From a virus: a DNA stretch of 40,750 bases. Made by a program: the position numbers and the translations under genes. Shown here in pieces: positions 1 to 40,750 of this stretch. Location of the stretch: positions 2,742-43,491 of the IMG/VR virus record IMGVR_UViG_3300030390_001589. One strand, given 5' to 3'. The notes beneath the pieces were generated by a model. The model made no database searches. It was not told the origin of the DNA and saw nothing but the letters and a program-made list of their open reading frames with translations. Position 1 is the first letter of the stretch; each line of letters opens with the position of its first letter.

Positions 1-1013
1 GTGTTTAAATTTTCTTCTTCTAATCTCATTGTTTCTTCGTTTTTCTTTTCTCTATCATATAATTGGTTAATATTATCAGGGCTAAAAGAAGAGGTGTCTA
101 CGCCTGTTTTCATTTCAACATAAGCGGCTTTCCTTCTTGCATCATCAATAACAGGGTTATATTCTGTAATTACTTCATCATCTACCACATCGTACTCTGG
201 TGTTTGTTGTTCAGGAAAATTACTTAAATAATTTCTAAATTTAGATGAATTTTCTACCTCATCTATTAACTCATTTGTATCTTTTTTAGAATCTTCTTGT
301 AGTTCTAATAGTTTATTATCAGTGTTAGTTCCAAATTTACTTACAAAATTTTTAAATTTTCTTCCACCCAAATCACTAGTCATTTTTCCCAAATCACTAC
401 CACTTATTCCTTTAGCAATAGCTCTTAAAGGTGAAGGAACAGCCATCTTTGCTAAATTTCTAACAGTTTGTCCACTAGAAAAAGGAAATGTGTTTTGGAA
501 AGCTTTACGTTCTGTAGTACCTGGACCCTGAAATTTATTAATGAATTCGTTATATTCATCCGATGTTAAACCTTGACGGGCTTTATTAATTGCAACTGTT
601 TTGCCTGTTTCAGGATTAGTAAAATATTGAGGTTGATCTTTAAAGTTCCCTGCACGAAGTCCAAATAAACCATCTTTATACCCTGTAAAATCTGATTTAT
701 CCATTGAGCCAGTTCTAGAGTCATCTATAATTCTTTTACGATTAAAATCTTCCATTTTCTTTTTAAAATCTCTGTCTGACTGAGCTAAATAAGCTTGATT
801 AGATCTAACTCGGTCTTTTGCTCCCTCAAATTTATCCATTGGATTAACTGTAGACTTGGTATATCTTCCTTTTCCAGGAGTTTTAGGTATATTTAATCCA
901 TATTTTTTAGCTGATTTACTAATATATGATGATCTATCACCTTCAGCAATTCGTCGAGCTGTTTCTTTTTTAATATTATCTCGTTTGCGCTGTTCTTTTG
1001 TTCTTTTTGCCAT
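1..1013 (-). CDS. Unknown basic virion-region protein, cut by the left window edge
   Basis: The frame is open from an ATG at 1013-1011 to the window edge, giving at least 337 residues with no stop. The N-terminus is very basic and charged (begins MAKRTKEQRKR), followed by mixed charged sequence with one short Ala/Gly-rich stretch near residues 190-205 and an acidic C-terminal part. No enzyme motif or membrane segment is visible. It follows the 981-residue gene after only five bases, so it is the last visible gene of the minus-strand run of large virion proteins. A structural or internal virion role is inferred from position only. I do not recognise the family. The true length is unknown. Confidence 0.75.
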   Translation of the reverse strand, partial: MAKRTKEQRKRDNIKKETARRIAEGDRSSYISKSAKKYGLNIPKTPGKGRYTKSTVNPMDKFEGAKDRVRSNQAYLAQSDRDFKKKMEDFNRKRIIDDSRTGSMDKSDFTGYKDGLFGLRAGNFKDQPQYFTNPETGKTVAINKARQGLTSDEYNEFINKFQGPGTTERKAFQNTFPFSSGQTVRNLAKMAVPSPLRAIAKGISGSDLGKMTSDLGGRKFKNFVSKFGTNTDNKLLELQEDSKKDTNELIDEVENSSKFRNYLSNFPEQQTPEYDVVDDEVITEYNPVIDDARRKAAYVEMKTGVDTSSFSPDNINQLYDREKKNEETMRLEEENLN

Positions 1014-1018
1014 TACTG

Positions 1019-3964
1019 TTACCCTCTCCTACTTCCCATTGCTATAGCTTGATCAAGATTTCCTGACGCCAAAGCTACTCGCTGTTCTTCACTTAATTGT
1101 TTTTGAGCTGCTTCTGTTCCCATACCTACGCCTGTATTTTGTATCATTTGATCAAAATCTACGTTTAAAAATGGATCTTTACTTGGCTCAACTGATTCAG
1201 TTGCTGTACTTACTTCCATTTCTTGCAAGTCATTTGCTACACCTTGTGAATCAATACTAAATTCATTTTTACTATCTACTTTTGATAATTTTACGTCCTG
1301 TGCAAAACCATCAGGTCCTATTTGTATTTCCATATTTTCTGAACCAGGATAAGTTACGTTATTATTTGACATAAAAATCATGTATTTCATTACATCGTAA
1401 GGGTTACCTGTATCTAAATTTTGTAATTCTGAAGGTACGTCTTCTTTTCCTTCTGACATTCCCATAGAAAGTTCAGGAGTAAGAGCAATAGTATTAATAA
1501 GAGCTTGACGTCTAGCCATATCAGAAAGTTCAGGATTCATAGTTTTAGTAAGACCTTCCATAAATTTAGGATCAGCCATTTTACTCATACCGTATCGAGC
1601 CATTAAAACATAACCAATATTACCAAAAGGATTGTTTGCAACGAAACCAGCAAATGCTAAATTAGTTATAGCATTAATTCCACCTAAAAAACCACGACGT
1701 TTAACAAAAGCTGATACGTCACCAAAATTTGTTTGTTGTATTGTATCACCCAGAGCTACAATATTTCTCATTCTTTCATATTGTTCTTTACCAAAAATTT
1801 CTTGCATTGCTTCCATTTTGTTTGGATTATCTAATCCAAATGATTTTTTTAAAGCTTGAACATCTATAATGGGAATATTAAAATTAGCACTAGCTTGTTT
1901 TACTCCTTCTTCTTTACCACTTAACCAACTTGCTCCTTTTTTAAACGTTCCTCCAATCATTCCAGATTGCCCTGTATATTTTAAACTACCACTTATATAT
2001 TTAGTAGTTTCACGTAATTGATCATCTATGTAAGTTCTTGCTACTGCTGCAACAGGATCTACTATTTTTCCGTTTGCTAATTTTACAGGAGGCATGGCTG
2101 TTTTCATTTCTTTGATAGCAGCTGGTGAGTACAGTGTTTCATCATTAAATAATATTTTTAATACTTGTTCTCCCGTTAACATAGTTGGATCGATATCCTC
2201 GGTAGCCTTGGCAATGTTTTTATCAGCTAATCCTAAAATTTGTGCAACTCGACCTTTTGTGTAGTTAACGTTATTAAAGAAAAAATTATTAGCAATACCC
2301 ATTGCTCCAGAAAATTGATTTACTAATGCCTTTTTTGCAGGATCATCAAATTGTTTGAAGTTTTCAAAATCATCTAACGTGTGAATCATTGCTTTTGTAA
2401 AGTTATCAACCCCTCCTAATTCCGTTCCTAACTCACTATCTGCGGCAGCTTTCCTTTTTAAAGCGTTAAATTGAGTTTGTAGTTTTTTAAATTCTCTAGC
2501 ACTAATAAAATCTTTTTTTAAATATTGCATGTCAATTAAAGCATCAACATAATCAGTTTGTTTTCCAATAAAACCTGCTAATAAACTATCTACGTCTTGT
2601 GGTCTGTCATAATCAGGTTGATTTAATCTTAAAGATCCTTCATTACCTTTTGGTCTTTTTCCTCCATATGTTTCTAATTCTAAATTTTCAGCTATCTCTT
2701 TTATACGGTGAGTGGGTAAAAAATCATCGTTTATTTCGTCTCCTATTCTCAGAGCTCTTTTGTATAAAGCTGTTTTAGTAGACGTAAATTTATTTATCAT
2801 CGTTTTAAAACTTTTAGTTGCTACAACGTTAGAGTCACTAAATAAACCTATTGGTGATAAATTATTTAACGTGCTGTTTATTTCTCTAGCAAATGCAACT
2901 TGTTGTGCATTTTGTGCTTGTCGTGCAGAGGTTGCTACAAAAGGAAATAAACCAATAACAGATCCAGCTCCTTTAACAAAACTAGAAGGAGAAGTGGAAA
3001 AAACATTCATTGGAATGTTGTATTGTTTAGCTAATGCTAACATATTTTCATTAATAGGTTCCATTAATCCTGTTTCAGGATTTCTTATTTCTCCAACTTG
3101 AAGTTTTAGGTCATCAGATATTTTAAATATATTTTTTCCTACCATTCTTTTAACAAGAGGGAAAACGTGTTGTAATCCCATTGCACCACCAGTCCACATT
3201 AATTCTGTTCTTGCGTCTATCATATTACGTATATTTTCATTTTTCTTGTAAGCTTCTTCAGGATCAGGAAGTTCCATAATGTAACGTGCTAACTTATTAG
3301 ATAAATCGTAAAACGCATCTCCTGCTTGTTTTGCAGCAACGTTTGTTGCAACAACTGAAGCAAAACCTAAAGCAGGATTTTTCTTTAGTTGATTAAAAAT
3401 CGCATTTCTTGTGGTAAATGTGTTGTTAGGAAAATCTTTTGTTAATTGACCTGCTAATGCTAAATCGGTTGCAATAACTCCTACGTCTGTAATCATTTGC
3501 TTTGGATCAAGATCACCAACTTCTCCTGCACTCGAACCTACCTGTGAAGTGCCCGACATTAGTTTAGCTGCTGTGTTTATAATACCTTGACCCGCTTTTT
3601 TTGGCTCAAATTCGTTTCCAAAAGGAAGTAGTTCAGTTATTTCTTTTAATGTTGTCCCCAAATTTATACCTTGATTGCCTGGACTTGTTACTGCATCGGC
3701 AGCTTTCTTTTTTATCATTGTTCCAATTGGATCATTAATCATATTTTTTCTGAGTTCACCTAAAGATGCAGCATTGTTAACAACAGATGCTTTATTCATT
3801 TCTAATTCTTTTAAAATTATTTTATTTAGTTCTTGTTGTTCTATAGTATCACGTGGAAATTGTTGTTCAGGGGTTTTTCCATTAACTACACTACGTAATT
3901 GAATTTTAATAACTTTATCAATTCCGTGTTGTGACAGATCATAATTAAATCCTACAGTTTCCAT
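1019..3964 (-). CDS. Large internal or ejection-type virion protein (981 aa), family unknown
   Basis: A 981-residue protein with long helical, charged segments interrupted by Ala/Gly-rich hydrophobic patches, notably around residues 200-220 and about 760-795 (Asn/Phe/Gly-rich, possibly membrane-active). The C-terminus is Gln/Glu-rich and ends in an ALASGNLDQAIAMGSRRG-like tail, a type of ending I associate with podovirus internal virion proteins. No peptidase or transglycosylase motif was found. Its ATG shares one base with the stop of the upstream 621-residue gene (TAATG), so the two are probably translated together. Size, position beside other large unknown proteins and hydrophobic patches suggest a DNA-ejection protein, but this is inference. 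Confidence 0.7.
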   Translation of the reverse strand: METVGFNYDLSQHGIDKVIKIQLRSVVNGKTPEQQFPRDTIEQQELNKIILKELEMNKASVVNNAASLGELRKNMINDPIGTMIKKKAADAVTSPGNQGINLGTTLKEITELLPFGNEFEPKKAGQGIINTAAKLMSGTSQVGSSAGEVGDLDPKQMITDVGVIATDLALAGQLTKDFPNNTFTTRNAIFNQLKKNPALGFASVVATNVAAKQAGDAFYDLSNKLARYIMELPDPEEAYKKNENIRNMIDARTELMWTGGAMGLQHVFPLVKRMVGKNIFKISDDLKLQVGEIRNPETGLMEPINENMLALAKQYNIPMNVFSTSPSSFVKGAGSVIGLFPFVATSARQAQNAQQVAFAREINSTLNNLSPIGLFSDSNVVATKSFKTMINKFTSTKTALYKRALRIGDEINDDFLPTHRIKEIAENLELETYGGKRPKGNEGSLRLNQPDYDRPQDVDSLLAGFIGKQTDYVDALIDMQYLKKDFISAREFKKLQTQFNALKRKAAADSELGTELGGVDNFTKAMIHTLDDFENFKQFDDPAKKALVNQFSGAMGIANNFFFNNVNYTKGRVAQILGLADKNIAKATEDIDPTMLTGEQVLKILFNDETLYSPAAIKEMKTAMPPVKLANGKIVDPVAAVARTYIDDQLRETTKYISGSLKYTGQSGMIGGTFKKGASWLSGKEEGVKQASANFNIPIIDVQALKKSFGLDNPNKMEAMQEIFGKEQYERMRNIVALGDTIQQTNFGDVSAFVKRRGFLGGINAITNLAFAGFVANNPFGNIGYVLMARYGMSKMADPKFMEGLTKTMNPELSDMARRQALINTIALTPELSMGMSEGKEDVPSELQNLDTGNPYDVMKYMIFMSNNNVTYPGSENMEIQIGPDGFAQDVKLSKVDSKNEFSIDSQGVANDLQEMEVSTATESVEPSKDPFLNVDFDQMIQNTGVGMGTEAAQKQLSEEQRVALASGNLDQAIAMGSRRG

Positions 3965-5829
3965 TAATTTTCAACTCCTATACTATAATCAAAACCCGTT
4001 CCTGGTTCAAATTCCATGCCTTTAATATCTCCTGATAACGTACTTACATCCGTTCGTGTTACAGGGTAGTAACCCGTTTCTTTAGGATCTTGTACGTATA
4101 CTAAAGTTCTATCTCTATTATAAGTTGCATATCCCATATCTATAAGTTGATCATAATAGTTGTCTTTTCCCTGTCCAAACATAATTCTTATATTAGCTAA
4201 AGCATCTTCCCTGTTTCTTGTTAATTGTTGTCGAAGAACACCAAGTTTAGTAATAACGTCTGCTGATGAATCACCATATATGTTTAAATCTTTTGCCGCA
4301 CGTTCAATATCATCTAAGTTTAATCGTCCTGATGATTTACGAGCTCTTGCTATTGCATAAATAATAGAGTTTGCTCTAACTTGGTTGGCTGGTAAATCTG
4401 TATCAAAAAAACGAAGTTTTTTAAAAATAGCTTGTTTTTCTTCTTCATCTGTTCTTCCATCTGTTCCTTTAAATTTGTTTTCTCCATAAAAATTAGTTCC
4501 ACCTGTTTTATCCGCTTGCATTTGAGCATACCCTGACGCCCCTAATTGATCAAAAACTTTATTTGCTGATTCTAAAGCCTTAATATCCTTTGGACTAATA
4601 TCTCCATTTGCAATATCTTGTTGAACATTAGGATCATTTAAATATACAGAAATAGAAGAAGCCATGTTTTGAAATTTTTCTATTTTTTGTCCTTTATATT
4701 GTCCAGTTTCATAAACTTTTGATATTCCGCTGTTCTCGTTAAACGATACCAAATCATCCTCACTGAAAAAACCATTAAATTGTTCTCCGTATAAATCACT
4801 AAATATTTGCATGTATGTTTGAACACGTCCTTTAATTCCAGCAATAAAACCAGCTCTAGAGGGGTTATCGAGAAAAGACTGTTCAAGTTCATCTAATGTT
4901 AACAACGCTCTATCTGTTGTTTGCAATCCTGTTAATATATCTCTAAATGTTACCATGCCTTTTGGATTCCTGTAATCGTCAGGTGTTCCACTTTGACTAA
5001 GAGGTATTGATACAATATTTTGAGGATTTTGTATTAATTGCATTTCAGGAAGTCCATCTGTTCCAATATTGTTTGTAGGTTTATAATATTGAGGTGCAGA
5101 CAAACCTCCATTTTCTGTAATATTTTGAACTACAAACGCATCAAATGGTGTACCTAAGTCTCCTTCTGCATCTTTGTATGCAATTGTAACTTTTTTAGGT
5201 TTAGTACCTTCTAATTGGTAATCCATAAATTTAGCTGCCGACGATTTTAATTGATCATGATAAATAGATCGTAAATCTTGATCTTTTTTAAGATCTGCTT
5301 CATATTTATTTGATGATGCATTCATCATTAGTTCTCGGTTCATGTTCCAAATCTCTTTTTCTTGTAATACGTTTTGTGCTCTTTGGTCCATTTCAGTTTT
5401 AATTCGTGCTTGAGCGTTTTGCTTTGCTTCTGATTGTTCGGCTGTTTTAATTTGTGAAAGATCAGAAGCTAATTGTTGACCACCTTCCGCTAAAACTTCA
5501 CCAATTCGGCCACCCACGGTTGGTCTAAGTAAACCAAAACCAAATTTAGCTAACGCACCTTTTTTTTGTGGTGAGAAATCCGTATTACTATATGCAGCGT
5601 CTATTTGTTCTTGAGTAAGTTGAGCTAGAGGAAAATCTTTTAAATGAGACTCTTTATCTACTAAAAAAGGCAAAAGATGCATAGGATCTGGATTTGTATA
5701 TGTTGGTTCTTCAGGGAAAAAAGAAGAGGATAAAACATTAGGATATGCAAGAGATTGTACTTCAGGGTTTGTTATTTCAAAATCGTCTTCTTCATCAAAA
5801 ATATTATCACCACTTCCGTATTGAACCAT
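3964..5829 (-). CDS. Large virion-region protein (621 aa), family unknown
   Basis: A 621-residue protein. The N-terminus is acidic (a run of Asp/Glu at residues 8-16), followed by a Gln- and Ala-rich coiled-coil-like region at about residues 120-200 and a mixed alpha/beta remainder. No catalytic motif or signal peptide is recognised. It lies between the 342-residue Gln-rich protein and the 981-residue protein in one minus-strand operon, with one-base stop/start overlap to the latter. By position it is probably a virion component that travels inside the particle or in the tail. I cannot assign a family. Confidence 0.7.
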   Translation of the reverse strand: MVQYGSGDNIFDEEDDFEITNPEVQSLAYPNVLSSSFFPEEPTYTNPDPMHLLPFLVDKESHLKDFPLAQLTQEQIDAAYSNTDFSPQKKGALAKFGFGLLRPTVGGRIGEVLAEGGQQLASDLSQIKTAEQSEAKQNAQARIKTEMDQRAQNVLQEKEIWNMNRELMMNASSNKYEADLKKDQDLRSIYHDQLKSSAAKFMDYQLEGTKPKKVTIAYKDAEGDLGTPFDAFVVQNITENGGLSAPQYYKPTNNIGTDGLPEMQLIQNPQNIVSIPLSQSGTPDDYRNPKGMVTFRDILTGLQTTDRALLTLDELEQSFLDNPSRAGFIAGIKGRVQTYMQIFSDLYGEQFNGFFSEDDLVSFNENSGISKVYETGQYKGQKIEKFQNMASSISVYLNDPNVQQDIANGDISPKDIKALESANKVFDQLGASGYAQMQADKTGGTNFYGENKFKGTDGRTDEEEKQAIFKKLRFFDTDLPANQVRANSIIYAIARARKSSGRLNLDDIERAAKDLNIYGDSSADVITKLGVLRQQLTRNREDALANIRIMFGQGKDNYYDQLIDMGYATYNRDRTLVYVQDPKETGYYPVTRTDVSTLSGDIKGMEFEPGTGFDYSIGVEN

Positions 5830-5830
5830 A

Positions 5831-6859
5831 TTAATTTCCTACCCTTCCACCACGTTTAAACATAGAAAATGCACCTGATGAATCACCAGTGTTTCCTGAT
5901 AAAATTCCATAAGTTCCTAATCCTGCGCCGAGAGCTCCGAGCAGTGGATTAGTATACGGAGTTGGTTTTTGTTGTAGAGTTTGTTGATAAGAAGGAATTC
6001 CTTTTAAAATATCACCAAAATAACTTAAACGTTGATACGGTTCTTGTCTATTTAAAGTATCTTGTCTAAATTGCTCATTAAATACTTGTTGTTGTTGATT
6101 TTGTTGTTGAGCTCCCATTTGGAATAATGATCCAAGACCTTGTTGATCTAATCCAAATTGTTGTTGAGCTAAACCTGCTCCTTGAGATCCAAGACCTGCT
6201 TGATTTACACCTAATTGCCCAAAGACTCCTGCTCCTTGCAATCCTCTTCCCGCAGAAGATTCATATGTTCCAATAGCTTTATCCTGTGCTTGTTGAAAAT
6301 TCGTTGCTAAATCTTGAAATATACGTCTAGATTTTATATCTAAAATATTTTTATCTAGTTCTGATTCTTGTATCGCTTGACGAGAACCACCAAAGGCTCC
6401 TACTTGTTGTGCTTGATCTTGTAATTGATTTCTTTGAATAGCAGCTTGCTCGTCTACTTGTTGAAGAGCGTCTTTAGTAACATCAGCTTGATACTGATTA
6501 AAAAATTGTTTGTAGTTACTAGCACTAGGATCAAATTGTTTAATTGCATTTTGAAGTGCTGGTATTCCCATTGCTGCCGAAGTTGCACCTGTGTCAACAC
6601 TTGTTTGAGCTTTTGTAAAAGCTGGATCATATTGAGCTCCTGTTCCAGTAGGTAATCCTGTGGTAGGATCATATCCATACAAACCTGCCGTTCCTGCCAT
6701 TGCTCCCGTTTGAAACGGTTGAAAACCTGCAATTCCTTGTTTTGCAATTCCTGCTGGATCTGCTGTTTTTGTTTTTTGAAAAGCACCTTCTAAAAGTTTT
6801 CTTTGGTATTCTTCAAGGTAAGGAGCTGCTCTGTTACCTGTATAATATATATCCGCCAT
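5831..6859 (-). CDS. Gln/Gly-rich virion protein (342 aa)
   Basis: The protein begins MADIYYTGNRAAPYLEEYQ. Its centre is extremely rich in Gln, Ala and Gly (repeated QAGLGSQG and QQQNQQQQ type stretches, about residues 135-260), with heptad-like helical segments before it. The C-terminus ends FKRGGRVGN, a short basic Gly-Gly tail also seen on other virion proteins here. Proteins of this composition recur near internal virion genes in marine podoviruses; the role is not known to me. The start overlaps the stop of the preceding gene by one base (TAATG) and one base separates it from the next, so it belongs to the same operon. Confidence 0.72.
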   Translation of the reverse strand: MADIYYTGNRAAPYLEEYQRKLLEGAFQKTKTADPAGIAKQGIAGFQPFQTGAMAGTAGLYGYDPTTGLPTGTGAQYDPAFTKAQTSVDTGATSAAMGIPALQNAIKQFDPSASNYKQFFNQYQADVTKDALQQVDEQAAIQRNQLQDQAQQVGAFGGSRQAIQESELDKNILDIKSRRIFQDLATNFQQAQDKAIGTYESSAGRGLQGAGVFGQLGVNQAGLGSQGAGLAQQQFGLDQQGLGSLFQMGAQQQNQQQQVFNEQFRQDTLNRQEPYQRLSYFGDILKGIPSYQQTLQQKPTPYTNPLLGALGAGLGTYGILSGNTGDSSGAFSMFKRGGRVGN

Positions 6860-7917
6860 TAAATTATTCCTTTTCCCTTAGATGATTCAGGATCTAATTT
6901 GTTCATTAAGTTATACATTGCTTTAGGACCTCCTGCGTTGTCGACTGCTTTTGCAGTCATAACAAATTCACCATCACTTAACATAGCTGGAATTTTATCG
7001 TCTTTCGGTCCTCCTGGTCCAGTTATTTCGCCAAATTGAGGTGGGAAAAATTCTGTTATACCTGGATTCTTTTTTATTTGATTCATCATTTGGTTACCAC
7101 TCATACGTGGATCAAATATTTCTGGATCTGTTCCACCACCGTAAGCTCTTGTTAATATTCCTGATATTTGATTACCAGGATTAAATGGCTGTTTTAGCAT
7201 TCCTGCATTTGTAATTCCACCACTCTGCAATGGCTGTACCTGATCACTTGGACGTCTAACACCAATCTCATTTTGATAATTTGTAATATTTCCTTCGTCA
7301 TCTGTTACATAATCTTTATACACTCCATCTTCATAAAAATCATAACGTTTACCGTCCTTAGGATTATATTGCAAATCTTCAAAAACAAAATTTTTGTTTG
7401 GATTTGAACCTATTCCAAATTTACTTCCAAACAACTCATCTACTGCTCCATACTCACCAGAGTAGTCAGGACCCCCTAGCGCTCTTGCTTTTTCTTTTTC
7501 TAGTTCTTTTTTCATAAGAAAACTTGCAATAAGTGGCAATATGCCAGATCCAACTTTCGAATTGCCGTCCGCATCTTTTGAAAAAAGACTACCTAATATA
7601 TTTTGAGCTGTTCCAAGAACACCATCACCTTGTACAACAGTATTTGCTGTTGGGCTTGTTATAACCTGGTCTAAACTACCTATAGCTTTTGTAACCGTGT
7701 CTAAACCTGGAATTTTAAATCCTGATCCTTTTAAACTAGGTAAGCCAATCTTTCCTCCAAGAAAAGGTTTTCCACCAGGAATTCCTCCCAAACCTATAAT
7801 AGCAGCTAAAGTGAGTGCTTCGGGATTATTACGAGCAATGTCTTTCGCACCGCTGCCTACGTCCCGTGCTCCTTTTTTTACTCTATCTACTATATCTTTA
7901 ATTTTGTTTATAAACAT
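6859..7917 (-). CDS. Virion-region protein with C-terminal SDGEFV motif (352 aa)
   Basis: First gene of the leftward operon, with a good ribosome site (AAGGAG) just before the ATG at 7917. The N-terminus is basic and helical, then a Gly/Pro-rich hydrophobic region at about residues 33-75. A second hydrophobic helix (ILPLIASFLM) precedes a charged segment near residue 135. The C-terminus (about 308-328) carries IPAMLSDGEFVMTAKAV, a motif I recognise as recurrent in marine phage virion proteins although its function is unknown. A membrane-interacting or internal virion role is plausible but unproven. Transcription likely starts from the promoter at 7994-8022. Confidence 0.75.
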   Translation of the reverse strand: MFINKIKDIVDRVKKGARDVGSGAKDIARNNPEALTLAAIIGLGGIPGGKPFLGGKIGLPSLKGSGFKIPGLDTVTKAIGSLDQVITSPTANTVVQGDGVLGTAQNILGSLFSKDADGNSKVGSGILPLIASFLMKKELEKEKARALGGPDYSGEYGAVDELFGSKFGIGSNPNKNFVFEDLQYNPKDGKRYDFYEDGVYKDYVTDDEGNITNYQNEIGVRRPSDQVQPLQSGGITNAGMLKQPFNPGNQISGILTRAYGGGTDPEIFDPRMSGNQMMNQIKKNPGITEFFPPQFGEITGPGGPKDDKIPAMLSDGEFVMTAKAVDNAGGPKAMYNLMNKLDPESSKGKGII

Positions 7918-7965
7918 GTACTCCTTGGCAATTCATGATATTGTTAAAAAGCAAGAAGGCGAGAC

Positions 7966-7995
7966 TTGAAAAATAAGCCAAATTTATTCTATATT
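7966..7995 (+). promoter_or_regulatory. Candidate promoter for the rightward oxygenase/tail operon
   Basis: TTGAAA (7966-7971), 18-base spacer, TATATT (7990-7995), about 55 bases before the first plus-strand start at 8051. It interleaves with the opposing candidate promoter, so the two could compete. The region is very AT-rich, which raises the chance of a false match. Confidence 0.3.
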
Positions 7996-8022
7996 TATAG
8001 GCAAAATATTGCTATATGACAA
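7994..8022 (-). promoter_or_regulatory. Candidate sigma70-type promoter for the leftward virion operon
   Basis: On the minus strand TTGTCA (8022-8017) is followed by a 17-base spacer and TATAAA (7999-7994). This lies 77 bases before the ATG of the 352-residue gene, in the only divergent gap at this end. Spacing is ideal and both boxes match consensus at five of six positions. No experimental support. Confidence 0.5.
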
Positions 8023-8050
8023 TAGATATTTATGTCAAAGAAAGGATAGT

Positions 8051-8731
8051 ATGAAAAAGAAAGAGGAAATATTAAAATTTGATGCAATTAGACCGTTTGG
8101 TCCTACTATTGTGAAGGGTAAGTTACCTAAATTTCTTATTGAGTTAATGGATAAAAAATCAACAGAGATGTTAGATGATGAAAAACTTGCTAAAGAATTT
8201 GATCATTCAGGTTCTCTTGCAGGTAATGTTAAACAAGAAGTTAGATTTCCTTCTGAATGGATGAACACAGAAGAGTTTATGCCGATGGTAAACTTAATGG
8301 GTGAAATGGTTAAACAATATATTTCTATTCCTCCAGCTAGTGAAACTATTACACCTGAGTATGTAGGTAAAATGGTTATTGAATCTATGTGGGTGGTGAG
8401 CCAGTGGGCAGGAGACTTTAATCCTTTTCATATACACGAGGGACAATTATCAGGAGTTTTTTATTTACGAGTACCCCCGAGTTTACCAGAAGAGTATGCA
8501 AAGGAAGATCACTATCCAACAGTAGGTGACATAACCTGGTTCGATGGTCGGGCTGCTACTTTTAGTGGTCATAAATACCAACACTCTCCAGAGGTAGGTG
8601 ACATATTTTTATTTCCTAATTGGTTAGCACACGGTGTCTATCCATTTAGAACACAAAATGAAGAGAGACGATCTGTATCGTTTAATCTTCATCTTATTAA
8701 AAAAGAAGAAGAAAAAGAATTATTAAAATAA
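8051..8731 (+). CDS. 2-oxoglutarate/Fe(II) oxygenase-like protein (226 aa)
   Basis: Resembles the phage-associated 2OG-Fe(II) oxygenase family (TIGR02466 / 2OG-FeII_Oxy_5). Visible signatures are a His cluster FHIHEGQLSGVFYL (H127, H129), a downstream FPNWLAHGV (H194) as the distal metal ligand, and ERRSVSFN (R206/R207), the usual 2OG-binding Arg before the last strand. The fold would be a double-stranded beta-helix that hydroxylates an unknown substrate. I chose ATG 8051, not the in-frame ATG at 8009, because AAAGGA lies just upstream and the extra 14 residues fit no family. It opens the plus-strand operon and shares TAATG with the next gene. Confidence 0.85.
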   Translation: MKKKEEILKFDAIRPFGPTIVKGKLPKFLIELMDKKSTEMLDDEKLAKEFDHSGSLAGNVKQEVRFPSEWMNTEEFMPMVNLMGEMVKQYISIPPASETITPEYVGKMVIESMWVVSQWAGDFNPFHIHEGQLSGVFYLRVPPSLPEEYAKEDHYPTVGDITWFDGRAATFSGHKYQHSPEVGDIFLFPNWLAHGVYPFRTQNEERRSVSFNLHLIKKEEEKELLK

Positions 8732-9306
8732 TGAAACCTGTAGAAATTCTTCCTTCACATATTTATGGCGAAGATTTTCTTAGCCTAGATCAAAATTATT
8801 TAAATTCTTTAAAGGCTTCGATTGAATTAATGCGAAGAGGTCATGTTAATGGCGAAGCAGTTTCTAATTTTCAATTTGGATGGCAATCTAATAATCTGCC
8901 TCATTCAGGACTTTTTGAAAAACTTACACAAAAAATAACTAAAACAGCTTTTTTATTTTGTAAAAATATAAAAAATTTTAAATTTAAAAAAGTAGAAATG
9001 CAATCTTTTTGGGCTAATATTAATTATAAAGGAGATATTAATTGGCCTCATAAACATCAAGGGGATATAGCTGGAGTATACTACATCGATACTCATGAGG
9101 ATTGTGGAAATTTAGTTCTTGATTGTTTTACTTATAATCAAAATTGTAAACTATCTTCTCACCTCGGGCTTAAAGAAAAAAAAATTGTTGTTCCTAAAAA
9201 TGATAAAATTGTTTTATTTGATTCTAGTTGTATGCATTTTGTTACTAAAAATAAATCAGATAAAACTAGAATTAGTATGAGTTTTAATGTGAGGGTTTAT
9301 GATTGA
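8731..9306 (+). CDS. 2-oxoglutarate/Fe(II) oxygenase, TIGR02466-like (191 aa)
   Basis: A second oxygenase of the same general family. The core reads WPHKHQGDIAGVYYID (H107, H109, D112), followed by a strand-rich segment, KIVLFDSSCMHFV (H169, distal ligand) and KTRISMSFN (R180, co-substrate Arg). An N-terminal GWQSNNLP segment near residue 50 is typical of the family. The start ATG overlaps the previous stop by one base, and the 3' end overlaps the next gene by eight. Sequence similarity to its neighbour is confined to the metal- and 2OG-binding blocks, so this is not a recent tandem copy. Substrate unknown. Confidence 0.88.
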   Translation: MKPVEILPSHIYGEDFLSLDQNYLNSLKASIELMRRGHVNGEAVSNFQFGWQSNNLPHSGLFEKLTQKITKTAFLFCKNIKNFKFKKVEMQSFWANINYKGDINWPHKHQGDIAGVYYIDTHEDCGNLVLDCFTYNQNCKLSSHLGLKEKKIVVPKNDKIVLFDSSCMHFVTKNKSDKTRISMSFNVRVYD

Positions 9307-9592
9307 TATTGATAAAACTCCGATGGTCCGTGTGACGTGGCTTGATGCCCGTGATACAGAGACTGGTTGGATAGATATAAAAAAAGTATTAGAGGCACCG
9401 TTGGCTAAGTGTCAGGAAGTAGGGTGGCTGGTTACTAATAACAGTGAAAAAATAGTTATTATGCGTTCTTTTAGCGTATGCCCTGAAGATAAAGAAGATG
9501 TTAGTGGTGGAGGAGCCATTGCTATTCCTAAAAGTTGGATAGTCAAAATAGAATATTTAACAACCCTCTATAAAGTGGACTATGATATTTAA
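9299..9592 (+). CDS. Small conserved phage protein of unknown function (97 aa)
   Basis: A 97-residue protein beginning VRVTWLDARDTETGW (from about residue 10), with KCQEVGWLVTNN and PKSWIVKIEYL later. I recognise this type of small beta-rich protein from many tailed phages, where it has no assigned function. It overlaps the upstream oxygenase by eight bases and the downstream one by eleven, so it is embedded in the oxygenase operon. The predicted beta-rich content could suit a small barrel or SH3-like fold, but that is inference. Confidence 0.78.
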   Translation: MIDIDKTPMVRVTWLDARDTETGWIDIKKVLEAPLAKCQEVGWLVTNNSEKIVIMRSFSVCPEDKEDVSGGGAIAIPKSWIVKIEYLTTLYKVDYDI

Positions 9593-10112
9593 AAAAGACA
9601 CAGCGTTTGTACAATACGTAGATAATTTTTTTAATATTGAAACTTTAGAGTCGCTTCAAGAAACTTTACTTAATTTAAAATATAAAGAGGCAGAAAACGA
9701 AGATGGGACATACGGGAAAAAACATGTTTTTCCTCTTCATCAGTTTCAAAATGATCCTTTATTAAAAAAAATTAAAGATTTCTTTTTTCCATATTCTCGT
9801 TTGGAACCTATTTCTATTAGTGCTCATTTAAGAAATAATAATAAAAAACCTTTAGTTCATTTAGATGCTAAACAGGATAATATAGCTAACTTTCTTTTAT
9901 TTGTTAAAGGAGAACCTTTACTTAATAATGGTACAGGATTTTTTATAGATGGTAAATTATCATCTCATGTAGGTTTTGTAGAAAACAGAGCTTTATTTTT
10001 TAATGGTAGTAAAATATGGCATAGTGATCTTCAATCATTTGGAGAAAGTTCTTCACGTTACACCCTTAATATTTTTTACAGAGAAAAAAAAGCAAAAGAT
10101 GCAGGATTTTAA
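9582..10112 (+). CDS. 2-oxoglutarate/Fe(II) oxygenase-like protein (176 aa)
   Basis: A clear HxD motif LVHLDAKQDN (H93, D95) is followed by GEPLLNNGTGFFIDG, then NGSKIWHSDL (H147, distal ligand) and SSRYTLNIFY (R159, 2OG Arg). Order and spacing fit a double-stranded beta-helix dioxygenase. The sequence differs strongly from the TIGR02466-like neighbours, so it is a different branch of the superfamily. The start overlaps the previous gene and the 3' end overlaps the glycosyltransferase-like gene by 14 bases. Substrate unknown. Confidence 0.82.
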   Translation: MIFKKDTAFVQYVDNFFNIETLESLQETLLNLKYKEAENEDGTYGKKHVFPLHQFQNDPLLKKIKDFFFPYSRLEPISISAHLRNNNKKPLVHLDAKQDNIANFLLFVKGEPLLNNGTGFFIDGKLSSHVGFVENRALFFNGSKIWHSDLQSFGESSSRYTLNIFYREKKAKDAGF

Positions 10113-10896
10113 AAAACATATTTTTGTAGGAACACCGTGTTATGGTGGAATGATTTCTGTAAATTATTTTGAAAGTTGTTTACGTCTAATGTCTGAATGT
10201 GCAACTAATAATATAGGATTACAATTTGGAACAATTGGAAATGAATCATTAGTAACAAGAGCTCGTAATACTTTAGTGCAATTATTTATGGATGATAAAC
10301 AGTACACACATTTATTGTTTATAGACGCTGATATAGGTTTTAACGAGAAATCTGTTAAACGTATGTTAGACTTAGACCAGGAAGTAGTAACAGGTGTGTA
10401 TCCGAGAAAAACTATTGATTGGACAAAAGTTATAAGAAAAGTCAAAGAAAAACCAAATATAAAAGAAAACGAACTTTTAGCATCTTCTTTACAATATAAT
10501 CTTAATGTAAAAAATCCTCATCACGTGGAAGTAAAAAATGGATTTATTGAAGTATTGGATGGAGCTACGGGATTCATGTTAATTAAAAGATCTGTTTTTG
10601 AAAAAATGGCTAAAGCTTATCCCAAATTAAAATTTAAATCAGATCAACATTTAAATGAACCTCACGATAAAACTTTTGACTATCACGATAATTCTGATTG
10701 GAATTATACGTTTTTTGATACAATGATAGAGCCTAAAACTAAAAGATACTTGTCAGAAGACTATGCTTTCTGTAGACTGTGGCAGAAAATTGGTGGAACC
10801 GTATATGCTGACATTGTTAGTGGGCTGACGCACTATGGGACTTATGCCTTTAAAGGCAACGTAGGTACTCAATTCTTGCCACCAGAGAAGAAATAA
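10099..10896 (+). CDS. Glycosyltransferase-like protein, GT-A type (265 aa)
   Basis: N-terminal KHIFVGTPCYGGMIS then NNIGLQFGTIGNESLVTRARN and HLLFIDADIGF, where DAD (residues 76-78) is the metal/nucleotide-sugar motif of GT-A glycosyltransferases. VTGVYPRKTI follows. A C-terminal DGATGFMLIKR, RYLSEDYAFCRLWQ and GLTHYGTYAF complete a pattern I recognise from glycosyltransferase-like proteins of marine myoviruses and podoviruses. I chose ATG 10099 because the family begins here; the in-frame ATG at 10003 would add 32 unrelated residues read through the upstream gene. It could glycosylate a virion or host surface component, or modified DNA. No target is visible. Confidence 0.78.
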   Translation: MQDFKKHIFVGTPCYGGMISVNYFESCLRLMSECATNNIGLQFGTIGNESLVTRARNTLVQLFMDDKQYTHLLFIDADIGFNEKSVKRMLDLDQEVVTGVYPRKTIDWTKVIRKVKEKPNIKENELLASSLQYNLNVKNPHHVEVKNGFIEVLDGATGFMLIKRSVFEKMAKAYPKLKFKSDQHLNEPHDKTFDYHDNSDWNYTFFDTMIEPKTKRYLSEDYAFCRLWQKIGGTVYADIVSGLTHYGTYAFKGNVGTQFLPPEKK

Positions 10897-10912
10897 TTTA
10901 GTATGTGGCCTT

Positions 10913-12793
10913 ATGCAATTAACCGATTTAAAATTTCAACCAGGTGTAGATAAACAAGATTCTCCTTACGCTGCAGGGGATGAAAGAAAATACGTTGATT
11001 CACAATTAGTACGTTTTCATTACGGAAAACCAGAACGTTGGAAAGGGTGGAGTTATCTTCCTAATCCTAATGAAACCGTTATTGGTGTAGTCCGTGATAC
11101 ACATTCATGGGTTACATTAGATGGTAATAGATATCTTGCTATAGGTACTGATAGAAAATTATATATACTTGAGGGTAGTGCTCTTTATGACATTACACCT
11201 ATTCGTGAAACTGCTTCTCTAACTAATCCTTTTACAACTGTAAGTGGCAGTCCTATTGTAACCGTAGCCGATGCTACTCATGGAGCTGCTGTGGGAGACT
11301 TTGTTACTTTTGATGATGGTAGTGCTAATAATGTATTAGACGGAATAGAATTTAATAATGAATTTGAAATTACAGAAGTAGTAGATGCTGGTAATTATAA
11401 GATTACTTATTCTTCAAATGCTACAGGAGCAACAGCAGGTGGAGGAGGATCAGTTACAGCAACTTACCAAATTAATGTAGGACCAGCTACATCTACATAC
11501 GGATACGGTTGGGGTATTTTAACTTGGGGATTAAGTACATGGGGAACAGCTCGTTCTTCTTCAGATGTAACAATTAATGCTCGTAATTGGTCATTGGATA
11601 ATTTTGGAGAAGATCTTGTTGCTACTGTTTTAGATGGTGGAACTTTTCAATGGGATAAAACTAACGGAGTAAGTACAAGGGCCGTGAGCCTCGGTGTAAC
11701 AGCACCTGTTGCTTCTCGTTTTTCTTTAGTCTCTGCTGACACTCGACATTTATTTTTATTTGGAACATGTACTACGGTTACAGATGCAACTACGCAAGAT
11801 GATTTATTTTTTAGATTTGCTGATCGTGAAAGTTTAACAGTGTTTGCACCTACAGCAGAAAATGAAGCAGGTTCGCTTCGTATTGCTGATGGTTCACGTA
11901 TTATAGGTGCTGTTAAATCAACTGGTCAAATATTAGTTTGGACTGATCAATCACTACACGGTGTTCAATTTGTTGGAACACCATTTACATTTGGTCAACG
12001 ACAACTTGGGGCTAACTGTGGATTGATAGCGCAACATGCAGCTATTGATGTAAATGGTCAAGCATTTTGGATGGGTGATGATGCATTTTATATGTATGAT
12101 GGGGTTGTTAAAAAAATGCCATGTTCTGTTCAAGATTATGTTTATGACGATTTAAGTTATACTAATAAAAATGATATAGCTTGTGGAGTTAATCCTGAAT
12201 TTAATGAAATACTTTGGTACTATCCTTCTTCAGATGCTACACAAATAGATAGAGTAGTTGTTTACAATTATTTAGAAGGTACTTGGTATACTTCAACATT
12301 AGGACGTACAAGTTACCTTGGAAACTATACTTTTGAAAATCCTATTTCTTCTGAATTTAATGCTTCTTTAGTAGCAAATGCTACAACAAGTACAGGGGTG
12401 AGCGATACACCGTTCGGTGTAACAGCAGGAGCTTCTTATTTGTATAATCAAGAGGTAGGTAACAACCAAGCCGATGGCTCTGCTATTAGTGCTTCTCTTA
12501 CTACAGGATCAATTGAAATTGGGGATGGAGATCAATTTATGTCTGTTTCTAGATTTGTTCCAGACTTTACTTCTTTAGCTAATAATCTAACTGTTACCTT
12601 AACTTTAGAAGACTACCCTCAATCCACAGCTAGTCAAATAACTACAGGAACTGTAACTAGCACAACAGATAAAATTAATATAAGAGGAAGAGGAAGATCA
12701 GTAAAATTAAATTTTGCAACTAATACAGTGGATGACACTAATTGGAGACTCGGATCAATGAAACTACAACTTAGACCAGACGGGAGAAGATAA
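10913..12793 (+). CDS. Tail nozzle / P22 gp10-like tail protein (626 aa)
   Basis: Begins with LTDLKFQPGVDKQDSPYA and LVRFHYGKPERWKGW, the characteristic N-terminus of a large podovirus tail protein. A YGYGWGILTWGLSTWG Trp/Gly block lies near residues 195-212, and repeated beta-propeller-like strands follow (for example GQAFWMGDDAFYMYDG, near residue 395). The protein is Thr/Ser/Gly rich and strand-rich with no coiled coil. I infer the P22 gp10 type DNA-stabilisation or nozzle role that closes the tail below the adaptors. It is on the plus strand among oxygenase genes while its likely partners, the adaptors, are on the minus strand. No good ribosome site is seen before ATG 10913, yet the start matches the family. 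Confidence 0.78.
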   Translation: MQLTDLKFQPGVDKQDSPYAAGDERKYVDSQLVRFHYGKPERWKGWSYLPNPNETVIGVVRDTHSWVTLDGNRYLAIGTDRKLYILEGSALYDITPIRETASLTNPFTTVSGSPIVTVADATHGAAVGDFVTFDDGSANNVLDGIEFNNEFEITEVVDAGNYKITYSSNATGATAGGGGSVTATYQINVGPATSTYGYGWGILTWGLSTWGTARSSSDVTINARNWSLDNFGEDLVATVLDGGTFQWDKTNGVSTRAVSLGVTAPVASRFSLVSADTRHLFLFGTCTTVTDATTQDDLFFRFADRESLTVFAPTAENEAGSLRIADGSRIIGAVKSTGQILVWTDQSLHGVQFVGTPFTFGQRQLGANCGLIAQHAAIDVNGQAFWMGDDAFYMYDGVVKKMPCSVQDYVYDDLSYTNKNDIACGVNPEFNEILWYYPSSDATQIDRVVVYNYLEGTWYTSTLGRTSYLGNYTFENPISSEFNASLVANATTSTGVSDTPFGVTAGASYLYNQEVGNNQADGSAISASLTTGSIEIGDGDQFMSVSRFVPDFTSLANNLTVTLTLEDYPQSTASQITTGTVTSTTDKINIRGRGRSVKLNFATNTVDDTNWRLGSMKLQLRPDGRR

Positions 12794-13077
12794 TGAAAAA
12801 AGAACATAAAAGTCCTACGGGTGGATTAACACAAGCAGGGAGAGATCATTTTAAAAAAACTGAAGGCGCTAATTTAAAAGTTCCTTTGGCAAAAGGTAAA
12901 AATCCTAGAAGAATTTCTTTTGCGGCAAGGTTTGCAGGAATGCCAGGCCCGATGAAAAAACCTAACGGAGAACCCACAAGAAAAGCATTAGCTTTAAAAA
13001 AATGGGGATTTGGTTCTGTAGCAGCAGCTAAAACTTTTGCTCAAAACAATAAAAAAAGTAGCATCAAAAAAGTATAA
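12793..13077 (+). CDS. Small basic marine-phage protein, SPTGGLTQAGR type (94 aa)
   Basis: A Lys/Arg-rich protein with KSPTGGLTQAGRDHFKKTEG near the start, then KNPRRISFAARFAGMPGPM and a basic tail. I recognise this as the small family annotated DUF6321 in marine phages, function unknown; the high positive charge suggests DNA or virion contact. The start shares TAATG with the nozzle gene and the stop shares TAATG with the next mini-gene, so it is tightly coupled to the tail block. Confidence 0.82.
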   Translation: MKKEHKSPTGGLTQAGRDHFKKTEGANLKVPLAKGKNPRRISFAARFAGMPGPMKKPNGEPTRKALALKKWGFGSVAAAKTFAQNNKKSSIKKV

Positions 13078-13196
13078 TGAAAAAAAATAAAATAAAAACA
13101 GTTAAAAAAGTAATTAAAGGTTTAAAAAAAGCATCCAACACACATGCTAAACAAGCAAAAACTTTACAAAAAGTTATAAATAGAAGGGGGAAATAA
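13077..13196 (+). CDS. Basic mini-protein (39 aa)
   Basis: A 39-residue Lys-rich peptide (MKKNKIKTVKKVIKGLKKA then SNTHAKQAKTLQKVI). ATG shares one base with the stop of the upstream gene and its TAA shares one base with the next ATG. The KASxxHxxQAKTL pattern resembles mini-proteins I know from marine phages. The length is below usual gene-calling limits, but coupling on both sides makes it credible. It is a basic amphipathic helix. Function unknown. Confidence 0.7.
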   Translation: MKKNKIKTVKKVIKGLKKASNTHAKQAKTLQKVINRRGK

Positions 13197-13363
13197 TGGC
13201 TAAAATAACAATAACACGATTACCAAACGCAACGCCAGAATATAAACCAAGTCAATTTAATCAAATGATACGATTACTTGAACAACTTATTTTAAATTTA
13301 AATACATCATATTCTCAAGACATAGAAAATAAATCTAGTGGAAGGAGTTGGTACTTTGGCTGA
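13196..13363 (+). CDS. Small conserved tail-region protein (55 aa)
   Basis: Fifty-five residues beginning MAKITITRLPNATPEYKPSQ, then FNQMIRLLEQLILNLN and a Ser/Arg C-terminus ending SWYFG. I recognise the pattern (short strand, then one helix, then RSWYF) from small conserved genes beside tail genes of marine phages. The start is a TAATG overlap with the 39-residue gene; the last eight bases overlap the TTG-started gene after it. Function unknown, structural assembly likely by position. Confidence 0.72.
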   Translation: MAKITITRLPNATPEYKPSQFNQMIRLLEQLILNLNTSYSQDIENKSSGRSWYFG

Positions 13364-13733
13364 TACATTTAAAAATGCAGGGAAAGATATTACAACAACA
13401 GATTTAACAACCCTCTATACTGTTCCTACAGCATCACCAGGCGTCACAGGAACATCACCTGTTTTTCCAACAACTGCTGTTGTAAAATCTATTTTAGTTT
13501 GTAATGACCATGCAACTGCTACTACTCTTGTGGATGTAGTTTTTACTGATACCAGTGCCTCTGCTACAATTGCTTTATTTGAACAAAAAAGTGTAACGGC
13601 AAAAACTACTGATGAATTATTAGAGCAACCTTTAGTATTAGAAGAAGGGGACATATTAAAAGTACAAGCTAATGCGGCTAATCAAGTACATGTAACTGCT
13701 AGTATATTAGAAATAACAAAAGGAGATTTGTAA
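13356..13733 (+). CDS. Beta-rich virion protein with TTG start (125 aa)
   Basis: The protein begins ADTFKNAGKDITTTDLTTLYTVP and continues as alternating strands with Thr/Val/Ala, a pattern seen in small decoration or tail proteins of marine phages. I choose TTG at 13356: GGAAGGAG ends eight bases upstream, and family members start here. A GTG at 13338 is also in frame but would put the ribosome site inside the gene. Its stop TAA (13731-13733) overlaps the candidate ATC start of the next oxygenase. Confidence 0.75.
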   Translation: MADTFKNAGKDITTTDLTTLYTVPTASPGVTGTSPVFPTTAVVKSILVCNDHATATTLVDVVFTDTSASATIALFEQKSVTAKTTDELLEQPLVLEEGDILKVQANAANQVHVTASILEITKGDL

Positions 13734-14326
13734 TCGACCTTCATTCTTTATTTATTACTCCTATTTTTTCATTAAATTTAGCAGGGTATGAAGATTTAAT
13801 AAAAGATATTAAAGATCTTCAAGACAAAGAACCTCAGACTATAGAAGGAAAAAGCACTAAAGGAGGATGGCACAGCCATGATTTTCTTCACGAAAATGAA
13901 AAGTTTGGTAAATTAAAATCTGAGATTGTTAATCTATCTCAAGAAGCTATGACACATTTAGATATAATTAAAGAAATGATTCCTGAAGTAACAGGGATGT
14001 GGGCCGTGGTTAATGGACCAGGAAGCAGTAATCGTTTACATAATCACCCTTTTAATTACCTCTCAGGCGTCTTTTATTTACAAGTGCCTAAAGATAGTGG
14101 TTCCCTTATATTTCATGATCCTAGACCTCAATCTGAAGTATTATCACCTCCTAAAAAACCACAGGAGAGTATACATACAGCGCACCGAGTAACATGGACA
14201 CCCAAACAAAATGATATATTATTTTTTCCTTCTTGGCTTCAACATGAAGTAAAGGAAAATAATTCACAAGAAGAAAGAATTGTGATAAGTTTTAATATTG
14301 AATTAAAAAGGAGAAACAATGACTAA
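13733..14326 (+). CDS. 2-oxoglutarate/Fe(II) oxygenase, TIGR02466-like, apparent ATC start (197 aa)
   Basis: The family needs the N-terminal block KGGWHSHDF (residues 43-51), which is encoded in frame well upstream of the first ATG at 13949. Reading back, the frame is open to ATC at 13733-13735, which overlaps the preceding TAA exactly as the usual TAATG does and lies seven bases after AGGAG. Core signatures are NRLHNHPFNYLSGVFYL (H103, H105), FFPSWLQHEV (H171) and EERIVISFN (R182). Either ATC initiates, the ATG has mutated, or the base is an assembly error. An ATG-13949 product of 125 residues would keep the metal ligands but lose the first third of the protein. Confidence 0.75.
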   Translation: MDLHSLFITPIFSLNLAGYEDLIKDIKDLQDKEPQTIEGKSTKGGWHSHDFLHENEKFGKLKSEIVNLSQEAMTHLDIIKEMIPEVTGMWAVVNGPGSSNRLHNHPFNYLSGVFYLQVPKDSGSLIFHDPRPQSEVLSPPKKPQESIHTAHRVTWTPKQNDILFFPSWLQHEVKENNSQEERIVISFNIELKRRNND

Positions 14327-14573
14327 AATTGTAGAAGAAGCAAAAGTTTTAGGGGAAATTGATGCAGGCGATGGTCGTATGGTTCCTCATATTAGATGTA
14401 AATCTGAGACAACGATTATTAATACAGAAACAAACCAAGAATATAATTCTGAAAATGATGCAACAAACGATGTAGCTAATCCCAATACAGCAACTAAAGA
14501 AGAACATATTAGACGAGATGTAAAAATATTTGCTCCGTCTCTAGCTGATATGGTAGGAGCTAACGACGACTAA
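14319..14573 (+). CDS. Small acidic protein of unknown function (84 aa)
   Basis: Eighty-four residues, acidic and Asn/Thr rich, with a C-terminal RRDVKIFAPSLADM motif that I have seen at the end of small conserved marine-phage proteins. A good ribosome site (AAAGGAGA) precedes the ATG, which overlaps the oxygenase stop by eight bases. The stop overlaps the tail of the opposite-strand gene by four bases, so this is the last gene of the first plus-strand block. No function can be assigned. Confidence 0.68.
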   Translation: MTKIVEEAKVLGEIDAGDGRMVPHIRCKSETTIINTETNQEYNSENDATNDVANPNTATKEEHIRRDVKIFAPSLADMVGANDD

Positions 14574-14785
14574 GCACTACAAGCTTCACATTCAACGTCA
14601 GCTTCGTTTCCATTTAACATTACTTTTTCATTAGAAGTATCATGACAACCACATCCTTTTAAGTGTTCTGATAATGTTTTTTTTAGTCTTTCATTATCTC
14701 GCTCTGAGGCTAATAAACGTTCGTGGTAGCGGCTCACCTTGTCAGCGAGGACAGCTATAGCTTTCAATACTTCTTGATTTTCCAT
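14570..14785 (-). CDS. Small coiled-coil protein with C-terminal cysteine cluster (71 aa)
   Basis: Residues 1-42 form a charged helix with heptad-like Leu (ALADKVSRYHERLLASERD and on). The C-terminus has CGCH (C45, C47, H48) and CEAC (C66, C69), which could bind one zinc. It sits alone on the minus strand inside the plus-strand cluster, convergent with and overlapping the preceding gene by four bases and divergent from the next oxygenase. The ribosome site AGGAG lies six bases before its ATG. A separate promoter is required. Function unknown; a small metal-binding regulator is one possibility. Confidence 0.7.
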   Translation of the reverse strand: MENQEVLKAIAVLADKVSRYHERLLASERDNERLKKTLSEHLKGCGCHDTSNEKVMLNGNEADVECEACSA

Positions 14786-14891
14786 AATATCTCCTGTGAT
14801 TTAAATTTTTGGGTGAGATCTAATTTAACCATATTTCAATTGAAAGCAACAGAACTTTTTAAAATTGTTTTATTGACAAGAAATATATGAT
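14786..14891. promoter_or_regulatory. Divergent gap with 12-base palindrome and weak promoter
   Basis: Gap between the minus-strand cysteine gene and the plus-strand oxygenase at 14892. A perfect palindrome TTTCAATTGAAA spans 14834-14845. It lies between minus-strand boxes TTGCTT (14849-14844) and TAAATT (14827-14822), spaced 16 bases, so a repressor bound there could block the promoter. No convincing plus-strand promoter is seen, although TTGACA occurs at 14873-14878. Confidence 0.3.
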
Positions 14892-15518
14892 ATGAAAGTA
14901 ACAGAATTAGAAAAAAGAATGAAACATAGAGTTATAGTTTATGACAAAATAGTAGGGATATATAAAATTCCTTTAAAACTCATTAGTGATTTAAATAAAA
15001 AATATGAAGCTGCAAGAAATCATTTAACCAGTTATGGTCCTCGTTTAGCAGGGCGATTAAATAGTGAACTAGATATTATTCCTATTATTCAAAAAACTAC
15101 AGCGTTTAAAAAAATAACTGATTGTGTTTCTCATTATATAGATCTAAATAAAAAATACGGCATATTAGTAAATCAACATTATAATTTAGATATTCAAAGT
15201 TGTTGGATTAATGATATGATTCAAAATGAATACAATCCACCACACACGCATCATAACAATACTGGATACTCCACTGTTTTATTTTTAAAAGTTCCTAAGT
15301 TTATTGATGATACAAAAGATCCTCATAAATTTAAAGATGGTCAGTTGTCTTTTGTAAACTGTTCTAGCAACGCTTGTTCATGGCATGAACCTAAAGTTGG
15401 TGATTTTTATATTTTTAAAGCAGATCACATGCATTCTGTAATGCCTTTTAAAACAAAAACTTTTAAAGAAATTAGACGTTCTATGTCTTTTAATTTTATA
15501 ATAAAAAATAAAACTTAA
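14892..15518 (+). CDS. 2-oxoglutarate/Fe(II) oxygenase-like protein (208 aa)
   Basis: A 208-residue protein with a helical N-terminal half and a beta-helix core: YNPPHTHHNNTGYSTVLFL (H118, H120), an intervening SFVNCSSNACSW segment, VGDFYIFKADHMHSV (H181, distal ligand) and KEIRRSMSFNF (R195/R196). This matches the layout of phage TIGR02466-type oxygenases, with a long N-terminal extension. One base separates it from the next gene. It opens the second plus-strand block after a divergent gap, so it may have its own promoter. Substrate unknown. Confidence 0.85.
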   Translation: MKVTELEKRMKHRVIVYDKIVGIYKIPLKLISDLNKKYEAARNHLTSYGPRLAGRLNSELDIIPIIQKTTAFKKITDCVSHYIDLNKKYGILVNQHYNLDIQSCWINDMIQNEYNPPHTHHNNTGYSTVLFLKVPKFIDDTKDPHKFKDGQLSFVNCSSNACSWHEPKVGDFYIFKADHMHSVMPFKTKTFKEIRRSMSFNFIIKNKT

Positions 15519-15519
15519 T

Positions 15520-16206
15520 ATGTTTGAAAAAAAAATAAGATTTACATGTATTGATCCTAATTTTGTAGATATTTGGCCTCATCCAAAACCAGCTACAAAG
15601 TTTATAACAGATGCTTATAAAAAATTAGAAAGATACTCTGGAGGTAATTTATTAAAAGGAACAGTTAAAACATGTATGCCTTTTTTAGATTCTATGACAG
15701 CAGGATATATTATTCCTTTTGATCAAGATTATTTAATTGATGCTGTTGAAAATGATTTTGTCGTTATTCCTTCTACTAAAAAAGAAGAAGATACAGGAGA
15801 ACATCCTAACACGCAATTACCAACAGAATGGCATAAAGGAGCAGGAGAAAAAGCAGGAAAATTTATTAATAAATGGTTAATAGAAACACCTCCTGGTTAT
15901 AGTTGTTTATTTATTCATCCTATGAATAGAGTAGAAGAACGTTATAAGATTATAGAAGGTATTGTTGATACCGACAGTTATATGAATACAATTCATTTTC
16001 CTTTTATTTTAAAAGAATGGAATAAACAAACTTTACTTAAAAAAGGAGATCCTATGGTTCAAGTTGTTCCTTTTAAAAGAGAATCTTGGAAAATGTGGTC
16101 TGGTTTTACTTTTGAAAAAGAACATAGTAAAACTTTAAACAGATTAAATAGTGAATGGTCTGATAGATATAAAAAATATTGGTGGAAAAAGAAAGGTTTT
16201 AAATGA
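15520..16206 (+). CDS. Conserved phage protein, DUF6065-like (228 aa)
   Basis: Visible blocks are CMPFLDSMTAGYIIPFDQDY (residues 52-71), KWLIETPPGYSCLFIHPMN, IVDTDSYMNTIHFPF and GDPMVQVVPFKRESWKMW. I recognise this set from a conserved marine-phage protein that resembles DUF6065, which has no known activity. It lacks the HxD...H...R set, so I do not count it as an oxygenase, although the many strand and Gly/Pro turns could also give a cupin-type barrel. It is embedded between oxygenases in one operon and overlaps the next start (ATGA). Confidence 0.75.
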   Translation: MFEKKIRFTCIDPNFVDIWPHPKPATKFITDAYKKLERYSGGNLLKGTVKTCMPFLDSMTAGYIIPFDQDYLIDAVENDFVVIPSTKKEEDTGEHPNTQLPTEWHKGAGEKAGKFINKWLIETPPGYSCLFIHPMNRVEERYKIIEGIVDTDSYMNTIHFPFILKEWNKQTLLKKGDPMVQVVPFKRESWKMWSGFTFEKEHSKTLNRLNSEWSDRYKKYWWKKKGFK

Positions 16207-16733
16207 TTAACTTAAAAGATTTTGTTCATAAATATGACAATATAATTGAAAAAGAAATATGTGAGGAAATTATAAATCAAAAAGATTTAAAATTTTATCC
16301 TGCCAAAACTGGTGGTGGTGTTCACAAAGCTAGAAATTGTTTAGTTAAACCTATAGAAAAAAATTTTGACAGTAAGATACATGAAATAATTTCAAAAATA
16401 ATTCAATTATATATGGACGATCATGAACATTTTGGTCCAGGAATGGGTTCTATTGAAGATACTGGTTATGAACATTTACTTTATTTAGGTTCAAACAAAG
16501 GTGAATACAAACAGCACACCGATCACATGGATATGTTTCCTAGAATATTAAGTGTATCTATTTTATTAAATGATAATTATGAAGGTGGTGATTTTTCTTT
16601 TTTTAACGGGCAACACATTATTAAAAAAAAACAAGGAAGTGCAATTGTTTTTCCTAGTAATTTTTGTTTTCCTCATGCTGTGCTACCTGTGACACAAGGA
16701 GACAGACATTCTATAATTACATGGATTCATTAA
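16203..16733 (+). CDS. 2-oxoglutarate/Fe(II) oxygenase, prolyl-hydroxylase-like (176 aa)
   Basis: Carries EYKQHTDHMD (H105, D107 as the HxD pair), a strand RILSVSILLNDNYEGGDFSFF typical of P4Hc-type dioxygenases, CFPHAVLPV (H158, distal ligand) and GDRHSIITWIH (R168, 2OG Arg). Length and order fit the prolyl 4-hydroxylase-like branch (2OG-FeII_Oxy_3), distinct from the TIGR02466-like neighbours. The start overlaps the previous stop by four bases and the stop shares TAATG with the next gene. Possible substrates include proteins or small molecules; none is shown. Confidence 0.88.
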   Translation: MINLKDFVHKYDNIIEKEICEEIINQKDLKFYPAKTGGGVHKARNCLVKPIEKNFDSKIHEIISKIIQLYMDDHEHFGPGMGSIEDTGYEHLLYLGSNKGEYKQHTDHMDMFPRILSVSILLNDNYEGGDFSFFNGQHIIKKKQGSAIVFPSNFCFPHAVLPVTQGDRHSIITWIH

Positions 16734-17296
16734 TGAAAAATCAATATAAATATATAAACAATTTTTTATCGGAAGATTTAGTAGCTTACTTATCTTTTTT
16801 TATTTTAAATCAAGATAAATTTATAGGTGATGATCAAGTTCCTCAATCACATTCTTTGCATTCCAATCAATCTCCAATTATGTATAATCTTCTTCATTTT
16901 CTACGTCCTCGTATGGAAAAAGAAACAGGATTAAAATTAAAACCAATTTATGCTTACACTAGATTATACTTACCTGGTGCAGATCTTTATCGTCATAAAG
17001 ACAGAGGACAATGTGAAATCAGTGCATCTTTAACTTTACAATACCATTATGAAGATAAAAATTATAAATGGCCGTTGTGTATGGGAGACACACCTATTAT
17101 TATTAATTCAGGTGACGGGGTTATATATAAAGGTTGTGAAATAGAACATTGGCGTCCTGTTTTTATTCAAGAACCACCAAGTTGGCATCATCAAATATTT
17201 ATTCATTATGTAGATTTAAATGGTAAAAATAAAAATTTAGAAGAAGAATATAGTTCTACAGGAGATGAAATATACGTTAAACCTAAGAATAATTAG
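16733..17296 (+). CDS. 2-oxoglutarate/Fe(II) oxygenase-like protein (187 aa)
   Basis: Motifs LYLPGADLYRHKDRGQCEIS (H88, D90) and KGCEIEHWRPVF (H139) give the metal site; SWHHQIFIHYVD forms the last strand. The region between (NYKWPLCMGDTPIIINSGDG) fits a short oxygenase. I choose ATG 16733 because TAATG couples it to the previous oxygenase; the in-frame ATG at 16664 lies inside that gene. The 3' end overlaps the convergent minus-strand gene by 14 bases, with no visible terminator. The 2OG-binding Arg is not obvious, so the exact cofactor set is less certain than for its neighbours. Confidence 0.8.
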   Translation: MKNQYKYINNFLSEDLVAYLSFFILNQDKFIGDDQVPQSHSLHSNQSPIMYNLLHFLRPRMEKETGLKLKPIYAYTRLYLPGADLYRHKDRGQCEISASLTLQYHYEDKNYKWPLCMGDTPIIINSGDGVIYKGCEIEHWRPVFIQEPPSWHHQIFIHYVDLNGKNKNLEEEYSSTGDEIYVKPKNN

Positions 17297-17675
17297 GATC
17301 GTAATCTATCCATGTTTTATCAAAAGTAGATTCATCATTTCCTGATTCTACATAAGTTGTTAAAGCTTCCATCCACTTTAATTGAGCTGTTTCAATTTGA
17401 GCTTGACGAGTTGATCCCCAATCTAATAACTCTTGAAGAGTTGTGTCCCCTACAGCGTCACTTTTTGAAGTAAACAAAGTATTTCCTGTCATATCACCTG
17501 TAGAAGGATCTTTTCTTTGAATTTCATTATCACCTGGTTGATCGTTGTAAACAATAGCATGAATAGTATTATCGTTTAAACTAGGCATTGCATTACCTTT
17601 ATTTACCCATTTAATGTGAAATGAATCATTTACTAAAATACTTTCATTAGGAAATATCATTATTTGATTAGCCAT
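17283..17675 (-). CDS. Possible fibre assembly protein downstream of the collar fibre gene (130 aa)
   Basis: The first half is strand-rich (MANQIMIFPNESILVNDSFHI), the second a charged helix (ELLDWGSTRQAQIETAQLKWMEALT). Trp-rich helical C-termini and a position directly downstream of a tail-fibre gene are typical of tail-fibre assembly chaperones, so I suggest that role by analogy only. Five bases separate it from the fibre gene. Its stop overlaps the convergent oxygenase gene by 14 bases. Confidence 0.6.
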   Translation of the reverse strand: MANQIMIFPNESILVNDSFHIKWVNKGNAMPSLNDNTIHAIVYNDQPGDNEIQRKDPSTGDMTGNTLFTSKSDAVGDTTLQELLDWGSTRQAQIETAQLKWMEALTTYVESGNDESTFDKTWIDYDPNYS

Positions 17676-17680
17676 ATTTT

Positions 17681-18379
17681 TTAAAATTTAATAATATAGT
17701 TAACTACTACGTAAGGAGAAAAAGAATTAGTTCCTGCACCTGCTACAGTTCCTGTTAATGTTCCACCTGAAGTTGTTACAGCTACAGTTCCTGTTAATGT
17801 CCCTGATAAAGTGTGTGCGTGTGTGTGACCTGTTCCACTTCCAGCATTTTCAAGTGCACCTGTAATCCATCCTGGAGAAGGTGCCCATCCATCTGCCATT
17901 GGACGAATAGTTTGGTTCCAACCTATTACAGGGCCTCCTGTTACAGCATTTGGATTTCCACTAGAAAAATGGGCTGTGTGATCATGAGAACCTATTTGAG
18001 CTTCGGTTAAAGAAGTATTTGATACTGCTCCTGTTACTGTTACTGCTTGATTGTTAGCTACAGTAGATGTAACTGTGCTTACAGCTTGATTGTTAGTCAT
18101 TGAAACAGTAACTGTATTAGCACCACCAGTAGCTGCTAAATTATAAGTATTACCATCATATCCTTGTGGAGTTTTCCCTTGTAGTTGAGGAACATTAAAT
18201 GTTGTTGAACCATCACCCGCACCATATGTTGTGCTTGTTACAACGAACAAGTCTGCATACGTTGTTCTAGAAACTGCTGCACCATTACATAATAAATATC
18301 CACTTGGCGCTGTTGCTTTAGGCCAAGGTTTAATTGTCCCTACTTCACTTCTATTTGTAAAATCTTGTAAATTAGTCAT
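17681..18379 (-). CDS. Tail fibre with phage collar domain (232 aa)
   Basis: Residues about 14-65 form a phage Tail_Collar domain (PF07484): GTIKPWPKATAPSGYLLCNG, then SRTTYADLFVV, TTYGAGDGSTTFNVPQLQGK. The middle is Thr/Val-rich repeats. Two His clusters, GSHDHTAHF and GTGHTHAHTL, resemble the metal-binding His rows of T4 short-fibre gp12-type receptor-binding tips. The C-terminal FSPYVVVNYIIKF is the usual collar-fibre end. It is likely a receptor-binding or short-fibre protein. Its start overlaps the gene upstream by eight bases. Confidence 0.85.
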   Translation of the reverse strand: MTNLQDFTNRSEVGTIKPWPKATAPSGYLLCNGAAVSRTTYADLFVVTSTTYGAGDGSTTFNVPQLQGKTPQGYDGNTYNLAATGGANTVTVSMTNNQAVSTVTSTVANNQAVTVTGAVSNTSLTEAQIGSHDHTAHFSSGNPNAVTGGPVIGWNQTIRPMADGWAPSPGWITGALENAGSGTGHTHAHTLSGTLTGTVAVTTSGGTLTGTVAGAGTNSFSPYVVVNYIIKF

Positions 18380-19097
18380 TGTATTTTAATCTCCATCCAA
18401 AAGTTGCATCATAGAATACTAAAGCAATACCTGCACTATTAGTAGTAATTTCTAAATCTGCAGCAGATCCCATAATTGGTTGACTGTTACGTCCTATAGT
18501 AATTTTATTTGTTCCTGCTGTTCCTTCTGCATCTATAATTTTACATTGCATTCCTATACTAGGAGAAGCAGGTAATGTTAAAGTAAAAGTTCCACCCGAT
18601 GTATCAGCAAAAATGTTATCGCCGTCTACCATAGTATAGTTTCCAGTTTTTTTTGTCCATGTTTCACTTAAACCTGCTAAATCAAAAATATCATACCAAT
18701 TAGTACCATCAGTAGCTAGTAAACGATATTTACCGTTTGCAACAGTTACTGTGTTTCCTGTAGCACCTAGTCTAGCAGATACATCTGCCCCACCACTGAT
18801 GTTATTATAAACACCAACAGTTTTTTGTGTAGCTGGAAATTGTACTGTGTGTGTTGTAGAAACAGTTCCTGTAAAAATTATTTGGTTTTGTCTTGCTTCG
18901 TTGTTTGCTTGAGATTGTGGACCATCGCCGTTTGATAGCGTAGTTGAAGTTCCTGTAGTAAGTGCTTTAGAATAAACACCAGCAATAGCAAATTCAAAAA
19001 CTTGAGAAAAGTTATTATTAGTTATAGTTCCCCACGTACCTGAGTTTTCCCCATTTACTTGTAGTTCGATTCTAAGCCCTGTTGAATATGTTGACAT
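18372..19097 (-). CDS. Tail fibre-like protein (241 aa)
   Basis: The N-terminus STYSTGLRIELQVNGENSGTWG is a recurring virion-attachment block in marine phage fibres. The C-terminal half (VDGDNIFADTSGGTFTLTLP, then GTNKITIGRNSQPIMGSA) is a beta-rich domain that I recognise from the ends of such fibres. No enzymatic motif. It precedes the collar fibre and overlaps it by eight bases, so both are probably made together as parts of the host-recognition apparatus. A candidate promoter lies directly upstream at 19114-19142. Confidence 0.8.
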   Translation of the reverse strand: MSTYSTGLRIELQVNGENSGTWGTITNNNFSQVFEFAIAGVYSKALTTGTSTTLSNGDGPQSQANNEARQNQIIFTGTVSTTHTVQFPATQKTVGVYNNISGGADVSARLGATGNTVTVANGKYRLLATDGTNWYDIFDLAGLSETWTKKTGNYTMVDGDNIFADTSGGTFTLTLPASPSIGMQCKIIDAEGTAGTNKITIGRNSQPIMGSAADLEITTNSAGIALVFYDATFGWRLKYND

Positions 19098-19113
19098 TTA
19101 ATCTCCTAAGTAA

Positions 19114-19142
19114 GTTTTATTGATAAATATAAAGTTTGTCAA
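19114..19142 (-). promoter_or_regulatory. Candidate promoter ahead of the fibre genes
   Basis: In the 50-base gap on the minus strand, a perfect TTGACA (19142-19137) is followed by 17 bases and TAAAAC (19119-19114), then AGGAG and the fibre ATG at 19097. The -10 box is only a partial match. The TTGACA sits in the loop and second arm of a weak AT-rich stem (19131-19137 with 19142-19148). It could raise fibre expression late in infection. Confidence 0.35.
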
Positions 19143-19147
19143 AACTT

Positions 19148-20629
19148 TTATGCAGCCTTAGTTACTTCTGTCCAACTAATAGAACTGTTTGAGTCATCTA
19201 CTACATTCCATGCTGTAATATCTAACGATCCTACACTACTTGTAGCAGAAACCCCTGTTATTGTAAAGATTGCATTTCCTGAAACATTTGGGTTACCTGG
19301 ACTTGCAGTAAGAGAAACCCCTGTTAAAGCATATGACGATTCCTGTGATGCTTGTCCCACGGCTGACGTTGCACTTTGTCCTGTTGGAGTTATTTCTACA
19401 CCACCTGCCGCTACCACACTACCAACAAAAGATGATGAACCAATTGCTGAATATTCATTTGCATCACTAACAGGAGTATTAGCTTGTCCACCCATGCCTG
19501 AATGAACACTACAATAATAATATAAAGTAGGTGCACCTGTCGCTACTGTTATTTGAGTGTAAGCTCCTGAATTACCTGGAACACCATAATAATATACGCC
19601 TGTTGTATATGCTGAACCACCACCGTGTGTTCCATCTGAAGTTATGCTAAATCTAAATGGATGTCCATCATTACTAGCATCTGATTGATCAAATAAATAC
19701 GTGTTTCCTTCAGCTAATTCTAAAGTGTCTTGTTGAATTCCATCAATAACATATTTATTACCATATGCTGTACTTATAACTGTTACTACTTTCGTAACAG
19801 TTCCTCCATCTCCAATTACGTCAACATCAGTTGAAACAATTTCTGTTCCAAGACTTGTAACTAAACCGATACCTGTTGGGGATACAATAGCACCACCTGT
19901 TGCAATTTCTGTTCCAAGACTTGCTGTTAGTTGTTCTCCTACGGGTAATACAGTTGGACTAATACCAACTGATACAGTTCCAAGACTTGCATCTAGTTCT
20001 GGTTCACTTGAAGCGACAACGGTTATAACCCCATCACCACTAATAGAAAAAGTACCAATTGAACTTGTAGCCCCAACACCTGTTGCAAATGCAGAAGTTC
20101 CTAGTGTTCCTGTAGCTATCGACATTCCTGCCGATGTAATTGTTGGAGCAACGTCTCCTTGGAATGTCATAGTTCCTGGAGTAGAAGTTGCACTTACACC
20201 TGTTAAAGCATAACTCGCTGCGGTAATTCCCCAAAGGTTATCACCCCAACCAATTTCTACATTTGATGATCCTGCAAATGCTCTTCCCCAACCACTTTGA
20301 AAACCAGTAAAAACTGATTCTGAACCAAGAGAAGAGGTTGTGCCTAATCCTGTTAGAGTAACATTAGCAGAACCTACAACGGAGGTAGGTGTATTAGTAT
20401 TAGATTGAAGTTGTTGTCCTGGAGCAGTTAAATTTTGACCTCCAGTAGCAACACCAGTTCCTACGGCTGACGTGGTACCAAGACCAGTAAGCGTTACGTT
20501 ACATGCACCCGTAATAGTTGGGGTAGCAGTCGCTGAAGTGAGGCCGACACCCGTTGCTTCGACAGGAGCTTGTTGTCCCCATGCACCACTGCCCCAAGTT
20601 TCTCGGCCCCATCCTTGGATGGAAGCCAT
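19148..20629 (-). CDS. Repetitive tail protein with embedded cupredoxin-like domain (493 aa)
   Basis: The N-terminus GWGRETWGSGAWG and a second copy near residues 112-134 are Trp/Gly blocks seen in marine virion proteins. Most of the protein is degenerate repeats of the type TLTGLGTTSSLGS. Residues about 282-385 (19475-19786) differ: VVTVISTAYGNKYVIDG, GNTYLFDQSDASNDGHPFRF, and LYYYCSVHSGMGG. H323, C373, H376 and M379 match the type 1 copper ligand set of cupredoxins (H, C-x2-H-x2-M). Whether copper binds is unknown. It is probably an extended virion surface or fibre protein. Stop precedes the fibre operon by about 50 bases. Confidence 0.8.
   Translation of the reverse strand: MASIQGWGRETWGSGAWGQQAPVEATGVGLTSATATPTITGACNVTLTGLGTTSAVGTGVATGGQNLTAPGQQLQSNTNTPTSVVGSANVTLTGLGTTSSLGSESVFTGFQSGWGRAFAGSSNVEIGWGDNLWGITAASYALTGVSATSTPGTMTFQGDVAPTITSAGMSIATGTLGTSAFATGVGATSSIGTFSISGDGVITVVASSEPELDASLGTVSVGISPTVLPVGEQLTASLGTEIATGGAIVSPTGIGLVTSLGTEIVSTDVDVIGDGGTVTKVVTVISTAYGNKYVIDGIQQDTLELAEGNTYLFDQSDASNDGHPFRFSITSDGTHGGGSAYTTGVYYYGVPGNSGAYTQITVATGAPTLYYYCSVHSGMGGQANTPVSDANEYSAIGSSSFVGSVVAAGGVEITPTGQSATSAVGQASQESSYALTGVSLTASPGNPNVSGNAIFTITGVSATSSVGSLDITAWNVVDDSNSSISWTEVTKAA
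19837..19989. repeat. Near-exact tandem 21-base repeats in the tail gene
   Basis: caatttctgttccaagactt occurs at 19837-19856 and again at 19903-19922, 66 bases (22 codons) apart. A shorter copy, gttccaagacttg, is at 19977-19989. They encode repeated Ser-Leu-Gly-Thr strands of the repetitive tail protein, but identity at the DNA level suggests recent duplication or unequal recombination within the gene. Confidence 0.75.
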
Positions 20630-20640
20630 AATCTAATCTC

Positions 20641-21090
20641 CTATGCGATTCTTAAAATTGCAGCAGTCGCTTCAGCAGCAGGGAATGTAATTGTAAACGT
20701 TCCTGATGTTGAAGTTTTAACTCCACCAAAATCTAAAACACAAACAGAGGCATTGGTTGTTAAACCTGTTACTGTTGAACTATTATAAATTACAGCAGCT
20801 TGTGCTGAAATAGTTGCACTTGTAAATGATAAGTCTGGTGAAAAATCACAAACAGCAGTGTCACCTGATAATGCTGGTGTTACTGATGTTAATGCTCCAC
20901 CACCTTCTGAATAAGTGCCTGAGTTTGCAACTTCGTCTGTTCCTTGCCAGACAGTTGTTGATTTTGATAATGTCGCTTCTGCGTCATATAATGCTAGTTT
21001 AAAAGCGTTCCCTGTCGTAGCCGTAAAATTGTGTAGGCCTTTCAGGATCTCCACTTTAAAACTGTTACATACAGCTTGAGTAATTGCCAT
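20641..21090 (-). CDS. Beta-rich structural protein (149 aa)
   Basis: A 149-residue protein beginning AITQAVCNSFKVEILKGLHNF, then GNAFKLALYDAEATLS, QGTDEVANSGTYSEGGG and a C-terminal TFTITFPAAEATAAILRIA. This block set is common in virion structural proteins of marine phages; its position in the particle is not established to my knowledge. It lies 11 bases before the repetitive tail gene and after the adaptor gene, with a good ribosome site (AGGAGA) at its ATG. Tail or collar location is inferred from neighbours. Confidence 0.75.
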   Translation of the reverse strand: MAITQAVCNSFKVEILKGLHNFTATTGNAFKLALYDAEATLSKSTTVWQGTDEVANSGTYSEGGGALTSVTPALSGDTAVCDFSPDLSFTSATISAQAAVIYNSSTVTGLTTNASVCVLDFGGVKTSTSGTFTITFPAAEATAAILRIA

Positions 21091-21099
21091 AATAATCTC

Positions 21100-21771
21100 C
21101 TATGGGTTCCTTGATTCGAGAGGGATACGAATAACGCCGTCCCGAAATTCGTCTCTACGGTCACGCCCCATCTCATATGCGGCAAGAGCCTGTACAGACT
21201 GATTATACATTTTATCATAGTATTGTATCATATCTGCTGGACCTTTCAAGTATCCAAGTGCTTGTAAAATACAACCATATAATAGCACGTTTGGGGCATT
21301 CTGACTTAACCAGGTAGAAGTAAAACTACTTGTTAAACCATCAGGCTTATACGTGTAAGCGAGCTCAACTTGTTGAGCAACGTTTGGGGTTGGCGCTAAA
21401 TAGTGCGTATCTTGATCCCACATAGCATAATACTTAGGGGTACCTGTTTCCGTTCTATCTGGCCAGTATTCATTCATAAACGAAATATCTTTTTGAAGCA
21501 ATATCGTTCTGTCATTTGTTGCAGATACTCCAACATCATCAATAATTTGTACATATCTCGTTGCTTGCCAATCAGAGGGCAAAGGTAAAAAAGCATTACC
21601 TACAGTTAGTGTAGCAAAATCATATTTACGATAGTAATTAAGATCTATTGTTCTCATTATTTGATCTTCAATAGAAGAAATAAAAGGTTGAATAATTGAA
21701 TCAGATAATACCGAAGTTGTAGTTTCAGTGTAATTTCTTACGTTATCATTTAAATCAGAATAATCGGTCAT
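21100..21771 (-). CDS. Head-tail adaptor-like protein (223 aa)
   Basis: Sequence blocks are IEDQIMRTIDLNYYRKYDFA, FLPLPSDWQATRYVQI, FMNEYWPDRTETGTPKYYAM, HYLAPTPNVAQQVELAYTYK and LLYGCILQALGYLKG. This is the pattern of a phage adaptor or tail-tube-ring protein often found in marine phages (SU10/T7 gp11-like roles have been proposed for such proteins). The Pro/Tyr-rich strands with a C-terminal helix suit a ring former. It overlaps the upstream gene by four bases (ATGA) and lies beside the gp4-like connector, which supports a neck function. Confidence 0.7.
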   Translation of the reverse strand: MTDYSDLNDNVRNYTETTTSVLSDSIIQPFISSIEDQIMRTIDLNYYRKYDFATLTVGNAFLPLPSDWQATRYVQIIDDVGVSATNDRTILLQKDISFMNEYWPDRTETGTPKYYAMWDQDTHYLAPTPNVAQQVELAYTYKPDGLTSSFTSTWLSQNAPNVLLYGCILQALGYLKGPADMIQYYDKMYNQSVQALAAYEMGRDRRDEFRDGVIRIPLESRNP

Positions 21772-22238
21772 GAGGTACTTACTGTAACATTTCCTAACGA
21801 TGCTAGCAACCCAGTAGTTTTCATCGGTTTTTGTAAACTTAAAGGCATCATACTTCTAACAAAACCTGTATATGAAGTTCCATTTGCATAATATAAAGTA
21901 ACAGCTTCTTCTAAAGTTTGAAAACTGTTAACAGCATTTCCAACGCCTACACCATCATAGACATTTAAATTAGGAGAAAGAACTACTTCTCCTGTAGGTT
22001 TTCTCACTGTATTATTTCCAACAAAAACAGTAGAATTAGCAATTTGTGGTTTTGCATGTTGTAAAGCTGTAAAATCTGTAGGATGATTTCTAGGATCTAA
22101 TTGTGGTTGTTTTGGTTCAAACTCAGAAACATGAACCCATGATCCATTCCATTCTTGAACCATTTCGTTGTAAGGAAAAGACATTCCCGATCTATCAGAT
22201 ATTCTTAAAGCATATTTTCCTGAAGAATATTTTCCCAC
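21768..22238 (-). CDS. Conserved virion-assembly protein, degenerate zinc-ribbon N-terminus (156 aa)
   Basis: The N-terminus ALRISDRSGMSFPYNEMVQE, WNGSWVHVSEFEPKQPQLDP matches a phage protein family that in other members has CDRCG...VC..C cysteines. Here the cysteine positions are Ser, Val or His, so the metal site is lost while Trp, Glu-Pro-x-x-Pro-Gln and the fold pattern remain. The C-terminus holds a repeated strand (LYYANGTSYTGFVRSMMP). It sits between the gp4-like connector and the adaptor in one operon, so a neck or tail role is likely. Confidence 0.68.
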   Translation of the reverse strand: MGKYSSGKYALRISDRSGMSFPYNEMVQEWNGSWVHVSEFEPKQPQLDPRNHPTDFTALQHAKPQIANSTVFVGNNTVRKPTGEVVLSPNLNVYDGVGVGNAVNSFQTLEEAVTLYYANGTSYTGFVRSMMPLSLQKPMKTTGLLASLGNVTVSTS

Positions 22239-22246
22239 AACGCCTC

Positions 22247-22987
22247 CTATGAAAAATATAAAGTTTGTCGCGGTACCATACTGTAACTAGCTTTTTCTAC
22301 ATCTGATGCCGCAGCTCTACTAAATTCTTCATCGTAAACTGCTTTTAAAATTGCAATTCTATCAGGTGCGTATTTCATGGCTACGTAATAAGATAATCCT
22401 GCTACTAAACACGGTAAAAAACGAAAAGGAATTTGAGCATTTTTAGTGTAAGCATTTATATCTGTCATACGAAGAGAAGCGTAATATTTAAAAGTGTAAG
22501 TAGAATCAGCTTGAGGAAAAAAATATACTTTTGGAAGTATTGTTCTTTCAAAATAATATTGAGCAGGTCTTCCTTGAGTTGTTTTAACTGTATAATCCCA
22601 ATAAGTAGATCGCCCTATTTTTGTCATAGAAAAATCACCATTACTGTTTGACATAACAGCACTATCAATGTCTACAATTTGAGAACTATCATTTGCATCT
22701 GTGGTAGCATTACCCGCAGAATCAACAGAATATAAGGTAGCACCTTCAATCACTTGAGTTCCTGCTGTAACAGTTGCTTCTCTTTGTTGAATTGTCCAAA
22801 GGTTTAAACCTCTGTTTGCCCATTCAGCAATCATTAAATTAATAGAACGTCTTGCGGTTTTTAATTCGTAACCTGTACGATCTTGCAAACCGCAACGTTC
22901 AAAAGCTTCTTCTATTAAAGAATCTAAATCTAATATAAAGCCTGCTGTTGAAGAATAAGAAGGATTACCTGTATTTAAATTTGACAT
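22247..22987 (-). CDS. P22 gp4-like head-tail connector (246 aa)
   Basis: Residues about 16-66 read LDSLIEEAFERCGLQDRTGY, then ELKTARRSINLMIAEWANRG and NLWTIQQRE, the hallmark of the podovirus gp4-type tail accessory factor/connector. The later segment (TKIGRSTYWDYTVKTTQGRP, YYFERTILPKVYFFPQ) fits the same family with a longer beta insertion than P22 gp4 (166 residues). Near the C-terminus ILKAVYDEEFSRAAASD is a helix. It attaches below the portal to begin the tail. Confidence rests on the N-terminal block. Confidence 0.8.
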   Translation of the reverse strand: MSNLNTGNPSYSSTAGFILDLDSLIEEAFERCGLQDRTGYELKTARRSINLMIAEWANRGLNLWTIQQREATVTAGTQVIEGATLYSVDSAGNATTDANDSSQIVDIDSAVMSNSNGDFSMTKIGRSTYWDYTVKTTQGRPAQYYFERTILPKVYFFPQADSTYTFKYYASLRMTDINAYTKNAQIPFRFLPCLVAGLSYYVAMKYAPDRIAILKAVYDEEFSRAAASDVEKASYSMVPRQTLYFS

Positions 22988-22991
22988 TTAA

Positions 22992-23294
22992 TTACTTTGC
23001 CATTCCCATTCCACGTTTAGCGACTCCACCACCACGTTTATTTAAAGCTCCTACAATTCTTTTCTTTTCTTGTTTTAAGTTTTTCTTACCTTTTTTAGTA
23101 AAAGCTTTTTCAGCATCTACTCTTCCAAGTTCTTCTAATTTATTCATACGGCTAGTATTTGCTTTACCACCTCTTGAAAGTTTAGCAGTTTTTTTCTTAG
23201 GGCCCATCATACCGCCCATATTTTTTTTAGCTATTTTTTTCTTAGGAGACATTCCGCCACCTCTTAGTCTTGCAGTTTTCTTTTTACCCATCAT
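22992..23294 (-). CDS. Very basic small protein with C-terminal KRGGG tag (100 aa)
   Basis: About one third Lys/Arg, with internal repeats of MGPKKKTAK type (SPKKKIAKK, GPKKKTAKL) and a tail NKRGGGVAKRGMGMAK. The same tail ends the 145-residue protein at 31700-32137, with about 35 of 40 matching bases. A strong ribosome site (GGAGG) lies before ATG 23294; a second Met follows. Such proteins could neutralise DNA or bind capsid acid residues; no function is known. It overlaps the upstream gene by four bases. Confidence 0.72.
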   Translation of the reverse strand: MMGKKKTARLRGGGMSPKKKIAKKNMGGMMGPKKKTAKLSRGGKANTSRMNKLEELGRVDAEKAFTKKGKKNLKQEKKRIVGALNKRGGGVAKRGMGMAK

Positions 23295-23875
23295 GATAGA
23301 CCTCCATTGATCTTTTTGTATTTGTTTTCTCTAGATACAACGACGTCTCGATAGTATCCTTTAGGCCACATCTTATAGTAACCTTGTTTGTGCAATTTAT
23401 CAGAAGCTTGCTGTAATTGCGAGAACTTTTGTACTAGCATCATCGAATACTTTAAGTCACTTTCTACCTCAGGAATCTTACCTCCAGGCGATACTAAAAA
23501 CTCTTGTTCATCTAAAGTAGCTGGATTTTTAGGATGAAAACTCATAAAATACATATCTTTGGAATTGTAAAAATAATTATATTCTTCAGTAGCTTCATGT
23601 AAATTATCGGGAGAATAACTACAATAAGGATCACAAAATACAAGTATTTCAGATACTTTAAAATTTAAATTTTTTAAATGATCATTTAATTCTGATTTAT
23701 AGGTGCTTCCTTTACTTTTCACGGACACCCAAACTTTTTTATCGTGCCATGCTTTTTTAGCAAAAGGACATGCAGGAACTCCACCTAAATGAAGATTGGG
23801 AACTTCAAGATAATGTTTAGACCAAAGTCGTACGTCTTCTATTATCTGTTTCCTTGTCGGTTGTATTTTTTCCAA
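23291..23875 (-). CDS. Unknown conserved protein with CPFAK motif (194 aa)
   Basis: The N-terminal block YLEVPNLHLGGVPACPFAKK followed by AWHDKKVWV is distinctive. It is followed by strands and helices (KVSEILVFCDPYCSYSP, MYFMSFHPKNP). The Cys at CPFAK and at FCDPYC may be important. A similar CPFA signature occurs in DUF1415-type proteins, but the rest does not match, so I make no functional call. It is translated inside a block of structural and membrane proteins and overlaps the 46-residue gene upstream by 34 bases. It is not an obvious structural protein and may be an accessory enzyme. Confidence 0.65.
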   Translation of the reverse strand: MEKIQPTRKQIIEDVRLWSKHYLEVPNLHLGGVPACPFAKKAWHDKKVWVSVKSKGSTYKSELNDHLKNLNFKVSEILVFCDPYCSYSPDNLHEATEEYNYFYNSKDMYFMSFHPKNPATLDEQEFLVSPGGKIPEVESDLKYSMMLVQKFSQLQQASDKLHKQGYYKMWPKGYYRDVVVSRENKYKKINGGLS

Positions 23876-23982
23876 TTTAATCTCTTGCTTTTATTTTTTG
23901 GTTTAGATCTTGATGAATGACCAATACTTGTTCTTTTTGGTTTCGGTGTAAAATATGCAGTGTGTGTAGTATTTTTAGACAT
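23842..23982 (-). CDS. Basic mini-protein (46 aa)
   Basis: MSKNTTHTAYFTPKPKR then TSIGHSSRSKPKNKSKRLNW and KKYNRQGNR: a short, highly basic peptide of a type I recognise from marine phages (KPKPKR..SIG...KPKNKxKR...K.YxxQG). The ATG shares one base with the TAA of the 84-residue gene (TAATG). The stop lies 34 bases inside the next gene. Disordered and Lys/Arg-rich, probably virion- or nucleic-acid-associated, but without known function. Confidence 0.7.
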   Translation of the reverse strand: MSKNTTHTAYFTPKPKRTSIGHSSRSKPKNKSKRLNWKKYNRQGNR

Positions 23983-24236
23983 TAATTACCATATTTATCT
24001 TCTATAATTTTATATATTTTAAGATTACCTTCAGCATCTGGTCTTAGTTCTGCTTTGACTTGACCACACTCGTAACGAATAGTATTTACTCTATTATCTG
24101 AAAGGTTGCGCTCAGCCTCACGTTTTGCTTTTAAGCATTTTGATAATCCATCTGTCATCATGTGGCCGTCCAACGACCCATTGACAAACATGCACAATGA
24201 AAACACCAAAGCGATTGTACTAGTGACTGGTTCCAT
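23982..24236 (-). CDS. Small secreted or membrane protein (84 aa)
   Basis: The N-terminus (TSTIALVFSLCMFVNGSLDG) is a hydrophobic segment resembling a signal peptide or membrane anchor, followed by a hydrophilic domain with C34 and C57 (KCLKAKREAERN; YECGQVKAELR) that could form a disulphide. Signal sequence plus two cysteines suggests a periplasmic location, possibly linked to lysis or superinfection control. It overlaps the upstream coiled-coil gene by 17 bases. Confidence 0.65.
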   Translation of the reverse strand: MEPVTSTIALVFSLCMFVNGSLDGHMMTDGLSKCLKAKREAERNLSDNRVNTIRYECGQVKAELRPDAEGNLKIYKIIEDKYGN

Positions 24237-24618
24237 TTTTATTCTCCCTTACTTTATCTTTTAATTTTTCTACATCTGTTTGTAGTTTTAATACCTGGTC
24301 TTTTAAAAAATTTATATTTACAGTGTTGGACATCATTGATTCCATTTCAGATTGTAGCTTTTCTTGAGTAGAAGAAATAAATTCTACCAACATAAATAAT
24401 TCATTTATTTGAGGTGAAACCATATCACCTTTAGGAACACCAATAATAAATTCATTAGCTGCTGTTAAATCTTTTTCTGTTAGAACTAATGCAGTTTCTA
24501 CTTGCGTCAGTCTAGCTATAACACCAAAGTACGCCCAGGTTCCTACAGCGACCAACGTGATGAGGCTAGCAACCGTTTTAAGCGGCATTTGTACATTTGT
24601 TTTATCACTGACTTTCAT
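24220..24618 (-). CDS. Membrane-anchored coiled-coil protein (132 aa)
   Basis: One transmembrane helix (about 13-34, LKTVASLITLVAVGTWAYFG) then a long coiled coil with heptads up to the charged end (KDQVLKLQTDVEKLKDKVRE). Topology (short N-terminus in, helical periplasmic domain) fits an inner-membrane spanin or virion-release factor but also many other phage membrane proteins. It lies among three similar one-TM genes, suggesting a lysis or envelope cluster. Confidence 0.65.
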   Translation of the reverse strand: MKVSDKTNVQMPLKTVASLITLVAVGTWAYFGVIARLTQVETALVLTEKDLTAANEFIIGVPKGDMVSPQINELFMLVEFISSTQEKLQSEMESMMSNTVNINFLKDQVLKLQTDVEKLKDKVRENKNGTSH

Positions 24619-25051
24619 TTTCTATTTTCTTATTTACACCTTTACACTTCTCTCGTACAGTAGCAAATTCAGATCCTAATTCTAGATCTTTATATTTAGC
24701 ACAATTAGCCAATAATTCTAATTCTTGCCTTAATCTATCATTTTCTCTGAGTAATTGTATGGTGCCCTCATTGCACGTCGATTGTAAAGGCCAACTAAAA
24801 CGTAATCCAACGGTTCCGTTGACGTCATCACTATAGTTGCGGTAATTATTATCAGCGTTGCCATCACCATCTTGATATATAGTTTTACCATCGGTTCCTC
24901 TTAGTTCTGTATAAAATTCTACTCTACCACGCTCACAGCTACTGTTACTAGAACCTAAGTAATCATTTCTTGCTTGAGTTTTAGTGCTTAATAAACAGCA
25001 TATAATTAACAATGCTATTAAAAAAACAATTAAACCACGTTCGTGTTTCAT
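24605..25051 (-). CDS. Exported protein, spanin-like candidate (148 aa)
   Basis: Hydrophobic N-terminus GLIVFLIALLIICCLLSTKTQA reads as a signal peptide or anchor. There is no proper lipobox because the residue before Cys is Ile. The middle (VEFYTELRGTDGKTIYQDG, GTVGLRFSWPL) is strand-rich, and the end is a coiled coil with two Cys. I recognise this sort of exported protein in marine-phage lysis clusters. A role in outer-membrane disruption is inference. One base overlaps the upstream gene (TAATG). Confidence 0.62.
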   Translation of the reverse strand: MKHERGLIVFLIALLIICCLLSTKTQARNDYLGSSNSSCERGRVEFYTELRGTDGKTIYQDGDGNADNNYRNYSDDVNGTVGLRFSWPLQSTCNEGTIQLLRENDRLRQELELLANCAKYKDLELGSEFATVREKCKGVNKKIENESQ

Positions 25052-25503
25052 TAATAACCACCCGACGCTACTCTTTCAATTTCTTTTATATCATATCCTA
25101 TTTGTCTAAGAGAGTCTGTGTTACCTCTTACGAGCTCTTCTAATGCCTGATACTCTGCTTGTGATGCCATTTTATAAGAACCATCACGCAATGCTGCAAC
25201 AATGCCCTCGAGTCTCCCAACCCATGTGGCCATTTCCGCCATTTCTTTTACGAGCTCCTCCCTTGCGTCTGCGTAGTTCTTAGAGTTTCTACTTGTCTTG
25301 TCTGTGTAAGTTCTATGTATGTTGTCTATATCGCTGTATATACGTTGTTCTAAGTTCTCTACCTCTACCTTTAATATATTAATAGTGTCAGTGCTTGCAT
25401 CAATTTGCGATGTCAACTTATTGACATAATTAAGAGTTCCGTATGCCCCAGCTATCAAAGAAATTAAAATTGGTAGTGAAGCTAGATATTTAAAATATTT
25501 CAT
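25051..25503 (-). CDS. Inner-membrane coiled-coil protein, spanin-like candidate (150 aa)
   Basis: One transmembrane helix at about 7-26 (LASLPILISLIAGAYGTLNY) followed by an entirely helical, charged domain ending near GNTDSLRQIGYDIKEIERVA. This is the layout of inner-membrane spanins, and a second exported protein follows it immediately with a TAATG junction, as in i-spanin/o-spanin pairs. No lipoprotein partner is seen, so the assignment remains tentative. Confidence 0.6.
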   Translation of the reverse strand: MKYFKYLASLPILISLIAGAYGTLNYVNKLTSQIDASTDTINILKVEVENLEQRIYSDIDNIHRTYTDKTSRNSKNYADAREELVKEMAEMATWVGRLEGIVAALRDGSYKMASQAEYQALEELVRGNTDSLRQIGYDIKEIERVASGGY

Positions 25504-25727
25504 TATGTTTTATTTTCTACTTTAACTGTTGCGTGTTTGGTTCCTCCCACATAGAGTCCAAACCATGCGGCTCCCGCACCTACGACCACGGATACAAAAG
25601 CTGATTGTGCATTTGTTGGATCTGGTAAACTCATAAACCATTCGGTTGTACGCCAAAATGAAATTCCGTAAAGAGTAATTAATAGTCTAGGAAAAATTCT
25701 CCAAGCAGATAATCGTTCTGGTGTCAT
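25503..25727 (-). CDS. Small two-helix membrane protein, holin-like (74 aa)
   Basis: MTPERLSAWRIFPRLLITLYG, a hydrophobic segment at about 11-30, then FMSLPDPTNAQSAFVSVVVG and a second hydrophobic segment at 43-61 (AGAAWFGLYVG). Size and topology resemble phage holins, and I recognise this conserved marine-phage membrane protein. It is coupled to the coiled-coil genes downstream (TAATG), forming a second possible lysis cassette apart from the lysozyme and 3TM holin at 30769-32544. Confidence 0.68.
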   Translation of the reverse strand: MTPERLSAWRIFPRLLITLYGISFWRTTEWFMSLPDPTNAQSAFVSVVVGAGAAWFGLYVGGTKHATVKVENKT

Positions 25728-25748
25728 TTAACATTTCCATAATTATTC

Positions 25749-25771
25749 CCGCCCCTTTTTCAGTGGGGCGG
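25749..25771. repeat. GC-rich hairpin downstream of a structural gene
   Basis: ccgcccc (25749-25755) pairs perfectly with ggggcgg (25765-25771) around a nine-base loop. It lies in the gap after the minus-strand stop at 25778. No T-run follows on the minus strand, so it is more likely an RNA-stabilising or attenuating hairpin than a classic terminator. Confidence 0.6.
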
Positions 25772-25777
25772 AAGTAT

Positions 25778-26404
25778 TTAAATTAGTAAGTCGCCTATAA
25801 CTGTACAACCTGTAGTTATACCTGCATCAAAACTAATAAAATAAGAATCACCTGTAGTTCCTTTAATTCTAAAACCTCCGTCAGGCATATCATAAACAAC
25901 AGAGTCTGCTGCTCCACCTGTTGGAAGAGTTAAAACTGCTGTTCCATTAATATCTGAATCACGAATAGTAATATCACCTGCTGTTGTTGTGCTTCCAAAT
26001 ACAACACTTCTAATTCTAATTAAATCTGCATTAGTTAATAATCCAGATGACATTCCAATTGTTCCAGCTGATGTATTTGTTCCTACAGTACCACTTGTTG
26101 TTATTGAGGTAATTGTTTTATAAAAACCTGATGTGCTTACTGTATTAGCATTTGGTCCTGCAATAGTTTCATTTTGTGCTTCTCCTAAAGAACCTGTACC
26201 AACAATAGCAAAGTTTACACCTGATATATTTGCTGCTGAAGTTAAAGAAACTTTAACTGCTAAACCATCACCTGATAAAGCTGCTTTTTTAGTAGCATCT
26301 AAAGTCATGACTGCTGCACCACTTACCGTTTGAGCTGCCGCTAGCGAAGTTGTACTGTCGGCTGTAGCCGCTCCAAACGTTTTTGATTTATAATTTTCCG
26401 CCAT
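25778..26404 (-). CDS. Abundant-type virion structural protein (208 aa)
   Basis: An Ala/Thr/Ser/Gly-rich, strand-rich protein beginning AENYKSKTFGAATADSTTSL. There is no catalytic motif. The composition and site close to the capsid gene suggest a decoration or tail-associated beta protein. It is flanked by hairpins at both ends (26423-26444 and 25749-25771), as if its mRNA were protected. I cannot assign a family. Confidence 0.7.
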   Translation of the reverse strand: MAENYKSKTFGAATADSTTSLAAAQTVSGAAVMTLDATKKAALSGDGLAVKVSLTSAANISGVNFAIVGTGSLGEAQNETIAGPNANTVSTSGFYKTITSITTSGTVGTNTSAGTIGMSSGLLTNADLIRIRSVVFGSTTTAGDITIRDSDINGTAVLTLPTGGAADSVVYDMPDGGFRIKGTTGDSYFISFDAGITTGCTVIGDLLI

Positions 26405-26422
26405 AGCGTTCTCCTATTAAAT

Positions 26423-26444
26423 GGTGAGGCTGTTACACCTCACC
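26423..26444. repeat. Hairpin in the gap between two structural genes
   Basis: ggtgagg (26423-26429) pairs with cctcacc (26438-26444), eight-base loop. It lies between the minus-strand gene ending at 26456 and the gene starting at 26404. On the minus strand only ATTTAAT follows, so termination would be weak. Confidence 0.6.
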
Positions 26445-26455
26445 TAGATTATTGT

Positions 26456-27016
26456 TTAACTCCAAGGGTTAGCAAATGCACCATTACCGATTAGTTGTGC
26501 ACTAACCTGCCAAAGTAAACCATCCACTGCTCTACATTGAATTTGAGCACCTTCTAGTCCACCTTTAGTAGTAGCAGTTAAAGTTAGTGTATCAGTTCCA
26601 CCTGCTGTAAAAGCAGTTACAGCCCCTGGATCAGTTGCTGTGTTGTTGTAGATTGCCATACCTCTAAATACATCTGCTGTATCTCTACCTGCTGCAGTTC
26701 CTGCATTTATAACAATAGTGTTACCACCTGTTAAACTTGCAGTAACGATGAATTCATACATTAGTCCAACTCTATTATTAGAGCTTGGATCATCACCTGG
26801 TCCAGCAGTTATAGGTGTAGCTGTATCTATAATTGAAGGTAAGTTAAATACAGTATTAGCATTTCCAATCTGTATAATTTTTCCTTGATATAAATCTATG
26901 CCAGCAATAGTAGTTCCACCATCAACGGTGCCTGTTATTGATGCTGCCATACTTGGTCCTGTACCCAAAAATCCGTTAAGGGATCTGACTGGGCCTTGAA
27001 AAGTAGTTCTAGCCAT
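26456..27016 (-). CDS. Virion structural protein downstream of capsid (186 aa)
   Basis: Begins ARTTFQGPVRSLNGFLG, then TVDGGTTIAGIDLYQGKIIQ and a beta-rich remainder ending GNGAFANPWS. Small residues dominate and there is no charged coiled coil. Such proteins near the major capsid gene often act as head decoration or head fibre proteins; this is inference from context. A good ribosome site (AAGGAGA) lies before the ATG. It is separated from the capsid gene by a terminator and a possible promoter. Confidence 0.7.
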   Translation of the reverse strand: MARTTFQGPVRSLNGFLGTGPSMAASITGTVDGGTTIAGIDLYQGKIIQIGNANTVFNLPSIIDTATPITAGPGDDPSSNNRVGLMYEFIVTASLTGGNTIVINAGTAAGRDTADVFRGMAIYNNTATDPGAVTAFTAGGTDTLTLTATTKGGLEGAQIQCRAVDGLLWQVSAQLIGNGAFANPWS

Positions 27017-27126
27017 TTTATTCTCCTTTGGTCGTATAGACCATTATCGTCACGCCGTCTCTATACCGTCTGCTTAGCCAGTCTGCGTAACTAAATTAAT
27101 ACTAAGAATTACATTGTAAAACAAAA

Positions 27127-27148
27127 AAGGCGCTCTTACAAGCGCCTT
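27127..27148 (-). terminator. Rho-independent terminator after the capsid gene
   Basis: aaggcgct (27127-27134) and agcgcctt (27141-27148) form a perfect eight-base stem with a six-base loop. On the minus strand a TTTTTTGTTTT tract follows, which is the classic arrangement just after the capsid stop at 27182. Downstream within the 165-base gap, TTGTTT (27124-27119), 17 bases, TATTAA (27101-27096) is a weak promoter candidate for the genes to the left, and gtataga/tctatac (27034-27040, 27060-27066) is a further inverted repeat. Confidence 0.85.
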
Positions 27149-27181
27149 CTTCGTATCTGGGAGGATCCAGTAAAAGTTTAA

Positions 27182-28084
27182 TTAACTACCTTGAGATGCA
27201 TAAACACAACGAGGATCAGAGTAACCAAAGCTGTATCTCTCTCTAGCTTTGTATCTCATATTGCCTGTATCAAAATCGCCTTCCATGCCTGTAGCAAGGG
27301 CAGCTCTTGTGAAGTGTTTAAATCCATTAGGACAATCTGTTTTTACGAACCATGCATCAGTATCAGTTAAGTAGTGATTTACTACATAACCTTCTGGTAA
27401 CATGCCCATATTTTTCATAGCATTGATATCGTTGTCAGCAGTACCAACTCTAAGAGTAGAATTTAAAATTCTATCAACTACAAATTGAATGTTTACAGGA
27501 ATAATTAATTTTCTTCCTTGCATTGCAATTTTAAGTCCTCTTTCGTCGATAAAGCCAGCAATGTCAATCATGCCTTGCTCTAATGAGGTTTCGTTAATGT
27601 CAGCATCAGTTGAACTTCTATTTGAAAAAGTACCACCGAAAGTAGTTGGATGTGCTGTGCTAGCTAATGTAACACCATCACCACCAGTTGTAGAGAACGC
27701 AGTATTAAGTACGTTTGCTCCTCTGACTTGTTTTGTGTACGCCATAGATCTTGCTAAAGCTTTAGTGTAACGAGCAGATAAAGTATCATAAAGGTTATCT
27801 TCTACTGCTTCTTCTGTTAACGCAAACGCAAGTGCGATTGTATCGTGAACATATCTTGCAGTGAAAGATTCTTTTGCAGTATCAAATGCTACTGCTGAAC
27901 CTTCGGGCTTTACTGCCGCTTCACCAAAACCTACTAACATAACTTCTTCTTCAAAAGCTCTGTCAGAAGATTCCTGACTAAATATTTGTGCACTCTCGTT
28001 CTCATAACGAGCATACTCTAATCCGAACAAGGCGTTTAGACCAGGTTCTAGCTCTTTGGCGAGCTGGGCTCTATTAATTGCCAT
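27182..28084 (-). CDS. Major capsid protein (300 aa)
   Basis: HK97-fold type major capsid protein, about 300 residues, related in style to Mu gpT-like subunits. Visible blocks are NRAQLAKELEPGLNALFGLE, an FEEEVMLVGFGEA region, ALAFALTEEAVEDNLYDTLS (E-loop to spine helix region), QGRKLIIPVNIQFVVDRIL and GFKHFTRAALATGMEGD. Position after scaffold and a decoration-like gene is diagnostic. It is followed by a strong terminator, which fits a highly expressed gene. No cysteine crosslink or protease motif is visible. Confidence 0.92.
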   Translation of the reverse strand: MAINRAQLAKELEPGLNALFGLEYARYENESAQIFSQESSDRAFEEEVMLVGFGEAAVKPEGSAVAFDTAKESFTARYVHDTIALAFALTEEAVEDNLYDTLSARYTKALARSMAYTKQVRGANVLNTAFSTTGGDGVTLASTAHPTTFGGTFSNRSSTDADINETSLEQGMIDIAGFIDERGLKIAMQGRKLIIPVNIQFVVDRILNSTLRVGTADNDINAMKNMGMLPEGYVVNHYLTDTDAWFVKTDCPNGFKHFTRAALATGMEGDFDTGNMRYKARERYSFGYSDPRCVYASQGS

Positions 28085-28102
28085 AACTAATTACCTTTCC
28101 TA

Positions 28103-28687
28103 TTATACGCCCTGCGTACCAGTGTGAGCCATAAGTTTATGATTATTGATTTTAATAACTAAAACACTGTTATTAGCAGTGGCATCATTATCGGGAACAT
28201 CCCAAAAATCAATCAATCGTACTTGATGGGTCGCAGTAGCAGCGGCCGAACTTGAATCTATTTCAACACCAGAAACACCCGTAGTGGTACTTCCAGTTCC
28301 AAAAATGAGATTAGCATTTTCGTTTAAGTTTGCTGCAACTATATTGCTTACAACAGAATCCTGTTGTGCAATAAAAGTTTGCATTGGATCGTCACATACA
28401 AACGCTTTAGCATCAGTAGTTGCTAAAGAAGCTGGTATGTAAGCATTCCAAGTTGGTTTGCTTGTGGTTGGATCGGTATAAAACGCTCCTCGCATAACGC
28501 CTACTAGGGCATCACTTGCAGTAGCTACTTCCACGGTTCCGTCGTTTTTATATTTAACGGGGTCCCCTGTAAAAATAGCTGTACTTTGTGAAGCTCCTAC
28601 ATCGTAACGAGTTAATCCACCATTATTCGGATTTTGACCGACTTTTGCAATGGGTATTAACCCAAATGCGCTGTCAATATTTGCCAT
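28103..28687 (-). CDS. Head decoration-like structural protein (194 aa)
   Basis: Begins ANIDSAFGLIPIAKVGQNPN, with strand-rich, Ala/Thr/Asp-rich sequence to the end. I recognise the layout of a small beta protein found next to capsid genes in marine podoviruses, probably a decoration or head-fibre protein. The gene sits directly upstream of the capsid gene (18-base gap) and downstream of the 156-residue protein. The C-terminal part (VRLIDFWDVPDNDAT, NNSVLVIKINNHKLM) forms long strands. Confidence 0.78.
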   Translation of the reverse strand: MANIDSAFGLIPIAKVGQNPNNGGLTRYDVGASQSTAIFTGDPVKYKNDGTVEVATASDALVGVMRGAFYTDPTTSKPTWNAYIPASLATTDAKAFVCDDPMQTFIAQQDSVVSNIVAANLNENANLIFGTGSTTTGVSGVEIDSSSAAATATHQVRLIDFWDVPDNDATANNSVLVIKINNHKLMAHTGTQGV

Positions 28688-28730
28688 ATTGTCATCCTTT
28701 AATAGTATTAGTGGTCAAAAATCCTACTTA

Positions 28731-29201
28731 TTAGTCTTTTTTCCCACCAAATGTTACTCTGCTCTGCCTATCTTTCGAAATAGGCATGCTTGGATGCTCT
28801 TGTTTCATTAGATCATTATCAACTGATGCCTGTTGATCGTCGGTTAAGCGTTTGAAGTAAACGTCTCTATCTTCTTTTACCTCAATCGGACATCTCATTA
28901 ACAATAATCCACCAACTCCTATTACACCTTTATATTTGCCATCTGCGACTGACGGTATGTCTTGTCGATTTGGATATTCATCAGCTTTAACAAATTCGTA
29001 ACCTGAACGAAGTCTACCCATGATATTTTTTTCATCGGCTTCACCTCTATATTCAGCACGAACCCATCTGTGATGAAATCCTTCTGGCGGATCTGGCGCT
29101 TCTAAGTTTGATGGAGGAACCCATCCTCTTTTACGAGCACCCTTTTCACGGGTTTCAGCTTTGCGTGCGGTCTTTTTCATAGTTTCAATAGTTTCAGTCA
29201 T
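28731..29201 (-). CDS. Conserved virion-assembly protein between scaffold and capsid (156 aa)
   Basis: The N-terminus is basic (MKKTARKAETREKGARKRGW), then GFHHRWVRAEYRGEADEKNI, GRLRSGYEFVKADEYPN and GVIGVGGLLLMRCP. This block is conserved in marine phages next to the scaffold gene but no function is established that I know. The C-terminal PISKDRQSRVTFGGKK is basic again. It is likely a head-assembly cofactor by position. Only one base separates it from the scaffold stop. Confidence 0.78.
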   Translation of the reverse strand: MTETIETMKKTARKAETREKGARKRGWVPPSNLEAPDPPEGFHHRWVRAEYRGEADEKNIMGRLRSGYEFVKADEYPNRQDIPSVADGKYKGVIGVGGLLLMRCPIEVKEDRDVYFKRLTDDQQASVDNDLMKQEHPSMPISKDRQSRVTFGGKKD

Positions 29202-29202
29202 A

Positions 29203-30159
29203 TTACGCCTCCTTCACGTGTTTTGCGTATTCTTCCAAGGGCACACCGAGTTTTTTTGCGATCGCAACTTGTGAAGGTGTGAGTCTCACAGTGCGGCGGC
29301 CTGAAGCCGATTTTCTAACAACTCCAGCAACTTTTTGCTTCGGTCGATTTACTTCCCCTCCATTTGAAAATTTATGGGGAAACTCTTTTCTTATACGTAT
29401 GTCTATTTCATTATAATACTCATCATCTCTAGGATCAACACCTTCTTTTAATAATTCTTGATGAATATCATACGCTGTATATGTCATGGCATTATCATTA
29501 CCAAACCATTCATTTTTTTCAGCCCAAGATTGAGCTTTTGGATCTACAGGAGCTTTATTTTGTGATGAAGGCTGTTGATCAATTATTTCTTCAACATTTT
29601 CTTCTTTATTAGATAATTCATTTTTTCTCCGTATAGCTTTAGCTTTTGAAACTTTTAATCTCTCATCTTCTATGGTTAATCGAGAAATTTCTTGATTGGC
29701 GGCTACTTGTTTTTCAGCATCTTTTGCGTTAATAGCCGCTTCCAATGCTCTTTTAGCAAATTCTTTTTGATTAACGAGAGCTTTTTCTCTATCAACCAAC
29801 ATAGAATCATTTTGAACTACACTTGCTGATTTTAATTTATCAGACTCTGTTTTAACTTGTTTTGCATAATCAATAGCCGCTTGTTCACGACGTTCTGCTT
29901 CACGCATTTTACGAGTTAATTTATCAATTCGTTTTTTTACACCTACACTATATTCTTCTAGCTCTTCTTCTTTATTTTCTTTAGCAGGTGATGTTGTAAC
30001 TTCTTCAATTGTTTTTTCCTCTATTACTTCAATAGTAGGAGATTCTTCTTGCGTTACTTCGTTTACGCCTTTTTCTTCTTTTAGTGTTACATCAACCGAA
30101 TTTCCTGAACTGTCGATAGGTACTAATTTTTCTGATGATGGTATTATTGCTTCTGGCAT
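29203..30159 (-). CDS. Capsid scaffolding protein (318 aa)
   Basis: Acidic, Glu/Lys-rich and mostly helical: residues 70-215 are a continuous coiled coil (GVKKRIDKLTRKMREAERR and on). The C-terminus has KAQSWAEKNEWFGNDNAMTY and RRTVRLTPSQVAIAKKLGVP, LEEYAKHV, which I recognise as conserved ends of scaffold proteins in marine podoviruses. Gene order scaffold, small protein, decoration, capsid supports it. A short NGG tag near residue 270 resembles the Gly-Gly tails on other virion proteins here. Confidence 0.85.
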   Translation of the reverse strand: MPEAIIPSSEKLVPIDSSGNSVDVTLKEEKGVNEVTQEESPTIEVIEEKTIEEVTTSPAKENKEEELEEYSVGVKKRIDKLTRKMREAERREQAAIDYAKQVKTESDKLKSASVVQNDSMLVDREKALVNQKEFAKRALEAAINAKDAEKQVAANQEISRLTIEDERLKVSKAKAIRRKNELSNKEENVEEIIDQQPSSQNKAPVDPKAQSWAEKNEWFGNDNAMTYTAYDIHQELLKEGVDPRDDEYYNEIDIRIRKEFPHKFSNGGEVNRPKQKVAGVVRKSASGRRTVRLTPSQVAIAKKLGVPLEEYAKHVKEA

Positions 30160-30171
30160 GGTGCCTCCATG

Positions 30172-30591
30172 TTATAAAATGTTAGCTGGCAGAATATCTC
30201 TCGGATCATCAATGACTGCCAGTATTTCATCATCATTAACTATTCTCAGTTCTCCCCCTTCAATTTTAATTCTAGCCCCTGAGTATCTAGTAATTAAAAC
30301 CCAATCTCCTTCTTTACACCAAGGTCCATTAGGAAAACGAGATTTGTCTAAAAAACAATCTGGTCCTAACTTTAATACTTTACAAACGTTAGTAGTAATT
30401 TGTGATTGTTCTACCGTTTCATCTGTAAGATGTAATCCTGCTGTTGTTTTACTTTCTAATTTTAAAGGGTATAAAACCATTCTAAAACCAGTTGGTGTTG
30501 GTACTTTTTCTAATTCTTTCTTTTCTTTTGCTGGGCCTTTTTTATCCCATACATGTTTAGGCATTATTAGTTTACTTGCTACTTTAGTCAT
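30172..30591 (-). CDS. GroES-like co-chaperonin (139 aa)
   Basis: Residues about 32-131 match the chaperonin-10 fold: PTGFRMVLYPLKLESKTTAGL resembles the GroES start (RPLxDRVxVK, then K..GGIxL as the mobile loop); GDWVLITRYSGARIKIEGGE matches GDxVxFxxYxGxxVKxxGxE; then DDEILAVIDDP at the end. A 30-residue basic N-terminal extension and an insert (CFLDKSRFPNGPWCK) are additions. Like T4 gp31, such a protein could pair with host GroEL to fold capsid, and the scaffold and capsid genes follow directly downstream. Function is inferred from similarity only. Confidence 0.85.
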   Translation of the reverse strand: MTKVASKLIMPKHVWDKKGPAKEKKELEKVPTPTGFRMVLYPLKLESKTTAGLHLTDETVEQSQITTNVCKVLKLGPDCFLDKSRFPNGPWCKEGDWVLITRYSGARIKIEGGELRIVNDDEILAVIDDPRDILPANIL

Positions 30592-30778
30592 CTTCTAGCT
30601 CCGTTTTCTTTAGCAGGTCCGTGAGTTCCTGTCCTTCTTGTTCTAAGGCATGTAACTTACCTGTCAAATACCTATATTCGTCCCAATCTTTAACACCTTG
30701 CAATATAGCCGACTTTACCTGCTCTTGTCTAGATATTAATTGTTTTTTGTAATATGTAAAAAAATTTTCTAAGCGCAT
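30584..30778 (-). CDS. Small coiled-coil protein (64 aa)
   Basis: A single long amphipathic helix: MRLENFFTYYKKQLISRQEQ, then LQGVKDWDEYRYLTGKLHAL and an acidic end. I recognise it as a conserved small protein in marine phages without known function. It overlaps the lysozyme gene by ten bases and the chaperonin by eight, so it is a fixed member of this operon. A role as dimer former or anti-enzyme would be speculation. Confidence 0.72.
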   Translation of the reverse strand: MRLENFFTYYKKQLISRQEQVKSAILQGVKDWDEYRYLTGKLHALEQEGQELTDLLKKTELEDD

Positions 30779-31200
30779 TCTTTCATTATTTTTGCAAGAC
30801 TTTCACATCTCGTTGTTGTTTGTTTTCTCCAACGAGAGTCCAACATCTGTAGATGAGCCTCGTGATAATTTTTTTCTTCAAGGGCTAAAAGCATTTTAGA
30901 AAATTTTCTAACACCCATGGTTCCAAGCTGAAATACCATTTCAATAATTATATTTTTTGCTTCGGGATGCAATTCAGAAACATGACCTATAATTTGATCA
31001 GCACCTGTCTCTGCTTTTTCAAAATCTTTATAAAATAATTGTCTTAAATCTTTTTCTTTATATTGAACTCCTTCAATAAAATTATCATTTTCAGTAACTA
31101 AATGACCATACCCTATAGTAGCTTTTTTTAATGAGTCTAGATACACAGTATCACGAAAACCTTCATGATCCATAATACGTTTTTTTAAAACTTCTGACAT
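30769..31200 (-). CDS. Endolysin, T4-type lysozyme (GH24, 143 aa)
   Basis: Clear T4 lysozyme family: DHEGFR (E13), YLDS (D22), KATIGYGHL (T28) reproduce the catalytic Glu-Asp-Thr triad with the same spacing as T4 (E11, D20, T26). The C-terminal MVFQLGTMGVRKFSKML and SRWRKQTTTRCESLAKI complete it. No signal peptide is seen, so release depends on a holin (3TM holin at 32134-32544). It cleaves the beta-1,4 bond between MurNAc and GlcNAc. The start overlaps the preceding stop by one base. Confidence 0.95.
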   Translation of the reverse strand: MSEVLKKRIMDHEGFRDTVYLDSLKKATIGYGHLVTENDNFIEGVQYKEKDLRQLFYKDFEKAETGADQIIGHVSELHPEAKNIIIEMVFQLGTMGVRKFSKMLLALEEKNYHEAHLQMLDSRWRKQTTTRCESLAKIMKECA

Positions 31201-31388
31201 TAAATAAATATTTTTGTTATCGGTCTTTTTTCTTTCATCATTCTACCAAATCCTCTTGGTTTAACCTCTATATAACCTCCGTTGTCTTTTTTTACAATCT
31301 TATTTCCATGTTCATTAGCCCATTTTTTTGCCATTTTAGGTTTATTTGCATAAAGAAATGCTCTTTGTTTTTTAGAGCGAAAAGGCAT
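31200..31388 (-). CDS. Small basic phage protein, PFRSKKQRAFLYA type (62 aa)
   Basis: PFRSKKQRAFLYANKPKMAK with a WANEHG motif is the widespread small phage protein seen in many marine and enteric phages, function unknown. The C-terminus VKPRGFGRMMKEKRPITKIF resembles another recurrent basic tail. TAATG overlaps link it to the lysozyme downstream and the 103-residue gene upstream. Probably DNA- or virion-associated because of charge, but that is inference. Confidence 0.82.
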   Translation of the reverse strand: MPFRSKKQRAFLYANKPKMAKKWANEHGNKIVKKDNGGYIEVKPRGFGRMMKEKRPITKIFI

Positions 31389-31699
31389 TATGCTTTTTTA
31401 GTTTTAGGCTTAAAAGCAGTTTTTGCTGATTGTTTTAAAGCTTTAGAAGTTACACTACCTTTTCCTGGTTTACTTGTACCATCTTTTTTAGCTTTGTTCA
31501 TGTAATAGTAAAGTCCTTTTTTAGCTACTCTTCCATCTTTAGTAACATGTGTTCCTTTATTAGCTCTAATAACAGAACCTTCTCTAGAACCTTTAGCAGA
31601 TGGACCTGAAATAGTAGATCCTTGTCCAGAACTTTTTGCTCTAGCTCCTTTAATGACAGATGCTTGTCCAGAGCTTTTAACCATTTTTCTAGCTGTCAT
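31388..31699 (-). CDS. Basic Gly/Ser-rich protein of unknown function (103 aa)
   Basis: A Lys-rich, low-complexity protein with three repeats of KSSGQxS/KGSREGS type (SSGQASVIKGARAKSSGQGS, GSREGSVIRA), then KGTHVTKDGRVAKKGLYYYM and a Lys/Ala end. The middle motif is recognisable from marine-phage basic proteins. It could be a DNA-packing or capsid-interior component. It overlaps the 62-residue gene by one base (TAATG). Confidence 0.68.
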   Translation of the reverse strand: MTARKMVKSSGQASVIKGARAKSSGQGSTISGPSAKGSREGSVIRANKGTHVTKDGRVAKKGLYYYMNKAKKDGTSKPGKGSVTSKALKQSAKTAFKPKTKKA

Positions 31700-32137
31700 T
31701 TATTTAGCAATTCCCATACCACGTTTAGCGATTCCGCCACCACGTCTTTTAATTGCTCCACCTTTTTTTCTCATCATTGGTTTATTAGGGTTATACCCTG
31801 TAACACTTTGAACAGTTGGATCTGGAGAACGTCCCATTGGATTCATTCCACCACCCATGCTACCACCCATAGCTCTATTAGCAATGTTAGGTTTGTTAGT
31901 TTTGCTAGATGCCCCAAAAGCTTTTCTTCTTTCTCTAAATTGAGAAAGAGTTCCATTTAATCTGTCTTTCATTGTTTTTTTATCATCAGGATCCATGTTG
32001 TCAAAAATTTCTTTAGCTTTTGTAACCATTTTTCGCACCAATGCTAGAGATCCAGCCGAGCCAAGACCTTTGGTGCCTTCTTCTTGTAAACTCTTTCGAA
32101 TTTTTGATAATTGATTTGTTAATTCTTTTGTACTCAT
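31700..32137 (-). CDS. Helical protein with C-terminal KRRGGGIAKRG tag (145 aa)
   Basis: The N-terminal half is charged helix (ELTNQLSKIRKSLQEEGTKG, LALVRKMVTKAKEIFDNMDP), followed by a Gly/Met/Pro-rich linker and the tail KRRGGGIAKRGMGIAK, nearly identical to the end of the 100-residue protein at 22992-23294. It lies directly after the 3TM holin and overlaps it by four bases (ATGA). The function is unknown; the tag suggests shared localisation or recombination. Confidence 0.7.
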   Translation of the reverse strand: MSTKELTNQLSKIRKSLQEEGTKGLGSAGSLALVRKMVTKAKEIFDNMDPDDKKTMKDRLNGTLSQFRERRKAFGASSKTNKPNIANRAMGGSMGGGMNPMGRSPDPTVQSVTGYNPNKPMMRKKGGAIKRRGGGIAKRGMGIAK

Positions 32138-32544
32138 TTTGTTAATCCTTTCGCCTTCTCGAAACTTCTCATTCCCGCTACGCCGAGCATTGAAGTGACA
32201 ATTGCTAGTAGAGGCCCAGTTTGAATTTCTGGAGCCGTTAAGTTTAATCCTGCAAATTTACTATACCACTCTATGCAGGGAGATAGAATGAATTCGAACA
32301 TTAATGCAAAGGCTCCTGTCCAACCGATTGCTGGGCGCCAGCCGCTCACGAATACGGAGCGGTGACCTGCCTCTTTTGCATTTATATCCAATTGCTTTTC
32401 AGCAAGTTTTTGCTGGATACGTTGCATTAAAATTTTTTTATCTAATTTCTCTTCTTCTGAGGTATGAATTGAATCAATCACCGAGGCTACTTGTTTTAAA
32501 GCACCATCTTTGCCTCCTAACAATCCTCCGATGAGTTTTAACAT
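32134..32544 (-). CDS. GTA-type 3TM holin (136 aa)
   Basis: N-terminal coiled-coil portion (residues 20-60), then RSVFVSGWRPAIGW (62-75), hydrophobic segments at about 71-93 (AIGWTGAFALMFEFILSPCI) and 110-126 (PLLAIVTSMLGVAGM), and the ending RSFEKAKGL. This is the GTA_holin_3TM/DUF3154 pattern of alphaproteobacterial gene transfer agents and many marine phages. It would permeabilise the inner membrane to release the GH24 lysozyme encoded downstream. It is coupled by TAATG to the 44-residue membrane peptide upstream. Confidence 0.85.
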   Translation of the reverse strand: MLKLIGGLLGGKDGALKQVASVIDSIHTSEEEKLDKKILMQRIQQKLAEKQLDINAKEAGHRSVFVSGWRPAIGWTGAFALMFEFILSPCIEWYSKFAGLNLTAPEIQTGPLLAIVTSMLGVAGMRSFEKAKGLTK

Positions 32545-32678
32545 TATGCAGCTCCGCCTGTCATCCAGCTAATTACCCAGATAACTACGATAGCAACAAT
32601 AGCCGCTTTAATCCAGTCCTTCATTTTCCACTGGCTCCACTCTTTAACGTGTTCCCATAGATCTTTTAATAGGTTCAT
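32544..32678 (-). CDS. One-TM mini-protein beside the holin (44 aa)
   Basis: MNLLKDLWEHVKEWSQWKMK, then a 18-residue hydrophobic helix (IKAAIVAIVVIWVISWM) and GGAA. A strong ribosome site (AAGGAGG) lies six bases before the ATG at 32678. Its stop shares TAATG with the holin gene, so both should be co-translated. Possible roles are antiholin, pinholin or holin partner. Too short for usual callers. Confidence 0.72.
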   Translation of the reverse strand: MNLLKDLWEHVKEWSQWKMKDWIKAAIVAIVVIWVISWMTGGAA

Positions 32679-32698
32679 AAAACCTCCTTTTTAAAAAG

Positions 32699-32794
32699 TT
32701 AATCTACAGTATGTTCACAACTTTTGCAATCACATGATTGACAAGAACCACCATTACTGCAATGACAACCGTGATCACAGTTTTTGCACTGCAT
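32699..32794 (-). CDS. Metallothionein-like cysteine-rich mini-protein (31 aa)
   Basis: Thirty-one residues with eight Cys (3, 6, 10, 12, 18, 21, 23, 26) and three His (8, 11, 28) in the spacing CxxC-x3-CxC-x5-CxxCxCxxC. This would bind one or two zinc, copper or iron-type ions. The ATG shares one base with the stop of the 69-residue gene (TAATG). A good ribosome site is not needed if coupled. It has no homology to classical metallothionein that I can show, but the cysteine density is unmistakable. Confidence 0.75.
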   Translation of the reverse strand: MQCKNCDHGCHCSNGGSCQSCDCKSCEHTVD

Positions 32795-33003
32795 TAAAAA
32801 ACGCCTTTAAAAGCTACTTTTTTAATTTGCATTTTACTTCGTTGACCTTTTGGTCCAGATCCTAAATTGTCAATTACTGTTGGTCCTTGAGACGCTATTG
32901 AAGCAGTAGAATCAATTGAAGTTTTATTTGCATCTGCATTCTTTTCAGGGAAAGAAGTCATTTTTGCGTTGGGATATAATTTTCCGTTATAATATTTTAC
33001 CAT
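32794..33003 (-). CDS. Small basic protein of unknown function (69 aa)
   Basis: MVKYYNGKLYPNAKMTSFPE, then Asp/Ser-rich linker, then GPKGQRSKMQIKKVAFKGVF. It appears disordered with a basic end, as for many virion-associated small phage proteins. It is joined to the cysteine-rich mini-gene by TAATG. I recognise no family. Confidence 0.62.
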   Translation of the reverse strand: MVKYYNGKLYPNAKMTSFPEKNADANKTSIDSTASIASQGPTVIDNLGSGPKGQRSKMQIKKVAFKGVF

Positions 33004-33010
33004 AATTACC

Positions 33011-33232
33011 TCAGTGTATTGTTGGCTTAATTACATCAACCAAGTCAACAGTGTTTGCGTCTATGATAGTTCTAGATTCAATAGGTCCTAAATTGTCATA
33101 GTACAAAATACGAGCGACAGCCATCATAGCACCTGCTAAAAGTATACTATCTTCCTGACTTTTGGAAGTGTTTTCTACAAGAACCATAATTTTTTCAAAA
33201 TAGTTTTGTAACTTAACTTCCGCACTAGTCAT
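33011..33232 (-). CDS. Small helical protein next to the portal gene (73 aa)
   Basis: MTSAEVKLQNYFEKIMVLVE, then SQEDSILLAGAMMAVARILY and a strand-rich C-terminus ending VDLVDVIKPTIH. Mostly helical, no membrane segment. The start shares TAATG with the portal stop, so it is probably translated with the portal. Function unknown; a small head or packaging accessory protein is conceivable. Confidence 0.65.
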   Translation of the reverse strand: MTSAEVKLQNYFEKIMVLVENTSKSQEDSILLAGAMMAVARILYYDNLGPIESRTIIDANTVDLVDVIKPTIH

Positions 33233-35661
33233 TAATTATCAAATCTTATATTTTTATTAACATCAACTTTTCTTACATCTCTTTTACTTTTTTCTATTTC
33301 TTTTTGTTTAGTTAAATTTACATTTGCTCGTAATTGAGCAATATCTTCTTGAGAATCAATTCTATCTTGAGCAATTCTAGCTGTTTGATCTAATTTTTCT
33401 TGATCAATGCCTAATCTACCTTGATCCATAGCTGCTTTTCTCTGTAAATCTTGTGATTTAATATCAATTTCTTGTTGTTTTAAGTCAATAAGAGGATCTT
33501 CTTGCATTGATTGCATCATTTCTTGCTCTTCACCAACCATTTCTGCTGTCATAATAGAAATTTTCTCTGCAACTTGTTGTTCAATTTGTTCTTGAAACCG
33601 TAATTGTAATTCTTCAGGCAATTTACCTCCATATTGAGCTGTAACTTGTTCTATTTCACCTTGATTGTCTGCTTCTACTTCTTCTCTAGCTTGTATACTT
33701 ACATGATCCATAATATGACCTGATAGTATCATTAATACTTGAGGATTACTTTTTACTAACACCGAAGACATAAAAGATCGGTGTGCATCGATATGAGCTC
33801 CTTGATTTTGTTGTCTAAAAGCAACTAAATTACTTCCTTTTAGTGAAGCTGAGTTTTCTACACCAGGATCTTGAGGTTGTGGTGTAGGAGGAACAGGTAA
33901 TATTACATCAATATCTTTTACTCCTAATGCTTGGTACATTCTTCTATACGCTTCATACATATTGTGAGATTGTGGATCTGCTTGAGCTAATTGTAATTGA
34001 GTTTGTGCTAAAGTCACACGTTGTGACATAGAGAATATATTTGGATCTGATATAGGAATAATATCTATATCATTACTAAAGTCTTCTGCTTTTAAACTTT
34101 GAATAGCCTCTTTTCCTACTTCATAAGGATACACAGGAGGTAATGATTCAGCAAATATTTTTGCTAATAATTTAAATTCTATTTTTTGAGCGTAGTGTAA
34201 ACGTTTATGAATAGCCGACATGACTCTTGCACCACGTTCCATTAACGCCATTGTTGTACCAACAGGAGCTCCAGCTTGAGCAGCATCTCCTATTTTTTGA
34301 TCGGCTATAGAAGCAAATCTAGAACCTGCTTCTACGCAAAAACTAAGTAAAGCAAATAATGTTTGAGAAGGTTCTTTATAAGGAAGAGGTAGTAATCCGT
34401 CACGTAAACTTCCACCAGGTGCGTCTACATCTCTAAACTCTCCTGGTTGGAGAGGGGTGTCATCATCTTTAACTCGCAATCCTCTAGCTTTAAATCCAGC
34501 AGGAAGATTGGACAACGTACCTGCATCGAGAAGTTGTCTAAGGGCTGATGTTGCAGTTCTTGATAACCCACCGAGCATGTGGATAAGACCAAAGCCGTAA
34601 AAACTAAACCCAGGCAAGAATTTATAGTGGACAAAATATTGTTTTTTCTTTTGTTTAGAATCATTTTCATCATAATTTCTATAGATAGATAAAATATTTC
34701 CCGAACCCTCATCAATTGTTACAAGGTATGGTACTTTAATACCATCATCATTATCTACTCCTTCAATATTTAAATCTACATGCATTTCTAGTAACTGATA
34801 ATCTTCATCACGATAACTTTTACGAACACCAGAAATAGAACTTTCTTTTTCTTGCAATCCTGTTTCATTATCATAAACAGATAAATCTACATCACGATAC
34901 ATTCCTGCTACTTGTAATTTACGAACTTCATTTTGAGAACGACGAAGAGTATGAGTTACTCTTTCGCATGAAGGAAAATCTGTTGTTTGATAAGGAACAT
35001 ATAAATCATCACTTGGAATAAATTTTGATACTGCTCTTTCTAAACCTTCATCATAATATACTTTTTTAAAAGCAGAACCTGATAATGGTAAATAAAATAA
35101 TAAAGAATCCATATCAGGATCGTATTCTTCCATTTCATAAGTTATTTGATAATTCATGTAATCTTTTACACGTTGTGACTGTTCTTCTTTTTGCGATGTA
35201 ACATTTCCTAAAATTTGGGTATTGACTGGACCTCCTGCGGGTAATAATTCTTTGTAAGCTTGTGCTTGAAATTGTGTGATAGCTTCGGACAACATTGGAT
35301 GTGTCACGGAACTCGCTCCAGCAAAAGGCATTGTTCTTTCTTGATATTTAAACCCTAAAAGATCTAAACCTTTTTTATAAGTGTCTTCCCAATCTTTCCT
35401 TGAAGCTTTGTCATCTTCAAAAGCTTGTCTTAATTCACTAGAAATGTCAGCTAAAACATCTTTTTGTAAAATTTCAGCTAAATTCATATCAAAAGTTGTT
35501 TCTAAATTTTCTAATTGTTCTCCAACAATAGCTGAACCATCTTCCATTATTTCTACGTTAGGAGTTGCTCCATCAACAAATTCGTTTGCTTCTATTTCTA
35601 CAAGTTGTTCAATAGCTTTTTCTTGTGCTTGTTCAAATCCTGCTGGTTTATCTATTGCCAT
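33232..35661 (-). CDS. Portal protein, P22-like (809 aa)
   Basis: An 809-residue protein (P22 portal is 725). Blocks typical of podoviral portals include RKDWEDTYKKGLDLLGFKYQ, RTMPFAGASSVTHPMLSEAI, QAYKELLPAGGPV and the crown/stem region IHMLGGLSRTATSALRQLLD with FVHYKFLPGFSFYG. The C-terminal 150 residues are long Gln/Glu-rich helices, the barrel region. It forms the dodecameric ring at the vertex for DNA packaging. It lies between the polyvalent-like gene upstream and a 73-residue gene, both joined by TAATG. Confidence 0.93.
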   Translation of the reverse strand: MAIDKPAGFEQAQEKAIEQLVEIEANEFVDGATPNVEIMEDGSAIVGEQLENLETTFDMNLAEILQKDVLADISSELRQAFEDDKASRKDWEDTYKKGLDLLGFKYQERTMPFAGASSVTHPMLSEAITQFQAQAYKELLPAGGPVNTQILGNVTSQKEEQSQRVKDYMNYQITYEMEEYDPDMDSLLFYLPLSGSAFKKVYYDEGLERAVSKFIPSDDLYVPYQTTDFPSCERVTHTLRRSQNEVRKLQVAGMYRDVDLSVYDNETGLQEKESSISGVRKSYRDEDYQLLEMHVDLNIEGVDNDDGIKVPYLVTIDEGSGNILSIYRNYDENDSKQKKKQYFVHYKFLPGFSFYGFGLIHMLGGLSRTATSALRQLLDAGTLSNLPAGFKARGLRVKDDDTPLQPGEFRDVDAPGGSLRDGLLPLPYKEPSQTLFALLSFCVEAGSRFASIADQKIGDAAQAGAPVGTTMALMERGARVMSAIHKRLHYAQKIEFKLLAKIFAESLPPVYPYEVGKEAIQSLKAEDFSNDIDIIPISDPNIFSMSQRVTLAQTQLQLAQADPQSHNMYEAYRRMYQALGVKDIDVILPVPPTPQPQDPGVENSASLKGSNLVAFRQQNQGAHIDAHRSFMSSVLVKSNPQVLMILSGHIMDHVSIQAREEVEADNQGEIEQVTAQYGGKLPEELQLRFQEQIEQQVAEKISIMTAEMVGEEQEMMQSMQEDPLIDLKQQEIDIKSQDLQRKAAMDQGRLGIDQEKLDQTARIAQDRIDSQEDIAQLRANVNLTKQKEIEKSKRDVRKVDVNKNIRFDN

Positions 35662-38600
35662 TATGCTGCCTCAAATATATCAATTAACTCTGGAGTATAC
35701 ACCATACCCCCGTCTTTTCTATGCGTTTTATGTGGTAATAACATCTCTGGTGTAATCTTTACAGCAAAAACATCACCCATGCCATCTACTTTAATAATTT
35801 TAAATTCAGAATTATTTTCTTTTGCAGCTCGTTTTAAAGCTTTTTCTATTACAGAAGTGTAATGTTTTCCATTAGGATCTACAGAATCAGGACCACCGTA
35901 AAACTCTTCCATGCCAATACCTTTCATGTCTTTTGTTCGTTGATCCCTTGGTGTTGCTGTTCCTCCCTTTTGACCATAACGCTTTGTAATAAATTTAGCT
36001 GGTGAAACAGCATACCACGTTGCCGCATCAGGAATTTTATTAGAACCATATAGTAAATTAGCAGCTTTATTTAAATCCATTTTAATTAATGCTTCTCCCC
36101 ATTCCGCTCTATCTTTGAATGGCACATTTGGATACAATTGCTTCATTGCTCCTTCACTAAGAGCAACATCTAAGTCAGATAACATTTTTTTCTCTACTTC
36201 TATTGCTTTATTCATTCGTTTAATTAAATCGTCTGAAGGAGCTGGTCCTGCTTGACCTACTTCCTCAAAAACTTGTTTATTATCATTAAACTTTTTTATA
36301 AAACCTTGCATGTCTTCTGCTGTTTGAAACATTGGTCTAAATATTGTTTCATTTTTAGTATAAAACTTTAATACTTCAGGACTTACGTCTTTAGCTGAAC
36401 CAGAATAACGCATTGCTTGTTGACTTAAAGCCGACAGTCTTTCTTTCAAAGGTAAGTCTAGCAATTCTCCTAATTCTTTTCTTAATTTTTCTTCTAATTT
36501 TTTTGATTGCTGTAGAATATCGGATTGTATTTCATCCGCCATTGTAATAGTAACTTTTTGTCCTTCCTTCATTTCTTGAAACTTATTAAGCTTCATGTTA
36601 TCGGTCATTAACTTATTTTCAAACTGTTCTATTTGTTTGTAAAGAGGTTCGTCCAACTCTTGTATATCAAAAGTAAACTGATTAACCTTATCTTTAATCT
36701 CTCTGGTAGTTAAATTATCTATGTCAGGTAAATCTTCTATATTTCCTGCTCTTTTTAATTTTTCATAAGCTGATGCATAAAGTCCATCAATTTGTGATGT
36801 TAATTTTTTTTGATTTTTTTTAATGGTTTTTATTTGTTTTTCATCAATAGCTTCGGTAATACCCGCTTGTGTTTTATCAACAGGTAGTGTCGCTTTACGA
36901 TCTGTTTTTCGTGTCCATCCAAGTACATACCTTTCTTGAAAGTCGTGTGACGACCCTGGTAATGAATCTGGATCATTAGGAATATATTTTGGATCAAGAA
37001 ATAAAACATCTTCTCGGTATGAACCTTGCAATGCTCCTGGTTCTTGATACCCATCATACTTAGCATTTTTTGTTCCTCCGTACCTCGCATCACCATATGT
37101 TACGGTGTCAATTTTTCGCATTGGTGCTTGACGAATTATTTTTAACATATCATCTACATAAAGAGGAGCACCATTTTTATTTGCTGTTTCTATGTAGCGA
37201 TTAAGAATATTGTCTTCTACTTCTACTTTAGAAATTCCTTTTTGATTAAGAAAATTAAATAATTGTTCTTTGTTATTAAAAATCTTTGGTGTGTTGGGGT
37301 CCATAAAACGTGCTTCAAGGCCCGAGTAAAATGCTGACTCCCCGTCTTCTGGTGAATCAATAATTGTTTTTTTTATTTTAGGTTCTCCTACTACTGTCCC
37401 AGTAGGTTGAGTATCTAATATATTTATCTCCTCTGTTGCATCCTTTAATACTTGTTCTTCTGTACCTAATTTATTTTTAACATTATCCATGTTCTTTTTT
37501 TCATTCTTGGTAAATATCTGCAAAAGCATTTTGGCTTTATCAACGTTGGCCGCAGCCCACATAGGAACTCTACCAAAAAGATTAGCTACTTCTACTTCAT
37601 TGTAACCTTCATTTTTTGCTTCTTCAAAAATGTCAAAGTCAGACATATTTTCTAATCCAGGTTCTTGAATTATATCATTAACATTAATGTCTTCTTCCTC
37701 ACCCGTAATCATAGAATCAGTAAATTGTCCTGGATCACCGCCTATACTTAATTCAGGTACTTCAATATTTTCTAGATTAGGTTGAAAAGAGTAGCCCATT
37801 GGATCAACATTATCATCAGGAAAATCCAATGTTATTTTCACACCAGGTTCTTGAATTATATCATTAGTTATGTTTGGTAGAATTCCCATTTCTTTTTCCT
37901 TTATATACATTTCATTAGCCGCTTTATCAGCTTGATCTTCTGCTTCACTTTCCAAGTTACTATAAGTCATATTATATTCTGTAATTTCTTCAACATCATC
38001 TGGATTATTAAAAAATGATCTAAAATTTTCACCAATAAAATTTTGTGATTCCGTTGTAAGATTTCTAATATCTTGAAAAAGTTTTCTGCTTGAAATATCA
38101 TCTTTTGCTTCTTTCAGAAATTCTCCTGCTTTTCTGTTAAAAGGTAATTTTTTATAACGTTCAGATTCTATTTGATACTCTTCATATTTTTTATCTAGTT
38201 CTTCTTGCGAAGGAAATATGTTTTCATATAAATCGTCTTCTTTTGCAGATGCAAATAATCCAGCGTTATCTAAAGCTTGTTGCATTTCAGGAGATTGATT
38301 TTTAAGATAATAAGTAGCAGATGCTCCCGACTCAGAAAATTCTTGTCGAGCAATCATGTCGTTTAATAATAATTCTTCTCCTGTTAATTCTTTTGCTCCT
38401 GCATCATTTAAAATTTTTGCTATGCTATCAGCTGCCGCTCTTTGTAAAGTACCTGTCATAGTGCTATCACCCACTGATTTAGCTGTAAGAGCATTAAGAG
38501 CTATACCCAAAGCACCACTGCCTTTAGCAAGTAGCATCGTATTACGTCCCATCATTTCTCGTAGTTTAGAACTAACTTTCCAAGGCATCATTTGAAGACC

Positions 38601-39119
38601 CATGTTAGCTGCCGCTTTTATAAACTTTCCAGACTTGTTAAGAAGACCTTTTCCTGCTTTTCCTGCTTTTGGAACTTCAGAAGCTAAACCATGAATATGT
38701 CCAACCCAATAAGGAAAAACTTGGACTAAACTTTTATATTTATTAGGAGAAACTTTTTTTATTTTATCAAGAGCTTTATCATAAAGAAGGGTACCAGCCA
38801 TTATTGCTGGAAGTGTAGGACCAAATGCAAAAATAGATTTTTCTACCCCTCCTCCTTGGTATTCTTTAACTGCTATTTCTGATATAAGATCATTAACAAT
38901 ACGAGGATTTAGTGTGGGAGATTTATCATTTACAAGTTGTGAAGCATAATTAAAAATTGCAGAAGGTACTATAAAAGGCATTGTAGTAAACTCTTCTGCC
39001 GCTAGTGAAACATTATCAGCGATAGATTTTGATATATTGTTTATAAATTTTTTTTCACGTTCTTGACGTAATATATCTACATCACTTTGTTCAAAGATAT
39101 CATCTTGTTCAGCCATCAT
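35661..39119 (-). CDS. Giant virion protein with EIQSD-type polyvalent domain (1152 aa)
   Basis: A 1152-residue protein. The C-terminal third shows a block set that I know from phage polyvalent proteins (multidomain proteins carried in with the DNA): HDFQERYVLGWTRKTDRK (GWTR at 734-737), MADEIQSDILQQ (863-867 EIQSD), GMEEFYGG (about 1069) and ITPEM (1122-1126). The rest is helical and acidic, with two NDIIQEPG repeats. The end KDGGMVYTPELIDIFEAA resembles the end of its upstream neighbour. It is likely ejected into the host, but the activity is unknown. It overlaps the upstream gene by 11 bases. Confidence 0.72.
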   Translation of the reverse strand: MMAEQDDIFEQSDVDILRQEREKKFINNISKSIADNVSLAAEEFTTMPFIVPSAIFNYASQLVNDKSPTLNPRIVNDLISEIAVKEYQGGGVEKSIFAFGPTLPAIMAGTLLYDKALDKIKKVSPNKYKSLVQVFPYWVGHIHGLASEVPKAGKAGKGLLNKSGKFIKAAANMGLQMMPWKVSSKLREMMGRNTMLLAKGSGALGIALNALTAKSVGDSTMTGTLQRAAADSIAKILNDAGAKELTGEELLLNDMIARQEFSESGASATYYLKNQSPEMQQALDNAGLFASAKEDDLYENIFPSQEELDKKYEEYQIESERYKKLPFNRKAGEFLKEAKDDISSRKLFQDIRNLTTESQNFIGENFRSFFNNPDDVEEITEYNMTYSNLESEAEDQADKAANEMYIKEKEMGILPNITNDIIQEPGVKITLDFPDDNVDPMGYSFQPNLENIEVPELSIGGDPGQFTDSMITGEEEDINVNDIIQEPGLENMSDFDIFEEAKNEGYNEVEVANLFGRVPMWAAANVDKAKMLLQIFTKNEKKNMDNVKNKLGTEEQVLKDATEEINILDTQPTGTVVGEPKIKKTIIDSPEDGESAFYSGLEARFMDPNTPKIFNNKEQLFNFLNQKGISKVEVEDNILNRYIETANKNGAPLYVDDMLKIIRQAPMRKIDTVTYGDARYGGTKNAKYDGYQEPGALQGSYREDVLFLDPKYIPNDPDSLPGSSHDFQERYVLGWTRKTDRKATLPVDKTQAGITEAIDEKQIKTIKKNQKKLTSQIDGLYASAYEKLKRAGNIEDLPDIDNLTTREIKDKVNQFTFDIQELDEPLYKQIEQFENKLMTDNMKLNKFQEMKEGQKVTITMADEIQSDILQQSKKLEEKLRKELGELLDLPLKERLSALSQQAMRYSGSAKDVSPEVLKFYTKNETIFRPMFQTAEDMQGFIKKFNDNKQVFEEVGQAGPAPSDDLIKRMNKAIEVEKKMLSDLDVALSEGAMKQLYPNVPFKDRAEWGEALIKMDLNKAANLLYGSNKIPDAATWYAVSPAKFITKRYGQKGGTATPRDQRTKDMKGIGMEEFYGGPDSVDPNGKHYTSVIEKALKRAAKENNSEFKIIKVDGMGDVFAVKITPEMLLPHKTHRKDGGMVYTPELIDIFEAA
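37657..37866. repeat. Exact 24-base direct repeat inside the giant gene
   Basis: ccaggttcttgaattatatc followed by atta occurs at 37657-37680 and identically at 37843-37866, 186 bases (62 codons) apart. It encodes the repeated peptide NDIIQEPG in an acidic linker. Exact DNA identity in an AT-rich gene suggests a recent internal duplication and could support deletion of the segment between. Confidence 0.85.
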
Positions 39120-40680
39120 TATATTCTAGCACTTCTTCAATTGAAGCGAAACCCCCATCTTTATATTTGCGATATTTATCCAAAGACCTGTCAACTGCTA
39201 TTTCTTCCATTTTATCAGCTATATTTTCAAACATTATTTTATTTTTGGTATCTTTAAAAACACCTAATTCTTTTGTTCTTCCAATTGGGTTAAAACTAAT
39301 TACTTCACCTTTTGCATTAAATTTAGGAGCTAGGGTACTGACACCCAGCTCTGAATACAACTTATCAAACTCTTCTGTTCCTCTTCCTTTAAGAATTCTT
39401 GCATCAAATTGTTTTTGAATATGATTTAACTCGGAAGGAAGCATGTCTACGTCAAGAACTTTTTCATCAACAATATTTTTTAAATCCTGTAAAGCTTCAT
39501 CGGTTACTCGTATAGCAGCTCCTCCTTCTTGATTTGGTATATATCCTTTTTGAAAAATTGCTTTGATATAAGAAGCAGGGAAAGGATGAAGACCTTGTTG
39601 TACATTAATATCTCGTTGAAATTTTAAAATCTCAGGATAACTGTTTCTAACTTTTCGTTGAGCGTCCCCAAAAAAATCTGCCAGCATATCAATATTCTCT
39701 TGTGATTTTCCTGCAAGTAATTTTTTAAATTTAGAATCAAGGGGAATTGCTTTTAAAAATTGCATCCCTTCATCAGAATTTAAATATTTTATTAATTGAT
39801 CTACTGTCGCTATATCAGGATCAACACGTATTTTAGATGTTGCTGCAAAATTCATTACCATTCCAGGTTGGTTTTTTTGTTTAACTAAAGTGTCAAGGCC
39901 AAGATCTAAAAGCTTATCTTTATTTGCTCTAGCAAACATAGAAATAATATCTCTTGTATCACTATATGTTAATTGTTTATGTACGTTGTCTTGATATGCT
40001 TCGCTTAGTGTTTTAGCAACAGACCTACTATTATCTAGGGTTAAATTTAATGGTTTTCCCAATCTACTCTGATCTCCATAAAAACTCGCCACAGCTCTAC
40101 TATCCTTAAATAGATTTTTGGTATCATCCTTTTTTAGTAGGTTGTTATATATGGTATCAAAAATAACAACTTTATTTTCTTTTTTTAATTCATCGGCAGC
40201 ATTTATTATGGATGATCTTTTATATTGAGTTCGTCTCCTCCTTAATTGGCTTTTTGTTGGCATATTTAATCTTTTTAAAGTTAGTCTTATATAGTCAGCT
40301 ATATTTTCATTATTCATTAGTTTTGTTAAAGGAACATTATATTTTTTATTCCAAGCATCTAAAATTTGTTTATAATCTAGGTTTCCTGCTATTACTTGAG
40401 CTTCTATAAAAGGTTTAGCATCTCTTTTACTAAAAACAATATTTTTATAGCCATGCTCTTCTAGGGCTTCTGTTAATGCATTAACATTTTTTAATCGTAA
40501 AAAATCAGGATTAGTTATAGATTCACCAGGTTTTGTATATCTTACATCCTTGATATACTGCTGAAAAGGTTTAGCTGACATATTACCTTGTTCATTAATT
40601 ACTAATTTTTTAATAATCTCCGCTTGTTTTTCAACGTTCTCAGGAGTAAAATATCTGGTAATTTCTTTTTTACCAGCCAT
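39109..40680 (-). CDS. Virion-region protein of unknown function (523 aa)
   Basis: A charged, mostly helical protein beginning AGKKEITRYFTPENVEKQAE, without recognised motif. Two Arg-rich helices (for example SQLRRRRTQYKRS near residue 145) could bind nucleic acid. The C-terminus YKDGGFASIEEVLEYNDG has the same KDGG-plus-helix form as the end of the 1152-residue protein. Its start at 40680 lacks a clear ribosome site. It is the first gene on the visible minus strand, upstream of the portal; it is presumably made early in the virion block. Function unknown. Confidence 0.7.
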   Translation of the reverse strand: MAGKKEITRYFTPENVEKQAEIIKKLVINEQGNMSAKPFQQYIKDVRYTKPGESITNPDFLRLKNVNALTEALEEHGYKNIVFSKRDAKPFIEAQVIAGNLDYKQILDAWNKKYNVPLTKLMNNENIADYIRLTLKRLNMPTKSQLRRRRTQYKRSSIINAADELKKENKVVIFDTIYNNLLKKDDTKNLFKDSRAVASFYGDQSRLGKPLNLTLDNSRSVAKTLSEAYQDNVHKQLTYSDTRDIISMFARANKDKLLDLGLDTLVKQKNQPGMVMNFAATSKIRVDPDIATVDQLIKYLNSDEGMQFLKAIPLDSKFKKLLAGKSQENIDMLADFFGDAQRKVRNSYPEILKFQRDINVQQGLHPFPASYIKAIFQKGYIPNQEGGAAIRVTDEALQDLKNIVDEKVLDVDMLPSELNHIQKQFDARILKGRGTEEFDKLYSELGVSTLAPKFNAKGEVISFNPIGRTKELGVFKDTKNKIMFENIADKMEEIAVDRSLDKYRKYKDGGFASIEEVLEYNDG

Positions 40681-40701
40681 TTAATTGAATTTATATCAAT
40701 A

Positions 40702-40748
40702 TAGTCACAGTTTTTACAGTTTATTTACTACTTTCAAAGTAGTCACAG
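40702..40748. promoter_or_regulatory. Palindrome and direct repeats upstream of the first minus-strand gene
   Basis: A 17-base palindrome (arms actacttt 40727-40734 and aaagtagt 40736-40743, one-base centre) and a nine-base direct repeat tagtcacag (40702-40710 and 40740-40748) lie in the first 70 bases upstream of the ATG at 40680. No consensus promoter with correct spacing is seen. They could be an operator or part of a larger control region beyond the window. The remaining bases to the edge show no gene. Confidence 0.4.
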
Positions 40749-40750
40749 CC

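Follow-up and report, generated by a model that had tools for sequence, protein, structure and literature searches.

Within the 40,750-nucleotide window of marine phage DNA that we analysed, seven genes for proteins resembling 2-oxoglutarate (2OG)/Fe(II) oxygenases lie at the positions reported by a first-pass annotation (oxygenases A to G; Table 1), clustered, as that annotation had also described, with a tail nozzle gene and a glycosyltransferase-like gene interleaved among them. The oxygenase-like identity holds for all seven: four belong to PF13759, one to PF13640, and two are assigned by predicted fold. The protein encoded between oxygenases E and F is DUF6065-like and, by profile, no oxygenase. 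The glycosyltransferase-like gene probably starts at about 10100, the exact position being uncertain, and its product had no significant match in a PDB sequence search.

Table 1. Genes of the oxygenase island and of the adjoining fibre region, in window coordinates.
Feature	Coordinates	Strand	Assignment and remarks
Oxygenase A	8051..8731	+	PF13759/phrog_81; H127-x-H129...H194...R206/R207
Oxygenase B	8731..9306	+	PF13759, TIGR02466 above cut-off
Small conserved island protein	9299..9592	+	phrog_25889
Oxygenase C	9582..10112	+	phrog_274; predicted prolyl-hydroxylase-like fold; invariant H93-x-D95...H147...R159
Glycosyltransferase-like protein	10003..10896	+	phrog_1574; weak phrog_34859 glycosyltransferase match; DAD motif
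Tail nozzle/stabilisation-type virion structural protein	10913..12793	+	phrog_3287
Small basic protein	12793..13077	+	phrog_4689; present in some relatives only
Conserved island gene	13338..13733	+	phrog_1276; stop codon overlaps oxygenase D start
Oxygenase D	13733..14326	+	PF13759, TIGR02466; H103-x-H105...H171...R182; apparent ATC start
Small conserved island protein	14319..14573	+	
Oxygenase E	14892..15518	+	PF13759; H118-x-H120...H181...R195/R196
DUF6065/phrog_7084 protein	15520..16206	+	travels with oxygenase E
Oxygenase F	16203..16733	+	PF13640, phrog_61, PKHD/PiuC-like; H105-x-D107...H158...R168
Oxygenase G	16733..17296	+	phrog_2954; predicted P4H/PiuC-like fold; H88-x-D90...H139
Island boundary gene	17283..17675	-	occurs with this collar type
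Tail collar/fibre protein	17681..18379	-	candidate substrate
Tail-fibre-related protein	18372..19097	-	phrog_31104; candidate substrate
Gly/Thr/Ser-rich tail-fibre-like protein	19148..20629	-	candidate substrate

A Pfam search placed A (E 1e-18, 67.7 bits), B (2e-14, 54.5 bits), D (1e-27, 96.5 bits) and E (4e-11, 43.8 bits) in PF13759 (2OG-FeII_Oxy_5), all above its gathering cut-off of 27 bits, and F in PF13640 (E 1e-14, 55.4 bits against a cut-off of 27); C and G had no convincing Pfam match and were assigned by PHROG to phrog_274 and phrog_2954, respectively. The curated TIGR02466 cut-off of 62.5 bits was passed by B (75 bits) and D (122.1 bits) and missed by A (53.8 bits) and E (28.7 bits), and F fell below the NCBIfam equivalog for PKHD-type hydroxylases (PRK05467/PiuC; 41.9 bits, cut-off 143). 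Predicted models support a double-stranded beta-helix for C and G, and profile homology supports it for the other five. The earlier view that the proteins share only their ligand blocks is wrong for the four PF13759 members, most pairs of which align by blastp at E 1e-5 to 1e-13 over 110-190 amino acids, far beyond those blocks. That the genes were collected rather than tandemly duplicated stands in part: A, B, D and E fall into four distinct orthologous clades of old origin inside one family, which excludes recent tandem duplication, although older duplication within PF13759 may have taken place.

An HxD or HxH pair with a distal His is present in all seven proteins and conserved across orthologues, as H-x-H...H...R in the PF13759 four, as H-x-D...H...R in C and F, and as H-x-D...H in G; in A, C, D, E, F and G these ligands hardly vary among 43-72 orthologues. 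A candidate 2OG-binding Arg was rightly claimed for six of the seven. G is the exception: the usual place, some 10-12 residues C-terminal to the distal His, where an Arg or Lys binding the 2OG C5-carboxylate is expected, holds no Arg, and R77, R91 and R141 are conserved instead. The canonical His-x-Asp/Glu...His triad is found in C, F and G; because the other four have HxH...H and no carboxylate, it is not certain that they carry out canonical 2OG chemistry. The same domain and HxH...H...R pattern occur in the TIGR02466/2OG-FeII_Oxy_5 proteins of solved structure (3bvc, 2rg4), which in contrast are cellular.

The models of C and G adopt a prolyl-hydroxylase-like double-stranded beta-helix (pLDDT about 92) that matched P4H, PHD2, PiuC and vCPH at Z 15-16, the nearest folds being protein hydroxylases, PiuC and natural-product enzymes. 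Both share their predicted fold and HxD...H site with PBCV-1 vCPH, Pseudomonas P4H, PHD2 and PiuC, but at only 11-19% identity. Direct profile comparison of the C and G alignments gave a probability of 7.7%, so the kinship of these two rests on structure.

Judged by its modelled structure, the phrog_2954 'ferrochelatase' family, to which G belongs, has an oxygenase fold and the label is probably wrong. The G model is a beta-helix of 187 residues, compared with about 320 residues for the chelatase alpha/beta fold, and oxygenases but no ferrochelatases were among the matches listed for it. At a threshold of E 1, the ferrochelatase profile PF00762 matched none of 45 family members; it also found nothing in seven annotated phages and the 43.5-kb source record, while 8 of the 14 control genomes gave matches. 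The family G gene lies within 1.5 kb of another oxygenase gene, or is fused to one, at all 49 loci, and in records L151 and L158 it is fused to an F-type domain. The family matched 142 phage records, most of which, among the matches listed, carry the label; two ecological papers have used it. We found no earlier correction in open-licence papers, and the reassignment appears to be new. The 'DNA endonuclease V' label of phrog_274, the family of C, is likewise wrong: none of 44 members matched a Pfam endonuclease (endonuclease V or pyrimidine-dimer), while 11 matched PF13640 and 18 matched DUF6445. A tblastn search of phage records returned no close relative of C; a profile found one in 023Pt_psg01.

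Near-identical DNA was absent from annotated phages. About 15 related records have a common order of oxygenases, glycosyltransferase-like gene, tail nozzle, further oxygenases and tail collar/fibre, each island holding 3-10 oxygenase genes; the genes of relatives form arrays in the same slot rather than occurring singly at random positions. Oxygenase A is found in almost every related island that spans its end and the glycosyltransferase-like gene is kept in nearly all close relatives, whereas B is variable cargo with few orthologues. At the same site relatives add sulfotransferase, carbamoyltransferase, methyltransferase and JmjC genes (PF03567, PF02543 with PF16861, PF13578 and PF02373), which supports a modification island of group-transfer type; the modification pathway proposed in the first-pass annotation is upheld to that extent, its substrate class being unproven.

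Part of the island changes with the fibre type. Oxygenase E belongs to a fibre-adjoining E-DUF6065-F-G block, and the E-DUF6065 portion accompanies 14 of 15 collar-type fibres and none of six Gly-rich-type fibres; HTVC027P has a collar-type fibre and lacks it. Mapped on the nozzle tree, fibre type has changed at least four times; the three informative independent pairs all agree (sign test p = 0.25). The transferase/JmjC cargo and the variation of the block with fibre type both appear to be new observations. Similar clusters stand beside tail fibres in the unrelated phages Mosig, S-SCSM1 and L158, the last adjoining a collagen-like fibre; in Mosig a circular-shift test showed no significant closeness between oxygenase genes and tail fibres (p about 0.10 at 6 kb).

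Translation of oxygenase D seems, from its coding sequence and those of its orthologues, to begin at a conserved AUC/AUU codon. The ATC of D overlaps the TAA of the preceding gene by one base, with AGGAG just upstream, and no ATG, GTG or TTG is present at the conserved N-terminus. ATC or ATT overlapping the upstream stop is found in 42 of 43 orthologues, while uncoupled orthologues (L068, L123, L141, L144), in which the overlap is lost, have ATG at exactly the same residue, preceded by a purine-rich sequence of their own that resembles a ribosome-binding site. We set aside a frameshift fusion of D to the preceding gene because of that ATG and because no conserved slippery heptamer was evident by eye. 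An apparent ATC start in orthologues of F was explained by an alignment shifted by one codon (ATC ATG). Escherichia coli infC and pcnB have conserved AUU start codons that hold expression down; D resembles them in its conserved non-AUG AUN start, and differs in using AUC or AUU, in being a phage gene and in its one-base stop/start overlap. No earlier report of this start was found in open-licence papers, and it appears to be new.

The array had been put forward as a candidate for an undescribed system, which it is not. HTVC023P-type pelagiphages were reported in 2022 to carry several clustered non-orthologous 2OG genes, with a 'ferrochelatase' always adjoining one (Wittmers et al. 2022, PMC9599517), and bigger sets are known from cyanomyoviruses, with 24 2OG genes in S-SCSM1 (PMC9602691), nine copies in S-SZBM1 (PMC9146016) and the T4-GC615 'ferrochelatase' (PMC3037559). 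HTVC023P, HTVC027P and 023Pt_psg01 have relatives of D, F or G beside the same nozzle gene; the present phage differs in a nozzle 38-41% identical to those of the isolates, in its seven oxygenases and in our counting of the 'ferrochelatase' among them. The cyanomyovirus sets likewise mix PF13640 and PF13759 with family G, and S-SCSM1 has seven such genes around its tail-fibre genes, but they are more scattered and do not share the nozzle gene order.

Gene context leads us to favour, at a little less than an even chance, a phage-encoded modification cassette set among the clustered tail genes of a podovirus with kinship to the HTVC023P-type pelagiphages, whose oxygenases would hydroxylate virion (tail or fibre) proteins and whose transferases would elaborate them further. 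Each oxygenase would bind Fe(II) and 2OG and hydroxylate amino-acid side chains; F and G, adjacent here and fused elsewhere, may act as a pair. Likely targets would be virion proteins of the same region, namely the collar/fibre proteins (17681-20629), the nozzle and the product of the gene preceding D. The glycosyltransferase-like protein, and in relatives the sulfo-, carbamoyl- and methyltransferases, could then build on the hydroxyls so formed, so that the surface meeting the host would vary in its chemistry, and D may be produced in small amounts, coupled to the gene directly upstream. Collagen repeats, considered as a substrate, are absent from the phage's own fibres. The whole scheme, stepwise decoration by stacked hydroxylases and four kinds of transferase of a variable tail-tip surface exchanged together with fibre type, one oxygenase being held low by its start codon, is tentative and on balance doubtful. 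Against a cassette, the genes may lie among the tail genes because they are expressed late or because the site is a recombination hotspot, and the joint swapping of fibre and cargo may be plain linkage.

The main rival to virion hydroxylation is modification of the host surface, the oxygenases and transferases acting on glycans or lipids during infection in superinfection exclusion or receptor masking. Sulfo-, carbamoyl- and methyltransferases are typical of surface-polysaccharide loci, S-SCSM1 carries cell-wall modification genes besides its oxygenases (PMC9602691), and the glycosyl/sulfo/methyltransferase cluster of Mosig is distant from its tail genes; in the HTVC023P-related group, however, the genes are embedded among late tail genes and the cargo varies with fibre type, and we consider this reading rather unlikely. 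The published view, proposed for cyanophages (Sullivan 2010, PMC3037559) and pelagiphages (PMC9599517, PMC11561400), is that the oxygenases steer host nitrogen or iron, by consuming 2OG or by using iron alongside 'ferrochelatase' heme synthesis. Heme oxygenase and PcyA-like genes do adjoin the Mosig cluster, but with the 'ferrochelatase' an oxygenase by predicted fold, PF00762 absent from the eight phage records searched, and a 2OG sink needing no set of many diverged enzymes, each conserving a pocket of its own, such a role seems improbable.

Slighter still is the prospect of TET/JBP- or AlkB-like modification or repair of phage DNA: the 'DNA endonuclease' label of phrog_274/2297, a weak match of the G profile to a Naegleria Tet-like dioxygenase (E 0.25) and the position of some Mosig 2OG genes near uvsW/uvsY point that way, whereas no Tet_JBP or AlkB Pfam domain matched any of the seven proteins, the nearest folds of C and G lie elsewhere and the genes stand among tail genes. 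Some of the proteins might instead be non-catalytic double-stranded beta-helix proteins, such as small components of virions or chaperones, as the HxH sites, the missing Arg of G and a weak match of C to phrog_1644 'minor coat protein' could suggest; near-invariant ligands are unexpected in dead folds and HxH is common to cellular PF13759 proteins of solved structure, which makes this, too, improbable.

The array is an instance of a phenomenon known from abundant ocean phages and so far without explanation, and the same clusters are present in cultured relatives. Published claims on phage-driven heme metabolism and seasonality rest on the 'ferrochelatase' gene that pelagiphages and cyanophages carry; if it encodes an oxygenase, as its modelled fold indicates, the published clusters are both larger and more uniformly made up of oxygenases than stated. 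The apparent AUC/AUU start of oxygenase D would offer a rare natural case for studies of non-AUG initiation and translational coupling.

The parent IMG/VR virus record is 43,491 bases long, and the window covers its positions 2742-43491 at a G+C content of 34%. The oxygenase island lies on the plus strand, flanked on both sides by opposite-strand genes; the first-pass annotation had counted seven 2OG/Fe(II) oxygenase-like genes here, and we confirmed all seven. In Pfam, A (start 8051), B (8731), D (13733) and E (14892) match PF13759 and F (16203) matches PF13640; B and D exceed the NCBIfam TIGR02466 cut-off, and A and E fall below it. Metal ligands of the seven are invariant or almost so among orthologues, with the caveat that all four PF13759 proteins have HxH instead of HxD, as in solved cellular relatives.

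Neither C (9582) nor G (16733) had a convincing Pfam match; in PHROGs the family of C is named 'DNA endonuclease V' and that of G 'ferrochelatase'. We built family alignments of 44 members for C and 45 for G; the predicted structures (pLDDT 91.7 and 91.6) both match prolyl-hydroxylase-type oxygenases across almost the whole chain. The C model scored Z ~15 against PHD2 and P4H; the G model scored Z 15-16 against PiuC, vCPH and P4H, with P. putida P4H its top Foldseek match (E 5e-8). As a second caveat, G lacks an Arg where 2OG is usually bound.

These models indicate that the phage 'ferrochelatase' family of G (16733-17296; phrog_2954, phrog_3531, T4-GC 615) is an oxygenase fold. PF00762 (ferrochelatase) matched none of the 45 alignment members, and a search of seven phages carrying the family plus the window's own record found nothing, with matches in 8 of 14 control genomes. 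By tblastn the family is present in 142 phage records. Synechococcus phages make up the majority, and most of the 50 records listed among the 142 bear the 'ferrochelatase' name; S-SCSM1 and Sf-CH3 annotate the gene as a 2OG or oxoglutarate/iron oxygenase. Relatives include HTVC023P gp67, a 'putative ferrochelatase', an identically labelled gene of the pelagiphage 023Pt_psg01, and the S-SSM5 and S-PM2 genes of T4-GC 615, to which a ferrochelatase domain was given in the Sullivan 2010 list (PMC3037559). On this reassignment, two published observations would concern an oxygenase: that every 'ferrochelatase' adjoins a 2OG gene (Wittmers 2022, PMC9599517), and that phrog2954 is seasonally enriched in a 2024 time series (PMC11561400). 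In all 49 non-redundant loci with sufficient flank, G is either fused to another oxygenase gene or has one no more than 1.5 kb away; G and F form a single protein in loci L151 and L158. Proteins hit by the 2OG oxygenase profiles phrog_61 and phrog_81 are also hit by PHROG families 274 and 19810 ('DNA endonuclease V') and 2297 ('DNA endonuclease'), and these three families are probably all misnamed. At another phage locus (L181:3090-4229, minus strand), an HxD-bearing N-terminal part weakly matching phrog_19810 is joined in one protein to a phrog_28122 domain. The beginning of this domain resembles the protein encoded by window gene 23291-23875 (minus strand), a possible link between that gene and the oxygenases.

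No ATG, GTG or TTG occurs at the conserved N-terminus of D. The codon there is ATC (32) or ATT (10) in 42 of 43 unique orthologous sequences with the conserved N-terminal motif; its A also ends the stop codon of the gene before it (TAATC, TGATC, TGATT), a one-base overlap, and an AAGGA/GGGG-type ribosome-binding sequence lies shortly upstream. ATG occupies the same residue only in orthologues separated from the upstream gene (L068, L123, L141, L144). For most of the remaining island genes whose N-termini are conserved, the aligned start is ATG in the majority of orthologues. Because TAATG would suit the overlap equally, ATG seems to be selected against, and from these alignments we infer a weak, coupled start; in the TGA group (11 cases) an adjoining CTG could serve instead.

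Coordinates of features in the window and in compared phage loci
Feature	Locus	Coordinates	Orientation or position
DNA-ejection and tape-measure-like proteins	window	5831-7917	opposite to island; one flank
Tail collar/fibre proteins	window	17681-20629	opposite to island; other flank
Region of the upstream stop/putative D start overlap	window	13690-13760	
Oxygenase cluster with adjoining heme oxygenase and PcyA-like genes	L196 (Mosig EXVC030M)	39650-44735	
Collagen-like fibre	L158	1-528	
Fused G-F gene	L158	2526-3719	
Cargo region (sulfotransferase, carbamoyltransferase, methyltransferase and JmjC/cupin genes across L183, L184 and L185)	L183	7961-11450	
Cargo region	L184	791-2264	
Cargo region	L185	13194-17601	

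About 15 related records share an order: A, a small protein, sometimes C, a glycosyltransferase-like protein, the nozzle, a 13338-type gene, D, a small protein, variable cargo and collar/fibre. Islands hold 5-10 oxygenase genes in close relatives, three in HTVC027P and four each in HTVC023P and 023Pt_psg01; counting PF13759 alone, 17 of the 18 related records have it, in up to eight copies. In a tree, A, B, D and E each form a single clade across phages (A and E are sisters) and are thus old paralogues, retained as such. Among the variable cargo of relatives are a sulfotransferase, a carbamoyltransferase in two parts, a methyltransferase, JmjC/cupin proteins and further oxygenases; a recurring family in such islands (L183, L184, L185) resembles heptosyltransferase/GT9 by eye, with no Pfam match.

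Relatives carry a collar-type or a Gly-rich fibre. The E-DUF6065 block, often with F and G, adjoins the fibre in 14 of 15 rows with the collar type and in 0 of 6 rows with the Gly-rich one. The nozzle tree requires at least four changes of fibre type, and the block tracked fibre type in 3/3 informative independent pairs, a number too small for significance. Loci L051, L056/L192, L072, L080, L086 and L088 repeatedly have the Gly-rich fibre in place of the collar type, and the adjacent oxygenase block differs too.

Unrelated phages also carry these oxygenase families in clusters next to their tail-fibre or neck genes: S-SCSM1 has seven around its tail fibres, L149 five consecutively, L158 its double gene ~2 kb downstream of a Gly-X-Y fibre, and Mosig EXVC030M a further set. 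In Mosig a tail fibre is followed by a 2OG gene, a 'ferrochelatase', an 'endonuclease V' and another three 2OG genes, with heme oxygenase and PcyA-like genes and then the neck coming next. In Mosig, nearness to tail fibres was not significant by a circular-shift test (p ~0.10 at 6 kb), and part of its oxygenase genes adjoin uvsW/uvsY. The host of Mosig is non-photosynthetic, and yet its cluster borders on genes for heme oxygenase and a phycocyanobilin:ferredoxin oxidoreductase-like protein.

Most likely, the oxygenases would hydroxylate tail or fibre proteins, and transferases would then extend the new hydroxyls: the nearest folds are mostly protein hydroxylases, the genes hold a fixed position within the tail cluster, transferases are among the cargo, and the block changes jointly with fibre type. 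Modification of the host surface would explain nearly as much; modification of DNA, or a role in heme or iron metabolism, is less likely than hydroxylation of virion proteins.

The array itself, proposed in the first-pass annotation as an undescribed system, is of a kind already published. What appears new here, and would surprise a specialist, is that the families named 'ferrochelatase' and 'endonuclease V' are reassigned and that oxygenase D has a putative AUC/AUU start.
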